This document shows, piece after piece, positions 1-64,000 of a stretch of 64,000 bases of DNA. The stretch is taken from positions 1-64,000 of the forward strand of contig NZ_JACJRF010000011.1 in assembly GCF_014697105.1 (NCBI RefSeq), read 5' to 3'. The notes under the pieces were generated by a model. It saw only the letters and a program-made list of their open reading frames with translations. It made no database searches and was not told the origin of the DNA. Made by a program: the position numbers and the translations under genes. Numbering within the stretch: position 1 is the first letter of the stretch; each line of letters begins with the position of its first letter. Source of the stretch: Anabaena subtropica FACHB-260. Its GTDB lineage: Bacteria > Cyanobacteriota > Cyanobacteriia > Cyanobacteriales > Nostocaceae.

Positions 1-106
1 AGGTAGACATGACAAGTCCCAATTCATTGAGGAGCCGTGTGAATTGAAAGATTCAGGCACGGTTCTGAAGACGAGTCAAAAAGGCGACTTTTTGGCTTAG
101 TTTAAC
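1..106 (+). mobile_element. Group II intron, 3' end (domains V and VI)
   Basis: Positions 32-65 fold as a textbook group II domain V. Bases 32-39 (GAGCCGTG, with the AGC triad at 33-35) pair with 58-65, bases 40-45 pair with 50-55, a GAAA tetraloop lies at 46-49 and a two-base bulge at 56-57. Domain VI follows: 75-84 pairs with 88-98, leaving A99 as the likely branch-point adenosine, and the intron should end near 106 (…TTTAAC). From 107 the sequence is NTRC coding sequence. Stop codons fill the intron side, including TAA at 103-105 in the exon frame. The rest of the intron, with any reverse transcriptase/maturase, lies outside the window. The exact 3' junction (about 105-107) is inferred. 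Confidence 0.9.
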
Positions 107-1329
107 CAACGACTGAAGTAGAGAACTTTCCGGGGTTTCCCCAAGGGATTACTGGGCCGGAATTAATGGACAGGATGAAGGCTCAGGCGGAACGCTGGGG
201 GGCTGAGTTATATACTGAAGATGTTATATCAGTTGATTTAAGTCAGCGTCCATTTACTGTACGCTCAGAGGAACGAGAAGTTAAGGCACACACTATTATT
301 ATTGCTACTGGTGCAACTGCCAAGCGTTTGGGTTTACCTAGTGAGCATCAATTCTGGAGTCGGGGGATTTCTGCTTGTGCAATCTGCGATGGTGCAACCC
401 CAATTTTCCACGGTGCAGAGTTAGCTGTGATTGGGGCTGGTGACTCGGCGGCGGAAGAGTCGATTTATTTAACTAAGTACGGCTCGAAGGTTAATTTGTT
501 GGTGCGTTCTGAAAAGATGCGGGCTTCTAAAGCGATGCAAGACCGCGTTTTGAGTAACCCCAAAATCCAAGTGCATTGGAATACAGAAGTAGTCGATGTG
601 TTTGGTAATGGTTTTATGGAAGGGGTGAAAGTCCGCAATAACCAGACTGGGGAAGAAACCAAAGTACACGCCAAGGGTTTATTCTACGCCATTGGTCACA
701 AGCCCAACACCTCGTTATTTCAGGGACAACTAGAACTGGATGAAGTTGGCTATGTTGTAACTCAACATGGTTCACCAGAAACCAGCGTAGAGGGTGTGTT
801 TGCGGCGGGTGACGTACAAGACCATGAGTATCGCCAAGCAATTACGGCGGCGGGTAGTGGCTGTGCGGCGGCGCTGTTAGCAGAACGGTGGTTGTCTGCA
901 AATGCGTTGATTCAAGAGTTCCATCAACAGCAAACTATCAACAATGAGTTAGAAACTCAACCAGTAGCACAAAAAACCGAAGCTGAACAAGAAGCGGGAT
1001 TTGAATTGAGTGCAACTCGCCATGCTGGTGGTTATGCTTTACGGAAATTATTCCATGAAAGCGATCGCCTACTCATTGTCAAATACGTCGCCCCTGGTTG
1101 TGGCCCTTGCCATACCCTGAAACCGATATTAAATAAAGTAGTCGATGAATTTGACGGTAAAATCCACTTTGTGGAAATTGACATCGACCAAGACCGGGAT
1201 ATTGCGGAAAATGCTGGTGTCACTGGAACACCAACAGTCCAGTTTTTCAAAGATAAAGAACTGGTAAAAGAAGTTAAAGGTGTGAAGCAAAAGAGTGAAT
1301 ATCGCCAGTTGATTGAAACTAATATTTAG
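107..1329 (+). CDS. ntrC: NADPH-thioredoxin reductase C (NTRC), 3' exon
   Basis: This is an NADPH-dependent thioredoxin reductase fused to a C-terminal thioredoxin domain, a chloroplast/cyanobacterial enzyme that reduces 2-Cys peroxiredoxin. Counting from the in-frame Met at 166, the reductase CxxC (CAIC) is at residues 71-74, the NADPH-binding glycine motif ([11 protein letters not shown]) at about 88-98, and the thioredoxin CGPC at 312-315. The family's N-terminal FAD-binding part (GxGxxG) is missing. The reading frame continues upstream of the Met as [13 protein letters not shown], a conserved NTRC stretch, back to about 107, where the group II intron ends. The 166 ATG is therefore not the true start, and the 5' exon must lie before the window beyond the intron. 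If the intron splices, an intact NTRC is made; otherwise the gene is broken. The symbol ntrC used for NTRC should not be confused with the nitrogen regulator. Confidence 0.9.
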
Positions 1330-1330
1330 G

Positions 1331-1354
1331 GATGGGGGAAGATGCTTCCCCATC
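1331..1354 (+). terminator. Stem-loop after the NTRC gene
   Basis: GATGGGG(G)AAG, then ATG, then CTTCCCCATC forms a ten-pair stem directly after the NTRC stop codon. The T-run is poor, so this may be a transcript-stabilising hairpin or a weak terminator. Confidence 0.5.
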
Positions 1355-1410
1355 TCTTGTCTAGGAACTAATAATCAATACTATTCTTAAACTACCTCTA
1401 CCCTCCAAGA

Positions 1411-2277
1411 TTAGCTCTTGGTTTCAATGTCATACAACTGACATAGGGTGAGGAGTTTTTGTTTGAGGCGATCGCGCACATTCTCCGGTGATACAATCAC
1501 ACAATCTGGTGCATACTGCATAACTTCGCGGTTAAACCAAAAGGTACTGGAAACACCTCTAACTACTCGCCGTACACGTTGTCTGTCAGGTAGCCATTCA
1601 TTAGTCTTATCTTCTGGTTTGGCTTGGTAGGCAAAAGCTAAACCAGAAAATAGGTGCATTTCGACATCAATTTCATCTAATTGAGTACGCCATTCACCGT
1701 CAACTTGGGAGACTGCGGCATCAAGTATGCGGTCTAAACGAAAACACCAGTTATGTGTAAGTTCTGGGATATCCAAGTTTCCTGTTGTCTCCTCACACCA
1801 GCAATCAAGATACTCTCGCTTTTCATGGGGAGTGATTTTAGCATAGCGAATTGTAAAATTAGATACTCGTTCTGCTGCATCTTGATAGGAAAGTTGAAAG
1901 GGTTGTTGACGGAGAATATAGCGGTCTATTTGCACCCGCCAAGCTGGGAGTGTGTTCCCTAGTAAGGCTTGAATTTCGTTCCGTAGTGGGGTTGATAGTT
2001 CACCTCGTTCTAGTAATAATTCAGCAATAATTTCTGCTTGTTCAATTTGTCCAATATCGGTTAAAGCACCAATACACCGATGTAAGGCGCGGATACGTGA
2101 TTCTTGCCAATCATTATTTTTACCAATAATTAGCTGACGTTGGGCGATCGCCTTGATGAGTTTGGAGATATTGGGATCATCTCCCCACATCATACCGAAC
2201 TCACGGGCGATCGCTTCTAGTTCGGCTTTATCTCGTTCTGTTACCGACAGGGTTATAGACTGACCTTTACGACTCAT
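1411..2277 (-). CDS. WYL-domain transcriptional regulator of the I-D cas locus
   Basis: This 288-residue protein has an N-terminal DNA-binding-like segment (residues 1-60, ribbon-helix or HTH type, beginning MSRKGQSITLSVTERD) and a C-terminal region (about 110-280) resembling the WYL/DeoR-like ligand-sensing fold, ending in a WCX-like stretch (VRRVVRGVSSTFWFNREVM…). It is divergent from cas3' with 99 bp between the two start codons, as expected for a local regulator. In Synechocystis a WYL protein (Sll7009) next to a type I-D system represses crRNA accumulation from that array; the assignment here rests on this context and the domain look. No WYL triad is spelled out exactly, so the domain call is by overall pattern. 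The ATG is preceded by the shared intergenic region with two ACGGACACT copies. Confidence 0.75.
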   Translation of the reverse strand: MSRKGQSITLSVTERDKAELEAIAREFGMMWGDDPNISKLIKAIAQRQLIIGKNNDWQESRIRALHRCIGALTDIGQIEQAEIIAELLLERGELSTPLRNEIQALLGNTLPAWRVQIDRYILRQQPFQLSYQDAAERVSNFTIRYAKITPHEKREYLDCWCEETTGNLDIPELTHNWCFRLDRILDAAVSQVDGEWRTQLDEIDVEMHLFSGLAFAYQAKPEDKTNEWLPDRQRVRRVVRGVSSTFWFNREVMQYAPDCVIVSPENVRDRLKQKLLTLCQLYDIETKS

Positions 2278-2376
2278 GAAAATACACGGACACTTTTATA
2301 CAGATAAATATTGCCAATCTCTATTTTGCGTGTCAATATAGTTTTTAACAACCAGTTACGGACACTATTTAAGTTT
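2278..2376. promoter_or_regulatory. Divergent WYL-regulator/cas operon promoter region with a repeated 9-mer
   Basis: This 99-bp region between two divergent start codons must carry both promoters. ACGGACACT occurs at 2286-2294 and 2358-2366 as a direct repeat 72 bp apart, one copy next to each gene, each followed by an AT-rich stretch. GTGTC at 2330-2334 is a partial inverted half-site. This is a candidate operator for the WYL protein. The same 9-mer also occurs at 28147 and 55611, so it is not unique to the locus. Confidence 0.4.
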
Positions 2377-4593
2377 ATGTCCGAAAGTTACAAAATCACT
2401 CTCAAGCCTGTTTATTCGCAAACAGTCCCCACACCTGATGGGGTGCAAATACCTAAAGATTGGTCACTATCTTGGCATCAAGCCGCTACCTTAGAAGCAC
2501 TACGCAATCCCAATATTGACGTAATATTCAACACTGCGATGACTGGCGATGGTAAAAGTCTCGCCGGATACCTAGATATTTTGCAAAGACACTCTCCAGT
2601 TTTAGGGCTATATCCCACAAACGAACTCGCTAGAGATCAAGAAAAACAAATTAGAGGATACATTGAAAAATTTCAGCCTGAACATAAACCGCGTGTTAAT
2701 CGATTAAGTGGGCAAGAATTAGAAATTTATGCTGAAGAAGAAAACTTGAAAAAAGGAGTAGCTTTAGAAACTCGCGCTGGGCAATCTGAAATTTTGCTTA
2801 CCAATCCTGATATTTTTCATTATCTACATTATGGTGCATATTTACTATATAAAGATAATCCAGATAAACTCTGGAATAGAATAGATAAGCGTTTCAATGT
2901 CATTCTTTTTGATGAATTTCATGTGTTCAAAGCACCACAAATTGCAAGCGTAATTAACACAATGCTTTTGATTCGTCGCACTAATAGGCGTAAAAAGTTT
3001 TTATTCCTTTCTGCTACCCCAAATACCCAATTAATTGAAAGGCTTAAATTAGCAGATTTTCGCTGTCATGAAATTAATCCACTTAAAGAGAATAAATATC
3101 ATTTTCCTGATACTCTTACTGAATCCAAGCATCTAAAAACTTCAGATTGGCGAAAAGTTGTAGGGGAAATATCATTGCATTTTTTCGGTTTAGAATCTAC
3201 ACCTAAAGCTTCTGAAACTTGGTTAAAAGATAATGCAGCGTTGATTTTAGATCATTTACAAAAGTATCCAGGTAGCAAAGGCGCAATTATTCTTAATTCT
3301 ATTGCTGCTGTGAAACGATTAAAGGATTTTTTTACACCTTTTTTCCAGCCGTATAATTTCACAGTTGAAGAAAATACTGGTTTATCTGGGAAAAAAACTA
3401 AAGAAGAATCCCTAGATGCTGATTTAGTTTTGGGAACTAGCACTATTGATGTGGGTGTTGATTTCAAAATCAATTTCTTGTTTTTTGAATCAGCAGACGC
3501 AGGTAATTTTATCCAGCGTTTAGGCAGACTGGGACGACATGATGGTTATGAACGTGACGGACAGCAGATTAATTTTACTAACTTTACTGCTTATGCACTT
3601 GTCCCTGAATTTTTGGTGAAAAGGCTTTTTGAAAAAGATGAGAAGGATGAAGCACCACTATTGAAGTCAGGCGAAGTTTATGAACGTCCATTTTTTCATG
3701 ATCAAATTAGGGATAAATACCGCAAAATTAATGATTTTACAGGCTATTACTTTAAATGGGGTGTTGTTCAATCTATGCGACTGGTTCGACAGTTGGGACA
3801 TCCTAATATTAAACAGCAATATGCAGCAGGTAGTCAGGAAGCACTAAAGAAAGATTGTGAGATAGTTTTCAGCACTGACAAAAGAAAAGCCAGTCTTAAA
3901 GCAGCGTTTGTCCGTAGCAAGGAATGGGAAGAAAAATGGCACGAACTTTCACGAACAGATAAGGGAAATCCTATTTTAGAAGAGGCTGTGAGTTTTCGGG
4001 GTAAGAGTCCTTTACTGTGTGGAATTTACGACACTACTGAGAAAAATGAGGTGGATAAGTTCAAAACTTACGATTTACCAGGAATTCTCAGCAACTTGGA
4101 AATTGAACCGATGAAGGGGACAGAATTTGAACGACTGCGACAAGCAACAGCAGAACGCACAGATACAACTATTCCCAAAGGCAGATTTAAAAACTGTCTA
4201 GGATTTATGAAATTACTTCGCTATCGAGAAGAAAGACTAGATTGGAAATTTACTTATCCTGGGGACTTGAAACCCTTTGCTGATACTTGGGATGTGCAGG
4301 TGTTGTTAGGTATTCAGGTTTGGCAACCTGCAAACTATTGGATTAGTGAAATTAACAAGCAATTGAAGAAACAGGCATTAGTTAGTTATCTGCTGCCTTT
4401 TCCCTTAGAGAGAGTACGTCAGCAAGGACGATTGCCAATGCACTTTCAGATTTACCCAATTAGTGACCAATATAGTGTTTTAGATAATACACCACCATAC
4501 TGCATTGCCTTCGGGCAGTCTGCACTATTGCTAGATACCTTGACACATTGGTTTAAGAGTAAAGGGGATGAGATATGGATAACGCCATGTTGA
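2377..4593 (+). CDS. cas3': Cas3' helicase, type I-D
   Basis: This is the superfamily 2 DNA helicase that unwinds target DNA for type I-D interference. From ATG 2377 (738 residues) the motifs are Walker A GDGKS at about 57-61, DEFH (a DEAH-box variant) at 179-182, SATP at 212-215 and QRLGRLGR at 380-387. No HD nuclease domain is visible, as expected for I-D, where the HD domain sits on Cas10d. The open frame extends upstream to 2311, but the extra 22 residues look unlike the family and run into the promoter region, so 2377 is preferred. First gene of the cas operon. The stop codon touches an antisense CRISPR-repeat-like element. Confidence 0.9.
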   Translation: MSESYKITLKPVYSQTVPTPDGVQIPKDWSLSWHQAATLEALRNPNIDVIFNTAMTGDGKSLAGYLDILQRHSPVLGLYPTNELARDQEKQIRGYIEKFQPEHKPRVNRLSGQELEIYAEEENLKKGVALETRAGQSEILLTNPDIFHYLHYGAYLLYKDNPDKLWNRIDKRFNVILFDEFHVFKAPQIASVINTMLLIRRTNRRKKFLFLSATPNTQLIERLKLADFRCHEINPLKENKYHFPDTLTESKHLKTSDWRKVVGEISLHFFGLESTPKASETWLKDNAALILDHLQKYPGSKGAIILNSIAAVKRLKDFFTPFFQPYNFTVEENTGLSGKKTKEESLDADLVLGTSTIDVGVDFKINFLFFESADAGNFIQRLGRLGRHDGYERDGQQINFTNFTAYALVPEFLVKRLFEKDEKDEAPLLKSGEVYERPFFHDQIRDKYRKINDFTGYYFKWGVVQSMRLVRQLGHPNIKQQYAAGSQEALKKDCEIVFSTDKRKASLKAAFVRSKEWEEKWHELSRTDKGNPILEEAVSFRGKSPLLCGIYDTTEKNEVDKFKTYDLPGILSNLEIEPMKGTEFERLRQATAERTDTTIPKGRFKNCLGFMKLLRYREERLDWKFTYPGDLKPFADTWDVQVLLGIQVWQPANYWISEINKQLKKQALVSYLLPFPLERVRQQGRLPMHFQIYPISDQYSVLDNTPPYCIAFGQSALLLDTLTHWFKSKGDEIWITPC

Positions 4594-4692
4594 GATCCCT
4601 AATAGGGATTCGCTGCTTTGTCAGCAGGGTGGGTTCAGTATCAGTGAATTATGAGTCTGTGTTTCAATCCCTAAGAAGGGATTATTTAAAGA
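4592..4692 (-). repeat. Antisense degenerate CRISPR repeat-spacer-repeat element within the cas operon
   Basis: Read on the minus strand, 4692-4661 ends with AATCCCT, a five-base loop, then AGGGATTGAAAC. The last 12 bases equal the 3' end of the main array repeat, including the 8-nt handle ATTGAAAC. About 50 nt further on, 4610-4595 reads AATCCCTATTAGGGAT, 15 of 16 bases equal to the repeat hairpin. Allowing for the 15 bases that precede the hairpin in a full repeat, the gap is 35 nt, a normal spacer length here (33-40). The second unit lacks the GAAAC end. It may be a remnant array, a solo regulatory guide of the CreA type, or a hairpin acting in the cas mRNA. Confidence 0.6.
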
Positions 4693-4867
4693 CCCCACCA
4701 TTATAAGGTAGCACGAAAGAGGCATTCACAGTTGAATTTATTTATGGTTACAGAATCATTATTCACCGATATATTGTTAAAGAGTGCTTTTACGATGAAA
4801 ATCAATGGTCTGAGGAAAAATAGTATGCTAGGCTCTAAAGTAATCCTTTAAACCAGGAAACACTTAG

Positions 4868-5113
4868 ATGCAAAGCCAAAACTCTGACCCCTTAGACCAA
4901 CTCCGTTATGCCATCAATGATCTGATTGATCGCATTAAAGCGCAGCAGCAGCACAATCTCATTCAAGATAATCGACTCTCAGAGCATGACCGTAGAATTG
5001 AGGAAACTGAGGAATCAATCCAATTGTTATGCAGAAAAGTTGCTCAATTCGACTATCTAATTGGTAGAAATCAGGAACTAGAAGAAAAAAACAATTTTTA
5101 CTGTAGAGATTGA
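4868..5113 (+). CDS. Small coiled-coil-like protein between cas3' and the DUF1016 nuclease gene
   Basis: This 81-residue protein is rich in Gln, Glu, Arg and Leu with heptad-like spacing (LRYAINDLIDRIKAQQQ…RRIEETEESIQLL), so probably a helical coiled coil. I do not recognise the family. A reasonable ribosome-binding site (AGGAAA) lies about ten bases before the ATG. It is 13 bases from the following nuclease gene, so the two are probably co-translated and may work together, for example as nuclease and small partner or antitoxin-like protein. That pairing is inference from spacing only. The preceding 275 bases hold the antisense repeat element and a possible separate promoter. Confidence 0.6.
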   Translation: MQSQNSDPLDQLRYAINDLIDRIKAQQQHNLIQDNRLSEHDRRIEETEESIQLLCRKVAQFDYLIGRNQELEEKNNFYCRD

Positions 5114-5126
5114 AATATTGTCAATT

Positions 5127-6146
5127 ATGAGTAATTCCATTTCTGACGATTACAGAAATCTACTTATGGAAGTACAACAACGGATTCGTTCAGCCCAGTA
5201 CGAAGCATTAAAGGCAGTTAATCGGGAAATGATTAACCTGTATTGGGATATTGGGCAAATGATTGTTATCAAACAACAGGATGCTAGTTGGGGTAAATCA
5301 GTAGTAGAACAGCTAGCAAAAGACTTACAAGCAGAGTTTCCTGGTATTAGTGGGTTTTCTGTTCGAAATATCTGGAATATGCGGAATTTTTACGTCACAT
5401 ATAGCCAAAAAGAAAAACTGCAACCAATGGTTGCAGAAATTGGATGGACTCACAATTTGGTCATTTTAGAAAAATGCAAAGATGACTTAGAACGAGAATT
5501 TTACATTAGAATGACTCGGAAGTTTGGCTGGACAAAAAACGTTTTAATTCACCAAATTGAAAATCAAACTTATGAAAAAACTCTGCTAAATCAAACTAAT
5601 TTTGATCAAAGTATTTCAGCAGAGATCCGTAACCAATTAAAGTTAGCAGTTAAAGATGAATATACTTTTGATTTTTTGGAATTAGCAGATGAACACAGCG
5701 AACGACAGCTAGAAGAGTCAATTTTAGCAAAAGTTCAACCTTTCTTACAAGAAATGGGTGGAATATTTGCCTTTATTGGTAGCCAATATCGTTTAGAAGT
5801 TGATGATGAAGAATATTTTATAGATATCCTATTATATCATCGCCGTTTAAAGTGTTTGGTGGCAATAGAATTAAAAATTGGTAAGTTTTTACCTGAATAT
5901 ATTGGCAAAATGCAGTTTTATTTAGCTGTTTTAGATAATACGGTAAAGCTACCAGAAGAAAATCCTTCTATTGGCATTATTCTTTGTAAATCCAAACAGA
6001 GAACTATTGTTGAATATGCACTAAAGGAATCTAATAAACCAATTGGTGTTGCAACTTACCAAATAGTTTCTAAAGTACCAAAAGAATTAAAAAATCAGCT
6101 TCCAGATCCAGAACAAGTTGCTAGATTGCTAGAAGGATTTGAATGA
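5127..6146 (+). CDS. DUF1016 (YhcG-type) PDDEXK nuclease-domain protein
   Basis: This 339-residue protein has two parts. Residues about 10-155 match the DUF1016 N-terminal domain (INLYWDIGQMI…WGKSVVEQLAKDLQ…GFSVRNIWNMRNFY). Residues about 185-310 carry a PD-(D/E)XK nuclease core with acidic DDEEYFID, then VAIELKIG, the E-x-K catalytic pair. Such proteins occur near restriction-modification and other defence genes. It is not a standard Cas protein yet sits inside the I-D operon between cas3' and cas10d. A TTG at 5118 could add three residues; ATG 5127 is preferred, though neither has a strong ribosome-binding site. Role in the CRISPR system unknown: it could be a passenger, an auxiliary DNase or a second defence gene sharing the promoter. 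Confidence 0.85.
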   Translation: MSNSISDDYRNLLMEVQQRIRSAQYEALKAVNREMINLYWDIGQMIVIKQQDASWGKSVVEQLAKDLQAEFPGISGFSVRNIWNMRNFYVTYSQKEKLQPMVAEIGWTHNLVILEKCKDDLEREFYIRMTRKFGWTKNVLIHQIENQTYEKTLLNQTNFDQSISAEIRNQLKLAVKDEYTFDFLELADEHSERQLEESILAKVQPFLQEMGGIFAFIGSQYRLEVDDEEYFIDILLYHRRLKCLVAIELKIGKFLPEYIGKMQFYLAVLDNTVKLPEENPSIGIILCKSKQRTIVEYALKESNKPIGVATYQIVSKVPKELKNQLPDPEQVARLLEGFE

Positions 6147-6210
6147 ATCTTGACGATTATCGATAATGCTGGAGAACTCAAATCTTATTTAATTTCATTT
6201 AATAAAGAAG

Positions 6211-9200
6211 ATGGCTAAAAAAAGTAAGAAATCAGATGAATATCAACAACTATCACTCTTAGAAGCAGAAACAGAAAATGATTCAACCGCCGAAATATCA
6301 GATGATGATTGGATGTCTGGAGATGATTCTGACTTTCAAGAAACATCTAATCTAAAAGTCGAAACACAAACAGCAGAACTCTTAACTCTCAAGTTACTTC
6401 AAGATGCAATTAAATCAGAAAATGACGATGATTTAATTATGCAGGAATTTAGTGATTACGTTTTACCCAATCTTTTACGGGTAGCAGTTGGAGTGACAGC
6501 AAAAGGTGGAAAATTTTTTGATTATCTTGATAAAAAGAGAGAAAAGGAGATAGAAAATTTCCACAAAAATAATTTAGGAAAAAGTCACAAAATAAAAGAG
6601 CCAAAAAAACTTGATCGAAGAAATGCAGGCGATCAATCTTTGAATACTCATTTACTCAATGGGTTACTACCAGCTAATTTAATAGAACGTTGTCTAAATA
6701 AGCTTGATACCACTGCAAAAAGGGTAATTCAAGAACAAGAAAGGCGCTTATTAATTGCTGGGTTTATTTTACATGATTTTGAAAAGTTTGATTATCGGCT
6801 ATTTCCTAAAATGCCAGATAATTATAAAGCAATTAGCCAAGATAAAGAACAAGACATTCGCAAGTTATCTGTAGATGCCCACCGCGAAATTATAGATGTT
6901 ATAGTCTGTGAATTAGCTCTTGATAAATTTGTTAGTCCTGATGAACCAACAGCATGGCAAGAATATCGAGATGATTTGTTATTTATTGCTTACAATGCCC
7001 AGCGCCGAAATGATACAAATCTCAATGTTTCTGAGCATGGTTTACAACCAATAATTGATGATTATATTCTGATATGTCTTGCTGATTTAACTTGTTTAGC
7101 TGATTTACTTTCCTCAGTTATTAAACATCCTCAAGATGCAGAACACCAGACATTAAATGGAATTCTCCACAGCCTCAGTGATGGACAATTAAAGTTTACC
7201 TATCACAGCATTGCTGAGAATCGTGGTGTTTTAACTAATGTGGTGAATAATGCTTTAATTCAGGCTCATACTAGTCTCAATACTGATGAGCATACCTACT
7301 ATGAACCTTTGTTATATCTGCCAACAGGCGTAATTTACTTAGCTTCGCGCAATGCTCTAGCTATCTCGCCGGAAGATTTACCAGACCGTGTAGTTAACAG
7401 TATTAAATCGCTTTGTGCAGGTCAATTACGCCTCAGACAAACAGGATTTGGTAGAGATGGCAAAGGCATGAAATATGCCGAATATTACAACTTATTTTTT
7501 GATGATATAGGCTTGATGAAAGTAGCCTTAGATGCTACATTACGCATCTTAAACCCTAATAAAGCCTCTGTTGCTAAAAGTCGCAGTGACAATCTGAATA
7601 AGTTTCAGCAACAAAATGTTTTATCTGCTGATTATGACTTCACATTTGAAGATGATATCCGCATTGATCAAATAGCAGAGTTTGGTGATTTAGTTAGCCG
7701 AAAGATTTGGAAAGAGACAGTTAATCGCATTGATTCTGCTCGTAAAAAAGATAAAAAGCTGCCAGCAGTTCCCGATTTTGATTTAACTCATAAAGTTGCA
7801 GAATTTTGGAATTTAGCAGAATGTTTACCCCAAATTAGAGAAATTCAACGTATTAATGAAAGTCTGAAAGAAAATAAGTTAAAGGGAAATACGGGAGGAG
7901 TACCTTATGAATGGTATTATCTGGCAGCTAAGTATTTAGAACATCATCCAGGAATTGAAGATGTACGCGAAGCTTGTCAGCAAGTCATTGACTATTTGTC
8001 AACCTTAATTTCTCCGATAATTTCTCAGTATCAATTACCTGATGGTTGGGATGATTTAAGGCTTTGGGTAAAACGAGTTGTCATGTTACCAGGCACTAAT
8101 CAAGAGTCATCTGTTAAAACTCAAGTTGAAACATTTCTAAATGAGTTAGACAATTACAATGCTGCGAAAAAAGCAGGGCGAGGGAAACAATTAATCTGCT
8201 CAATTTCTCATTCTGCTTACACGGTTACTGAGCAAATGGAATCAGCAGTTTTATTTACCCCTCAAGTTTATACAAACAAGCAAATGTTAGGAGGTTCCAA
8301 CGCTAAACGCAATATCTCCAGTATTGCAGGTGTGGAGATGATGCTGAGGCAAATCTTGATGAATCAAACTCAAGCTGTAGGTAAGCGATTTGAAGATGGA
8401 AAATATCGCTATCTCTATTTTTATCCTACTTATTACTTTACTCCAGAGACTAACAAGTTTTTGCAAAAAGCATACAACGGCATTGCTCAAACTCGCTTTG
8501 ATACCAGCGTTCGTAATCATTTTATCAGTAAAGATTTACAGGCTGATTTGGGGCGTGATCGCTACCAAAGTGTAGATAGTTTCTTAATCGATGAAAACCT
8601 CCAACGTGACAAGGATCGCACCTTTAAACTTTCCTATCCTGAAGACCAGCCTTTAACATTTTACTTCATGGCACTCCCGCCAGGAAGAGACAGCACCGAT
8701 ACAGAATCTTGGGTAATGCCAACTTGGTTAGCGTTTGCTTTCCCGATGATTTTAGATGTTAAAACTGTAGTTTCTGAGTCACCGATTCCACCTTTTAATG
8801 ATGGGGCTGAATTTGAGGAAAGCGTTTTCCTTGATAGTGCGCCTCATGCTTTCCGTTCTTTAGTAAGGCGCGATCGCTTCCGTCTTGACTACATCCTCGA
8901 AGGTTGGAATGAAAACGGCATCCAATACCCAGCACCTTTAAATGTGCTTACCGCCGCTTACGCCATTCATTTAGATGTGAATGCTAGGCAAGGTAAGTCT
9001 GGTTACGATGCCAACTGGGGGAGATTTACAGAACTGGCTAAAGATTTTGAAACCAGTCCATTGTACGTTTTTTCTTATCTCAATCGCTGGGTGCGTAACC
9101 AAAAAGTTGATACTGCAAGCTTGAGTAAAATCAAGCTTTATGCTCACCACTTTTACCCTTGTTTTGACCCTTATGTTAAATATGATTTTCAACTGGAGAA

Positions 9201-9690
9201 GTGGACTATGACAGAAGAATCACACTTGCATCATCCTAAAATATTAACTGACCTTTACCGTAAATTTTACCGAGCAAAATCTAGTAAAGGAAAACCAATC
9301 AAGTCTAATGCTATCTTGAAACCAATTGATGAGGCTGCTGAGACTATTATCAAAGCCGATAAAAATTTTTTTCACGGTGAAGTATTAGTTGATGCTGTAG
9401 CTGCAAAAATTTTCAAACTGATGGAGCGAGTGCGTAACTCCACAGCAGAGGGACGTTGGGTTATTGTCCATCGTGATGAAGAAAGAGAGGCGATTTTAGA
9501 TTTTTCACGACACTTTGTAGTAGAAGTATTTGAGAAAGCATTTGCAGGCGATCGCGCTCGTTTAGCTGGCCGTCAACTGAATCTAATCAAAGATACTTGC
9601 GAGTTTTTATATCGCTTAGAGAATGATAAAGAACGCCATGATAAAGGTAATAAACCTGATAATGACATACAAGATGAAAATGAAGATTAA
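6211..9690 (+). CDS. cas10d: Cas10d (Csc3), type I-D large subunit with HD nuclease
   Basis: This 1159-residue protein is the hallmark subunit of type I-D. It forms the large subunit of the interference complex and carries the HD nuclease that cuts target DNA. An H-D pair (ILHDFEKF) is at residues 188-189, with another conserved-looking His at 147 (THLLNGLL). No GGDD cyclase motif is seen, as expected for Cas10d as opposed to type III Cas10. The N-terminal 60 residues are very acidic and probably disordered, as is the tail. Length fits the family (about 900-1200). It is followed by a hairpin and then csc2, csc1 and cas6, the other complex genes. Confidence 0.93.
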   Translation: MAKKSKKSDEYQQLSLLEAETENDSTAEISDDDWMSGDDSDFQETSNLKVETQTAELLTLKLLQDAIKSENDDDLIMQEFSDYVLPNLLRVAVGVTAKGGKFFDYLDKKREKEIENFHKNNLGKSHKIKEPKKLDRRNAGDQSLNTHLLNGLLPANLIERCLNKLDTTAKRVIQEQERRLLIAGFILHDFEKFDYRLFPKMPDNYKAISQDKEQDIRKLSVDAHREIIDVIVCELALDKFVSPDEPTAWQEYRDDLLFIAYNAQRRNDTNLNVSEHGLQPIIDDYILICLADLTCLADLLSSVIKHPQDAEHQTLNGILHSLSDGQLKFTYHSIAENRGVLTNVVNNALIQAHTSLNTDEHTYYEPLLYLPTGVIYLASRNALAISPEDLPDRVVNSIKSLCAGQLRLRQTGFGRDGKGMKYAEYYNLFFDDIGLMKVALDATLRILNPNKASVAKSRSDNLNKFQQQNVLSADYDFTFEDDIRIDQIAEFGDLVSRKIWKETVNRIDSARKKDKKLPAVPDFDLTHKVAEFWNLAECLPQIREIQRINESLKENKLKGNTGGVPYEWYYLAAKYLEHHPGIEDVREACQQVIDYLSTLISPIISQYQLPDGWDDLRLWVKRVVMLPGTNQESSVKTQVETFLNELDNYNAAKKAGRGKQLICSISHSAYTVTEQMESAVLFTPQVYTNKQMLGGSNAKRNISSIAGVEMMLRQILMNQTQAVGKRFEDGKYRYLYFYPTYYFTPETNKFLQKAYNGIAQTRFDTSVRNHFISKDLQADLGRDRYQSVDSFLIDENLQRDKDRTFKLSYPEDQPLTFYFMALPPGRDSTDTESWVMPTWLAFAFPMILDVKTVVSESPIPPFNDGAEFEESVFLDSAPHAFRSLVRRDRFRLDYILEGWNENGIQYPAPLNVLTAAYAIHLDVNARQGKSGYDANWGRFTELAKDFETSPLYVFSYLNRWVRNQKVDTASLSKIKLYAHHFYPCFDPYVKYDFQLEKWTMTEESHLHHPKILTDLYRKFYRAKSSKGKPIKSNAILKPIDEAAETIIKADKNFFHGEVLVDAVAAKIFKLMERVRNSTAEGRWVIVHRDEEREAILDFSRHFVVEVFEKAFAGDRARLAGRQLNLIKDTCEFLYRLENDKERHDKGNKPDNDIQDENED

Positions 9691-9692
9691 AC

Positions 9693-9720
9693 TTTCTAGG
9701 CTATTTTAGCCTCTAGAAAA
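9693..9720 (+). other. Stem-loop between cas10d and csc2
   Basis: TTTCTAG-GCTA, a short loop, then TAGC-CT-CTAGAAAA forms an 11-pair stem with a CT bulge directly after the cas10d stop, followed by A-rich sequence rather than T. It could protect the 3' end of an RNA after processing or attenuate read-through, setting a higher level for csc2, the many-copy backbone subunit. Confidence 0.5.
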
Positions 9721-9780
9721 AATGATTCTGCATACAAAACAATCAAGCAATTCTTTCATGTATTTAAATTGGGGAAAAAT

Positions 9781-10815
9781 ATGTCACTTTTGAAAACTGT
9801 TGAAAGCAAATTTTTTCAATCCGAAATCCCCTATAAACCAATGGGTAAGTATGTTCATTTCCTGAGTATTCGTATTACAGAATCTTATCCTTTGTTTCAA
9901 ACAGATTCAGAACTTAATAAAGCACGGGTAAGAGCCGGAATCAAAGATAAAACTACAATTAGTCGTTTATCAATGTTCAAACGTAAGCAATCAACACCAG
10001 AACGTTTAGTAGGTCGAGAATTACTAAGAAACTATGGTTTAATGACTGCTGAAGAATGTGAGTATAACGTAGCTTTTGCAATGGATAATCCTGATTGCAT
10101 TATTTACGGGTTTGCTATTGGTGATTCTGGCTCTGAAAAATCCAAGGTTGTGGTAGATACGGCATTTTCAATTACATCTTTTGATGAATCACATGAAACC
10201 TTTACTCTCAATGCTCCCTATGAAAATGGCACAATGGCTGCAAAAGGAGAAAAAAAATCAGATGGTAAACTAGATGGTGAAATAGGTACAGTAACAGCCA
10301 GAATTAACCAACAAGATCATATCCTGCCGCAAGTTTTCTTTCCTAGTATTGTCACCTTGAAAGACCCCACTGAAGCTAGCTTCCTTTACGTTTTTAATAA
10401 CATTCTGCGAACTCGTCATTATGGAGCGCAAACCACCCGTACAGGCCGCGTGAGAAATGAGTTAATTGGTGTTGTATTTGCGGACGGAGAAATTACTAGT
10501 AACTTGCGTTGGACTCAGGCAATATATGACCAAATGAAATCTAATAATACTTTAAATGCTCCCGATCCACTAGATGAAGATGATGTAATCACTGCTGCAA
10601 AAAACGCTATTGAGGCATTAATGGCTGATGAGTTTATTGTTCACACAGATTTCATTGGTGATGCTTTTGTATCCCTAATTAATGAAGTTAAAACTTTAAC
10701 AGGAAGTGAGAAAGGAATTCAAGCAATTTTACAAAAAGCTGATGCAGAAGCTAAAGATTATGCCAAGAAGCATATTAGCAAGAAGAAAACTACTGCTAAA
10801 GCGGAGAAAGAGTAA
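9781..10815 (+). CDS. csc2: Csc2 (Cas7-type backbone subunit), type I-D
   Basis: This 344-residue protein is the Cas7-family protein that coats the crRNA spacer in the type I-D complex. Recognisable features are the N-terminal SLLKTVESKFFQSEIPYKPMGKYVHF and the central NNILRTRHYGAQTTRTGRVRNELIGV, typical of Csc2. The ATG at 9781 is preceded by GGGGAAAAAT, a good ribosome-binding site; an upstream TTG at 9769 would overlap that site and is rejected. The C-terminal 30 residues are Lys/Ala rich. The stop codon overlaps the csc1 start by one base (TAATG), indicating coupled translation. Confidence 0.93.
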   Translation: MSLLKTVESKFFQSEIPYKPMGKYVHFLSIRITESYPLFQTDSELNKARVRAGIKDKTTISRLSMFKRKQSTPERLVGRELLRNYGLMTAEECEYNVAFAMDNPDCIIYGFAIGDSGSEKSKVVVDTAFSITSFDESHETFTLNAPYENGTMAAKGEKKSDGKLDGEIGTVTARINQQDHILPQVFFPSIVTLKDPTEASFLYVFNNILRTRHYGAQTTRTGRVRNELIGVVFADGEITSNLRWTQAIYDQMKSNNTLNAPDPLDEDDVITAAKNAIEALMADEFIVHTDFIGDAFVSLINEVKTLTGSEKGIQAILQKADAEAKDYAKKHISKKKTTAKAEKE

Positions 10816-11522
10816 TGGTGTTTATTTATCGCTGTCAAATAGAACTACATGACAGCCTTTATTTCGCAACTCGTGAAATCGGGCGATTGTATGAAACAGA
10901 GCCAATAATCCACAATTACGCTCTCTGTTATGCACTGGGTTTAGTTGATAGCCAAATCTACTCTACTACCGTTGCTGAAGAACATTCGTACCGTTATTTT
11001 CGTCCTGAACAAGTACCCAAATATGAGGAGCATTTAACGCCACTTAATCAACAGGGAATTTATGTTACTCCTGCATTAGCTATTAGTTATTCTGCTATTC
11101 TCAATACATGGAAGTATGCTAACAATAACTATCATGTGGAGATGGAGAAAACGCAGAAAAACATCCCTAGTTTTGGGAGAACCAAAGAAATAGCACCAGA
11201 AAGTCAATTTGAGTTTTTTGTGATTTCTCAAAAAGAACTCAAATTACCAAAATGGCTTCGCTTGGGTAAGTGGATGAGTAAAGCTGAGTTAACAGTTGAG
11301 CAATTACCTAAACCTCAAAATGCTGAAGGTTTATTCACCTGCAAACATCCCTTAAATCCTTTAGATGTCATGTTCACCAATCAAGTGATTAGCTACGATG
11401 TGGTAAATATGCCTCCAGTTAGTTTAATTCAGAATGTGCAAATGCGAGGGCAATATTACCAATTTACTGAGATGAAAGACATAAAAATTCCGGCTCGAAT
11501 GGCTTATCATTTTCGTAGTTAA
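10815..11522 (+). CDS. csc1: Csc1 (Cas5-type subunit), type I-D
   Basis: This 235-residue protein is the Cas5-family subunit that caps the 5' handle of the crRNA. The start MVFIYRCQIELHDSLYFATREIGRLYETEPIIHNYAL is characteristic of Csc1. It begins on the last base of the csc2 stop codon, so the pair is translationally coupled. The next gene starts eight bases after its stop. Confidence 0.92.
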   Translation: MVFIYRCQIELHDSLYFATREIGRLYETEPIIHNYALCYALGLVDSQIYSTTVAEEHSYRYFRPEQVPKYEEHLTPLNQQGIYVTPALAISYSAILNTWKYANNNYHVEMEKTQKNIPSFGRTKEIAPESQFEFFVISQKELKLPKWLRLGKWMSKAELTVEQLPKPQNAEGLFTCKHPLNPLDVMFTNQVISYDVVNMPPVSLIQNVQMRGQYYQFTEMKDIKIPARMAYHFRS

Positions 11523-11530
11523 TTATTACT

Positions 11531-12154
11531 GTGCGATCGCCTGTGAAACACTATCAGCAACAACCAAACGCCTTCCCCAGCGAATACTTGAACAACCTGT
11601 GGGGAGAAATCCAAGCTTGTCCTTACTTTGCTATCAACAACCTCAACCGTGATTTTGTGGGTACGAAAGGATTTTCGGTGGTGTTTAGGCGATCGCATAT
11701 CTCCACGGTAGAGCAAAAATTCCCCTACTTCCAGTCTTACCTAGATTTGGCTCTCCAACCTGAATGTAACGCTTTTTACCTCAATCCCTTACTACTAAAG
11801 GAAGGTTCTCGCGTCGATCCACACATAGATCGCTCTCTGCGTTCCTACTGCAAAACTATTGAACCACCGATGTTTGTTAGTGTTCTTTATGTGCGTGTAC
11901 CAGAAAATATGGAAGGGGGAGAACTGGTACTCAAGTCGCACAAACGCCAACTGGGACAAATTAAGCCACAGACGAATACTTTACTCCACTTTCAAGGTGA
12001 TTTAACACACTCGGTTAATGCCGTAAAAACACCAGGAAATCGCCTAAGTTTGGTTTGCGAACAGTATAGTTTAAGTGACGAAGAACTTGCAGACATCCCA
12101 GAGTTTACCATCGAGTCGAGAGTTTTTCAGTCCACAAGCAAAAAACGCAAGTAA
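11531..12154 (+). CDS. 2OG-Fe(II) oxygenase (prolyl-hydroxylase-like) inside the cas operon
   Basis: This 207-residue protein has the full metal and cosubstrate set of a 2-oxoglutarate/Fe(II) dioxygenase: H98-x-D100 (DPHIDRS), distal H160 (DLTHSV) and R171 (GNRLSL) as the likely 2OG-binding residue. GGELVL before the distal His matches the double-stranded beta-helix of prolyl-4-hydroxylase-like enzymes. The start is uncertain: GTG 11531 lies inside a HIP1 octamer and GTG 11543 is an alternative. It is eight bases after csc1 and 38 before cas6, separated from cas6 by four tandem heptamers, so it is probably in the same transcript. It is not a standard Cas protein. Substrate unknown: candidates are a Cas protein residue or a nucleic-acid base. 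Confidence 0.85.
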   Translation: MRSPVKHYQQQPNAFPSEYLNNLWGEIQACPYFAINNLNRDFVGTKGFSVVFRRSHISTVEQKFPYFQSYLDLALQPECNAFYLNPLLLKEGSRVDPHIDRSLRSYCKTIEPPMFVSVLYVRVPENMEGGELVLKSHKRQLGQIKPQTNTLLHFQGDLTHSVNAVKTPGNRLSLVCEQYSLSDEELADIPEFTIESRVFQSTSKKRK

Positions 12155-12156
12155 AT

Positions 12157-12184
12157 TTTTGACTTTTAACTTTTAACTTTTGAC
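12157..12184 (+). repeat. Four tandem heptamers (STRR-type) before cas6
   Basis: TTTTGAC, TTTTAAC, TTTTAAC and TTTTGAC follow one another without gaps, filling the gap between the oxygenase gene and cas6. A looser version (CTTTTAA, TTTTTGA, CTATTAA) lies at about 13035-13058 before cas4. Short tandemly repeated sequences of this kind are typical of Nostoc genomes. Confidence 0.8.
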
Positions 12185-12192
12185 TTGATTCT

Positions 12193-13020
12193 ATGCCCCA
12201 CAGCTTAGTTCTTAACCTACTTCCCCAGTCACCCATTCCCCCGCAGTATCTCACAGGCAGACATCTCCACGCCCTATTTTTAACATTAGTTAGTTCTGTA
12301 GATCGAGAATTAGGCGATCGCCTCCACGATTCCGACGCAGATAAAGCCTTCACCCTTTCACCTCTGCAAATTGCTTTTACTAGGGGGAGTAAGGGATCAC
12401 AACTGCAATACTTCCATCAACAACAAATTTCCGCCGGAACTCCTTGTTGGTGGCGTATCTCTCTATTAGATGACACCCTTTTTAGCCAACTTACTCAACT
12501 GTGGCTAAATCTCAACCCCGATCATCCTTGGCATCTTGGCCCGGCTAACCTATATATTACAAGCATTCAAGGCACACCCCAATCTACCCAACCTTGGGCA
12601 AATGCTACTACTTACGCTCAATTATATGAGCAAGCCAGCGAGAGCGATCGCACTTTTAACTTTAGCTTCGCCACACCCACAGCCTTCCGCCAGGGAAAGT
12701 TTGACACAACCCTCCCTACTAGAGAATGTGTATTTAATTCCCTCCTTTCTCGTTGGCATAAATATAGTGGTATAGAATTTTCTCAAATTGCCATAGAATC
12801 AATTTTCCCTTCATTTCTTAATATTCACACAGAAATATTAGCCGATTCCCGTAGTAAATTTATCGGCATTCTTGGACAGGTAAATTATCGAATTTTAGGT
12901 GATGTAGAACCAATCCAAATTAAACAAATCAATGCTTTGGCTAACTTTGCTTTATATGCAGGTGTAGGACGTAAAACTACAATGGGTATGGGAATGATGC
13001 GCCGACTATATTCTACGTGA
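12193..13020 (+). CDS. cas6: Cas6 crRNA-processing endoribonuclease
   Basis: This 275-residue RAMP protein cuts the array transcript within each repeat to release crRNAs with an 8-nt 5' handle. The C-terminal glycine-rich loop GVGRKTTMGMGMMR (about 257-270) is the Cas6 signature. The N-terminal PPQYLTGRHLHALFLTLV is also typical, with a His at about 25 that could be catalytic. The HIP1 octamer at about 12313 lies in the coding region. It is between the oxygenase gene and cas4 in the operon, close to the array whose hairpin repeats are its expected substrate. Confidence 0.88.
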   Translation: MPHSLVLNLLPQSPIPPQYLTGRHLHALFLTLVSSVDRELGDRLHDSDADKAFTLSPLQIAFTRGSKGSQLQYFHQQQISAGTPCWWRISLLDDTLFSQLTQLWLNLNPDHPWHLGPANLYITSIQGTPQSTQPWANATTYAQLYEQASESDRTFNFSFATPTAFRQGKFDTTLPTRECVFNSLLSRWHKYSGIEFSQIAIESIFPSFLNIHTEILADSRSKFIGILGQVNYRILGDVEPIQIKQINALANFALYAGVGRKTTMGMGMMRRLYST

Positions 13021-13058
13021 GAGAAAAGGTAAAACTTTTAATTTTTGACTATTAACTT

Positions 13059-13649
13059 ATGAATACCGAATACATTTCTATTGCGGCATTAAATCAATAT
13101 GCCTATTGTTCCCATCGTTGTTGGCGGATGTTTTGCGCAGGTGAATTTATTAATAATGAATATACCATAGAAGGCACATCTTTACACGATCGCGTCCACA
13201 CTACCAGCGAAAATCAGCGAGAAGAAACCTGGCAAGTTCGAGCAATTTGGTTGAAGTCAGATAAGTACAAACTTATCGGTAAATCAGATTTAATTGAAGC
13301 CGCAGACGGTCAATTTTATCCAGTAGAATATAAGCGAGGACGTAAAGGTGAATGGGATAATGATGAGTTGCAAGTTTGCGCTCAAGCCTTATGTTTGGAA
13401 GAAATGACAGGGCAAAATATTACTACTGGATATATCTATTATGCCCATTCCCATCAACGGCAATTAGTAGAGATAAATCAAGAATTAAGAGAAAGTGCGA
13501 TCGCTACAATTAAAGCAGTCACAAATTTAATCACAACAGGCATAATGCCTACACCAATTTATAGCAAACGCTGTCAAGGATGTAGTCTTAATTCTCAATG
13601 TTTACCTAAGGCTACTGATAGAGTTAGAACTTACCAAGAAGCTAATTAA
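13059..13649 (+). CDS. cas4: Cas4 RecB-like exonuclease
   Basis: This 196-residue iron-sulfur nuclease trims prespacers and selects PAM-containing ends during adaptation. Visible residues are C17 and C21 near the N-terminus, H43, the RecB-type acid D77 (GKSD), E90 and K92 (VEYKRGR), and the C-terminal cysteine cluster CQGCSLNSQC (about 176-185), which with an N-terminal Cys would hold a 4Fe-4S cluster. Length is normal. Placed directly before cas1-cas2, it completes the adaptation module. Confidence 0.93.
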   Translation: MNTEYISIAALNQYAYCSHRCWRMFCAGEFINNEYTIEGTSLHDRVHTTSENQREETWQVRAIWLKSDKYKLIGKSDLIEAADGQFYPVEYKRGRKGEWDNDELQVCAQALCLEEMTGQNITTGYIYYAHSHQRQLVEINQELRESAIATIKAVTNLITTGIMPTPIYSKRCQGCSLNSQCLPKATDRVRTYQEAN

Positions 13650-13660
13650 TGGTGTTGTCT

Positions 13661-13692
13661 AGATACCCGACCTCTTAAAGAAGTCGGGGATA
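13661..13692. repeat. Palindromic repeat between cas4 and cas1
   Basis: ATACCCGAC-CTCTTAAAGAA-GTCGGGGAT is a near-perfect palindrome. This form (CCCGACTTCTT…AAGAAGTCGGG) is, to my knowledge, a common dispersed palindrome in Nostoc genomes. It has no T-run and is more likely a REP-like element than a terminator, but it could affect expression of cas1-cas2. Confidence 0.6.
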
Positions 13693-13728
13693 TAAATAAA
13701 TCAAAAGTTTTTAATTGTAGGTGAAATC

Positions 13729-14730
13729 ATGGGAACTGTTTACGTTACACAGGATGATTCATTTATCAGTAAGGTTGATGAACGTATCAATGTTAAATTT
13801 GAAAAAAAGACAATTTTAGATGTACCTTTAATTAAAATTGATGGGTTAGTAGTGATGGGAAGGGCTAGTATTTCTCCGGCTGCTATTTTTGAACTCATCG
13901 ATAAAAAAATACCTCTCACATTCCTCACAAATAACGGTAAGTATCTCGCTAGTTTAGAACCAGAAATGGGTAAAAACATTTTCGTCCGTACTGCTCAATG
14001 GAAAGCGGCTGGAGAATCACCACAAGCTATTCATGTTACCCAAGGATTTGTCAGAGGTAAACTCAAAAATTACCGTCATACTTTATTAGAAGCCCAACGC
14101 CGATATGAGGTTGATTTAAATAGTAATATTAATCAAATATCAAATGCGATCGCCTCTTTAGAAAAATCCAATTCCATCGATAGCATCAGAGGCTTTGAAG
14201 GTGCTGGTAGTGCTGCATATTTTGGTTGTTTTAATCAACTTATCCGAGTTGACAATTTCAGCTTCAATACCCGCAACCGTCGCCCACCAATAGATCCGGT
14301 TAATTCACTTTTAAGTTTAGGATATTCCTTACTACGTCACGATATTCAAGGAGCCTTAAATATTGTTGGCTTCGATCCCTATTTAGGATACTTACATACA
14401 GAGCGATACGGTAGACCCTCTCTAGCTTTAGATTTAATGGAAGAGTTTCGACCTTTAATAGTAGATGCTGTTGTTCTCACTGCAATTAATCGCCGGATGC
14501 TTTCACCAAAAGACTTTATTACTGAACCTATCAGCAATGCAGTTTCACTTACTAAAGAAGGGTTACACATCTTCTTGAGATTATATCAAGAAAAGAAACA
14601 AACTCAATTCAAGCATCCAGTCATGCAGAAGAAATACACCTATCAAGAAACATTTGCTATTCAAGCCCGCCTTCTTGCTAAATACCTACTGGGAGAAATC
14701 GAAAAATATCCACCCTTAATTATGAAGTAA
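13729..14730 (+). CDS. cas1: Cas1 integrase
   Basis: This 333-residue metal-dependent integrase inserts new spacers at the leader end of the array together with Cas2. The catalytic residues are visible: E157 (RGFEGAGSAAYF), H223 (LHTERYGRPSL) and D235 (ALDLMEEFRP). Length and the N-terminal GTVYVTQDDSFISKVDERI match cyanobacterial Cas1. A ribosome-binding site (AGGTGA) lies just upstream of ATG 13729. cas2 follows after 40 bases. Confidence 0.96.
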   Translation: MGTVYVTQDDSFISKVDERINVKFEKKTILDVPLIKIDGLVVMGRASISPAAIFELIDKKIPLTFLTNNGKYLASLEPEMGKNIFVRTAQWKAAGESPQAIHVTQGFVRGKLKNYRHTLLEAQRRYEVDLNSNINQISNAIASLEKSNSIDSIRGFEGAGSAAYFGCFNQLIRVDNFSFNTRNRRPPIDPVNSLLSLGYSLLRHDIQGALNIVGFDPYLGYLHTERYGRPSLALDLMEEFRPLIVDAVVLTAINRRMLSPKDFITEPISNAVSLTKEGLHIFLRLYQEKKQTQFKHPVMQKKYTYQETFAIQARLLAKYLLGEIEKYPPLIMK

Positions 14731-14770
14731 ATAATTCATCATTCGTAATTAAAATACTTTTTTACTCTCC

Positions 14771-15043
14771 ATGTATTTAGTCATTTCTTACGATGTACCA
14801 GAAGATAAGCGTCGTACCAAAATTCACAAGGTTCTCAAATCTTATGGACAGTGGATGCAGTATTCTGTTTTTGAGTGTGACCTAACACCAACTCAGTATG
14901 CTAAACTGCGATCGCGTCTAGCCAAACTCATCAAACCAGAGCAAGACAGTATCCGTTTTTACTGTCTCTGTGCCTGCTGTCAAGGTAAAATTGAGCGCAT
15001 CGGCGGCGAAATGCCAATGGACACCACTGTATTTTTCGCTTAA
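14771..15043 (+). CDS. cas2: Cas2
   Basis: This 90-residue ferredoxin-fold protein forms the core dimer of the Cas1-Cas2 integrase. MYLVISYDVPEDKRRTKIHKVL, with D8 after the first beta strand, is the standard Cas2 start. It is the last protein gene before the leader and array, whose first repeat begins 257 bases after its stop. Confidence 0.96.
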   Translation: MYLVISYDVPEDKRRTKIHKVLKSYGQWMQYSVFECDLTPTQYAKLRSRLAKLIKPEQDSIRFYCLCACCQGKIERIGGEMPMDTTVFFA

Positions 15044-15299
15044 CCTGTGCGTCAACCTGTAGGTGTTTGGCAAACCATCTCAAATTTTACGCCTCAAAGC
15101 TTTACTGGTTATACTTTTGAAGCCTCTTACACCACAATTGAGGTTGACGCAAACACCCCAAACCCTCGCTATAACTACTGTTCAAGCAATTTTTTCTCGT
15201 TCACTCTTGACAACTCAGTGCCTGAAAAGCTAACTTGATGTGGGGTTGACGAAACAGAACCTTGAAAAGTAAATATGGTAAGCCTTTCAAACCTGGGCC
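15044..15299 (+). promoter_or_regulatory. CRISPR leader
   Basis: This 256-bp stretch between cas2 and the first repeat should hold the array promoter and the integration signals. The degenerate repeats at the far end of the array confirm that this is the leader side. GCGTCAACCT at 15049-15058 and its exact reverse complement AGGTTGACGC at 15141-15150 form an inverted repeat, and GGTTGACG recurs at 15244-15251. GTTTGGCAAAC at about 15065-15075 is a small palindrome. A 63-codon open frame from 15047 to 15238 exists but looks like chance. Confidence 0.75.
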
Positions 15300-17723
15300 G
15301 TTTCTATTAACATTAATCCCTATCAGGGATTGAAACTAAAATATCAGAAGTAACTAACTGTATTTTACTAGTTTCTATTAACATTAATCCCTATCAGGGA
15401 TTGAAACATGGCTGAAGACTTTGAATCAAAATTAACCGAGTGTTTCTATTAACATTAATCCCTATCAGGGATTGAAACTTAGTTTTCAACAAATTTCAGA
15501 TAGCTGAAGAAATTGTTTCTATTAACATTAATCCCTATCAGGGATTGAAACTAGTTGATTTCTTTTAGAACCTCCGAAAAGTCTCGTTTCTATTAACATT
15601 AATCCCTATCAGGGATTGAAACGCCAGAAATAAGTTTGCCTCAATTACCAGAGTTCCAACTGTTTCTATTAACATTAATCCCTATCAGGGATTGAAACAG
15701 CATCGTAACCGATAACATTATGAAAACACCAACGTTTCTATTAACATTAATCCCTATCAGGGATTGAAACCTAGTATATATACACAAGATACAGATTTGA
15801 CAGAATGTTTCTATTAACATTAATCCCTATCAGGGATTGAAACAAAGGTAGAATTTTGATATTGTAATAATCGTAAGGGTTTCTATTAACATTAATCCCT
15901 ATCAGGGATTGAAACTCTTTCTTAGTCCAGATATAGATACACGTTCAGGTTTCTATTAACATTAATCCCTATCAGGGATTGAAACCCGCTTTAACAGCTT
16001 CTTCAACATCAGTAAGTTGTTTCTATTAACATTAATCCCTATCAGGGATTGAAACTCAGCACCCGTAGAAGAAAGATTTTTTGCAAGTCGTTTCTATTAA
16101 CATTAATCCCTATCAGGGATTGAAACTTGATAATACAGCTTATCATTTTTAATTTTACATTGTTTCTATTAACATTAATCCCTATCAGGGATTGAAACTT
16201 CGCAGTTGTCGCTTACTGCGATTTTCTAAAAATGTTTCTATTAACATTAATCCCTATCAGGGATTGAAACAAGCACCTTAGCCCGTCCATTACCGCAAAC
16301 TTTCATGTTTCTATTAACATTAATCCCTATCAGGGATTGAAACTTTTTATTCAGAAATCAACTTGATGGAAATAATTGTTTCTATTAACATTAATCCCTA
16401 TCAGGGATTGAAACGTGAGACTACTGGGGATTCGTTAGGGTTCATCAAGTTTCTATTAACATTAATCCCTATCAGGGATTGAAACGCGGTATTGTGGTCT
16501 ATGGTGCAAGAACTCTTAGTTTCTATTAACATTAATCCCTATCAGGGATTGAAACGTTGTAGACCCACATTTCCGCAACTCCTGTAGAAACGTTTCTATT
16601 AACATTAATCCCTATCAGGGATTGAAACCCGAGTAACCGTGAATGGTAGACGGTGGGGCAAAAGTTTCTATTAACATTAATCCCTATCAGGGATTGAAAC
16701 AAGATACCCTAGTTGTTTTTATTACATATTGTAGTTTCTATTAACATTAATCCCTATCAGGGATTGAAACATCAAACATAACAATGGTTATACCACTAGG
16801 TACGTTTCTATTAACATTAATCCCTATCAGGGATTGAAACGAGTACAAGGTATCCAATATGGTATCGTGGCAACGTTTCTATTAACATTAATCCCTATCA
16901 GGGATTGAAACAGCCTAGTAATATCTGAAAACCCTACAAATAAAGGTTTCTATTAACATTAATCCCTATCAGGGATTGAAACGAGACTATTAATTCTTGG
17001 ACATTTGCCGCCATGATGTTTCTATTAACATTAATCCCTATCAGGGATTGAAACAGATAACGATAATTCAACACAGCAAAACGACACCACAGAGGTTTCT
17101 ATTAACATTAATCCCTATCAGGGATTGAAACAAGGGTCTGAGGCAGTACACAAGGATGTGCGACACATCACGTTTCTATTAACATTAATCCCTATCAGGG
17201 ATTGAAACATTTTTTTGATTTAAATTACCTACTTAAATCATGTTTCGTTTCTATTAACATTAATCCCTATCAGGGATTGAAACAAATTCCAGAAATTGCA
17301 CCTCAATTAGTTGACCAGAGTTTCTATTAACATTAATCCCTATCAGGGATTGAAACGATGCTTATGTGAATTGGGTAAATAAGTTTCCTTTAAAGTTTCT
17401 ATTAACATTAATCCCTATCAGGGATTGAAACCCATTGTGGGCTACAACGTTCAATATGACCGCTCTAGAGTTTCTATTAACATTAATCCCTATCAGGGAT
17501 TGAAACCTCGTTATCCCATAGTAACGGCTCCGACTTCCAGGTTTCTATTAACATTAATCCCTATCAGGGATTGAAACCCTGCGTAGCCCTGGTGTATTTT
17601 CGGATAACCTAGTTTCTATTAACATTAATCCCTATCAGGGATTGAAACTTACTTCTCATGGTTGCAATGATGTGAGATGAACAACCATCTTTATTAACAC
17701 CAATAGCTATCAGGTAGTAAAAC
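15300..17723 (+). CRISPR. CRISPR array, type I-D, 33 exact repeats plus one degenerate terminal repeat
   Basis: The 37-nt repeat begins GTTTCTATTAACATT and ends ATCAGGGATTGAAAC, with an inner hairpin AATCCCT-ATC-AGGGATT and the 3' handle ATTGAAAC. I traced 33 copies, starting at 15300, 15371, 15442, 15515, 15586 and so on to 17612, and found no mismatch by eye. A 34th copy at 17687-17723 matches 27 of 37 bases. The 33 spacers are 33-40 nt long (mostly 34-36; the longest are near the trailer end). I saw no duplicate spacer. Transcription is on the plus strand from the leader at 15044, with the degenerate repeat marking the old end. Confidence 0.98.
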
Positions 17724-17761
17724 AAGTGCTATTTTGGGCATACTAAGGAGAAACTTAGATA

Positions 17762-17798
17762 ATCTTTTGGGTTACTCATCCCTAATTGGGATGAAATG
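17762..17798 (+). repeat. Heavily decayed CRISPR repeat beyond the array end
   Basis: Exactly 38 nt after the degenerate repeat, ATCCCTAATTGGGATGAAA (17779-17797) keeps the stem and the GAAA of the repeat end. About 19 of 37 positions match without gaps, mostly in the hairpin. Distance and stem conservation suggest the array once continued here. The proximal ATG (17791) of the next open frame lies inside it. Confidence 0.5.
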
Positions 17799-17835
17799 CC
17801 TAGAAGAAAGTCAATACCTTGCAGGATTCAGCAAG

Positions 17836-19737
17836 ATGGTGTTTTTCGACAAAATTATTTCGCAACAATCTTCTCAGACTTTCCTGTGGAGTATTCTTAA
17901 CAGCATTACAGATCCAATTTTTGTCAAAGATAGACAACATATTTGGGTATTTGTCAATGATGCCTTATGTAAGTTCATGGGATATGAACGTGCAGAACTA
18001 ATTGGTAAATCTGACTATGATTTCTTTTGCAAAACAGAAGCAGATGTTTTTTGGAAGAGAGATGAACTGGTATTTACAACAGGCTTGACTGATGAACATG
18101 AGGAGTTAATCACAGATTGTCAAAGTGAAATTCAGATCATTTCTACCAAGAAAAGTCTATTCTTCGATGAAGTTGGTAATTCATTTTTAGTGGGTTCAAT
18201 TCGGCTGATTGCTTCCAAAAATAAAATCGAAACTACTTTGCTACGTCAAACAGTAAATAAGTTAGAACAGGAAATTCATGAACGCCAAGAAACAGAGAAG
18301 CGTTTTCGCAGACATAGTAATGCTTTACAGCAACTTGTGCAAAGTGAAAAACTACAACACGATGATTTTCAAATAGCCATTCAATATGTAACTCAAGTGG
18401 CTGGTTTGGGTCTTGATGTCGAACGTGTAAGTGTTTGGTTATACACAGAAAAATGTCTAGGAATTGAATGTATTGACTTATATGAGCGTGAGAATAACTG
18501 TCACAGTCATGGTTTAAAATTATCTGTTTGCGATTTTCCTAGATATTTTCAAGCTCTAAAGGAAGAGCAAGTAATTGCAGTTGTTGATGTTCATACTGAT
18601 TCTCGAACTTCAGAGTTCTCTGCAACTTATACAACCCCACTGGGAATTACTTCGATGCTTGATGCTAGGATTTGGTCTAGAGGAGAGGTGATTGGTGTAG
18701 TCTGTTGTGAACATTTGAGAACTCAGCGTCAATGGACATTAGAAGAAGAAAGTTTTATTGGCTCAATCACTGACTTTGTGCGACTGATAATTGAATCACG
18801 CGATCGCAAAATTGCAGAAGAAGCACTACGACAATCAGAAATGCAGCTTAGACAACAAACTCAAAAATTAGAAGAAGCACTATTTGAATTAAAACGCACC
18901 CAAACCCAAATGATCCAAAGTGAAAAAATGTCTTCCTTGGGACAATTGGTAGCAGGTGTTGCTCATGAAATCAATAATCCAGTAAACTTCATTTATGGCA
19001 ATATTGCACCTGCTCATGATTACATTCAAGACTTACTAAATCTAATTAACCTATATCAAGAATACTATCCTGACCCATGTCCTGTGATTCAATCAAAAAT
19101 TGCGGATATAGACCTAGAATTTTTGATTGCAGATTTACCTAAGCTACTTTCTTCAATGAAAATAGGCGCAGATCGCATTCGGGAAATTGTCCTTTCTCTG
19201 CGAAATTTTTCTCGCCTAGATGAAGCTGAATATAAAGCAGTTGATATTCATGAAGGAATTGATAGTACGTTATTAATTTTGGAAAATCGCCTCAAAGCAA
19301 AACCTGATTATCCAGGGATTGAAATTATTAAGAAATATGGAAATATACCTCTAGTTGAATGCTATGCAGGTCAACTTAATCAAGTGTTCATGAATATTAT
19401 AACTAATGCTATCGATGCCTTAGAAGAACGGGACGAAAAATGCACTCAACAAGAAATTCAACAATTCCCAGGCGTAATTCAGATTCACACAGAAATAATT
19501 AATCAAAATCAGATTGCTATTAAAATTGCCGATAATGGTCTGGGTATACCAGAAAATATCAAACAACGTATTTTTGATCCCTTCTTTACTACAAAAGAAA
19601 TTGGTAAAGGTACAGGAATGGGTATGTCAATTAGTTATCAAATTATCACCAAAAATCATCATGGAACTCTTGAATGTATTTCATCTCCAGATCAGGGTGC
19701 AGTATTTGTGATGACCATCCCTTTAAAACAGAAATAG
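17836..19737 (+). CDS. PAS-GAF sensor histidine kinase
   Basis: About 633 residues from ATG 17836. Order of domains: PAS (about 15-120: SILNSITDPIFVKDRQHIWVFVNDALCKFMGY), GAF (about 150-335), a short coiled coil, HisKA with the phospho-acceptor H377 (GVAHEINNPVNF), and an HATPase domain with the N box (NIITNAIDAL), DNGLGIP and GTGMGMSIS. There is no membrane segment, so it is cytoplasmic, and no receiver domain or adjacent response regulator, so its partner is elsewhere. The open frame extends upstream to TTG 17734, but that part is decayed CRISPR sequence. ATG 17836, with AGGA about ten bases before it, is preferred; ATG 17791 is possible. The signal sensed is unknown. Confidence 0.85.
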   Translation: MVFFDKIISQQSSQTFLWSILNSITDPIFVKDRQHIWVFVNDALCKFMGYERAELIGKSDYDFFCKTEADVFWKRDELVFTTGLTDEHEELITDCQSEIQIISTKKSLFFDEVGNSFLVGSIRLIASKNKIETTLLRQTVNKLEQEIHERQETEKRFRRHSNALQQLVQSEKLQHDDFQIAIQYVTQVAGLGLDVERVSVWLYTEKCLGIECIDLYERENNCHSHGLKLSVCDFPRYFQALKEEQVIAVVDVHTDSRTSEFSATYTTPLGITSMLDARIWSRGEVIGVVCCEHLRTQRQWTLEEESFIGSITDFVRLIIESRDRKIAEEALRQSEMQLRQQTQKLEEALFELKRTQTQMIQSEKMSSLGQLVAGVAHEINNPVNFIYGNIAPAHDYIQDLLNLINLYQEYYPDPCPVIQSKIADIDLEFLIADLPKLLSSMKIGADRIREIVLSLRNFSRLDEAEYKAVDIHEGIDSTLLILENRLKAKPDYPGIEIIKKYGNIPLVECYAGQLNQVFMNIITNAIDALEERDEKCTQQEIQQFPGVIQIHTEIINQNQIAIKIADNGLGIPENIKQRIFDPFFTTKEIGKGTGMGMSISYQIITKNHHGTLECISSPDQGAVFVMTIPLKQK

Positions 19738-19769
19738 TGTGCTAATTAACCAAGACATTTATTGCTAGT

Positions 19770-19809
19770 AATAAAAAAATAAACCTCCTGCAAAACTGAC
19801 CAGGAGGTT
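19770..19809 (-). terminator. Intrinsic terminator of the helical-repeat protein gene
   Basis: AACCTCCTG (19782-19790) and CAGGAGGTT (19801-19809) pair perfectly. On the minus strand the stem is followed by TTTATTTTTTTA, a good terminator for the gene ending at 19817. It lies between convergent genes and may also slow plus-strand transcription. Confidence 0.85.
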
Positions 19810-19816
19810 GATAAAA

Positions 19817-21871
19817 TTACTGCCCATTAATAATAGTTGCAGGCTCAAATTGCTCAGGCTGAGGCTGAGGTGCAGGATTGAGAAATTGTTGCCAAATTTT
19901 AATTTGCTCTTGCGCCGCACGATAAGCCGAACTACCACGTGGAATCAACCGAGCAGTTTCAATCGCCTTAGACATATCAGAACTGCCTTCAGAACGGGCA
20001 ATATCTAATATTTGCTGACCCCATTGGTCGATAGCGATATTTGCATCCATCCGCAAGAGACTTCTATTAGATACCTGATCAGCCAACCGTATTGCTTCTA
20101 CCAAAGCTTGTGAAGTACCAGCCGCCGCAACTTCCCTAGCACGGTTCCAATTTTCTCTGGCGCGAATTTGCGATCGCCAATCATCAATTATTGTCTGCGC
20201 TTCACCAGAAAGCGCCCGCCCAGAGGATGCTATTGGTTGCGCTGCATTAATAGCCGCAGATAAATCACCCCGTGCTGCAAATTCCCGCGCCTGATCCAAA
20301 TAAGGTTGGTCTTGGATGCGCTGTACCCTTCCTACCCAAGTCCTAATTCTTCTGCGTGCTTCTGGATACAATGCCCGACCTTGACGAATTTGACTAGCTT
20401 CAGCGATCGCCGCTTGCAAAGAGTTAATATCACTTAACAAGGCAATTTGTTCAGCCCGTTCCAAGTAGGGTCTATCTTCAATAGTCTCAACTTGCGATTG
20501 CCAACGGTTAATATTTTGTCTCGCCTCTGAACCACGAGGATTACTAGTAGGAATCATCTGCGCTTCAGCGATCGCTCCTACTAAATCGTTGATTGTACCT
20601 TGATTAGCTAATAACTGCGCCTTTTCTAAACGGGCAACATCTTCAATTTCCAACTGCCAACGGCTAATTAACTGTTGAGCCTTATCATAGTTTGGTCGAG
20701 ACGCGTTAATTTGTTGTGCTTGAGTAATTGCTGTCTCTAACCCGGCAATATTACCCAACCAAGCATTTCTTTGAGCATCAGCTAAAGCCATAAAATCTTC
20801 AACTTCCGTCTGCAATCCAGTACTTTCAGGAATTTGTCTGGCAATATCTAAAGCTGTATCTGCATCCCGTTCATCCATTTTCGCCTGTGCCAAATCCAGC
20901 ATCTTGCGCCCAAATGCTGGAATTGATTCTTGAGCTTTGCGATACAAATAACTTTTTGGTTCAACAGACGCAGCCAGTTTAATTGCTTCTAGTAAGTTAT
21001 CTACCACTTTACTATCAGCCAATCTTTGGGCTTTATCCAACTTGTCCACATCCTCCTTAGAAGAAGTGATGATGGCGTTGAGTTCATCGTATTTGGCACT
21101 TGCCCAATATTTATTATCTACACGCAGCAATTTAGACGCTACCATAAACGCCGATTGCCAGCGCTGTTGTCGCAGTTCCTCTTCAGCTTGTGTGTATATA
21201 CCCTCAGCCTTATCCCATGTCGTCTGCCATTTAGCGATTTGCTCGTCTACCAACTTATAAGCCGAGAGGTCTTGAGGTATTTTCTGCGCTGTAGCGATCG
21301 CCTGTTCTAAATTCCCTGCCTGAAAGCTCTGGTCAGCTAACCGCAAAATTTCTTTTGACCACTCCTCTGTAAAGCGTTCAATTTCACCGTGTAGTGGGTG
21401 GTCTTGTGGCAGTTGCTTGATTAAAGCGATCGCCTGCAACAAGTCATCAACAGTTTGTTTTGAAGCTGCCAACTGAGCGCAATGTATCCGCACCGAAGCA
21501 CTTGCTAAAGGCCAGAATATCGAAGGACAATTGGGTGCAGTCGGCAACTTTAATAGCATTGCCATTGCCAAAAACCCTACACCACCAGGAATGAGCGTTA
21601 ATAATAAAACCCATCCCACCCAACCTTTCATCCACCGTGGCAACTTAACAAAACTCTTTTTAGTATCTTCAGTTACTTTACTTTCCCGATCTATAAGTAA
21701 TCCTTCGGAATCATAAATTATTCGCTGCTTCACCGGATTAGAAGAACCAGGAGCTGGGACACCAAATGCTTGGGTGTCACCGACTTGTGGCGATCGGGAT
21801 ACACCGTCCATTTCATCTGGTTTTCTTCCTCTGGTTGGATGCCAACTTTCTGGGATATCCCGCTCTGTCAT
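19817..21871 (-). CDS. Membrane-anchored helical-repeat protein of unknown function
   Basis: This 684-residue protein has a cytoplasmic-looking Pro/Gly-rich N-terminus (1-80), one hydrophobic segment at 83-107 (WVGWVLLLTLIPGGVGFLAM) and a long helical region from about 110 to 665 built of degenerate units of about 45-50 residues. Each unit has the pattern AI..A..I……A…I..W, for example LEQAIATAQKIPQ, LQAAIAEASQIRQ, LSAAINAAQPIAS. This resembles TPR-like or solenoid scaffolds. The C-terminus is Pro/Gln rich. I do not recognise a named family; automated annotation may call it a chromosome-segregation ATPase because of helical composition, but no ATPase motif is present. It may bind proteins at the cytoplasmic membrane. 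Confidence 0.75.
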   Translation of the reverse strand: MTERDIPESWHPTRGRKPDEMDGVSRSPQVGDTQAFGVPAPGSSNPVKQRIIYDSEGLLIDRESKVTEDTKKSFVKLPRWMKGWVGWVLLLTLIPGGVGFLAMAMLLKLPTAPNCPSIFWPLASASVRIHCAQLAASKQTVDDLLQAIALIKQLPQDHPLHGEIERFTEEWSKEILRLADQSFQAGNLEQAIATAQKIPQDLSAYKLVDEQIAKWQTTWDKAEGIYTQAEEELRQQRWQSAFMVASKLLRVDNKYWASAKYDELNAIITSSKEDVDKLDKAQRLADSKVVDNLLEAIKLAASVEPKSYLYRKAQESIPAFGRKMLDLAQAKMDERDADTALDIARQIPESTGLQTEVEDFMALADAQRNAWLGNIAGLETAITQAQQINASRPNYDKAQQLISRWQLEIEDVARLEKAQLLANQGTINDLVGAIAEAQMIPTSNPRGSEARQNINRWQSQVETIEDRPYLERAEQIALLSDINSLQAAIAEASQIRQGRALYPEARRRIRTWVGRVQRIQDQPYLDQAREFAARGDLSAAINAAQPIASSGRALSGEAQTIIDDWRSQIRARENWNRAREVAAAGTSQALVEAIRLADQVSNRSLLRMDANIAIDQWGQQILDIARSEGSSDMSKAIETARLIPRGSSAYRAAQEQIKIWQQFLNPAPQPQPEQFEPATIINGQ

Positions 21872-22023
21872 CTCTCACACCAAAATAGTTGAATAGCTAT
21901 CTGTTTTAGAATGATAATGCTATTTTTGCCATAGTAACTTTCTCATAATTAAAAAGCTACTTGTTACATTACCTTTCCCAAAAAGAATATTAATAATTAG
22001 CAGATTCAGCGCCCTTTTATACC

Positions 22024-22929
22024 TTAACCCGACACAGAAGACTCAGTTTGCAAATCCATAATTAATTGAGATAGATGCTCGCTATTTGCTTGATAAACGC
22101 TCCCACAAAAATCGCAAGTCGCCTCAGCGCCATCATCTTTAACAATCATATCTTGTAATTCTGCTTCTCCCAAAATCTTTAATGCTCCTAACACGCGATC
22201 AAACGAACAACCACAATGGAAGCGCAACATTTGGCTTTCGGGAAAAATACTCAGCCCCATATCACCCAGGAGATCGTTAAAAATTTCCGGCAAAGTCTTA
22301 CCAGCTTGCAACAAAGGCGTAAACCCTGACAAAGAAGCCACCCTAGATTCCAACTTTGCCACTAAGGCCTCATCCCTAGCTGCTTTCGGCAACACCTGTA
22401 CCAGCAAACCACCAGCAGCCGTCACTCCAGTAGCCCCCACAAACACCCCCAAAACCAAAGCCGAAGGTGTTTGTTCAGAAGTCACGAGGTAATGAGCAAC
22501 ATCATCACCAATTTCCCCAGAGATTAGTTCTACGGTACTAGAGTAAGGGTAACCGTAACCAATATCTCTCACAACATAGAGATAGCCATTACCGACGGCA
22601 CCACCCACATCGAGCTTACCCTTAGCATTGGGAGGTAGTTCTATCTGTGAATTTCCCACATAACCGCGTACTGTGCCATCCAAGCCAGCATCTACCAAAA
22701 TACCACCCAAAGGCCCATCACCCTTAACTCGGACGTTAACCCTAGAACCAACTCGTTTCATACTAGAAGCCATCAACAAGCCAGCCGCCATCGTCCGTCC
22801 CAGAGCAGCCGTAGCTACATAAGAAAGCTGGTGACGCTGCCGTGCTTCTTCCGTCAAGCGTGTGGTAATCACACCCACCGCACGAATACCGCCATCGGCT
22901 GCGGTGGCGCGAATTAATTGATCCGCCAT
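22024..22929 (-). CDS. hslO: Hsp33 redox-regulated chaperone
   Basis: This 301-residue cytosolic holdase is activated by oxidation when its zinc-bound cysteines form disulfides. The C-terminal CxC (FHCGCSFDRV) and CxxC (CDFCGSVY) pairs are both present, and the N-terminal DQLIRATAADGGIRAVGVITT is typical. The start is set at ATG 22929 (MADQLIRAT); eleven more residues back to 22962 are open but not family-like. It follows no obvious operon partner. Confidence 0.96.
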   Translation of the reverse strand: MADQLIRATAADGGIRAVGVITTRLTEEARQRHQLSYVATAALGRTMAAGLLMASSMKRVGSRVNVRVKGDGPLGGILVDAGLDGTVRGYVGNSQIELPPNAKGKLDVGGAVGNGYLYVVRDIGYGYPYSSTVELISGEIGDDVAHYLVTSEQTPSALVLGVFVGATGVTAAGGLLVQVLPKAARDEALVAKLESRVASLSGFTPLLQAGKTLPEIFNDLLGDMGLSIFPESQMLRFHCGCSFDRVLGALKILGEAELQDMIVKDDGAEATCDFCGSVYQANSEHLSQLIMDLQTESSVSG

Positions 22930-23042
22930 GAAGAACCTTACCAAATAATAATTTCTTAACAAATGCCCTGGCTGTTAAGCTAGAGGCACAAAACGTTAAA
23001 CTATTATAACAAAACTTAACTTATACAAAACTTACCCAAGTG

Positions 23043-23237
23043 TCATTGGTACAGACATTGCAAGAATTAAGAGTTTCGGTAAGCGCCGCACCTTGGCAAC
23101 AATAGGCTAATGATGCTTTTTGGCGTGTAGCGTTCGCTTTGAACCCAGCAAGGCAAGCAATCTTACTTGTAGCAGGTAATAATAGTGTGTTAACCAAAGC
23201 ATTTTTACAAACAATTAATCAAAAAAGCTTCTTTTAA
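23043..23237 (+). pseudogene. Relic of a Gp49/RelE-type toxin gene
   Basis: One frame reads TLQELRVSVSAAPWQQ, a TAG stop at 23103, then FWRVAFALNPARQAILLVAGNN and LTKAFLQTINQKSF. This recalls phage Gp49-like (HigB/RelE superfamily) toxins, whose core has a LKELRV strand followed by WRVAFAFDPxRQAILLVAGDK. There is no start codon in context, an internal stop, and no antitoxin gene after it. The rest of the gap 22930-23342 shows nothing further. Confidence 0.45.
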
Positions 23238-23342
23238 AGTTAGAAAAGGATTTCGCACAACATCATTCAAACAAACGGCGGTCTTGTTGTTCTAGCATGA
23301 TTTAGGATTACTACAGAAACCTCTTTAATCTAACTTCTACAA

Positions 23343-23729
23343 ATGCTAGGTAACTTTCAACAAAGCCAACTGCGAATCGAAATAGCAGCATCAGCCAATG
23401 CCATTCATGATAGTTTGCTGCGTCCAGTACAATTAGAAAAATGGCTAATGGGGCAACGTTTTGCGCCAGGAACACCAGATGAACTACACACAGGATTGCA
23501 GTTCACAACCTGGACTGGGCCAGTAGCTGTCCATCATCGCGTAGATGTAGCCAAATCTAATTGTCTGCGCTTGCTACTCAGTGGTGGTATTGATGGTTTT
23601 CATGAATGGTATTGGGGAGACGGTTGGGTACAGTCGCGCTTAGAAGGAGTCTCCCTTTTACCCTTGAACCTGGGACAAACCTTGAGTTTATTCAGTTTGC
23701 GCCAGTTTTTGACAACTCAAGAAAAATAA
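23343..23729 (+). CDS. SRPBCC-like small protein
   Basis: This 128-residue protein has the look of an SRPBCC/START-type ligand-binding domain: IEIAASANAIHDSLLRPVQLEKWL near the start and a C-terminal helix. The function cannot be stated. It has its own upstream region and lies tail to tail with the universal stress protein gene, which ends 80 bases away. An overlapping frame at 23606-23860 is taken as spurious. Confidence 0.6.
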   Translation: MLGNFQQSQLRIEIAASANAIHDSLLRPVQLEKWLMGQRFAPGTPDELHTGLQFTTWTGPVAVHHRVDVAKSNCLRLLLSGGIDGFHEWYWGDGWVQSRLEGVSLLPLNLGQTLSLFSLRQFLTTQEK

Positions 23730-23808
23730 AAACCTTTAATCTCCAGCAGATAGTACTTGCTCAAGGCTTTGAGCGTGTGTATCTGCCACATTTTTTTTTA
23801 AATGGGTA

Positions 23809-24234
23809 TCACTTAGGCTTCACTACCAAAACTGAGCAATTAGCCTCTTCCACTACTTGATTGCTGACAGAACCTAAGACAATACGCTTCATACCAGTTA
23901 AACCACGACTGCCAATAATAATTAAGTCAGTTTGATAAATATTAGCTAAACGAATAATCTCTTGTGCTGGGTCGCCAGTCACCAGTTCTAATTCCGTTTT
24001 AACTGATAAGTTCTCTTGGTAAGATTGCAACTGTTTTTCAATTTGAAAATAAGAACCTGTGGTAGATTCTGGATGGGGACGATCAGCAGGTAATTCCATC
24101 TCTGAATCGGCTGTGGGAAAAACATGACAGAGAACTACCTTGCTATCGGGTGATAACAATAATTCATCTAAAGTCTCAATTACTCGTGGGGCAATTTCCG
24201 AACCATCTAGAGCTACCAAAACATTTTTTACCAC
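23809..24234 (-). CDS. Universal stress protein (UspA family)
   Basis: This 141-residue Rossmann-like protein carries the UspA signature: N-terminal VLVALDGSE and C-terminal IIGSRGLTGMKRIVLGSVSNQVVEEANCSVLVVK, with the G-2x-G-9x-G-(S/T) ATP-binding motif, so it belongs to the nucleotide-binding type. The start is placed at GTG 24234 because GAGGAGG lies eight bases before it, an unusually strong ribosome-binding site. The longer frame from 24270 would place that site inside the coding region. Confidence 0.9.
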   Translation of the reverse strand: MVKNVLVALDGSEIAPRVIETLDELLLSPDSKVVLCHVFPTADSEMELPADRPHPESTTGSYFQIEKQLQSYQENLSVKTELELVTGDPAQEIIRLANIYQTDLIIIGSRGLTGMKRIVLGSVSNQVVEEANCSVLVVKPK

Positions 24235-24307
24235 TGCTGTTGCCTCCTCAAGATTACACCCCCGATTCAATAATTCGTAAGTATAGGAGAAAATTCAACA
24301 TTCATCA

Positions 24308-25609
24308 TCATTCATCTTGCTGAATGCGCCGTTTTACTGAATCAGCATGGGAGGGTAAGCCTTCGGCTGTGGCTAAAGCGTCAATGGCTCCAGCTACCTT
24401 ATTCAGTGCAGTTTGGGAGTACTGAATAATGCTGGAATGTTTGAGGAAAGTTTCTACACCCAAGGCCGAAGCATAGCGAGCAGCACCAGAGGTAGGTAAG
24501 GTATGGTTAGGGCCGGCTAGATAATCTCCTACGGCTTCTGGTGTGGAATAACCGAGAAAGATGGCTCCTGCATGACGAATGTTGGGTAAGACTGCCCAAG
24601 GGTCTTTAACTTCTAACTCCAAGTGTTCCGGTGCAAATTCATTCGAGAGTTCTGCGGCTGCTTCTAAAGATTCCACAAGGACGATTAAACCATAATGAGC
24701 GATCGCTTTTTCGGTATCTATCCGCCTGGGGTGGTCTACTAACTGTCTTTCAATTGCTACTTGTACGTTTTTCGCTAAAGCCGGGTCTGTGGTTAACAAA
24801 ATTGCCGCAGCTATTGGGTCATGTTCAGCCTGTGCCAACAAATCAGTAGCTACATGGACGGGATTTGCTCCTTCATCGGCAATAATCAACACTTCACTAG
24901 GCCCGGCTAAAGAATCGATTCCCACTGTGCCGTAAACCAATTTTTTTGCCAAAGTTACATAGATATTACCAGGGCCAGTTATCACATCCACTTTGGGGAT
25001 TGTCTCTGTACCATAGGCTAAAGCCGCGATCGCCTGCGCCCCTCCTACCCGATAAATTTCTTGCACTCCCACTTCTTGGGCTGCTACTAACACTGCGGGA
25101 TTAATCGCTTTCTGTGCGCCTGGTGGTGTTGCTATCACTATCCGAGGTACACCAGCCACCTTCGCCGGAATCGCGTTCATCAGGACTGTGCTGGGGTAGG
25201 ACGCACGACCACCAGGGACATACAAACCCGCCCGATCTACCGGAGTGTAACGTTTGCCTAGCACAATATCATCATCGCCAAAGTGTACCCAGCTTTTGGG
25301 GACTCGCTGACGATGAAATGCTTCAATTTGGCGACTAGCCAGTCGAATTGCCTCCAATAGATCCTTCGATACCTGCTGGTAGGCTGCGTCCAGTTCTGAG
25401 CCTGTAACCCGCAATTCTTCAGCCTTGAGAATTTGATTGTCAAATTCATCGGTATAGTGCAGAACAGCTTTGTCGCCTTGGCGTTTTACCGCTTGCAACA
25501 CTTCCCGCACTGTGGCTTCTTTATGAAGCACTTGTTCGTCATGAGTGCGATCGCAGATTCTTTGCAGTTCTGCTTTAACATCTGCCTGCTGAGTAATGAT
25601 TCGCAGCAT
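24308..25609 (-). CDS. hisD: Histidinol dehydrogenase
   Basis: This 433-residue, zinc-dependent, NAD-linked enzyme carries out the last two steps of histidine synthesis (histidinol to histidine). Visible family motifs are YVPGGRASYPSTVLMNAIPAKVAGV, GGAQAIAALAYGTETIPKVD, the LAQAEHDP zinc/active-site region and GPNHTLPTSGAARY. Length is full. It stands alone, as his genes are scattered in cyanobacteria. The universal stress protein gene lies downstream on the same strand, 73 bases away, so partial co-transcription is possible. Confidence 0.96.
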   Translation of the reverse strand: MLRIITQQADVKAELQRICDRTHDEQVLHKEATVREVLQAVKRQGDKAVLHYTDEFDNQILKAEELRVTGSELDAAYQQVSKDLLEAIRLASRQIEAFHRQRVPKSWVHFGDDDIVLGKRYTPVDRAGLYVPGGRASYPSTVLMNAIPAKVAGVPRIVIATPPGAQKAINPAVLVAAQEVGVQEIYRVGGAQAIAALAYGTETIPKVDVITGPGNIYVTLAKKLVYGTVGIDSLAGPSEVLIIADEGANPVHVATDLLAQAEHDPIAAAILLTTDPALAKNVQVAIERQLVDHPRRIDTEKAIAHYGLIVLVESLEAAAELSNEFAPEHLELEVKDPWAVLPNIRHAGAIFLGYSTPEAVGDYLAGPNHTLPTSGAARYASALGVETFLKHSSIIQYSQTALNKVAGAIDALATAEGLPSHADSVKRRIQQDE

Positions 25610-26329
25610 GGAGTAAGGACAATGCCAAAATTTAGAATATATCCGCCTGAGAACTATCTCTACTTTTTATCCCAAAGGATGCCAAGCTGGATCTAATTCT
25701 CTTCTCTAGCTTAACCTGGATTTTTTTGATACTCCCAAGGCATCCAGCACATGAGTTGCTTGGGAAGGCGACTAATTTTTTCAGTCCGATTACCATTGTT
25801 GGCTACGGCAGGGATTAAACACGTCAATCTTTAATTCCCTTAGTCCTCTTTCCTGAAAATTATGAACAACAAGATTGTGCTGTTACACGTCTAGTTGTTG
25901 TGAATCTATGAGGAATAGCAGGCTCTGATGATAAATTTTACTTATGTTTATGTTTTAGTAACTAGCTTTGGGGATAGATGATGAATCTGGTTTATACTGG
26001 TACTCCGGCTGATTAACCGTTGCTGTCTTTATGAAAAAAATCCCTTTTAATAACAGACTAAACAAGTGGTACTCTTGCTATTTGGCAATTTGTCCAGAAT
26101 TTAATGGTAGATTATTTTTTGATTAAAGTACCTTATTTTAAACTGTTTTTTTCACTTTAGTACACACTTATTCTGTTAATTGTTAACTATACTACAAGTA
26201 TTGCCCTTACGTAGCTCCGAAAAAACCTGAGCAAAAAAAAATCTCCTAAATTATAACATTGGCAATATAGATGCTATATTAGTAAGTCTGGTAGTGTGTG
26301 TACATATAATTTTCTTTTTGGAATCGACA
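25610..26329. other. 720-bp intergenic region between hisD and rpsT
   Basis: This region holds the divergent promoters of hisD and rpsT. I see no convincing gene: the open frames are short and AT-driven. CAACAA near 25863 and TTGTTG near 25894 form a weak inverted repeat. The part before rpsT (26220-26329) is very A/T rich and could hold a leader where S20 controls its own translation, but I see no defined structure. Confidence 0.5.
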
Positions 26330-26623
26330 GTGGCTAATAATAAGTCTGCTCTAAAACGCGCCCAAATCGCAGAACGCAATCGGCTGCGTAACAAAGCCTA
26401 CAAATCAGCAGTTAAGACGCTGATGAAAAATTACTTGAATGCTGTACAAGTCTATGCAGCTAATCCTAACCCAGAATCACAACAAGAAGCACAAACTCGC
26501 CTAGCGGCGGCTTACAGCAAAATCGACAAAGCCGTTAAACGGGGCATCCTCCATCCCAATAACGGAGCAAGGAAAAAGTCCAGATTGGCAAACAAACTCA
26601 AGCCTATTGAGCAAACAGCATAA
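26330..26623 (+). CDS. rpsT: 30S ribosomal protein S20
   Basis: This 97-residue basic protein binds 16S rRNA early in 30S assembly. [21 protein letters not shown], followed by an alanine/lysine-rich helix and [13 protein letters not shown], is diagnostic. It starts at GTG 26330; the frame open back to 26294 adds 12 residues absent from the family. A GTG start is common for this gene and may limit its translation. tatD follows after 85 bases of heptamer-like repeats. Confidence 0.96.
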
Positions 26624-26708
26624 TAGTCCAAGAGTCAATAGTCCAAAGTTAACAGTTTCTCTAATAACTCTTGACTATTGACTGTTGACTATTTGACTAA
26701 AAACAAAA

Positions 26709-27494
26709 ATGCAGCTAATAGACACCCACGTACATCTCAATTTCGACAGCTTCCAACCAGATTTGGCAGCAGTGCGATCGCGCTGGCAAGCAGCAGGAGT
26801 TATACATCTAGTGCATTCCTGTGTTGAACCGGCTGAATTTTCCAGTATCCAAGCCATAGCTCACCAGTTTCCTGAAGTGAGTTTTGCCGTAGGACTTCAT
26901 CCTCTAGATGCTGATCAATGGCAAAGTGACACAGGAGAGCAAATATTATCCTTGGCTAGTTCCGACTCTAAGGTAGTAGCAATTGGCGAAATGGGACTAG
27001 ATTTTTACAAAGCCAATAACTATGAGCAGCAGCAAATGGTATTTGAGGCACAACTAGCGATCGCCTCCCATCTCAATCTACCAGTGATTATCCACTGTCG
27101 GGATGCCGCAGTGGCGGTGAGAGAAATCTTGCAGAAATGGCAGGAGCGTACAGGTAATCAAATCCGGGGTGTCATGCACTGTTGGGGAGGAACACCAGAA
27201 GAAACCCAATGGTTTCTGGATTTGGGGTTTTATATTAGTTTTAGCGGTACAGTCACATTCAAAAATGCCAAAGCCATTCAAGCCTCAGCTGCGATGGTGA
27301 AAAGCGATCGCTTACTAATTGAAACGGACTGCCCTTTTTTATCGCCAGTTCCCAAACGAGGCGAAAAACGTAACGAGCCTGCTTATGTAAGCCATGTAGC
27401 TGAACAAGTAGCAGCTTTACGCAAAGAAACAGTAGAAGCGATTTCTGTTCAAACTACCCAAAATGCCTGTAGATTATTCGGTCTGGTATTATAA
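26709..27494 (+). CDS. tatD: TatD-family metal-dependent hydrolase/DNase
   Basis: This 261-residue TIM-barrel metallohydrolase has 3'-5' exonuclease activity in characterised relatives. Motifs in order: DTHVHLNFD (metal-binding HxH), [10 protein letters not shown] (catalytic Glu), [17 protein letters not shown] and [17 protein letters not shown]. All the metal ligands are present. The upstream 85 bases consist of repeated GACTATTGACT-like units (for example AGTCAATAGTC and its inverse), giving a possible hairpin between rpsT and tatD. Confidence 0.93.
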
Positions 27495-28204
27495 AACTTG
27501 CTAGTTTAGCTTTTAGGTTAAAGTAAAATAAATCAACCGTTAGGAGGACAAAAATATGCTAAAATTAATCCCTCCAAAACATTTTGTGTGCGTCATAATG
27601 ATAAAGGAAGGAACTGAAAACTCCTAAGCTTGATTTTGTGAAGTTATCAACTTGACCATCCTCCTACCTCTACAAGTGGATGATCTCAATGTTTAACTAA
27701 ACCTAACAATCACATTGAGATAGACCTCGAGTACAAATTGCCTGTTTCGGATTGAACCTATAGAAAATTATTAAAAGAAATTGCCTTGTGATTAAAACCC
27801 AGCAAAATCAGGCCATTTTAATTCAAAACCTCCATAATGCGGCTCATCGGCTTAGTCCTTGGGTATCACCGTAAATACAAACCGGGTATTGCAGATACTC
27901 TGGTCTAGAGTTGCAGCAAGTTAAAGCGCTTTTGGGAGGAGAAGTGAGGAAAAGAAACAAAATTCAGACATATCTCAAACAACTGCTGTTGGGGAATCGC
28001 CTGCATCGCTGGATAGAAATGCCCTTGACTGGCAATTGGGGGTTATTACCCCCCTTGTCAAAATCGCACTCTCCAGCTTCAATTGCTGCGTTTGCCATTG
28101 CCTGTAAATAATCAGGTGAGCATAGAGGATAAGTTCCCAAACGGCTACGGACACTAACTGTAGTGTCATCTAAAAAATTTAACCAGGTTGACAAAGGTAG
28201 AGGC
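27495..28204. other. 710-bp intergenic region before rpoB
   Basis: This region holds the rpoB promoter and a long leader. GGGGG-TTATTA-CCCCC (28038-28054), flanked by TTGAC/GTCAA, forms a strong extended hairpin. ACGGACACT occurs at 28147. An 80-codon antisense frame (28206-27964) and a 66-codon plus-strand frame (27911-28111) overlap here, but neither looks like a real protein. Confidence 0.5.
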
Positions 28205-31200
28205 ATGATTAGCGAAAATTATATTGAACCCGCCTTTTTGTTGCCCGACTTGATTGAAATCCAGCGTTCGAGCTTTCGCTGGTTTTTAGAAGAAGGGCTG
28301 ATCGAAGAACTTAACTCCTTTAGTCCTATTACAGACTATACAGGCAAATTAGAACTGCATTTTTTAGGACATAATTACAGATTAAAGGAGCCAAAGTACA
28401 GCGTCGAAGAATCGAAACGCCGGGATAGTACCTATGCTGTACAAATGTATGTCCCTACCCGCCTATTGAACAAAGAAACAGGGGACATCAAAGAGCAAGA
28501 AGTATTTATCGGGGATCTGCCTTTGATGACCGATCGCGGAACGTTTATTATTAACGGAGCCGAACGGGTAATTGTCAATCAGATTGTGCGATCGCCTGGA
28601 GTTTACTACAAATCAGAAATCGACAAAAACGGTCGCCGGACATATTCAGCTTCGCTCATCCCCAACCGGGGCGCATGGTTGAAATTTGAAACAGACCGGA
28701 ACGATTTGGTGTGGGTACGCATCGACAAAACCCGCAAACTCTCAGCCCAAGTACTTTTAAAAGCTTTAGGACTCTCAGATAACGAAATCTTTGATGCCCT
28801 GCGCCACCCAGAGTACTTCCAGAAAACCATCGAAAAAGAAGGACAGTTTTCTGAAGAAGAAGCCCTGATGGAGTTATATCGTAAACTCCGTCCCGGTGAA
28901 CCACCAACCGTATTAGGTGGACAACAACTGTTAGATTCTCGCTTCTTCGACCCAAAACGTTATGACTTGGGTCGAGTTGGTAGATATAAACTCAACAAAA
29001 AACTCCGCCTCTCAGTCCCCGATACAGTCCGAGTCCTCACCTCTGGCGATATCTTGGCAGCAGTCGATTATCTCATCAACCTGGAATACGATATCGGCAG
29101 CATCGACGACATTGACCACTTAGGTAATCGTCGAGTCAGAAGTGTGGGTGAATTGCTGCAAAACCAAGTCAGGGTTGGTTTAAACCGATTAGAACGGATT
29201 ATTCGGGAACGTATGACCGTATCCGACGCAGAAGTATTAACACCAGCATCCTTGGTTAACCCCAAACCATTGGTAGCAGCCATCAAGGAATTTTTTGGTT
29301 CCAGCCAATTAAGTCAGTTCATGGATCAAACTAATCCTTTAGCCGAACTGACCCACAAACGGCGTCTGTCAGCCCTTGGCCCTGGTGGTTTAACCAGAGA
29401 ACGGGCAGGTTTTGCCGTGCGAGATATCCACCCCTCCCACTACGGTCGGATTTGTCCCATTGAAACACCAGAAGGCCCCAACGCCGGACTGATTGGTTCC
29501 TTAGCAACCCACGCCCGTGTTAACCAGTACGGCTTCTTAGAAACTCCATTTAGACCGGTGGAAAATGGACAAGTGAAATTTGACCAAGCCGCCGTTTACA
29601 TGACCGCCGATGAGGAAGACGACCTGCGGGTAGCACCAGGAGATATCCCTGTAGATGAAAATGGTTACATCATTGGTCCCCAAGTACCAGTCCGCTATCG
29701 TCAAGAATTCTCCACCACCACGCCAGAACAAGTAGACTACGTAGCCGTATCCCCAGTACAAATCGTCTCCGTAGCTACTAGTATGATTCCCTTCTTGGAA
29801 CATGACGACGCTAACCGCGCCCTCATGGGTTCCAATATGCAACGGCAAGCAGTACCCCTACTCAAGCCGGAGCGTCCGTTGGTGGGGACAGGCTTAGAAG
29901 CCCAAGGTGCGCGAGATTCCGGAATGGTAATTGTCTCTCGGACTGATGGGGATGTAGTTTACGTAGATGCGACAGAAATTCGCGTCAGAGTCAGTGGACA
30001 ACTACCAGCAGCCAGTGGCAAAACAACCGACAACGGACAACTGACAACTCACAAGGGACAAGAAATTAGGTACACCATATCCAAGTACCAACGCTCTAAC
30101 CAAGATACCTGTCTCAACCAAAAACCTTTGGTACGGATTGGTGAGCGTGTAGTAGCTGGTCAGGTATTAGCCGATGGTTCCTCCACAGAAGGCGGAGAAC
30201 TAGCATTAGGTCAAAACATTGTCGTCGCTTATATGCCTTGGGAAGGCTATAACTACGAAGACGCGATTTTGATCTCCGAGCGACTAGTACAGGATGATAT
30301 TTATACCTCAATACACATCGAAAAATATGAAATTGAGGCTAGACAAACCAAACTAGGACCAGAAGAAATCACCAGAGAAATTCCCAACGTCGGGGAAGAT
30401 GCCCTACGTCAGTTAGATGAACAGGGAATTATTCGCATCGGAGCTTGGGTAGAAGCAGGAGATATCCTAGTTGGCAAAGTTACACCCAAAGGGGAATCTG
30501 ACCAACCACCAGAAGAAAAGCTATTGAGAGCGATTTTCGGGGAAAAAGCGCGGGACGTGCGCGATAATTCTCTCCGTGTACCCAACGGTGAAAAAGGACG
30601 TGTTGTAGACGTGCGCCTATTTACCCGCGAACAAGGAGATGAATTACCACCGGGAGCCAACATGGTAGTCCGGGTGTATGTAGCCCAGAAGCGTAAAATC
30701 CAAGTTGGCGACAAAATGGCAGGTCGTCACGGGAATAAAGGGATTATTTCCCGCATATTACCCCTAGAAGATATGCCTTATTTGCCCGATGGCTCCACTG
30801 TAGATATCGTCCTCAATCCCTTGGGTGTACCCAGCCGGATGAACGTTGGACAAGTATTTGAATGTCTGTTGGGTTGGGCTGGTCATACTTTGGGTGTGCG
30901 GTTTAAGATTACTCCCTTCGATGAAATGTATGGTGAAGAGTCATCCCGCCGCATCGTGCATGGCAAGCTGCAAGAAGCTAGGGATGAAACAGGCAAGGAT
31001 TGGGTGTATAACCCAGATGACCCTGGCAAGATCATGGTGTATGACGGTCGTACAGGTGAAGCTTTCGACCGACCAGTAACTATAGGTGTGGCTTATATGC
31101 TGAAGCTGGTACACCTAGTAGACGACAAGATTCACGCTCGTTCTACAGGACCTTACTCCTTGGTTACTCAACAACCCTTGGGAGGAAAAGCCCAACAAGG

Positions 31201-31558
31201 TGGTCAGCGCTTTGGAGAAATGGAAGTATGGGCATTGGAAGCCTTCGGTGCAGCTTATACATTGCAGGAATTGCTGACTGTGAAATCAGACGATATGCAG
31301 GGACGGAACGAAGCATTAAATGCGATCGTTAAAGGTAAGGCTATTCCCAGACCAGGAACACCAGAATCCTTTAAGGTGTTGATGCGAGAACTACAATCCT
31401 TGGGGTTAGACATCGCTGTACACAAAGTAGAGACTCAAGCGGATGGTAGTTCCTTAGATGTAGAAGTTGATCTAATGGCAGACCAATCAGCTCGTCGCAC
31501 ACCACCCCGACCAACATACGAATCGCTCTCCCGCGAATCACTGGACGATGATGAGTAG
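28205..31558 (+). CDS. rpoB: RNA polymerase beta subunit
   Basis: This 1117-residue catalytic subunit of RNA polymerase has typical blocks: [21 protein letters not shown] at the start, [35 protein letters not shown] (rifampicin region), [12 protein letters not shown] and the C-terminal [24 protein letters not shown]. It starts at ATG 28205 after AAGGTAGAGG; the frame open to 28163 is not used. Residues about 595-617 are an extra segment encoded by heptamer repeats (three units at 30029-30049), in a surface loop between two conserved blocks. rpoC1 and rpoC2 follow, forming the rpoBC1C2 operon. Confidence 0.98.
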
Positions 31559-31681
31559 AGAGTGCTGAGTGCTGAGTGCCGAGTTTTCTACTCAGCACTC
31601 AGAGCTTAACAATCTCTTGATTCATTACTTTTAACTGAATAATTTACTCAAAACTCATAATTCAGAACTCAGCACTTAAGT
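31559..31681 (+). repeat. Repeat-derived spacer between rpoB and rpoC1
   Basis: GAGTGCTGAG (31560-31569) repeats at once (GTGCTGAGTGCCGAG) and pairs with CTCAGCACTC at 31591-31600, making a ten-pair hairpin. Further AACTCAGCACTTA-like copies run up to the rpoC1 ATG at 31682. No T-run follows, so read-through within the operon is expected. Confidence 0.75.
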
Positions 31682-33559
31682 ATGAGACCAGCCCAAACTA
31701 ATCAGTTTGACTACGTTAAAATCGGCTTGGCATCACCAGAACGTATCCGCCAATGGGGTGAGCGTACACTACCCAATGGTCAGGTTGTAGGTGAAGTTAC
31801 CAAACCAGAAACGATTAATTACAGGACTCTCAAGCCGGAAATGGATGGCTTGTTTTGTGAGCGCATATTTGGCCCTGCTAAAGATTGGGAATGCCACTGT
31901 GGTAAGTATAAGAGAGTCCGCCATAGAGGAATTGTGTGTGAGCGTTGTGGCGTAGAAGTTACCGAGTCACGGGTACGCCGTCATCGCATGGGGTATATCA
32001 AGCTTGCAGCCCCAGTAGCCCACGTTTGGTATCTCAAAGGGATTCCTAGTTATATAGCTATTCTTCTAGATATGCCCTTGCGGGATGTGGAGCAGATTGT
32101 ATATTTCAACTCTTATGTTGTTCTCAGTCCTGGTAATGCCGAAACTTTAACCTACAAGCAACTACTGAGTGAAGACCAGTGGTTAGAAATTGAAGACCAA
32201 ATCTATAGTGAAGATTCTCAGCTACAAGGTGTAGAGGTAGGTATCGGAGCTGAAGCACTGTTGCGCTTGCTCGCTGATATTAATTTAGAGCAAGAAGCAG
32301 AAAGCCTGCGGGAAGAAATTGGTAGTGCTAAAGGGCAAAAACGAGCAAAACTGATCAAGCGTCTACGGGTAATTGACAATTTCATCGCTACAGGCTCTAA
32401 ACCAGAGTGGATGGTGATGACAGTCATTCCCGTAATTCCACCAGATTTGCGCCCAATGGTGCAGTTAGATGGTGGACGATTTGCCACCAGTGACTTGAAT
32501 GATTTGTATCGTCGGGTAATTAACCGAAATAATCGTTTGGCACGGCTGCAAGAGATTTTAGCGCCTGAAATTATTGTGCGAAATGAAAAGCGGATGCTGC
32601 AAGAAGCAGTAGACGCTTTAATTGACAACGGTCGTCGCGGACGTACAGTAGTCGGGGCCAATAACCGACCCCTGAAATCTTTATCTGACATTATTGAGGG
32701 TAAGCAAGGACGTTTCCGGCAAAACTTGTTGGGTAAACGGGTTGACTATTCTGGACGTTCTGTAATTGTGGTGGGGCCAAAGCTGAAGATTCACCAGTGC
32801 GGTTTGCCCAGAGAAATGGCAATTGAACTATTCCAGCCATTTGTGATTAATCGCCTGATTCGTAGCGGTATGGTGAACAACATCAAAGCTGCGAAAAAGC
32901 TGATCTCTCGCAATGACCCTAGTGTTTGGGATGTACTGGAAGAGGTGATTGAAGGACACCCAGTCATGCTCAACCGTGCGCCTACCTTGCACCGTTTGGG
33001 TATTCAGGCTTTTGAACCGATTTTGGTGGAAGGTCGCGCTATTCAACTCCATCCTTTGGTGTGTCCCGCATTTAACGCTGACTTTGACGGTGACCAAATG
33101 GCGGTACACGTCCCTCTATCTTTGGAAAGTCAGGCTGAAGCAAGACTGCTGATGCTGGCTTCTAATAATATTTTGTCACCAGCTACAGGTAGACCAATTA
33201 TCACACCTAGCCAAGACATGGTATTGGGAGCCTATTACCTGACGGCGGAAAATCCAGGTGCTAACAAAGGTGCGGGGAATTATTTTGCTTCTCTGGATGA
33301 CGTAATTATGGCCTTCCAGCAAGAGCAAATTGACTTGCACGCTTACATCTACGTAAGGTTTGACGGGGAAGTAGAATCTGATCAACCAGATACAGAACCT
33401 CTGGAAGTGACAAATAACGAAGATGGTAGCCGGACTGTACTTTACAAGTATCGCCGAGTGAGGGAAGACGCTCAGGGAAATTTAATTTCTCAGTATATAC
33501 GCACAACTCCAGGTCGCGTTATTTACAATAAAGCGATTCAAGAAGCACTTGCCAGTTAG
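31682..33559 (+). CDS. rpoC1: RNA polymerase gamma subunit (N-terminal part of beta')
   Basis: This 625-residue subunit is the cyanobacterial/plastid gamma subunit, equivalent to the N-terminal part of beta'. The zinc ligands [20 protein letters not shown] are near residues 71-90, and the catalytic magnesium motif NADFDGDQM is at 465-473. The split of beta' into RpoC1 and RpoC2 is a cyanobacterial signature. The start codon follows directly on a repeat unit with no clear ribosome-binding site. A 157-codon antisense frame inside it is a shadow. Confidence 0.98.
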
Positions 33560-33611
33560 TCAAGAGTCCCAAGTCAATAGTCCATTAGTAAAAACTAGGG
33601 ACTGTTGACTT

Positions 33612-33660
33612 AATGACCAATGACTAATGACCAATGACTAAGGATTAATGACTAATGACT
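33612..33660 (+). repeat. Seven tandem heptamers overlapping the rpoC2 start
   Basis: From 33612: AATGACC, AATGACT, AATGACC, AATGACT, AAGGATT, AATGACT, AATGACT. The last unit contains the rpoC2 ATG (33655). The odd fifth unit contains AAGGA, which lies ten bases before that ATG and can serve as ribosome-binding site. Confidence 0.85.
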
Positions 33661-36600
33661 AACGAAAAGATGATTTTTCGCAATCGCGTCGTTGACAAAG
33701 GTCAACTGAGAAATTTGATTTCTTGGGCGTTTACCCACTATGGGACAGCCCGTACAGCAGTGATGGCGGATAAATTGAAAGATTTAGGCTTTCGCTATGC
33801 TACCAGGGCTGGGGTTTCTATTAGTGTTGATGACTTGATGGTGCCACCAAGTAAGCGGAGCCTTTTGGAAGCAGCTGAAGAAGAAATTCGTGCTACTGAA
33901 GTCCGTTACCAAAGGGGTGAAATTACGGAAGTAGAACGGTTCCAAAAAGTAATTGATACCTGGAATGGTACTAGTGAAGCACTCAAGGACGAAGTAGTAG
34001 TTCACTTCAAACAAAATAATCCTCTGAACTCTGTCTACATGATGGCTTTCTCTGGCGCACGGGGTAATATCTCCCAGGTGCGTCAGTTGGTAGGAATGCG
34101 GGGTTTGATGGCAGATCCTCAAGGGGAAATTATTGACTTACCCATCAAAACTAACTTCCGTGAAGGTCTGACTGTCACAGAGTATATTATCTCGTCTTAT
34201 GGTGCGAGAAAAGGGCTGGTAGATACAGCGTTACGTACCGCCGACTCTGGCTATCTCACCCGTCGTCTTGTGGATGTATCCCAGGATGTGATCATTCGGG
34301 AGATTGATTGTGGGACTACTAGAGGGATTCCCGTCCGACCGATGACCGAAGGGAGTAAAACCTTAATCAAGCTGTCTACACGTTTGTTAGGACGGGTAGT
34401 GGGAGAAGATGTTATCCATCCCAAAACAAAAGAAGTAATTGCGCCGCGCAACACTCCAATTTCTGACGACTTAGCTAAAGAAATTGAAAAGGCTGGGGTG
34501 GCAGAAGTTGTAGTGCGATCGCCTCTGACCTGTGAAGCTGCCCGTTCCGTGTGTCAACACTGCTACGGCTGGAGTTTGGCTCACGCCAAAATGGTAGACT
34601 TAGGTGAAGCCGTCGGAATTATTGCTGCCCAAAGTATCGGTGAACCAGGAACCCAGCTGACCATGCGGACATTCCACACTGGTGGTGTGTTTACTGGAGA
34701 AGTGGCACAACAAGTCCGTTCCAAAATGGATGGGACAATCAAACTACCCCGGAAACTGCGGACAAGAACCCATCGTACCCGCCACGGGGAAGATGCCTTG
34801 TTTGTGGAAAGCAATGGAATCATGATTCTGGAACCACGCAAAGAAGGTTCGGAAACTCCACCGCCTCAAGAAATTCATGTGACCCAAGGTTCCACAATAT
34901 ATATAGTTGATGGACAACAGGTCAAACAAGGTCAATTGTTGGCAGAAGTAGCCCTCGGTGGTCGTACTACCCGGACTAATACAGAAAAAGCTGTAAAAGA
35001 TGTGGCTTCTGACTTAGCAGGGGAAGTGAAGTTTGCCGAAGTCGTTCCTGAACAAAAAACCGACCGTCAAGGTAACACTACCACTACAGCCGCTAGGGGT
35101 GGTTTGATTTGGATTCTATCAGGGGAAGTGTATAACTTACCACCAGGAGCCGAATTAGTAGTTAAAAATGGCGATCGCGTCGAGACTAACGGTGTATTAG
35201 CAGAAACCAAGTTAACAAGTATACACGGTGGTGTGGTACGTTTGCCTGAAGCTACCCCAGGTAAGAGTACTAGAGAAATTGAGATCATCACCGCTTCTGT
35301 AGTCTTAGACCAAGCAACTGTTACCGTTCAGAGTTCCCAAGGACGTAACAACTACTTAGTTAGCACTGGCAACAACCAAGTATTTAACTTACGGGCAACA
35401 CCAGGCACAAAAGTGCAGAATGGTCAAGTAGTAGCCGAGTTAATTGATGACCGCTATCGGACAACCACGGGTGGTTTTCTGAAATTTGCGGGCGTGGAAG
35501 TCCAGAAGAAAGGCAAAGCGAAGCTTGGTTATGAAGTGGTGCAAGGCGGTACACTGTTATGGATTCCCGAAGAAACCCACGAAGTTAACAAAGATATCTC
35601 CTTGCTGTTGGTAGAAGATGGTCAGTTCGTGGAAGCTGGCACTGAAGTCGTCAAAGACATCTTCTGTCAAAACAGTGGTGTAGTAGAAGTCACCCAGAAA
35701 AACGACATTCTACGGGAAGTCGTGATTAAGCCTGGTGAACTGCTAATGGTAGATGACCCAGAAGCAGTGATTGGTCGAGATAACACCCTGCTGCAACCAG
35801 GAGAAGAACTCTTGGGACAAGTTGCCACAGAACTGCGATACATCCAGTATGTAGAATCTCCAGAAGGCCCAGCACTATTGAGCCGTCCAGTTGTAGAGTT
35901 TGCAGTTCCTACTAATCCTGATGTGCCATCCACTACATCTGTTAGTCAGCAAACTGGACGTTCAATTCAAATGCGGGCAGTACAAAGACTGCCTTACAAA
36001 GATTCAGAACGGGTCAAATCTGTGGAAGGTGTAGAACTGCTACGTACCCAATTAGTATTGGAAATTGAGCAGGAAGGCGAACAAGAACACAATGCGTCTC
36101 CCCTAGCAGCAGACATTGAATTAATACCCGACCCAGAAGATGCAGATGTTCAGCGCTTGCAGCTAGTGATTTTGGAATCCTTAGTTCTGCGTCGTGACAT
36201 TGCCGCAGATGCTACCCAAGGTAGTACTCAAACTAGCCTAGAAGTACAAGATGGACAAACCATTGTCCCTGGTTCTGTAGTTGCCCGTACCCAAATCTTA
36301 TCTAAAGAAGGTGGGATTGTTCGGGGAGTACAGAAGGGAAGCGAAGCTGTGCGTCGTTGTTTAGTCCTGCGACACAGTGACATGGCAACATTGAATATCA
36401 GCAGCCAACCCAAAGTCAAAGCAGGTGATTTGATAGTTGCAGGTGCAGAACTTGCCCCTGGTGTGTTTGCTGAAGAATCTGGACAAATTGTCGCAGTGAA
36501 AAATGCTGCCGAACGTTCAACCACTCAGGACGCAGCACTTAGCACTCAGAACTATGCTGTTACTATTCGTGCTGGTCGTCCCTATCGAGTCAGCCCTGGT

Positions 36601-37710
36601 GCAGTCTTGCAGATAGAAGATGGTGATTTGGTACAACGGGGCGATAACTTAGTACTACTAGTGTTTGAACGGGCAAAAACTGGAGACATCATCCAAGGTT
36701 TGCCCCGGATTGAGGAACTACTAGAAGCCCGGAAACCCAAAGAAGCTTGTATCTTAGCAAAACGAAGTGGGGAAGTTAAGGTAGTCTACGGTGATGGTGA
36801 TGAAGCGATCGCCATCAAAGTTGTAGAATCCAATGGGGTAGTCACAGATTATCCTCTCGGCCCTGGGCAGAACCTAGCCATGCCAGATGGCTCTATTGTC
36901 ACAGCCGGACAACCCTTGAGTGACGGCCCTTCCAACCCCCACGAAATACTGGAAGTATTCTTCAGCTTGGGTTCGGAAGATGGGATTTATGCTTGCGCCA
37001 GCCACGCTTTACAAAAGGTACAAACATTCTTAGTGAATGAAGTACAGATGGTTTACCAATCCCAAGGTATTGACATCGCCGACAAGCACATTGAAGTAAT
37101 TGTGCGCCAAATGACCAACAAAGTACGGATTGATGATGGTGGCGATACTACCATGCTTCCCGGTGAGTTGGTAGAATTGCGCCAAGTAGAGCAAGTAAAC
37201 GAAGCGATGGCAATTACTGGCGGTGCCAGAGCGCAATACACACCAGTATTATTAGGTATTACCAAAGCATCGTTGAATACAGATAGCTTTATTTCTGCTG
37301 CATCCTTCCAAGAAACAACGCGGGTTCTCACCGAAGCAGCCATTGAAGGAAAATCTGATTGGTTGCGTGGTTTGAAAGAAAACGTGATTATCGGACGATT
37401 GATTCCGGCGGGAACTGGTTACAACACTTATGATGAACCTGGTGCGCTCGAAGATTATTCTACTCTGGAAACTACTAGTGTCTTGGATGAAACCGATGAC
37501 CCATTAGATATGGTGTTAGATGACCGCACAGCTCGCGCCTACAACTTAGATACTCCTGGTCTTGGGGAAAACGGATTTAATAATCGGCGCTCAATTCTAG
37601 ATGATGATGAATTGATTGCTGATGAAATCCATGACCTCGTAGAAGTAGAAGATGAAGCAGATGATGATTACGAGGATGATGATGAAGACGAAGACGATTT
37701 TGAAGACTAA
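33655..37710 (+). CDS. rpoC2: RNA polymerase beta' subunit (C-terminal part)
   Basis: This 1351-residue subunit is the C-terminal part of beta'. The N-terminal block [19 protein letters not shown], the bridge/trigger-region block [30 protein letters not shown] and a zinc cluster (C…[11 protein letters not shown] near 295-305) are clear. It also carries the large SI3 insertion typical of cyanobacteria (about 345-980, many barrel-sandwich repeats) and an acidic tail. Residues about 951-967 ([12 protein letters not shown]) are encoded by an ACTCAG/GCACT repeat at 36520-36552 like the one between rpoB and rpoC1. The start may be ATG 33655 (in the heptamer array) or ATG 33670, since MIFRNRV is the conserved start. 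Confidence 0.97.
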
Positions 37711-37734
37711 GGTCTAACAGTCACAATTTAAATT

Positions 37735-37769
37735 AAAAAGGCAAAAGAAGTAATTCTTTTGCCTTTTTT
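37735..37769 (+). terminator. rpoBC1C2 operon terminator
   Basis: AAAAAGGCAAAAGAA, then GTAA, then TTCTTTTGCCTTTTTT: a 14-15 pair stem with a T-run on both strands. It probably works in both directions and also ends desB transcription from the opposite strand. Confidence 0.95.
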
Positions 37770-37777
37770 GAATTGAG

Positions 37778-38857
37778 CTATTGATTAGCTACTTTATGCT
37801 TTGAAGTGTAATATACTTTCCCACCAGTATCTGGTACAAAATGGCAACTCAAGCAAGAACGCCATAAAGACTGCCAAATTGGTTCCTCTGACTTACGGTA
37901 ATACTCACCCATAACTGGTTTAATCGCCTCAGTCGCCTGAAGCAAATTGTAGTGAGGGATATTCAAGAAGATGTGGTGCGCCACATGAGTACCGATATCG
38001 TGATGGATGTGATTCACTAAACCATAATTGCGGTCAATACTGGAAATTGCCCCTTTAAGGAAAGTCCAATCTTCGCCACGATACCAGGGAATATCAGCCT
38101 CAGTATGGTGTAAAAATGTCACCAAATCGAGCCAAATTACAAACACAAGATAGGGTGCAGCGTAGTATTTTAACAACCACATCCAACCCCATTGATAAGT
38201 GAGAAATCCTAGCAAACCAACCATGCAGGTCAAGAGGACAGTACTGGTGATGACATCCCATTTTTCTGATGGCTTGAACAGCGAACTACTAGGCAAAAAA
38301 TGAGAGCCTTCTTTATTAGGAGAACGCTTAAACAAATATACTGGATAAGCCAGTAAAAATGCGTAATAGCGTCCTATCTTTTGCCCCAATGGCATCTCCT
38401 TATATTGCGATTCCGTTACTGGATACCAGCTTTCGTCATTATCGATATTGCCAGTATTTTTGTGATGAGTTCTGTGACTAATTCGCCAACCGTGATACGG
38501 AACCAATATTGGTGTGTGAGTTAGATGCCCAACTAAATCATTGAGCCATTTATGTTTAGAAAAAGATTGGTGTCCACAGTCATGCCCGACCACAAATAAA
38601 GCCCAAAACATCGTTCCTTGCATGAGCCAGAAAATAGGCCAGAAATACCAAGAATCGAGATAATGAGCGACTGCATACAGCAAACCAACAATCAGCACAT
38701 CACGAAAAAAGTAAAACAGTGACTTGCTAACATTTGGTTGAAAACATTCAGCCGGAATAGCAGCTTTTAAATCTTGAAGAGTAAAAGGCAGTGTATTTGT
38801 ATTTGGTGACTGCTCAAAGTTAGGCGAATTATCAGAGGAGATGGTGGTTGATTGCAC
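37778..38857 (-). CDS. desB: Acyl-lipid omega-3 (Delta15) desaturase
   Basis: This 359-residue membrane di-iron desaturase adds the omega-3 double bond to 18-carbon acyl chains of membrane lipids. The three histidine boxes are HDCGHQ, HRTHH and HVAHH. Hydrophobic segments lie between them (FRDVLIVGLLYAV, FWALFVVGHDCG, YLVFVIWLDLVTFL). It is distinguished from the neighbouring desA by closer likeness to plant FAD3/7-type sequences (GWRISHRTHHKNTGNIDNDESWYPV). In other cyanobacteria desB is cold-induced. It lies with desA and desC on one strand, but gaps of 230-345 bp suggest separate promoters. The omega-3 assignment is by sequence look and synteny. Confidence 0.88.
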   Translation of the reverse strand: MQSTTISSDNSPNFEQSPNTNTLPFTLQDLKAAIPAECFQPNVSKSLFYFFRDVLIVGLLYAVAHYLDSWYFWPIFWLMQGTMFWALFVVGHDCGHQSFSKHKWLNDLVGHLTHTPILVPYHGWRISHRTHHKNTGNIDNDESWYPVTESQYKEMPLGQKIGRYYAFLLAYPVYLFKRSPNKEGSHFLPSSSLFKPSEKWDVITSTVLLTCMVGLLGFLTYQWGWMWLLKYYAAPYLVFVIWLDLVTFLHHTEADIPWYRGEDWTFLKGAISSIDRNYGLVNHIHHDIGTHVAHHIFLNIPHYNLLQATEAIKPVMGEYYRKSEEPIWQSLWRSCLSCHFVPDTGGKVYYTSKHKVANQ

Positions 38858-39028
38858 TTGATTCTGTTATTAGATTAAATCTGACTTTTTTGAGACATGA
38901 TAAATAGACTTCTGCAATGTCTGCGAAGCTATCTCTTGCACATTCAAGGACATAATGAAGAATTTAGAATCAATTTAGTGGAAAATAAAGCTACATCAGC
39001 CAGTTGGATTCTCACCTATTATGGCCTC

Positions 39029-39056
39029 TGACTCCTGATTCCTGATTCCTGACTTC
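39029..39056. repeat. Four tandem heptamers between desA and desB
   Basis: TGACTCC, TGATTCC, TGATTCC and TGACTTC follow without gaps inside the 345-bp desA-desB gap (38858-39202). The rest of the gap holds GGCAATTCAC (39073-39082) and its inverse-like GGGAATTGCC (39103-39112) and otherwise only the presumed desB promoter. Confidence 0.75.
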
Positions 39057-39202
39057 TTACTCAACATTTTCTGGCAATTCACATAGTAATCATTAGTGAA
39101 TCGGGAATTGCCAGATTGTTTCGAATTGATCCGAACAACAAGTTCTCTCTTAGCATGAGAGGCATAGGCTATTACCTAGCTAATGCTACTGGCTAAACTA
39201 AC

Positions 39203-40255
39203 TTATCGTCCTGAGTAATATTCATCAAAAGTCTGATAGCCAACATCGGTTTGATAAAGTTGACACTGGTCGGTAATTTGCTTCATTAAAGACCAAGAAA
39301 AATGACATTCATCATGTAAATAATTACCCCAATTTTCTTTGATGCTGCTATAAGCTAGTCGCAAATTATAAGAGGGAATAGCTGTAGACAGATGATGAGG
39401 AACATGAACGTTAATATCGTGACACAGCACTTCTACCCACTTAGGATAATCACAATGAATAGTACCAAATAACTGTGCCATCGCTTCATGCCATCTGTTC
39501 TCCGTTTCAAAAGGAACATCGGAGAATGTATGGTGAACGATGGTGAAAGTACTCATCCAGAAATGATAACCGAGCCAAGGCACAAACCAAAATTTGATAA
39601 ATCCCCAAATACCAGTTGTAGCGATGAGAGTAGGGAAAGCAACTGCTGCAAATAAAACTACGACAGCTACAGAAAGTTTCACATCATCTTGGTCTTTAGT
39701 TTTGAACTTACGCCAATCAAAATGGACGACAGCCCAATGTCCAATGGAGCCTACCCACCAGAGACGTTTACGCATAAACAACTCAAAGGCAGACTGACGA
39801 GTTTTATCCCAACTTGCAAACACTTCTGGTCTGATGGGATGCCAAGCATTATCCTCATCTAGCTTGTTAGTGTGTTTATGGTGATGATTATGCTTAATTC
39901 GCCAACTGTGAAAGGGATATATTAACGGCATCATAAATATATGCCCTACTAAGTCATTTACCCAACGACGTTTGGCAAATGAACGGTGTCCACAATCATG
40001 ACCAATGACAAAAAAACCTGTTAAAGCAGTACCTGTAAAAATCCAGGCGATGGGTAAGAGAAACCAGGGAGCTATTGCCAAACTGCAATAACCCAGGGCA
40101 ACCATGACAACACTCAGTATTGCTTGTGTCCATGCTTTGCGACGGTTCTGTTGGAAACACTCCTTTGGCAGAGTTTTGATAATATCTTTGAGCCTCAGTT
40201 CGGAATTACTAAGGTGATTATTTATGTCCTGATTTTTGATTATTGATGTAGTCAT
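39203..40255 (-). CDS. desA: Acyl-lipid Delta12 desaturase
   Basis: This 350-residue membrane desaturase converts oleoyl to linoleoyl chains in membrane lipids using ferredoxin. Histidine boxes: HDCGHR, HNHHHKH and HVPHH. The start is ATG 40255 ([10 protein letters not shown]), with CAGG about seven bases before it; 20 extra residues back to 40315 are open but hydrophobic and unlike the family. It lies between desC and desB, matching the desC-desA-desB clusters known from Anabaena. Confidence 0.92.
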
Positions 40256-40485
40256 GAAAACCTGAAGAACAACAAACTCCTCTACCAAGCCACTAAACAA
40301 AGTAACTTGCCGCAAAGTCCCTTACGATAACGTTCTGAATCATAACAACTTAAGCTAGCCAAGCGCAGCTGTAACTAACTTTCAGAAGCTATTTAAGAAC
40401 TGACGAGTAGATATTTGATTACGAAAAAATTACTAAGTCATTAGTCATTTTTTAGACAAATAACTAATGACATATAATAGACCAA

Positions 40486-41304
40486 TTACTGCTTTTTGTC
40501 TGCTAATTTCACATTAGTTGCCAGACCAAATAATTGCAGCAGTTGAATAGTCATCCAAGTCAAATCAACTTCCCACCATTCCAATCCGTGACGAGCCGAA
40601 TATTGAAAAGCGTGGTGGTTGTTGTGCCAGCCTTCACCAAACACTAGTACAGCTACCCACCAGCAGTTAGTTGATCTGTCACCAGCATCATAGCTGCGAT
40701 AGCCAAATTTATGAGTGGCGCTGTTTACCAACCAAGTGCAGTGGTAAACCCAGACAATGCGGACGAAAATTCCCCAAACAACAAAAGACCAGCCACCCAG
40801 ATATAACAGCAATAAACCCAGAGCAATCTGGATCAAAATAAAATATTTACTTAAAAACTGATAAACTGGGTCTTCGGCAATATCTTTGGTGAAACGAGGA
40901 ACATCAGCGTGGGAGGGAGAGTGATAAATCAGCCAACCAATATGGCTCCACCAGAAACCTTTACTGGAATCATGGGGATCTCGGTCATTATCAGAATGTA
41001 AGTGATGAATGCGATGTATTCCTACCCACTCGATTGGACCTCCTTGACAGGAAAGAGTCCCACAAAGCACCAAAAAGTATTCCAACAGCTTGGGAGTCTG
41101 GAAACTGCGGTGGGTGACAAGGCGATGAAAACCTAAGGTAACGCCCAAACCACCAGTTATCCAGTAAAGCAATAAAGCTACACCAACTGCTTGCCAGCTG
41201 AAGTTACTAGGAACGAAAGCGAACAAAGCGCCGATGTGTAGCCCAAGAAAAAATAGGGTGTTTACCCAATTGATTTGAGGTTTAGTTGAAGTAGCAATTG
41301 TCAT
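40486..41304 (-). CDS. desC: Acyl-lipid Delta9 desaturase
   Basis: This 272-residue membrane desaturase introduces the first double bond into stearoyl chains of membrane lipids. Histidine boxes: HRLVTH, HRIHHLH and HNNHH, the arrangement of the Delta9 (stearoyl/DesC) family rather than the DesA type. Four hydrophobic segments are seen. It is first in the desC-desA-desB order; its product is the substrate of DesA. Downstream, 40437-40485 has CATTAGTCATTT and AACTAATGACAT, which can pair as a hairpin. Confidence 0.94.
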   Translation of the reverse strand: MTIATSTKPQINWVNTLFFLGLHIGALFAFVPSNFSWQAVGVALLLYWITGGLGVTLGFHRLVTHRSFQTPKLLEYFLVLCGTLSCQGGPIEWVGIHRIHHLHSDNDRDPHDSSKGFWWSHIGWLIYHSPSHADVPRFTKDIAEDPVYQFLSKYFILIQIALGLLLLYLGGWSFVVWGIFVRIVWVYHCTWLVNSATHKFGYRSYDAGDRSTNCWWVAVLVFGEGWHNNHHAFQYSARHGLEWWEVDLTWMTIQLLQLFGLATNVKLADKKQ

Positions 41305-41391
41305 GCAGTCATCCGAAATTAAAATGGTTCAGCCTAGTCTGTGCGAGCGCTAAATTCGCATATTTATAGTTTTTTTGTTAACGAGGAAGTA

Positions 41392-42621
41392 ATGAACAGC
41401 TTGGAACAGCTGCGGCAAGCAGAACAGGCACTGTTAGAGATTTTTTCTGGAATTGACGCTCAGGTCAAGCAGAATTTGAAAAAAGTGCTGGAAGCCTTTC
41501 GCAATCAGCGTGTAGGGGCGCACCACTTTGCTGGTGTAAGTGGCTACGGTCACGATGATTTAGGTCGAGAAACTTTAGACAAAGTTTTTGCCGAAGTAAT
41601 GGGTGCTGAAGCTGCGGCGGTGCGAGTGCAGTTTGTTTCGGGAACTCACGCGATCGCTTGCGCCCTATTTGGTGTACTCCGGCCTGGTGATGAAATGTTA
41701 GCAGTGGTCGGTTCCCCCTACGATACGCTTGAAGAAGTTATTGGTTTGCGGGGTCAAGGTCAAGGCTCCCTTATTGAGTTTGGCATAAAATACCGCCAAT
41801 TGCAGTTAACTTCCCAAGGTTCTATCGATTGGCAAACCTTAAGCACTAGCGTTACTGATCAGACTCGCTTAGTATTAATCCAGCGTTCCTGCGGTTATTC
41901 TTGGCGACCAAGCTTATCAATTGCCGATATTGAAAAAATTGTTAATTTAGTCAAACAGCAAAATCCTCATACTGTTTGCTTTGTGGATAACTGCTACGGC
42001 GAATTTATTGAAACCCAGGAACCCACCCACGTTGGTGCTGATTTAATGGCTGGTTCCCTAATTAAAAACCCTGGTGGAACTATTGTCACAGCTGGCGGTT
42101 ACGTGGCTGGACGCGCTGACTTAGTAGAAGCAGCTGCCTGTCGCCTGACGGCTCCTGGTATAGGTAGTTATGGTGGTGCTACCTTTGACCAAAATCGCCT
42201 ATTATTCCAAGGGTTATTTTTGTCGCCGCAGATGGTGGGTGAGGCGATGAAAGGAACTTACCTGACTGGTTATGTATTTGACAAACTAGGTTATGCGGTG
42301 AATCCTGCACCATTAGCACCTCGTGGGGATGTGATTCAGGCAATTAAACTGGGTTCTGCCAAAAAGCTGATCGCTTTCTGTAAAGCCATACAACAGCATT
42401 CTCCTGTGGGTTCTTACCTAGACCCTATTCCTGACGATATGCCTGGGTATGAGAGTCAGGTGGTGATGGCTGGGGGGACATTTATTGAAGGGAGTACCTT
42501 GGAATTTTCGGCGGATGGGCCAATGCGTGAGCCTTATGTGGTGTATTGCCAGGGGGGGACTCATTGGACTCATGTGGCGATCGCTCTAGAAGCGGCGATT
42601 GAGGCTGTGGGGGGTGTATGA
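41392..42621 (+). CDS. Methionine gamma-lyase-family PLP protein (aluminium-resistance type)
   Basis: This 409-residue fold-type I PLP enzyme is of the family annotated as methionine gamma-lyase family or aluminium resistance protein. Visible: GAHHFAGVSGYGHDDLGR, FVSGTHAIACALFGVLRPGDEM, the aspartate block CFVDNCYGEF and the probable PLP lysine K225 in GSLIKNPGGTIV. The start is ATG 41392, seven bases after GAGGAAG; a GTG at 41341 would add 17 residues. It is divergent from desC with an 87-bp gap. The true substrate is unknown; a carbon-sulfur lyase role is inferred from the family name. Confidence 0.88.
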   Translation: MNSLEQLRQAEQALLEIFSGIDAQVKQNLKKVLEAFRNQRVGAHHFAGVSGYGHDDLGRETLDKVFAEVMGAEAAAVRVQFVSGTHAIACALFGVLRPGDEMLAVVGSPYDTLEEVIGLRGQGQGSLIEFGIKYRQLQLTSQGSIDWQTLSTSVTDQTRLVLIQRSCGYSWRPSLSIADIEKIVNLVKQQNPHTVCFVDNCYGEFIETQEPTHVGADLMAGSLIKNPGGTIVTAGGYVAGRADLVEAAACRLTAPGIGSYGGATFDQNRLLFQGLFLSPQMVGEAMKGTYLTGYVFDKLGYAVNPAPLAPRGDVIQAIKLGSAKKLIAFCKAIQQHSPVGSYLDPIPDDMPGYESQVVMAGGTFIEGSTLEFSADGPMREPYVVYCQGGTHWTHVAIALEAAIEAVGGV

Positions 42622-42695
42622 GGGTAGTAATGCTGGTTACATGAGTTAGGATTGTGTTACGCAGAGAAGCTCCAGACGCAGAGAGGAAGAGGGTG

Positions 42696-42824
42696 ATGAC
42701 GAAGAATGAGATTGCGGGGGCTGTGGTGGATGTGGCTCTTGCTGATAAACGAGTCGGATTACTCATCAACTTCAACGTCATACTCATCAAAGACGGGATC
42801 TCCCGCGTAGGGAATAACCTCTAA
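42696..42824 (+). pseudogene. Internally deleted GxxExxY-type protein gene
   Basis: The 42-residue frame reads MTKNEIAGAVVDVALADK, then RVGLLINFNVILIKDG and ISRVGNNL. The first 14 residues resemble the start, and the last 26 the end, of GxxExxY proteins (about 125 residues), so the middle with the naming motif appears deleted in frame. ACGCAGAGA-type sequences before it (42659-42684) and CGCCTCTGCGTGA after it (42836-42848) are inverted copies, typical surroundings of such genes in Nostoc. Confidence 0.55.
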
Positions 42825-42847
42825 AAACTCTCCGCGCCTCTGCGTGA

Positions 42848-44041
42848 TCAATCCGGTAATTTATACTGCCCAACGATGCGTTTAGCAAACTCCGGTACAT
42901 GATCCGCTAACTTCTCAGAATAATTCCGCTTCACATACAAATAATTCCGGGTAAAGTGGGAATCAATCGAGAATCGCGCATATTCCAACCCCTTAGGGCC
43001 AATCTTATCAATCACTACACCCATAATTTTTGCCACCCACATTGGCAGGGTCACACCCTTGTCATAAGCAGGTATCCCCTGCTGTACGGCCTCTTGTCGA
43101 TTCCCTTGAGACATCACAGGCTGAGTATCTAACTGGTCTTTCACTAAGTCCAGCATTTCTTTACCTGTATCATTTCTGACAACAATCCACTGCCAGCCGA
43201 AGGGTGCGCCCATGTAACCGACGACTAAATCGGCTAGGGAGTTGACATAATCAAAGCAACTCATGCAGGAAGGGGCAAAGACATTTTTGAGTTGGTTGGT
43301 TTTCAAGCCAAAGAAAGGTACTTTCTCAATTGAGCCATCTTCATGTTTGAAGTGAATACGGAAGTCCTGCATGAACTCATAGTGTACGACTGTATCAGGC
43401 GAGCGGCTGGTGGTTTCTAGGAATTTTTGTAGTCCGGCGCGGGTGACGTTATCTACGCAAGGTGTACCTAAAACGTATAATTTTTCTAAGCCTAATTGTT
43501 TTTCTACAGCTCGTAATGCCTGAATTTGACAACCAACACCAATGACTAATAGTCGCTTCATCCCCGATTTTTCTATCTGTTCGAGTACGGAAAGGTTGGG
43601 AGAAAGTGTTGGTTTATTTACTCGTGCTGCTAGTATTTCTTCTGCTGTGCGAGCAATTACAGGCATGGGTTGGAAGCGGTCTTCTTTGCTGTTTTGGACG
43701 CAGACAACACCTTCAACTAAGCCGCGATTGAGCATTTCGATGGCAATGCTACTGACAATACCAGTCCATTGTGCGCCTGCGATGGGTTGCTGTTTTCGGG
43801 CAGCGATCATGTCTTGATGAACACCAAAGTAGAGTTCATCGGGATTATCAAGGTCACGAGAACGGGTGTGTGTTTGTTTTTCTAGTGTGTCTATCTGCTG
43901 GGTAATAAAAGCACAGGCTTCCTTGACATAATGAATATAGTATGTATCGCAAAGTCCGCATTCGCTGCATAGTTCTTTCGCAGGGCGACGGCTACCGGGT
44001 TTTAAGGCTTTGGCTTTTTGGTGAGGAGTAAGCGAAGTCAT
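42848..44041 (-). CDS. bciB: Ferredoxin-dependent divinyl (proto)chlorophyllide 8-vinyl reductase
   Basis: This 397-residue flavin and iron-sulfur protein of the coenzyme F420 hydrogenase beta-subunit family makes monovinyl chlorophyll precursors. Cysteines CSECGLC at 23-29 and CMSCFDY near 262-265 would hold 4Fe-4S clusters. GVGCQIQALRAVEKQLG and GTPCVDNVTR are typical of this family. The sequence belongs to the cyanobacterial Slr1923-like BciB group; the close relative 7-hydroxymethyl chlorophyll a reductase is the alternative. It stands alone, with a possible HIP1-containing upstream region (44160-44180). Confidence 0.85.
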   Translation of the reverse strand: MTSLTPHQKAKALKPGSRRPAKELCSECGLCDTYYIHYVKEACAFITQQIDTLEKQTHTRSRDLDNPDELYFGVHQDMIAARKQQPIAGAQWTGIVSSIAIEMLNRGLVEGVVCVQNSKEDRFQPMPVIARTAEEILAARVNKPTLSPNLSVLEQIEKSGMKRLLVIGVGCQIQALRAVEKQLGLEKLYVLGTPCVDNVTRAGLQKFLETTSRSPDTVVHYEFMQDFRIHFKHEDGSIEKVPFFGLKTNQLKNVFAPSCMSCFDYVNSLADLVVGYMGAPFGWQWIVVRNDTGKEMLDLVKDQLDTQPVMSQGNRQEAVQQGIPAYDKGVTLPMWVAKIMGVVIDKIGPKGLEYARFSIDSHFTRNYLYVKRNYSEKLADHVPEFAKRIVGQYKLPD

Positions 44042-44202
44042 GTTAAGCGCAATTTGTTATCTCAAAACTTAAGATAGCGGAACCTGGCACTTTACACAAA
44101 ATTTCACGGCAAGATGCAATCTTTGATTCAGCAAATAGACAAGCCAGGCGATCATCTCCATTAAGTTTAGAGGCGATCGCCTGATGAAAATTATGACTGG
44201 TA

Positions 44203-44904
44203 TCAGATATAACCTAAATGAGAAGCGGCTTTTTGGCTGGCTGCATTTGATGCTTGAATCAAGGGGTTGGCAACATCTAAAACAGTTTGTACCAGTTGAG
44301 AACCAGCTTTTTCTGGTGAACCAACACCAAAAGGGGGTACAGGGTTGTACTCCAGCATCAATTCGATAAATTTAGCCCTATCTTCTCCACATAATATAGC
44401 AGCGATCGCTAAAGCAAAATCAATTCCTGCTGTTACGCCGCCACCTGTGATCCGGTTGCCATCTATTACCACTCGTTCGTTACTTACTTCTACACCCATT
44501 AGTATCAGATGTTCTCGAAATGCCCAATGACAGGCTGCACGATATCCTTTCAGCAATCCCGCAGCTGCCAAAATTAAAGAACCAGTACACACAGCCGTCA
44601 CGTACCTAGCTATCTGTGCTTGCTGTTGCAGAAAGGTCAACATTTCCATATCTTGCATCATCTTCACTCCCCCAAGAACACCACCAGGGACACACAAGAC
44701 ATCTAATTGCGGACATTCATCAAAGGTGGTAGTCGGTAAAATTGTGAGTCCACCATTGCTAACAACAGGTTTCAGCGTTTTCCACAACAACAAAACTTGA
44801 GTATTAGGTATAGATGAGAACACTTGATGTGGCCCAGTAATATCTAATTGGGTCATATCAGGATAAATTACTAACCCAATTGTATGCTTAGACTGACTTT
44901 CCAT
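44203..44904 (-). CDS. DJ-1/PfpI family protein (isonitrile-hydratase-like)
   Basis: This 233-residue protein has a class I glutamine-amidotransferase-like fold. The nucleophile elbow AVCTGSLILAAAGLL has the conserved cysteine, and CPQLDVLCVPGGVLGG precedes it. The IDFALAIAAILCGEDRAKFIELMLEYNPVPPFGVGSP tail matches isonitrile hydratase-like/ThiJ proteins. The LuxR-family gene is divergent from it, with 87 bp between start codons, and could control it. Reaction unknown. Confidence 0.85.
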   Translation of the reverse strand: MESQSKHTIGLVIYPDMTQLDITGPHQVFSSIPNTQVLLLWKTLKPVVSNGGLTILPTTTFDECPQLDVLCVPGGVLGGVKMMQDMEMLTFLQQQAQIARYVTAVCTGSLILAAAGLLKGYRAACHWAFREHLILMGVEVSNERVVIDGNRITGGGVTAGIDFALAIAAILCGEDRAKFIELMLEYNPVPPFGVGSPEKAGSQLVQTVLDVANPLIQASNAASQKAASHLGYI

Positions 44905-44991
44905 ACTTAAATCCTAGACACTGTAACGAATACAGCTATCCTAGAATTGAATATTTTGGTTGCCAATTACCCAGTTGAGTACATTTTTATC

Positions 44992-45714
44992 ATGTCTCAG
45001 ACTTTACAAGCGTTGATTCAAAAAATCGGAAATGCTCCATCAGTAAACCAACTATGTGGCCATTACATGGATACAGCAGGAGAGTTGTTTAGTAGCCAAC
45101 ATTGGGGTATTCATATACGAAACAAGCAAGGACAACGCGGCATTATTCAGATGAAAGGCTTACCTGATAGTTTTATTGATTACTACTCTAATGTTGGTGC
45201 AGCTATGGATAAAGTGATGGAGTATGTTGTTTCCCATCATGCACCTGCTCACGAACAAATTATTTTCACTGAAGAGGCTTGGAAACAAAGTGAACTATAT
45301 CGAATTGGTTGTGGCAAGATATATGACCATGAGCATATTATGACTGGACCTATTGTTGGCGAAGGAAAGCTCATCGGTACAGTTCAATTTGCCCGTACTA
45401 GCGGAACCCCAGCATATAACACGCAAGATTTGTTACGATTAAGCGCCGTCTGCTCTCATATTTCTGCAAAATTAGCACTCCTGCGCTCCCAACCGGAATT
45501 ATATTTACCTAAAGACGAGATTTGTTTAACCCCACGGGAATTGCAAATTGCGACTTTGGTAGGAAAAGGTCTAACAAATGCAGAAATTGCCGCCGAATTA
45601 TGGATTAGTCAAAATACAGTTAAACAGACGTTAAAACGCATTTTTCGTAAACTTGGCGTGTCTGCAAGAGCCGAAATGGTAGCACGACTGCAATTAGTTT
45701 ATTTTTTAAATTGA
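44992..45714 (+). CDS. LuxR-family transcriptional regulator
   Basis: This 240-residue protein has an N-terminal GAF-like sensory region (about 10-165) and a C-terminal LuxR-type helix-turn-helix (LTPRELQIATLVGKGLTNAEIAAELWISQNTVKQTLKRIFRKLGV) at about 178-235. It has no receiver domain, so it is not a response regulator. ATG 44992 is preferred over the open frame from 44947, which adds 15 hydrophobic residues. It is divergent from the DJ-1 gene, so that gene is a possible target. Confidence 0.87.
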   Translation: MSQTLQALIQKIGNAPSVNQLCGHYMDTAGELFSSQHWGIHIRNKQGQRGIIQMKGLPDSFIDYYSNVGAAMDKVMEYVVSHHAPAHEQIIFTEEAWKQSELYRIGCGKIYDHEHIMTGPIVGEGKLIGTVQFARTSGTPAYNTQDLLRLSAVCSHISAKLALLRSQPELYLPKDEICLTPRELQIATLVGKGLTNAEIAAELWISQNTVKQTLKRIFRKLGVSARAEMVARLQLVYFLN

Positions 45715-45963
45715 TTTAGTAAATCTATAATGTTTTACATTTTTAATAACAAAATGTATCAATTATCGAGTCTTGCTGTTTTACCTCTCCTATATAAGCT
45801 ATTAATAAAACCTAACTACAGAGAGATGAAATCGGTAAAATTCCTATTAGTGGAAATATAAAGGTTCGCTAACAGTGAAAGCCGGGATTTAAAGATAGAA
45901 AAATCCTACCGATTAGGTCTCATCCTACCAATAGCCAGCCCTAAAATTTAGGTTTTCTGACTC

Positions 45964-48243
45964 ATGCTTGACGACGTTGATGTATCTGTATCTATTGATA
46001 ATTCTCTTGAACCATTGCTAGACTCTAGCGAATGGAATGTGAGCGAAACAGAGTTTAATCCTACAAAATTGCACCACAAAGAAACTGTTTTCACTCTCAG
46101 CAATGGTTATTTAGGAACAAGGGGAAGTTTTGAGGAAGGCTATCCAGGCGATTTTTCCGCAACTATGATTCATGGCATTTATGATGATGTCAAAATTTCC
46201 CATACAGAACTTGTAAATAGTCCTAACTGGCTGCCATTGGTAGTGGAGGTAGCAGGTGAACAATTTAAGATGAATACTGGGGAAATTCTCCATTATGAGC
46301 GTCGGTTAGACTTACGCTTGGGTTTAGTTAGTCGTGATGTGCGCTGGCGTTCTCCCAAAGGTCATACTGTAGATTTACGCTTTGAGCGTTTTACCAGTTT
46401 GGCAGACCAACACGTTTTAGCCATTCGTTGTCAAATCACATCTGTAGACTTTACTGGTGAGATTACTGTAGAAGCTGGATTTGATGCTGAACCAACTACC
46501 CAAGGTGTTCCCCATTGGCGGACTTTAAATCAAGGTGGAGTAGACCAGATTATTTGGTTGGAAAGTCAAACTCTGCATTCTGGTATTAGTTTGGGAATGA
46601 GTGCCAAGTTGATAGTTGAGGGTGATGATACTCAACCCGTGTATGTCGAGAAGGCTGGTTCTCCGATGTTGGCGACTACCTGCGAGTTTAACCCAGGAAA
46701 GACAGTCATTGTGGAAAAGATTGTGACTGTATTTACTTCACGGGAAACAGAAAGCCCAATTGCCGCCGCACTACAGAGATTAGCTGATGAACCGAGATAT
46801 ACTACTTTATTAGCCGCCCATATTGCAGCCTGGGAGCAAGTCTGGCAAAATAGCGACATTATTATTGAAGGCGATCGCCAAGCTCAAGTCAGTGTCCGTT
46901 ACAATCTTTTTCAGTTACTAGCAGTCGCACCACGTCACGACGACCGCGTCAGTATAGCACCCAAAACCCTCTCTGGCTTTGCCTATAGCGGACATATTTT
47001 TTGGGACACAGAAATATTTATTCTGCCTTTCCTCACTTTCACCCAACCAGCCCTAGCCCGTAACTTACTCACCTATCGCTACCACACCTTACCAGGAGCA
47101 AGACGCAAAGCCCAAGAAGCCGGCTATCAAGGAGCGATGTTTGCCTGGGAAAGTGCTACTACAGGTGATGAAGTCACTCCCCGATGGGTTCCTGGTGCTA
47201 ATGGTGAGTTAATTAGAATTTGGTGCGGTGATATTGAAGTACACATCACGGCTGATGTGGCTTATGCCGTTTGGCATTACTGGCAAACTACCGACGATGA
47301 TCAATGGATGCACGACTATGGTGCAGAAATAATTCTCGATACTGCCGTTTTCTGGGAAAGTCGGGTGCAGTGGAACCAACAACGCCACAGCTACGATATT
47401 CTGGATGTGATCGGCCCTGATGAAAATCATGATCGCGTCGATAATAACGCCTTTACCAACCTGATGGTACAGTGGCATTTACAATCAGCTTTAGCACTTT
47501 GGGATTGGTTCAAACACGTCTATCCCCAAAAAGCCGCCCAACTGGTAGAACAACTCAACTTAACAACAGAACGTCTACACTGTTGGGCAGAAATTCAAGA
47601 GCGTATTTTTGTTAATCAAAATGCAGCCACAGGTTTGATTGAGCAATTTGAGGGATTTTTTCAACTAGAAGATGTCAACTTAGCTGATTATGAACCCCGT
47701 ACCAAATCTTTGCAAGGTTTGTTAGGTATTGAAGCCACCAGCCAAAAGCAGATACTCAAACAACCTGATGTGTTGATGCTGCTTTACTTGTTGCGTCAGG
47801 GTTATGACTATAATACCCTCAAGGTTAACTGGGACTATTACACTCAACGCACCGACCACACCTATGGTTCCTCACTAGGCCCAGCAATTCACGCAGTTTT
47901 AGCTTGTGACCTGAATCAACCCACAGAAGCTTACAATCACTTTCTTCGAGCTGCATTAGTAGATTTAGAAGATGTCAGACTCAACGCAGCTGAAGGAATT
48001 CACGCCGCTAGCGCGGGGGGAATTTGGCAAGCTGTAGTTTTAGGGTTTGGAGGTGTGAGAATGACTCAGTTCGGCCCAATGGCTTGTCCTAATCTTCCTC
48101 CAAGTTGGAAACGCCTGAAATTTAAGCTGCAATGGCGCAATGAATTGTATGAGTTTGATTTACAACAAGAAGCAGCAATGGCAATGGTGACAGAGGAAGT
48201 CTCAGTTCCTGTTTTTGCCAGTTTACAAGCTGCGATGGAATGA
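45964..48243 (+). CDS. Glycoside hydrolase family 65 enzyme (disaccharide phosphorylase type)
   Basis: This 759-residue protein is of the GH65 family, whose members phosphorolyse or hydrolyse alpha-linked disaccharides such as maltose, trehalose or kojibiose. The N-terminal domain starts with ETVFTLSNGYLGTRGSFEEGYPG, the (alpha/alpha)6 barrel has SGHIFWDTEIFILPF and GAMFAWESATTGDE, and the probable general acid is E487 in GPDENHDRVDNNAF. The substrate cannot be fixed from sequence. Length is normal. The 243 bases upstream contain CTATTAGTGGA and CGGTAAAA stretches but no structure I can name. A good terminator follows. Confidence 0.93.
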   Translation: MLDDVDVSVSIDNSLEPLLDSSEWNVSETEFNPTKLHHKETVFTLSNGYLGTRGSFEEGYPGDFSATMIHGIYDDVKISHTELVNSPNWLPLVVEVAGEQFKMNTGEILHYERRLDLRLGLVSRDVRWRSPKGHTVDLRFERFTSLADQHVLAIRCQITSVDFTGEITVEAGFDAEPTTQGVPHWRTLNQGGVDQIIWLESQTLHSGISLGMSAKLIVEGDDTQPVYVEKAGSPMLATTCEFNPGKTVIVEKIVTVFTSRETESPIAAALQRLADEPRYTTLLAAHIAAWEQVWQNSDIIIEGDRQAQVSVRYNLFQLLAVAPRHDDRVSIAPKTLSGFAYSGHIFWDTEIFILPFLTFTQPALARNLLTYRYHTLPGARRKAQEAGYQGAMFAWESATTGDEVTPRWVPGANGELIRIWCGDIEVHITADVAYAVWHYWQTTDDDQWMHDYGAEIILDTAVFWESRVQWNQQRHSYDILDVIGPDENHDRVDNNAFTNLMVQWHLQSALALWDWFKHVYPQKAAQLVEQLNLTTERLHCWAEIQERIFVNQNAATGLIEQFEGFFQLEDVNLADYEPRTKSLQGLLGIEATSQKQILKQPDVLMLLYLLRQGYDYNTLKVNWDYYTQRTDHTYGSSLGPAIHAVLACDLNQPTEAYNHFLRAALVDLEDVRLNAAEGIHAASAGGIWQAVVLGFGGVRMTQFGPMACPNLPPSWKRLKFKLQWRNELYEFDLQQEAAMAMVTEEVSVPVFASLQAAME

Positions 48244-48278
48244 ATACCGTAGATATACACCAACAAAAGACGAAATAT

Positions 48279-48316
48279 AATTAGGTGGCGATACAAAACC
48301 CCACCTAATTTTTTTT
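48279..48316 (+). terminator. Intrinsic terminator after the GH65 gene
   Basis: AATTAGGTGG (48279-48288) pairs perfectly with CCACCTAATT (48301-48310), followed by an eight-base T-run. Confidence 0.93.
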
Positions 48317-48431
48317 GAATTAAGATTAATCTTTGATTGCAAATATCCATAATTACCTATTTACCTATATAGATAGGGTCTAGGCAATTTTTAAAAGTTT
48401 AGAATTAACTGTAAACTTTCTCAGAGTTGTT

Positions 48432-48683
48432 ATGACTAAACTAAATTTTGAACCGGGTAAGATTTATGAAATGTTTGATATTAATAACTTGCGAGTTTTA
48501 TGGCGATTAAAATACCTGGAAACAGTTTTAAATCCAGATAGTAAAGAGATATGTCTACATTTTGAGGAATTGGAATCTTCTACAGAAAAACAAAAAGATA
48601 TCTACTTGAATCAAAACGATATCTATCAACAGATAGGTGGTATAAATGAAGCAATGGAGTATCAAGTTAGGTATGAGTACTAA
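48432..48683 (+). CDS. Small hypothetical protein
   Basis: This 83-residue acidic protein (KLNFEPGKIYEMFDINNLRVLWRLKYLE…) is not a family I recognise. It is on the same strand as the following radical SAM gene with a 63-bp gap, and they may share a transcript. No signal peptide or membrane segment. Confidence 0.6.
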   Translation: MTKLNFEPGKIYEMFDINNLRVLWRLKYLETVLNPDSKEICLHFEELESSTEKQKDIYLNQNDIYQQIGGINEAMEYQVRYEY

Positions 48684-48746
48684 CTAGAGTACATAAGTAC
48701 TTTGCGTAAGTCCTACAGAGTAAACCAAAATCGCATCAAGGATTTC

Positions 48747-50345
48747 ATGAAAGCACTATTGCTCTACCCTCGGTTTCCTCAGTCGTTTTGGTCTTATGAT
48801 CGCTTCATGGAAATTGCTGGACTTAAAGCCGTCCTACCGCCATTGGGGATTATTACAGTTGCAGCCCTCTTGCCACAAGACTGGGAAATTAGATTTTGCG
48901 ATCGCAATGTTAATCTGGAAACTGACGCTGATTGGGAATGGTGTGATTTGGTAATCCTTTCAGCAATGTTGGTGCAGAAACCAGATTTCCACGCCCTGAT
49001 TCAAAAAGCGATACGTTTAGGCAAAAAAGTAGCAGTCGGCGGCCCTTACCCTACTTCTGTCCCCCAAGATTCCCTCGACTCTGGAGCGCATTATCTAATT
49101 CTAGATGAAGGAGAGTTGACAGTTCCTAAGTTTTTAGCAGCACTAACCCAAGGGAAAGAGCAAGGAATCTTTCGCTCTTCGGAAAAGCCTGATGTCACCC
49201 AAAGCCCAAAGCCGCGTTTTGACTTGCTGCAACGGGATGCTTATTTGATGATGGCTGTCCAGTTTTCTCGCGGTTGCCCTTTTAACTGCGAATTTTGCGA
49301 TATTATTGTTCTCTACGGTCGTAAACCACGGACTAAAGAGCCTCACCAAATCATAGCCGAGCTACAGAATCTTTATGATTTAGGCTGGCGAGGTTCACTC
49401 TTTATCGTTGATGACAACTTTATTGGCAATCAACGTAACGTCAAACGCTTCTTGCGAGAATTGATTCCTTGGATGAAGCAGCACAATTACCCGTTCACCT
49501 TCATAACTGAAGCTTCTGTGAATTTGGCAGAAGACGATGAACTATTGCAATTAATGAGTGAAGCAGGTTTCTATGCAGTTTTTCTCGGTATTGAAACCCC
49601 TGACCAAGATAGCCTACAAGTAACCCAAAAACTACAAAATACTCGCAATCCCTTAGCTGAAGCCTGCCGCAAGATCAACGACGCTGGTATGCTCATCTAT
49701 GCAGGCTTTATCCTGGGATTTGATGGAGAACGCCCAGGCGCAGGAGAAAGAATTCAAGCTTTTGTAGAACAAACCAGCATTCCTCAACCAATGCTAGGTA
49801 TCCTCCAAGCTCTACCCAACACAGCCTTATGGAACCGTCTGCAAAAAGAGCAGCGTTTAATAGAGGGTGTTGGCGTGACTGAGGTGGGAGACCAAAACAC
49901 TTTGATGAATTTTGTCCCTACCCGTCCCGTTGCTGAAGTTGCGAGGGAATATGCAGAAGGCTTCTGGACGTTATATGAACCTAAAAACTATCTCAGACGC
50001 TGTTTTCAGCAATGTCTCAGCATTAACTCGCCCTCACAACGAAAGCAGACCATGCAATTTTCTCCCGGTAAGGGGTTGCGCCTCGTTGCTCAGTTAATTT
50101 GGCTCCAGGGCTTACGAAGACCAGAAATTCGTTTACAGTTCTGGCAACAACTATGGACGATTTTACGAAGAAAGCCCCAAGTTCTCAATATGTATTTAGG
50201 TCTATGCGCCGCAGGAGAACATTTTTGGGAATACCGTACTTTAGCTAGAGAAAGAATTACTCAACAGTTAGGTTATGACCCATTGGAAGTGGTGATACTA
50301 CCTGATTTTCAATCCTCAATTCAGGAACTTACCCCTTTGAAATAA
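48747..50345 (+). CDS. B12-binding-domain radical SAM protein
   Basis: This 532-residue protein has an N-terminal cobalamin-binding-like domain (about 1-140, AVGGPYPTSVPQDSLDSGAHYLILDEGE), a radical SAM core with the 4Fe-4S cysteines C177, C181 and C184 (GCPFNCEFC) and a C-terminal extension (about 400-530, DUF4070-like). Relatives include hopanoid-modifying HpnJ/HpnR-type and unknown methyltransferases. ATG 48747 after AAGGA is preferred over TTG 48702. The substrate is unknown. Confidence 0.88.
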   Translation: MKALLLYPRFPQSFWSYDRFMEIAGLKAVLPPLGIITVAALLPQDWEIRFCDRNVNLETDADWEWCDLVILSAMLVQKPDFHALIQKAIRLGKKVAVGGPYPTSVPQDSLDSGAHYLILDEGELTVPKFLAALTQGKEQGIFRSSEKPDVTQSPKPRFDLLQRDAYLMMAVQFSRGCPFNCEFCDIIVLYGRKPRTKEPHQIIAELQNLYDLGWRGSLFIVDDNFIGNQRNVKRFLRELIPWMKQHNYPFTFITEASVNLAEDDELLQLMSEAGFYAVFLGIETPDQDSLQVTQKLQNTRNPLAEACRKINDAGMLIYAGFILGFDGERPGAGERIQAFVEQTSIPQPMLGILQALPNTALWNRLQKEQRLIEGVGVTEVGDQNTLMNFVPTRPVAEVAREYAEGFWTLYEPKNYLRRCFQQCLSINSPSQRKQTMQFSPGKGLRLVAQLIWLQGLRRPEIRLQFWQQLWTILRRKPQVLNMYLGLCAAGEHFWEYRTLARERITQQLGYDPLEVVILPDFQSSIQELTPLK

Positions 50346-50394
50346 GTAATTAGTTAGGCGCAAATATTTATAACTATGTAAAGACAAATTAAGT

Positions 50395-50427
50395 GTAGGG
50401 TGTGTTGTCGCGCAGGACAACGCACCG
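50395..50427. repeat. Dispersed palindromic element
   Basis: GGGTGTGTTGTC-GCGCAG-GACAACGCACC forms an 11-pair stem with one G-T pair. Elements of the form GTAGGGTGxGTT…AACGCACC are common dispersed palindromes in cyanobacteria. It lies after the radical SAM gene, facing the end of the LysR gene. Confidence 0.65.
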
Positions 50428-50446
50428 CCAGGAATTAAACATTTAT

Positions 50447-51346
50447 TTAATATGTACATTTAACTAAAGTATGAAAGTCAAAATCCCTTAGCATTTCCAG
50501 AAATTTGAACACAGCCGGAATATGTAAAGAATCAGATAGAACAGCTACACCCATGACTCTTTCTAAAGGCTTTGGTAAGCTATAAACTTGTATTTCTGAA
50601 GGAATTGGTACAGCTGCTAAACGAGGCAGAATTGCTGCTGTTAATCCTTGATTGACCATGCTGACAATAGTTGAATCTTCTTGAATGTTGCTGGTGGTGT
50701 TAATAAAAGATGCTAAATCTTTCAAATGCTGATGAAGAGATTTAGCACAAGGTAGACAAGACAATATTACTGGTGAATATTCAGCGATATCTTCCCAAGT
50801 AATTTGATGATGATTAATTTTGGCTTTTGGTGGTAATAAAGCAACGTATTCATCCCGCACAATTTCCCAGGTTTTAAATTCATCGCTAGTGGGTAAATAG
50901 GTGACACCAATATCAGCGCGTCCTTCCCGCAAACAATTTTCGACATCTAGATAAGAAAGACATTCAATAATTGTTACACCCACTTCGGGAAATTGTTCGT
51001 GAAACTGAGCGATCGCTTTTGGTAATAAATGAGTAGCTACACTGCGAAAAGCCGCTACTCGCACATGACCACCATGTAACCCTTTATGTAGGTTGGCTTC
51101 TTGCTGCATCATTTCTAAATGCTGCATCGCTTGGCGGACATGATGTAAAATTCTCTCGCCTGCTGGTGTTAACACAGCACCATGACGGCCTCTAGCAAAT
51201 AAAGGTACACCCAATTCTTCTTCTAGGGTAGCGATCGCATGACTGACTGCCGGTTGTGTAAGCTGTAATTCTAATGCTGCTTCACTAAAATTACCACACT
51301 CTGCTACTGCAATGACGGCGCGAAGTTGGGAAATTTTCATAGGCAT
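50447..51346 (-). CDS. LysR-family transcriptional regulator
   Basis: This 299-residue protein has an N-terminal winged helix-turn-helix (ISQLRAVIAVAECGNFSEAALELQLTQPAVSHAIATLEEELGVPLFAR) and a periplasmic-binding-like effector domain from about 95. The start is ATG 51346, or 51340 (MKISQL). The target is unknown; the intergenic 51347-51544 separates it from a divergent small gene, which is one candidate. Confidence 0.92.
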   Translation of the reverse strand: MPMKISQLRAVIAVAECGNFSEAALELQLTQPAVSHAIATLEEELGVPLFARGRHGAVLTPAGERILHHVRQAMQHLEMMQQEANLHKGLHGGHVRVAAFRSVATHLLPKAIAQFHEQFPEVGVTIIECLSYLDVENCLREGRADIGVTYLPTSDEFKTWEIVRDEYVALLPPKAKINHHQITWEDIAEYSPVILSCLPCAKSLHQHLKDLASFINTTSNIQEDSTIVSMVNQGLTAAILPRLAAVPIPSEIQVYSLPKPLERVMGVAVLSDSLHIPAVFKFLEMLRDFDFHTLVKCTY

Positions 51347-51544
51347 TTAATTGTAGAAATAGAAAATGATTCGGTTGCCTATTTGTTCTCTCATGGTTTG
51401 AATATTTTGGACTTTATATTTCTTATTCTGACACTTTTGATATTATATAAATCATATTTATAGAAACTATATAAGCCATAATTTGATTACTAATTGAGAC
51501 ATTGTTAAAGTTCTATTTATTGAGCGAATGTCACGAGTAATCTT

Positions 51545-51817
51545 ATGCAAGATGATATCAGATGTCTACAATCTAAAGACATAGAAACACCAAACAGCAT
51601 ACTATTGGGACATAATTCTTGCTGGAGAAAGTTACATAATATTTGGCAAAATCTCTTAAAAATAATACGAGTAAACCCAAATGAAATACAAGTCAGCAAA
51701 AAAGTAGACCGTTACGGCAATCAATATTGGTACGCATACGACCCTGTAACAGGTAAATCTTTTGCATCAGGTTCGGAAGTTGACATATCTATGTGGATTG
51801 AACAGCTTTACAGGTAA
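51545..51817 (+). CDS. Small conserved-looking protein
   Basis: This 90-residue protein has a C-terminal half (DRYGNQYWYAYDPVTGKSFASGSEVDISMWIEQLYR) that looks like a small conserved cyanobacterial domain seen in other Nostoc small proteins; function unknown. Its last 29 bases overlap the end of the convergent GNAT gene. It is divergent from the LysR gene. Confidence 0.65.
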   Translation: MQDDIRCLQSKDIETPNSILLGHNSCWRKLHNIWQNLLKIIRVNPNEIQVSKKVDRYGNQYWYAYDPVTGKSFASGSEVDISMWIEQLYR

Positions 51818-52328
51818 TAAAACTATGACAGAGTTTCATTTTGTAAGAGATACCACCAACTCGGTTAATAACTTCACTACCAGGAATTTTTTCCCAGCCA
51901 AGTCGTTGATATAAACGCAAGGCTGGGTTTGAACTTCTGGTACTGAGTGAGATTGAAGGATAAACGGTTCTGGCGGTTGCTAACAAATGTTTGAGTAACT
52001 GAGTACCAATACCTTGATTTCTGTATTCTGGGAGAACGGCGATCGCCAATTCAGGAGTGCGATCGTCTACGTAACCATATCCCTGATGTTCACTCGTTAG
52101 CAACCGCAACCATGCGGCTCCCACTGGCTGATTAGTATTGACTAGGGTAGCCACAAAACCCATATCATCTTTTAATCCCCAGTTTTTTACATATTTTGTC
52201 AAATCAGGATGATTCATTGCATCCTGCACAGTTAAATTACCTTCTTCTGCCAGGTGCGCTGCTTCGTAAAGCATTTGCCAAAGAAAAGGCTCTTCTTCTT
52301 GTATCAGTGGACGAATTACGTAATTCAT
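51789..52328 (-). CDS. GNAT-family N-acetyltransferase
   Basis: This 179-residue acetyl-CoA-dependent acyltransferase has the conserved block ELAIAVLPEYRNQGIGTQLLKHLLATA, where RNQGIG is the acetyl-CoA-binding Q/RxxGxG/A motif, followed by LSTRSSNPALRLYQRLGWEKI. The substrate is unknown. The gene starts 20 bases after sppA ends upstream? No: sppA lies upstream on the same strand, its stop codon at 52349 being 20 bases before this start, so the two are probably co-transcribed. The C-terminal 15 residues (HSFITCKAVQST) overlap the convergent gene. Confidence 0.88.
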   Translation of the reverse strand: MNYVIRPLIQEEEPFLWQMLYEAAHLAEEGNLTVQDAMNHPDLTKYVKNWGLKDDMGFVATLVNTNQPVGAAWLRLLTSEHQGYGYVDDRTPELAIAVLPEYRNQGIGTQLLKHLLATARTVYPSISLSTRSSNPALRLYQRLGWEKIPGSEVINRVGGISYKMKLCHSFITCKAVQST

Positions 52329-52348
52329 ACGTCAGATACAACTCACAA

Positions 52349-54178
52349 CTACTCAATTTTTAGGTTAAAAGGCAACCGTGCATAAATGCCTTGGGGGTCG
52401 TTCATTCTCTGCAAAATAGCCATTTCCTGTTGCAGTTTTTGAAATTCTATTGTTAGGGGATCATTTGGTTTACTTACTAATTTTTCCACCCCTAACTTAT
52501 TACTAATTTCTTCAACTGCTCCACCAAAAAGGCGAGCTTCCAAGGAACTTTCTCTGGGATATTCTTGTAATTGCCAATTTTGACCTAGTTTCGCTTCCTT
52601 GGCAGCATATTCTATAGCAGCATTTAAACCACCGATTTCATCGACTAAACCTATTTGTTTCGCTGTCACACCAGACCAAACTCTACCTTGGGCAATTTCT
52701 GCTACTTTTTGTGTGGGTAATTTGCGACCTTGGGCAACTTTGTTGACGAACATATTGTAAAGGCGGTCAACACTGCGCTGGTAGATTGCTATCTCTTGGG
52801 GTGATTTGGGACGGGCAACGGTTTGATTATCAGCATAACGTGCAGTTTTGACGGAATCCCAGGTAATACCATTGTCATTTGCTAGCTTCTGCCCGTTAAC
52901 TAGCACGCCAAATACACCAATGGAACCTGTAATTGTATTAGGTTCAGCAAAAATGCGATTGGAGTCTGTGGCTATCCAGTAACCACCAGAGGCGGCATAA
53001 TCACCCATAGATACAACAACAGGTTTGACCTCACGAGTCAGGCGGACTTCTCGCTGCATGACTTCTGATGCTGTGGCGCTACCACCAGGAGTATTGATTC
53101 GCAAGACGACTGCTTTGACATTCTCATCTTGCCTGATTTTATTCAAGATTCGGGCAAAGCGATCGCCTCCTATTTGTCCACCTTCACCTTTACCATCGAC
53201 AATATCCCCTTCTGCGTAAACTACAGCAATCTTATTCTGGGAATTACGTTCTACACCTAGAGATTGTCCAGGTACTTGGGCATATCGACGTAGACTAATT
53301 TGAGTAAATGTATTTTCTTTTCCATCGCTACCTGTTAATTTTTTCAGGTCGGCGACTACTTGATCGCTATATACTACTTGATCAACTAAGCCATTGGTTT
53401 TAGCTGCTGCTGCCTCTAAGAGTGCCTCATTATCGGCGATCGCTTGTAGTTTTTGTGGACTAATTTTCCGGCTATTGCCAACTGTAGTCCGCCAGTCTCC
53501 CCAAACATCGTCTAATAATTTCTGGATTTGTTCGCGGTTCTCTGGACTGAGTTTATCTAATACTAACGGTTCGACGGCTCCCTTAAATTTACCGGCGCGC
53601 ACAACCTGAACACCAATACCATACTTTTGTAATGCTCCTGATAAGAACATTGGTTGACTACTTAAACCGTTGACCTCTATTCTACCCAAGGGATTAAGGG
53701 CTACGGTATCGGCTACTGAACTCAGATAATATTCCTGTTCTCCCCAACCCACACCATAAGCTATTACCTTTTTCCCTGATTTACGAAATTCTTCTAAAGC
53801 TTTGCGGATTTCTCTCAGGGAGGCAAAACCTAGATTATTGCTTCCACGACTACCATCTAGGTAGATAGCAACAATCCGGCGATCGCGTCGTGCTTTTTCT
53901 ATACTATCGAGAACATTGCGGAGTGTCATCCTCTCTTGTGTCACACCGGAGAGTCTGTTTTGCAGTTCTTCGCCAGCGCTGGGTTCCCTATCGGTGATAT
54001 TCATCGACAAGTCAAACACCACCACTGATTTATCTTTGACTACTGGGCCTGTATTGCTAGAACTAGCAACAGCAAATAATAAAAATAAAAGTCCTGTAGT
54101 ACTGACACCAGCGAATATAAACAGTCCTAATAAAGTACCTAGTAAGCTGGCAAGGGTTTGTTTAAGGAAGTTAGCCAT
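52349..54178 (-). CDS. sppA: Signal peptide peptidase SppA (protease IV)
   Basis: This 609-residue membrane serine protease degrades cleaved signal peptides; a cyanobacterial SppA1 is implicated in light acclimation. It has an N-terminal membrane segment (TLASLLGTLLGLFIFAGVSTT, about 8-40) and two ClpP-like domains. The catalytic lysine is expected in VVRAGKFKGAVEPL in the first domain and the serine in GDYAASGGYWIA in the second, as in the long (67-kDa) form. Same strand as the GNAT gene that follows 20 bases later. Confidence 0.93.
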   Translation of the reverse strand: MANFLKQTLASLLGTLLGLFIFAGVSTTGLLFLLFAVASSSNTGPVVKDKSVVVFDLSMNITDREPSAGEELQNRLSGVTQERMTLRNVLDSIEKARRDRRIVAIYLDGSRGSNNLGFASLREIRKALEEFRKSGKKVIAYGVGWGEQEYYLSSVADTVALNPLGRIEVNGLSSQPMFLSGALQKYGIGVQVVRAGKFKGAVEPLVLDKLSPENREQIQKLLDDVWGDWRTTVGNSRKISPQKLQAIADNEALLEAAAAKTNGLVDQVVYSDQVVADLKKLTGSDGKENTFTQISLRRYAQVPGQSLGVERNSQNKIAVVYAEGDIVDGKGEGGQIGGDRFARILNKIRQDENVKAVVLRINTPGGSATASEVMQREVRLTREVKPVVVSMGDYAASGGYWIATDSNRIFAEPNTITGSIGVFGVLVNGQKLANDNGITWDSVKTARYADNQTVARPKSPQEIAIYQRSVDRLYNMFVNKVAQGRKLPTQKVAEIAQGRVWSGVTAKQIGLVDEIGGLNAAIEYAAKEAKLGQNWQLQEYPRESSLEARLFGGAVEEISNKLGVEKLVSKPNDPLTIEFQKLQQEMAILQRMNDPQGIYARLPFNLKIE

Positions 54179-54242
54179 TAGTTATTTAATCATTGGTCAC
54201 TGGTCATTAGTCCATAAAAATCATGACAGACTAACTACTCAT

Positions 54243-55292
54243 TTATTGTAGGTGCTGTAAACTGCCAGAGTGTTTTAACTGATGTAAACTGACGTTGCCA
54301 GTGCAAAATAATACTGTAGTGATTTCTGCGATTAATACCTCAGCTAAGTCATGCAAGGCGGCTTCTGATTCTACGGCTGCTTGCAGGAAAGGCATAGCTA
54401 AACCAGCCATATCTGCTCCTAAGGCGATCGCTTTGGTGACATCAAGTCCATTACGCAACCCACCGGAGGCTATTAAGGGGATATGGGGGGCGATCGCTCT
54501 GACACTGGTAATACACTCTGCTGTGGGTATTCCCCAATCTGCAAATGTTTTGCCTAACCGTCGTTGCATCGCGGTTTCTGCCCTTTCCCCCTCTACTTTT
54601 GCCCAAGAAGTACCACCCGCACCAGCCACATCAATTGCTTGGACTCCCGCAGCAATTAATTTTTCTGCCATTGCCCCGGAAATACCATTGCCTACTTCTT
54701 TCGCAATCACCGGCACAGATAATTTACTGCACAAATTATTTATTTTGTCAAGTAATCCCTGAAAATTCACATCACCCCTTGGTTGAATACACTCTTGTAG
54801 GGGGTTGATATGCAAAATCAAAGCATCTGCCTCTAGCATATCTATGATTCGCAGACATTCATCTAAACCATACTTATAGTTAAGCTGTACTGCACCCACA
54901 TTAGCAAACAGCAACACATCGGTTGCATACTTGCGAATAGCAAAAGTTTCAGTCACCTGGGGTTTCTCTACTGCTACCCGTTGGGAACCCACACCCATCG
55001 CCAATTTGTAGTGTTGGGCGAGTTCGGCTAAACGCTGGTTGATAATTCCTGCTTGTTCCGTTCCCCCAGTCATAGAAGAGATTAACAATGGTGCGCCTAA
55101 GTCTTTACCGAAAAAAGTCGTGCTGAGATTAATATCGTTGCGGTCTATTTCTGGTAAGCAACAATGGGTGAAGCGATAGCGTTCTAATCCATTGGTAGTT
55201 TCACGGAACTGTACGTCTTCTTCTAAGCAGATACGGATATGATCTGCTTTGCGTGATTGGGTTTGAGCCGAGTTGCTAGTGGGTGCGTTCAC
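54243..55292 (-). CDS. fni: Isopentenyl-diphosphate Delta-isomerase, type II (FMN)
   Basis: This 349-residue FMN- and NADPH-dependent TIM-barrel enzyme interconverts IPP and DMAPP for isoprenoid synthesis. Motifs: [81 protein letters not shown] and [20 protein letters not shown]. Cyanobacteria generally use this type II form. sppA lies downstream on the same strand with a 64-bp repeat-rich gap (GGTCACTGGTCATTAGTC). Confidence 0.95.
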
Positions 55293-56076
55293 TGGTGGGT
55301 ATGATTTATGGCTTGTGATTACTATTGTATAGACATTGACCGAATTTAATTAACTCTTGAGTTACCATTTAACTCTTGTATATGTATTTTTACAAATTAA
55401 AATGTATTAAAAAAATCTCCATATTGGAGATAGTTATAAGTCAATAAAATTCTGAGTTTGGTAGTTATTTTGAACAGTCAGTAACTAAAGTAATAGATGA
55501 ATTTGTAACTTTATTCATAATTGATATTTTACAAAAGTATGTTTAATTAAGAGAGTCTGAATAAACTTAGTAGCCCACTAAATCATGAGGCGATGGGTAA
55601 CAAACACTCTACGGACACTTAGATTTTCAATAATTAAGCAGGATATTATAGCAAATTATGCTAATAAATATTGCCGTCATATATAGGTTATTATGAAATA
55701 GCTAGAGTTTTGATTTTAGGAATAGATATGCTCTCATTACAATCAACACAATAATGAGCAGAAATTATTTTTAAGATAGCGTATCTTTATACAAAATCAA
55801 AACTATCAATTAGATATAATTTTGGACGGCTTGCTCGTGTTGATCAAAAAAAGCAGCATGGATAATGTATGAACTGTGAATAAATGTCTGGGCTTAAGTC
55901 ACCTAGTAATTAATTCTCTTTTCTCAACTCTATCTACACTGAGACTTTTAATCTACTGAATTCTAATTCTAGAGTTATCACTTCATTTTTTGAACATAAG
56001 TATACTCCGTAATCATCAATTCATTTTTTTGGTAATACAGACCCAGTTAATTTATTGAAATCACCCAACATCTAAC
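55293..56076. other. 784-bp AT-rich intergenic region
   Basis: This region lies between the divergent fni and SDR genes. No open frame of note. ATCTCCATATTGGAGAT (55415-55431) is a perfect short palindrome after a run of A. ACGGACACT occurs at 55611. I see no RNA gene or mobile-element remnant. Confidence 0.5.
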
Positions 56077-56880
56077 ATGAACAAAACACATGAATACCAG
56101 TACAAAAAGTTTGCTCTCATTACTGGTGCAGCTAGTGGGATTGGTTATGAATTAGCGTATATTTTTGCTCAAAATAATTACAACCTTGTTTTAGTAGATC
56201 GGGTAGAAGAAAAAATTCAAGAAATTGCGGTGACATTCCCAAAAGAATTCGGTATTTTTGTCAAATCTATTGTCAAAGATTTATCTAAACCAACATCTCC
56301 TGAAGAAATTTTTCTAGAGTTACAACAAGAAAATATTAAAGTTGATGTGCTGGTTAATAATGCTGGATTTGGTACTTATGGATTATTTAATGAAACTAAC
56401 CTGACGGATGAGTTGGAAATGCTCCAGGTAAATGTGGTATGTACTACCCATTTAACTAAACTATTCCTGAAGAATATGGTTAAGCAAGGTGACGGTAAAA
56501 TCTTAAATGTCTCTTCGGCTGCGGCTTTTCAACCAGGCCCTTTGATGGCAGTTTATTTTGCTACTAAAGCCTATGTCTTATCTTTTTCAGAAGCACTGGC
56601 TAATGAATTGAATGGTACAGGTGTCACTGTAACAGTTCTTTGTCCAGGAACAACACAGTCTGCCTTTCATGAAAGAACGGGGATGGCTGATTCTAAGCTG
56701 GTCAAGGGTAAAAGGATGATGGATGCAGCAACGGTAGCTCATATTGGTTATGATGCTTTGATGCAGGGCAAAACTATCGTTATTCCTGGTTTAATCAATA
56801 AAATATTCGCCAAAAGCATAAGATTTATCCCCAGAAATTTAGTCACTAAAATTGTCAGAAGTATGCAAGAAGATAAATAA
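56077..56880 (+). CDS. Short-chain dehydrogenase/reductase
   Basis: This 267-residue NAD(P)-dependent oxidoreductase has TGAASGIG at residues 16-23, NNAGFG near 93-98, a serine in NVSSAAA and the catalytic YFATK near 161-165. The substrate is unknown. The C-terminal part (VIPGLINKIFAKSIRFIPRNLVTKIVRSM) resembles the DltE/YqjQ-like SDR subgroup, which has a basic, possibly membrane-associating tail. Confidence 0.9.
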   Translation: MNKTHEYQYKKFALITGAASGIGYELAYIFAQNNYNLVLVDRVEEKIQEIAVTFPKEFGIFVKSIVKDLSKPTSPEEIFLELQQENIKVDVLVNNAGFGTYGLFNETNLTDELEMLQVNVVCTTHLTKLFLKNMVKQGDGKILNVSSAAAFQPGPLMAVYFATKAYVLSFSEALANELNGTGVTVTVLCPGTTQSAFHERTGMADSKLVKGKRMMDAATVAHIGYDALMQGKTIVIPGLINKIFAKSIRFIPRNLVTKIVRSMQEDK

Positions 56881-56993
56881 TTACAGGGAAATAAGGTTTA
56901 TTTAATTCATGTTTAGCAAGAAAGGGGTTGACTCTCTAGCTGACTGGAGAGTTCACAATGAAATTAGAAAATCATTTTGGAGATGATATCTAG

Positions 56994-57671
56994 ATGCAAC
57001 TCCCTTCTCTCAAAAATAGCTTTTTGGCGTTTAGCTTTGTAGTGGTGACATCCCTAACAGGTGGAGTTTTGACTGCTTGTTCTACAACTTCTCAAGCCGA
57101 AAACAAAAACCCCGAAACTACTACAACTGATATCAGTAATCATCAGCATTCCCATCACAGCATGGAAATGGATTTAGGGCCAGCAGATGCTAACTACGAT
57201 TTGCGATTCATCGATGCCATGATTATGCACCATCAAGGGGCAGTGGACATGGCAAAGGACACACAACAGAAGTCCAAACGCCCAGAAGTCAAAAAGCTAG
57301 TAGATGATATTATCAAAGCCCAAAACCAAGAAATCTCTCAAATGAAGCAGTGGCGAACAGCTTGGTATCCCCAAGCAGGAGATCAGCCAATGGCTTATGA
57401 TGCCAAAATGGGTCACATGATGGCAATGTCATCTCAGCAACAACAAGCCATGATGATGAGTCTGGACTTAGGTAATGCTGATGCCGAATTTGATTTACGC
57501 TTTATTAACGCGATGATTCCCCATCATGAAGGAGCTGTAGTGATGGCGCAAGATGCTTTGCAGAAGTCTCAACGCTCGGAAATTAAAAACTTAGCTCAAG
57601 CAATTATTAAAGAGCAGGAAGGTGAGATTAAGCAAATGCAACTGTGGCAAAAGAATTGGTATAACAAGTAA
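56994..57671 (+). CDS. Lipoprotein with two DUF305 domains
   Basis: This 225-residue protein has a signal peptide ending in the lipobox LTAC (C29), so it is probably a membrane-anchored, exported lipoprotein. It holds two copies of a DUF305 (ferritin-like four-helix) half. DLRFIDAMIMHHQGAVDMAK (about 77-96) and DLRFINAMIPHHEGAVVMAQ (about 165-184) align with the same HH-x-GA metal-binding-like pattern, and both halves end with EI.QM..W...WY. Between them is a Met/Gln-rich linker (HMMAMSSQQQQAMMM). Metal binding, perhaps copper, is inferred. Confidence 0.9.
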   Translation: MQLPSLKNSFLAFSFVVVTSLTGGVLTACSTTSQAENKNPETTTTDISNHQHSHHSMEMDLGPADANYDLRFIDAMIMHHQGAVDMAKDTQQKSKRPEVKKLVDDIIKAQNQEISQMKQWRTAWYPQAGDQPMAYDAKMGHMMAMSSQQQQAMMMSLDLGNADAEFDLRFINAMIPHHEGAVVMAQDALQKSQRSEIKNLAQAIIKEQEGEIKQMQLWQKNWYNK

Positions 57672-57700
57672 CATTATTTTCGGTAATAAAAGTTATCAAC

Positions 57701-57742
57701 AAAAAGCGATCGCCCAACTCTAAATCAAGCGATCGCTTTTTT
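57701..57742 (+). terminator. Terminator built from two HIP1 octamers
   Basis: AAAAAGCGATCGC (57701-57713) and GCGATCGCTTTTTT (57729-57742) pair over 13 bases with a T-run. Each arm is a HIP1 site with flanking A or T. It ends the DUF305 gene. Confidence 0.9.
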
Positions 57743-57870
57743 GTGGAGGTTAAAGAATTAGAGATGAGAAAGTTAGTCAGTATTACTATTGGTTCCTCAC
57801 AAATTCCTCATAATTATTATTTTAGTATTTAGGTATAGCTACTTACAGGTTGATTCTACAACTAATTGAT

Positions 57871-58854
57871 ATGGACAGTTATCTAGATTTAATCCACAGA
57901 GATAGCCTTTTAAATTCATTGAGTTTAGAACATCTGAGAATTTTTGAAGCAACCGTAAGACACAGAAGTTTTACCCGTGCAGCCGCAGAATTATTCACTA
58001 CGCAGCCTTCGGTATCACGTCATATTAAACAGCTAACTGAAACAATTGGTCTGCCATTATTTGAGTATGTAGACAACCGTATTCATTTAACAAAAACTGG
58101 AGAGGAACTTTTAGTAATTTATCAGGAAATATTTCAGCATTTAGAAAATTTTGAAAACAAGGTGATTGATTTAAAAGATATAAAACATGGTCAATTAAAG
58201 GTTTCTGCTGTCAAAACAACTAAGTATGTTATTCCGAAGTTGCTGCTACCATTTTGCGAACTTTATCCTGATATCAAAATTTCCCTGGAATTTACCAACC
58301 ATGAAGCGTTATTGACAAGGATACAAAAAAACTTGGATGATTTCTATATTCTTGGCTATCCGCCAACAAAAGAAGATATGGAAGTCAAACCATTTCTCGA
58401 TAATTTTCTGGTAGTAGTTGCTCCATCAAATCATCCTCTTATTAATAAATCTCATATTTCTTTGGAAAGTTTAGCAGCAGAACAATTGATTATGCGAGAA
58501 CAAGGTTCAGAAACTCGCATGGCTGTAGAGATGTTGTTTGCTGAACATGGAATGAAAATGCAAATTAAATTAGAGGTTAATAGCAATAATGCAACTAAAC
58601 AAGCCGTGTTAGGAGGTTTAGGTATTACAGTTTTATCGATACATAGTTTAAATCCTGAATTACAACAAAATCAATTATCCGTTTTAAATGTGGAGGGATT
58701 TCCAATTATTCAGCAGTGGAAGATAATCTATCACAAGAATAAGTGGTTGTCTCCTATTGTTAATACTTTTTTAGAATATTTACAGAAAGAATGTGTAGGG
58801 AATAGATGTGAGAATTTCTCACTCAGTCCCAATAACTCTTTTAAGTCATGCTAA
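57871..58854 (+). CDS. LysR-family transcriptional regulator
   Basis: This roughly 327-residue protein has an N-terminal helix-turn-helix (LEHLRIFEATVRHRSFTRAAAELFTTQPSVSRHIKQLTETIGLPLFEY) and an effector-binding domain from about 105. It looks like the CbbR/RbcR-type branch (KVSAVKTTKYVIPKLLLPFCELYPDI), but no target is identifiable. It starts at ATG 57871 or TTG 57850; neither has a clear ribosome-binding site. It precedes susA by 257 bp with a terminator between them. Confidence 0.88.
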   Translation: MDSYLDLIHRDSLLNSLSLEHLRIFEATVRHRSFTRAAAELFTTQPSVSRHIKQLTETIGLPLFEYVDNRIHLTKTGEELLVIYQEIFQHLENFENKVIDLKDIKHGQLKVSAVKTTKYVIPKLLLPFCELYPDIKISLEFTNHEALLTRIQKNLDDFYILGYPPTKEDMEVKPFLDNFLVVVAPSNHPLINKSHISLESLAAEQLIMREQGSETRMAVEMLFAEHGMKMQIKLEVNSNNATKQAVLGGLGITVLSIHSLNPELQQNQLSVLNVEGFPIIQQWKIIYHKNKWLSPIVNTFLEYLQKECVGNRCENFSLSPNNSFKSC

Positions 58855-58990
58855 TACTATTATTTCTCAGGAAATTATTAAATGTATAAAGTATGCCCAG
58901 GGTATAAAAGATTGTCTGTCTTTAGTTAGAGCCAATAATACCTAGTTATCGATATTCTAAGTAAATAAGGAGACGAATTAATACATCTGA

Positions 58991-59025
58991 TAAAAACACA
59001 GGTAGTTAGTTTATCTGTGTTTTTT
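58991..59025 (+). terminator. Terminator between the LysR gene and susA
   Basis: TAAAAACACAG (58991-59001) and CTGTGTTTTTT (59015-59025) form a stem with a T-run. It could end the LysR transcript or act in the susA leader. Confidence 0.85.
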
Positions 59026-59111
59026 GGTGTTTGGACGTTTCCATATTCTAGGTTGTAAGCTTGCGCTACCCTAGAAGGCAAATAGGTTAAACCTTCATTT
59101 AAGGGGTGAAT

Positions 59112-61532
59112 ATGTCAGAATTGATTCAAGCAATCTTAAATAGTGAAGAAAAGAATGATTTGCGTGCTTTTATTAGTGAGTTACGTCAGCAGGAGAAAAA
59201 TTACTTGCTACGTAATGATATCTTGAATGTGTATGGTGAATATTGCTCTAAGTCCCAGAAACCAGAGACGTTTTATAAGTTTTCCAATCTTGGTAAACTA
59301 ATTTACTATACTCAAGAAATCATTCAAGAAGATTCCAATTTTTGTTTCATCATTCGTCCTAAGATTGCTGATCAAGAAGTATATCGACTCACCGCAGATT
59401 TAGATGTGGAATCGATGACAGTGGAGGAACTGCTAGACCTGCGCGATCGCCTAGTCAACAAATTTCATCCCAATGATGGTGACCTACTAGAATTAGATTT
59501 CGGCCCCTTCTATGACTACACCCCAACCATCCGCGACCCCAAGAATATTGGTAAGGGTGTGCAGTTTCTCAATCGTTATCTATCTAGCAAACTCTTTCAA
59601 GACCCCAAACAATGGCTGGAAAGCTTATTCAATTTCTTGCGCCTGCATAATTACAATGGCATTCAGCTACTCATAAACTATCAAATTCAATCACAACAAC
59701 AATTATCCCAACAAGTTAAAAAAGCGCTCAATTTTGTCAGCGATCGCCCCAACGACGAACCCTACGAACAATTTCGCCTGCAATTGCAAACTATGGGTTT
59801 TGAGCCTGGTTGGGGTAACACAGCTTCTCGTGTACGGGATAGCTTAAACATTTTGGATGAATTGATTGACTCTCCAGACCCCCAAACCCTAGAAGCCTTC
59901 ATCTCTCGTGTCCCGATGATTTTTAGAATCGTCCTAGTGTCAGCTCACGGTTGGTTTGGACAAGAAGGGGTTTTGGGTCGTCCTGATACTGGTGGTCAGG
60001 TGGTTTACGTTCTTGACCAAGCGAAGAATCTAGAAAAGCAACTGCAAGAAGATGTCATACTCGCTGGTTTAGATGGGTTGAACGTCCAACCCAAAGTCAT
60101 TATTCTCTCTCGCTTGATACCCAACAGTGACGGTACTCTTTGTAACCAAAGGTTAGAAAAAGTCCACGGTACAGAAAACGCCTGGATTCTGCGTGTACCT
60201 CTGCGGGAATTCAACCCCAATATGACGCAAAATTGGATTTCCCGATTTGAGTTTTGGCCCTACTTAGAAACCTTCGCCGTTGACTCAGAACGAGAATTAT
60301 TGGCAGAATTTCAAGGCAGACCAGATTTAATCGTGGGTAACTATACTGACGGGAACTTAGTCGCGTTTCTGTTGGCGCGACGGATGAAAGTTACCCAATG
60401 CAACATCGCCCATGCTTTAGAAAAATCCAAATACTTGTTTAGTAACCTTTACTGGCAAGATTTGGAAGATAAATATCACTTCTCTTTACAGTTCACTGCT
60501 GATTTAATTTCGATGAATGCGGCTAATTTCGTTGTCAGCAGCACCTATCAAGAAATTGTTGGTACACCGGATAGTGTAGGACAGTATGAGTCTTACAAAT
60601 GCTTCACCATGCCGGAACTGTACCATGTAGTGAACGGGATTGAATTATTTAGTCCCAAATTTAATGTCGTACCGCCTGGGGTGAATGAAAATTCCTACTT
60701 CCCCTTCACACGCACTGAAGATAGAGTAGAAAACGATCGCGATCGCCTGGCGGAAATGCTGTTTACCTTAGAAGATTCTAGCCAAATCTTCGGCAAACTC
60801 GACGATCCAACCAAGCGCCCTATTTTCTCAATGGCGCGACTTGACCGCATTAAAAACCTCACAGGTTTAGCAGAATGTTTTGGTCAAAGTAAAGAATTGC
60901 AAGAACATTGCAACTTAATTTTAGTTGCAGGTAAGTTGCGTGTTGAAGAATCAGGCGATAACGAAGAACGGGATGAAATCGTCAAACTTTACCACATCAT
61001 TGATGAATACAATCTACATGGCAAAATTCGCTGGCTAGGTGTACGCCTATCCAAAAATGACTCCGGTGAAATTTATCGTGTCATTGCTGATCACCAGGGT
61101 ATTTTTGTGCAACCAGCATTATTTGAAGCCTTTGGTTTGACAATTCTGGAGTCAATGGTTTCTGGATTACCAACATTCGCCACTCAATTTGGGGGGCCAT
61201 TAGAAATTATTCAAGATAAAGTTAATGGCTTTTACATTAACCCCACAAATTTAGAAGAAACCGCCACAAAAATTATTGATTTCGTCACCAAATGTGAGCA
61301 AAATCCCAACTATTGGAATACAATTTCTCAGCAAGCTATTGACCGAGTATATAGTACATATACTTGGAAAATTCATACAACCAAGCTATTAACCTTAGCC
61401 CGAATTTATGGCTTCTGGAACTTTACCTCCAAAGAAAACCGTGAGGATTTGTTGCGCTATCTTGAGTCTTTGTTTTACTTAATTTACAAACCCAGGGCGC
61501 AACAACTACTAGAACAGCACAAGTATCGGTAA
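59112..61532 (+). CDS. susA: Sucrose synthase
   Basis: This 806-residue GT-B enzyme reversibly cleaves sucrose with UDP or ADP to nucleoside-diphosphate glucose and fructose; in Anabaena it is important for carbon flow and nitrogen-fixing filaments. The N-terminal sucrose-synthase domain (about 1-270) precedes GWFGQEGVLGRPDTGGQVVYVLDQ (about 285-305, sugar-nucleotide domain), and the C-terminal glycosyltransferase domain has FSMARLDRIKNLTGLAE and EAFGLTILE (E-x7-E). Starts at ATG 59112 after AAGGGG; the GTG at 59106 overlaps that site. It stands as a single gene with its own terminator-flanked upstream region. Confidence 0.95.
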   Translation: MSELIQAILNSEEKNDLRAFISELRQQEKNYLLRNDILNVYGEYCSKSQKPETFYKFSNLGKLIYYTQEIIQEDSNFCFIIRPKIADQEVYRLTADLDVESMTVEELLDLRDRLVNKFHPNDGDLLELDFGPFYDYTPTIRDPKNIGKGVQFLNRYLSSKLFQDPKQWLESLFNFLRLHNYNGIQLLINYQIQSQQQLSQQVKKALNFVSDRPNDEPYEQFRLQLQTMGFEPGWGNTASRVRDSLNILDELIDSPDPQTLEAFISRVPMIFRIVLVSAHGWFGQEGVLGRPDTGGQVVYVLDQAKNLEKQLQEDVILAGLDGLNVQPKVIILSRLIPNSDGTLCNQRLEKVHGTENAWILRVPLREFNPNMTQNWISRFEFWPYLETFAVDSERELLAEFQGRPDLIVGNYTDGNLVAFLLARRMKVTQCNIAHALEKSKYLFSNLYWQDLEDKYHFSLQFTADLISMNAANFVVSSTYQEIVGTPDSVGQYESYKCFTMPELYHVVNGIELFSPKFNVVPPGVNENSYFPFTRTEDRVENDRDRLAEMLFTLEDSSQIFGKLDDPTKRPIFSMARLDRIKNLTGLAECFGQSKELQEHCNLILVAGKLRVEESGDNEERDEIVKLYHIIDEYNLHGKIRWLGVRLSKNDSGEIYRVIADHQGIFVQPALFEAFGLTILESMVSGLPTFATQFGGPLEIIQDKVNGFYINPTNLEETATKIIDFVTKCEQNPNYWNTISQQAIDRVYSTYTWKIHTTKLLTLARIYGFWNFTSKENREDLLRYLESLFYLIYKPRAQQLLEQHKYR

Positions 61533-61534
61533 CT

Positions 61535-61555
61535 AGTCATTAGTCATTAGTCATT
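61535..61555 (+). repeat. Three tandem heptamers after susA
   Basis: TAGTCAT occurs three times without gaps directly after the susA stop, followed by looser units (TGACTATTGACTATGGACT) to about 61586. Confidence 0.85.
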
Positions 61556-61591
61556 ATTTTTTGCTTTTGACTATTGACTATGGACTTTTAC

Positions 61592-62188
61592 CTATCTTGT
61601 CAAAGAGTTCCAAGTATTGAAGCCTACTACCCCATCTACTGCGAGATTGCGCTGAACTTGAAAAGCTTTGACAGCAGTTTCTGTCAGCGCACCAAAATTT
61701 CCATCTACTCTAATAGCGTAACCCTTAGCTACTAATAACCGTTGTAAAGCCCGCACAGCAACACCAGAATTACCAAAACGTAATGTTGGTAAATTTCGGC
61801 GGATAGTAGACCTTCTAGCAATCACAATATCGTTACGAAACTGCTGGGCTATAAGACCTGGTTCACGGGGAAATTTGACCTTGACGGCTTGAAAATTTTT
61901 GAACTCATCCACGCTATATAAGTCTTTTGCTAGAACCTTTTGTGTTTTTTTTATGAGAAATTTGTAATTTTCCGGTTTGTAATTCGCTTTAATAGTTGAG
62001 TAACTTTCATTAAGCTGCGTGAATTCAGGTGGCGTGATTTTTGCATTTGATATTAACTGATACGATTCACCCTGTGTTGAGTTTTTCACGCCATTGTCGA
62101 GCTGAATTGCAGGCTGTTTCAGTACAATAGACGTAGAAGCTTGTTTTGTTGCTAATACGCCCGTCATCAGCAAGACAATTTCATTCAT
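61592..62188 (-). CDS. Peptidoglycan-binding domain protein, probably exported
   Basis: About 198 residues. It begins with a hydrophobic stretch (NEIVLLMTGVLATKQA) that may be a signal peptide or anchor. The middle (about 25-130) is unlike known families. The last 65 residues form a PG_binding_1 domain (LRFGNSGVAVRALQRLLVAKGYAIRVDGNFGALTETAVKAFQVQRNLAVDGVVG…). It probably binds cell-wall peptidoglycan. ATG 62188 is preferred; GTG 62209 is possible. It lies tail to tail with susA. Confidence 0.82.
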   Translation of the reverse strand: MNEIVLLMTGVLATKQASTSIVLKQPAIQLDNGVKNSTQGESYQLISNAKITPPEFTQLNESYSTIKANYKPENYKFLIKKTQKVLAKDLYSVDEFKNFQAVKVKFPREPGLIAQQFRNDIVIARRSTIRRNLPTLRFGNSGVAVRALQRLLVAKGYAIRVDGNFGALTETAVKAFQVQRNLAVDGVVGFNTWNSLTR

Positions 62189-62640
62189 GGTAATTGATGT
62201 GACTATCACCCATAATTCCTTTCACGGAAAAAAATAATTATTCCGGAATAAGACGTACTTAAATGTCATGAGTTAAATTTGGAGCCATAGCAAATAATTC
62301 AGAATTTTATAGCTAAATTCTGAATATATTATCCCTTCTGTCTTCTGAGTCATTACTCTGGTTAATGAACCAGGTTTTAATCTGTTTTAAGTCTTGTTTT
62401 GCTACTTCATAGGGTTTAAAAAAAGAAAAGGACATTTATCTAGATGTTCAAGAACAATAAACTCTAGATACAAAGAAATTTATTCCACCCTAAGCGGTAT
62501 ATATCCAGAGGGAATTTGGCAATTGGAGATGTACAAATTACTTATATTGCAATCAAGGTATTAATAAGTACTTTTAGTCATAAAAATAATGTCAAATTTA
62601 GTACTTTATTCTACTTTTTGCCAGATAAAGAGGAAGATAG
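62189..62640. other. 450-bp AT-rich intergenic region
   Basis: This stretch lies upstream of the peptidoglycan-binding protein gene and downstream of the calcium/proton exchanger gene. No gene or structured element is apparent. Confidence 0.5.
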
Positions 62641-62689
62641 AAATAAAAAGCGATCGCTATCCATCAAGTAAAAGATCATAGCGATCGCT
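62641..62689 (-). terminator. HIP1-based terminator of the exchanger gene
   Basis: ATAGCGATCGCT (62678-62689) and AGCGATCGCTAT (62649-62660) pair over 12 bases or more; on the minus strand the stem is followed by TTTTTATTT. It lies 25 bases after the stop codon of the exchanger gene at 62714. Confidence 0.88.
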
Positions 62690-62713
62690 GGTAAGCTTAA
62701 TTTTGGCTAGATG

Positions 62714-63805
62714 CTACCCAATTCCACTGATAGCCGGGTGAAAGTAAAAAGCGAACCCTAGTACTGCATAAGCAGCTAAAAGTAATGTGCCTTCCAACCA
62801 GTTGGATTTACCATCAGAACTGATGCTGTTGGCAATTAGCACCGATACGACTACAGCCACTAACTCAAAGGGTTGAAAATCTAAATCCATTGGCTGACCA
62901 AGTATCCACCCAGCAATAACTAATACTGGGGCGACAAATAAGGCAATCTGCATACTTGAACCCACCGCCACGGAAACGGAGAGATCCATTTTATCTTTCA
63001 TGGCGACGGTAACGGCTGTGGCGTGTTCGGCGGCGTTACCGACGATGGGAACTAGTATCACCCCAGTAAATAGTGCTGTTAAACCTAACTGGGATGTAGC
63101 GACTTCTAGCGCATCGACTAATAATTCTGACTCCACAGCTACAAGCAGAGTACAAACTAACAGCACACCAGACCACAAAAACATATTGGGTTTGGGGTGA
63201 GGATTTTCCTCTGTTTCTATTTCCGCGATACCCACATCATATAGATAGGCGTGGGTTTTCATGGAAAATAACAGCGTTAGGGCATAAACCAAAATTAATA
63301 CTACAGCAACAGCTACAGATAAATATTGTAGGGTTTCTTCCCCTATTCCCTTGGCTGTGTAGTTCATTGCCGTGGGTAGCAACATGGCAATGACTGCTAA
63401 ATTCATGGCTGAAGCATTTACCCTAGCCACAATTGGCTGAAAAGTTTGTTCTTTGTAGCGCAGTCCACCTAACAACATGGAAAGACCCATGACCAGCAGC
63501 AAGTTACTAATAATGGAACCAGTGATGCTGGCTTTAACGACATTCACTAGCCCGGCGTTTAAGGCTACTAAAGCAATAATTAATTCCGTTGCGTTACCAA
63601 AGGTGGCATTTAACAATCCCCCTAGCGTCGGCCCGACAACTACAGCGATTTCTTCGGTCGCTGCACCCATCCAGGCCGCTAAGGGCAGAATTGCTAAGCC
63701 TGCGGTGATGAAAACAATCAAGTCTCCCCACTCTAAATAGTGTGCTGCTAGAGAAACGGGGATAAATAGCAATAGGACGAGAAAAAAAAGGTTTTTGCCT
63801 GACAT
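62714..63805 (-). CDS. cax: Calcium/proton exchanger (CaCA family)
   Basis: This 363-residue integral membrane antiporter has about 11 hydrophobic segments and the two inverted alpha-repeat motifs of the family: GNATELIIALVALNAGL near 68-85 and GNAAEHATAVTVAMKDKMDLSV near 250-272, each with the cation-binding Glu. An acidic loop (EIETEENPHPKPN, about 195-210) separates the halves. The expected role is export of calcium driven by the proton gradient. The ORF starts at 63805 with AAAAAAAGG before it; the gene lies near the window end, where the upstream region has a HIP1-type site at about 63822. Confidence 0.93.
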   Translation of the reverse strand: MSGKNLFFLVLLLFIPVSLAAHYLEWGDLIVFITAGLAILPLAAWMGAATEEIAVVVGPTLGGLLNATFGNATELIIALVALNAGLVNVVKASITGSIISNLLLVMGLSMLLGGLRYKEQTFQPIVARVNASAMNLAVIAMLLPTAMNYTAKGIGEETLQYLSVAVAVVLILVYALTLLFSMKTHAYLYDVGIAEIETEENPHPKPNMFLWSGVLLVCTLLVAVESELLVDALEVATSQLGLTALFTGVILVPIVGNAAEHATAVTVAMKDKMDLSVSVAVGSSMQIALFVAPVLVIAGWILGQPMDLDFQPFELVAVVVSVLIANSISSDGKSNWLEGTLLLAAYAVLGFAFYFHPAISGIG

Positions 63806-64000
63806 TTGTTACTTTTAGTTGAGCGATCGCTCACATTGTTCTGTGATAAATCAAAATATACAAAGAGTTGACAATCAGACTCTAGGATACTCTCAAGTGT
63901 GTGTAAACTTGCTCAGGAATTATACCGTTCGTGCTTTGGTTCGACATTTGTAAACTAAGATTGCAATTTATCAATATTCCGCAATCTTTTGTTGCAAAAC

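Follow-up and report, generated by a model that had tools for sequence, protein, structure and literature searches.

A 2OG-Fe(II) oxygenase gene inside a cyanobacterial type I-D CRISPR-Cas locus is very probably a resident neighbor and not a part of the CRISPR system

Candidate accessory genes of CRISPR-Cas systems are usually nominated via guilt by association, and the oxygenase family of the current study stands on such a list. Its genomic setting is a type I-D locus. Parts of a 2023 review describe the effector genes of type I-D as shuffled and its adaptation genes and/or cas6 as conserved (PMC10212523). The window, i.e. the whole stretch of 64,000 nucleotides from Anabaena subtropica FACHB-260 that was analysed (contig NZ_JACJRF010000011.1, positions 1 to 64,000), harbors the gene order WYL-like regulator, cas3', YhcG nuclease, cas10d, csc2, csc1, oxygenase, cas6, cas4, cas1, cas2 and array (Table 1). 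An NCBIfam scan backs cas3', cas10d, csc2, csc1, cas6, cas4 and cas1. The locus shares these genes, cas2, the WYL-like regulator and the array with the type I-D CRISPR-Cas system of the Synechocystis type, but it contains one additional gene between csc1 and cas6.

Table 1. Features of the I-D locus and its right flank (window coordinates)
Feature	Position	Strand	Basis or remark
WYL/WCX regulator-like gene, upstream of cas3'	1411..2277	-	WCX above cut-off, WYL below
cas3' helicase, I-D type	2311..4593	+	NCBIfam TIGR03158
YhcG/DUF1016 PD-(D/E)XK nuclease, between cas3' and cas10d	5118..6146	+	profile match; PADLOC candidate family PDC-S02
cas10d (csc3)	6211..9690	+	NCBIfam TIGR03174
csc2 (cas7d)	9769..10815	+	profile match incl. 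NCBIfam
csc1 (cas5d)	10815..11522	+	NCBIfam TIGR03159
2OG-Fe(II) oxygenase gene	11531..12154	+	ORF of 207 aa, GTG start; PF13640
cas6	12193..13020	+	profile match incl. NCBIfam
cas4	13059..13649	+	profile match incl. NCBIfam
cas1	13729..14730	+	profile match incl. NCBIfam
cas2	14771..15043	+	ORF; homologues at same place in relatives
CRISPR array, 33 copies of a 37-base repeat	15300..17660 (right end approximate)	+	downstream of cas2
f13, conserved right-flank gene; adjoins oxygenase in CRISPR-free loci	19817..21871	-	flank comparison
Hsp33 (hslO) homologue, right flank	22024..22962	-	flank comparison; name presumed
hisD homologue, right flank	24308..25609	-	flank comparison; name presumed
rpoB homologue, end of compared right flank	28163..31558	+	flank comparison; name presumed

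The additional gene encodes a member of Pfam family PF13640 (2OG-FeII_Oxy_3; 34.2 bits, cut-off 27). The initial annotation had placed a complete H98-x-D100, H160, R171 set in the protein, and these residues, the metal triad and the 2OG arginine of the PF13640 motif, are indeed found at those positions and do not vary in any of the 113 aligned homologues. The ORF coordinates likewise confirm the distances of eight bases from the end of csc1 and of 38 bases to the start of cas6. The Pfam match, the invariant residues and a dN/dS of about 0.08 rule out a chance ORF. Translation probably begins with the GTG at 11543 (VKHYQ) and omits residues 1-4: the alignments of many homologues begin at residue 5, several homologues start with GTG there, and residues 1-4 have a pLDDT below 50 in the AlphaFold model. 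With this start, the distance to csc1 would be 20 bases. The genome of the window holds a single copy, bar one match at E 0.14.

The neighboring YhcG gene has copies of up to 98-99% identity at the same place in some relatives (L018, L090, L171) and no match in others, a distribution that looks as if it had moved as a unit. Just upstream, at 4868-5113, lies an ORF of 81 aa with no confident family, whose only matches among the loci searched for it are in L018, L176 (32%) and L180.

In a genome collection, 16 of 68 related loci have cas6 close downstream of the oxygenase and one more has a cas6 fragment. Homologues occur in 65 of 292 genomes of a phylum-wide draw and in 177 of 217 genomes of the window's family (E 1e-15 or better), 167 of which have a single match. 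From these 177, 100 loci, taken among the better matches and thus not a random draw, were fetched with about 10 kb per side where contigs allowed. We scored a gene as nested if it lies between a full-length csc1 (cas3' in one module) and a full-length cas6, which applies to 49 of the 100. The nested loci comprise 31 with the standard I-D module, 12 with a Cas10d of 40-47% identity and six with a still more divergent module, and some are incomplete (e.g. L124 without cas4 and cas1). Among the 51 others, three have only a full cas6, four have cas relics and 44 showed no cas gene at that step, although two of the latter (G216, G160) do hold a cas6 remnant. Altogether, the oxygenase adjoins cas6 in 78 of 146 decided family genomes (the 100 fetched, the window and 45 judged by coordinates; 31 of the 177 are left undecided). 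Its presence there in so many genomes and genera documents that the arrangement is old. The gene is found at I-D loci and also at sites distant from cas genes, so the proposed connection with I-D does not collapse into an occurrence at unrelated loci only. The same gene occupies the csc1-cas6 gap in many relatives, yet 19 I-D loci chosen for a close csc1 and cas6 without an oxygenase document that it can be missing.

The oxygenase holds the same position next to each of three I-D interference modules. In the third one, read in L024, csc1, csc2 and cas3' are of I-D type according to curated profiles, well above the cut-offs, and the Cas10d-like protein, with 26 bits, stays below its cut-off of 60. 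This divergent module (Cas10d-like, csc2, csc1, cas3') extends over L024:3123-9908.

A consensus scan of positions 11200-12400 found neither a plus-strand promoter nor a terminator, which makes it plausible that the oxygenase is co-transcribed with csc1 and cas6 in the I-D operon. The tight csc1-oxygenase spacing of the window is not kept among relatives. In 30 of the 49 nested loci the oxygenase frame overruns the start codon of cas6, and this overlap makes translational coupling to cas6 likely in many relatives; it is not expected in the window with its 38 intervening bases. The overlap results in protein tails such as KKRKYAS, whereas others end with KKRK. The oxygenases of G216 and G155 carry such an overlap tail although only a remnant of cas6 is left there, which suggests former nesting.

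Many I-D loci harbor a different gene in the same gap. The product of f16 has about 136 aa (150 in L083), and the gene is convergent to csc1 in the csc1-oxygenase or the csc1-cas6 interval; in L083 it lies antisense at 9163-9615, between csc1 and the oxygenase. It occurs in 53 of 217 family genomes, in 16 of the 100 fetched loci and in 13 of 20 loci with a missing or broken oxygenase (three as fragments; G097 plus the 19 mentioned above), and it was not found in the genome of the window. Copies away from the oxygenase are both of those in G214 and the one in G203. No Pfam model matches f16 above its cut-off. It may be a better candidate for an I-D accessory than the oxygenase.

The right flank of the window runs f13, Hsp33, f22, UspA, hisD, rpsT, tatD and rpoB, where Hsp33, UspA, hisD, rpsT, tatD and rpoB are names that we presume from the sequence. 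The genes from f13 to tatD follow in the same order directly after the oxygenase in six CRISPR-free loci (L075 and L084 from the genus of the window, plus L092, L109, L112 and L154), five of which have rpoB within reach. The same flank follows the cassette in the nested loci L124 (to rpoB) and L125 (to tatD), and in L083, L089, L093 and L096 as far as the fetched DNA extends; in the remaining loci it is rearranged or out of reach. On the left side, the order M16 peptidase, fructosamine kinase, oxygenase is common to many CRISPR-free loci, the kinase gene lies just upstream of the oxygenase in 18 of the 100 fetched loci, and in the nested L124 it is located to the left of the cassette. The left flank of the window differs by a thioredoxin-reductase-like gene, and the fructosamine kinase gene lies on another contig. 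Judging from this synteny, the oxygenase is most likely a chromosomal resident, with the I-D cassette around it at a conserved site. Plasmid-borne relatives (67% and 45% identity) have unlike, non-cas neighbors. A second 2OG oxygenase gene adjoins the 45% homologue on a Pseudanabaena plasmid (L004:15043-17390), and the vicinity includes a lanthipeptide synthetase and Nif11-type precursors; a peptide-modifying role is possible there.

The maximum-likelihood tree of the oxygenase (113 rows) groups most genera together whatever the context, and nested and CRISPR-free copies are mixed within genera g1, g7, g37 and g39. The genus label requires 39 changes on the tree (minimum 33 for 34 genera), compared with a mean of 75.5 and a lowest value of 71 in shuffles. 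Nested-or-relic versus neither requires 17 changes (shuffled mean 33.1), counts in which parsimony pools gain and loss. The tree thus follows genus and not CRISPR context, which suggests mostly vertical inheritance. Two sequences of genus g39 (G158 and G164) are placed inside the g38 group, so some transfer is likely as well. These results bear on the proposal of a recent passenger, i.e. a gene inserted into an operon that was already there. The oxygenase is missing from some I-D loci in other lineages, as such an insertion would predict, but nesting in many genera, the mostly vertical inheritance and the chromosomal site shared with CRISPR-free copies largely contradict it. We reject the recent arrival, which has become very improbable, because nesting is common to many genera; of the three options raised in the initial annotation, a passenger nevertheless fits best.

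The other two options would tie the enzyme to the CRISPR system, and here the decisive observation is that oxygenase and I-D are retained and lost independently of one another. Across the 217 family genomes, the presence of the oxygenase is not significantly associated with that of a close I-D csc1 (107/70/20/20, odds ratio 1.53, p 0.29), in a 2x2 test that ignores phylogeny and takes as close a best match of E 1e-60 or better, with divergent csc1 scored as absent. In 68 genomes the oxygenase is not beside cas6; a close csc1 is present elsewhere in 29 of them and absent from 39, and the gene is therefore found apart from I-D as well as with it.

The oxygenase is also not lost when I-D is lost, since nine of the 51 not fully nested loci have an intact oxygenase with cas remnants within 1.5 kb. 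These are a displaced cas6 of 527 bases in G159, with cas4, cas1 and cas2 matches further on; pieces of csc1 and cas10d in G075; pieces of csc1 and csc2 beside a whole cas6 in G139; csc1 pieces in G155 and G151; pieces of cas6 and cas1 in G001; 122 bases of cas6 in G160; and, as short matches, 85 bases of the cas6 start in G216 and a 60-base cas3' piece to the left with a 55-base cas1 piece to the right in G103. The other 42 loci have no counted cas remnant. Hits to cas6 positions 48-88 (G104, G128, G151, G155) were dropped before counting because the cas6 frames used run back into the 3' end of the oxygenase. A similar uncertainty removed G002 and G213; a csc1 match of 37 bases in G096 was likewise not counted, nor was G147, where both cas6 and cas4 are complete.

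Conversely, I-D loci do not need the oxygenase. In G097 it persists between csc1 and cas6 as two broken pieces with stops, and cas3', cas10d, csc2, csc1, cas6, cas4, cas1 and cas2 all match without stops around it. The 19 chosen loci show no trace of the gene at E 0.01. All eight cas genes are stop-free in nine of them (G174, G172, G028, G059, G012, G069, G071, G215, G171), and in each of the other ten, one or more cas genes are split, interrupted by a stop, absent or cut off. Genome-wide, no oxygenase copy is present at the same threshold in six of the nine (G174, G172, G028, G069, G071, G215). Two gene-free loci (G215, G189) have upstream the fructosamine kinase gene, the frequent left neighbor of the oxygenase. 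The constraint on the oxygenase is alike inside and outside CRISPR, as estimated from overlapping pairs within genera with dS 0.05-1.5: median dN/dS is 0.076 for nested (114 pairs), 0.084 for non-nested (66) and 0.088 for mixed pairs (151), and 0.102 for cas6, 0.101 for csc1, 0.101 for cas4 and 0.085 for cas1.

The independent loss in both directions and the non-significant co-occurrence rule out a strict component of I-D, and the suggested hydroxylation of a Cas protein finds no support. A weaker version makes the enzyme an optional accessory, useful and dispensable, that acts as a hydroxylase on a Cas protein (its neighbors being Cas6 and Csc1) or tunes I-D to the level of oxygen or 2-oxoglutarate. 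The old and tight linkage to cas6 has held through module swaps, a persistence that could also reflect a beneficial, non-essential function; the catalytic residues are invariant, and the full length matches a PADLOC model listed as CRISPR-associated (7.4e-87). We nevertheless regard this version as improbable given that the intact gene outlives cas decay and I-D outlives its loss, CRISPR-free copies are under like constraint, significant co-occurrence is absent, and those 29 genomes keep the oxygenase away from cas6 despite a close csc1 elsewhere.

Very probably, then, the oxygenase is a resident, mostly vertically inherited gene with a job of its own, a long-standing neighbor and not a part of CRISPR. 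The type I-D cassette would lie around it, with the interference genes to the left and cas6-cas4-cas1-cas2-array to the right, and the oxygenase would probably be transcribed with the operon without either needing the other. The oxygenase could remain in place when the cassette decays or exchanges its interference module, and I-D loci could likewise persist in its absence. The association is strong, old and common to many genera, yet the natural losses both ways indicate that the parts are independent, which is a caution for neighborhood-based annotation.

The nested gene might even serve as a fixed seam for the exchange of I-D interference modules, an idea that we put forward tentatively and consider rather doubtful. 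The module type requires 16 changes among nested rows versus a shuffled mean of 16.5, i.e. it is distributed as if random, and genus g15 holds all three modules. In cells that keep the oxygenase, its borders with csc1 and cas6 would provide shared homology, so that the left side could receive another whole interference module and the right side, with cas6 and the adaptation genes, would be retained. Resident genes would thereby be possible anchors for CRISPR module exchange.

Comparison with characterized enzymes gives an idea of the job of the oxygenase. In a Foldseek search with the AlphaFold model (mean pLDDT 90.6), P4H/PHD structures are nearest in fold (ranks 1, 3, 5 and 7-10, TM 0.54-0.58), and PiuC takes ranks 2, 4 and 6. 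The best match is the prolyl-4-hydroxylase of Pseudomonas putida (4j25; 4iw3 with EF-Tu; E 2e-9, TM about 0.58), which is of similar size but only 15-18% identical. The PKHD-type enzymes PiuC (9ghl, 9qn1) and Sbal_3634 (3dkq) are also high in the Foldseek list and, with the family profile, are the only PDB sequence matches below 0.001 (about 5e-4 to 6e-4), but their identity is about 20%. The NCBIfam model of Fe2+-dependent dioxygenases NF003975 gives 16.3 bits against a cut-off of 180. From these relationships we infer that the oxygenase most likely hydroxylates a protein or a small molecule, as do P4H and PKHD-type enzymes. Outside the nested group, no neighbor that hints at the substrate is common to more than five of 29 loci examined.

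The same comparison bears on the proposed alteration of crRNA or DNA bases by AlkB/TET-like chemistry. The HxD...H...R set is present, and the fold search lists ALKBH7 at rank 50. The AlkB signature is R-x5-R including the 2OG arginine. In the oxygenase, R171 is followed by E at 177, both invariant in the 113 rows. The structure comparison thus favored prolyl-4-hydroxylase and PiuC over AlkB, and we reject an AlkB-like enzyme on the fold ranking and the missing second arginine; the lack of significant co-occurrence with I-D and the independent loss likewise argue against a nucleic acid substrate of this kind, which is hardly credible.

The papers listed by literature searches include none about this gene. 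The word "oxygenase" does not occur in the main text of three CRISPR papers (PMC10212523, PMC11903412, PMC12669027) and of PMC4012209, nor does "2OG" in the main text of the PADLOC paper (PMC8565338). The family itself is already known and listed, as residues 6-197 match the PADLOC-DB profile "2OG" (PDLC01587) of the CRISPR-associated list. This profile may go back to a 2018 neighborhood survey by Shmakov et al. It implies a link to CRISPR, but every one of the 36 aligned homologues matches it, whether nested or not, including those without nearby cas genes, and its listing is better explained by nesting than by function.
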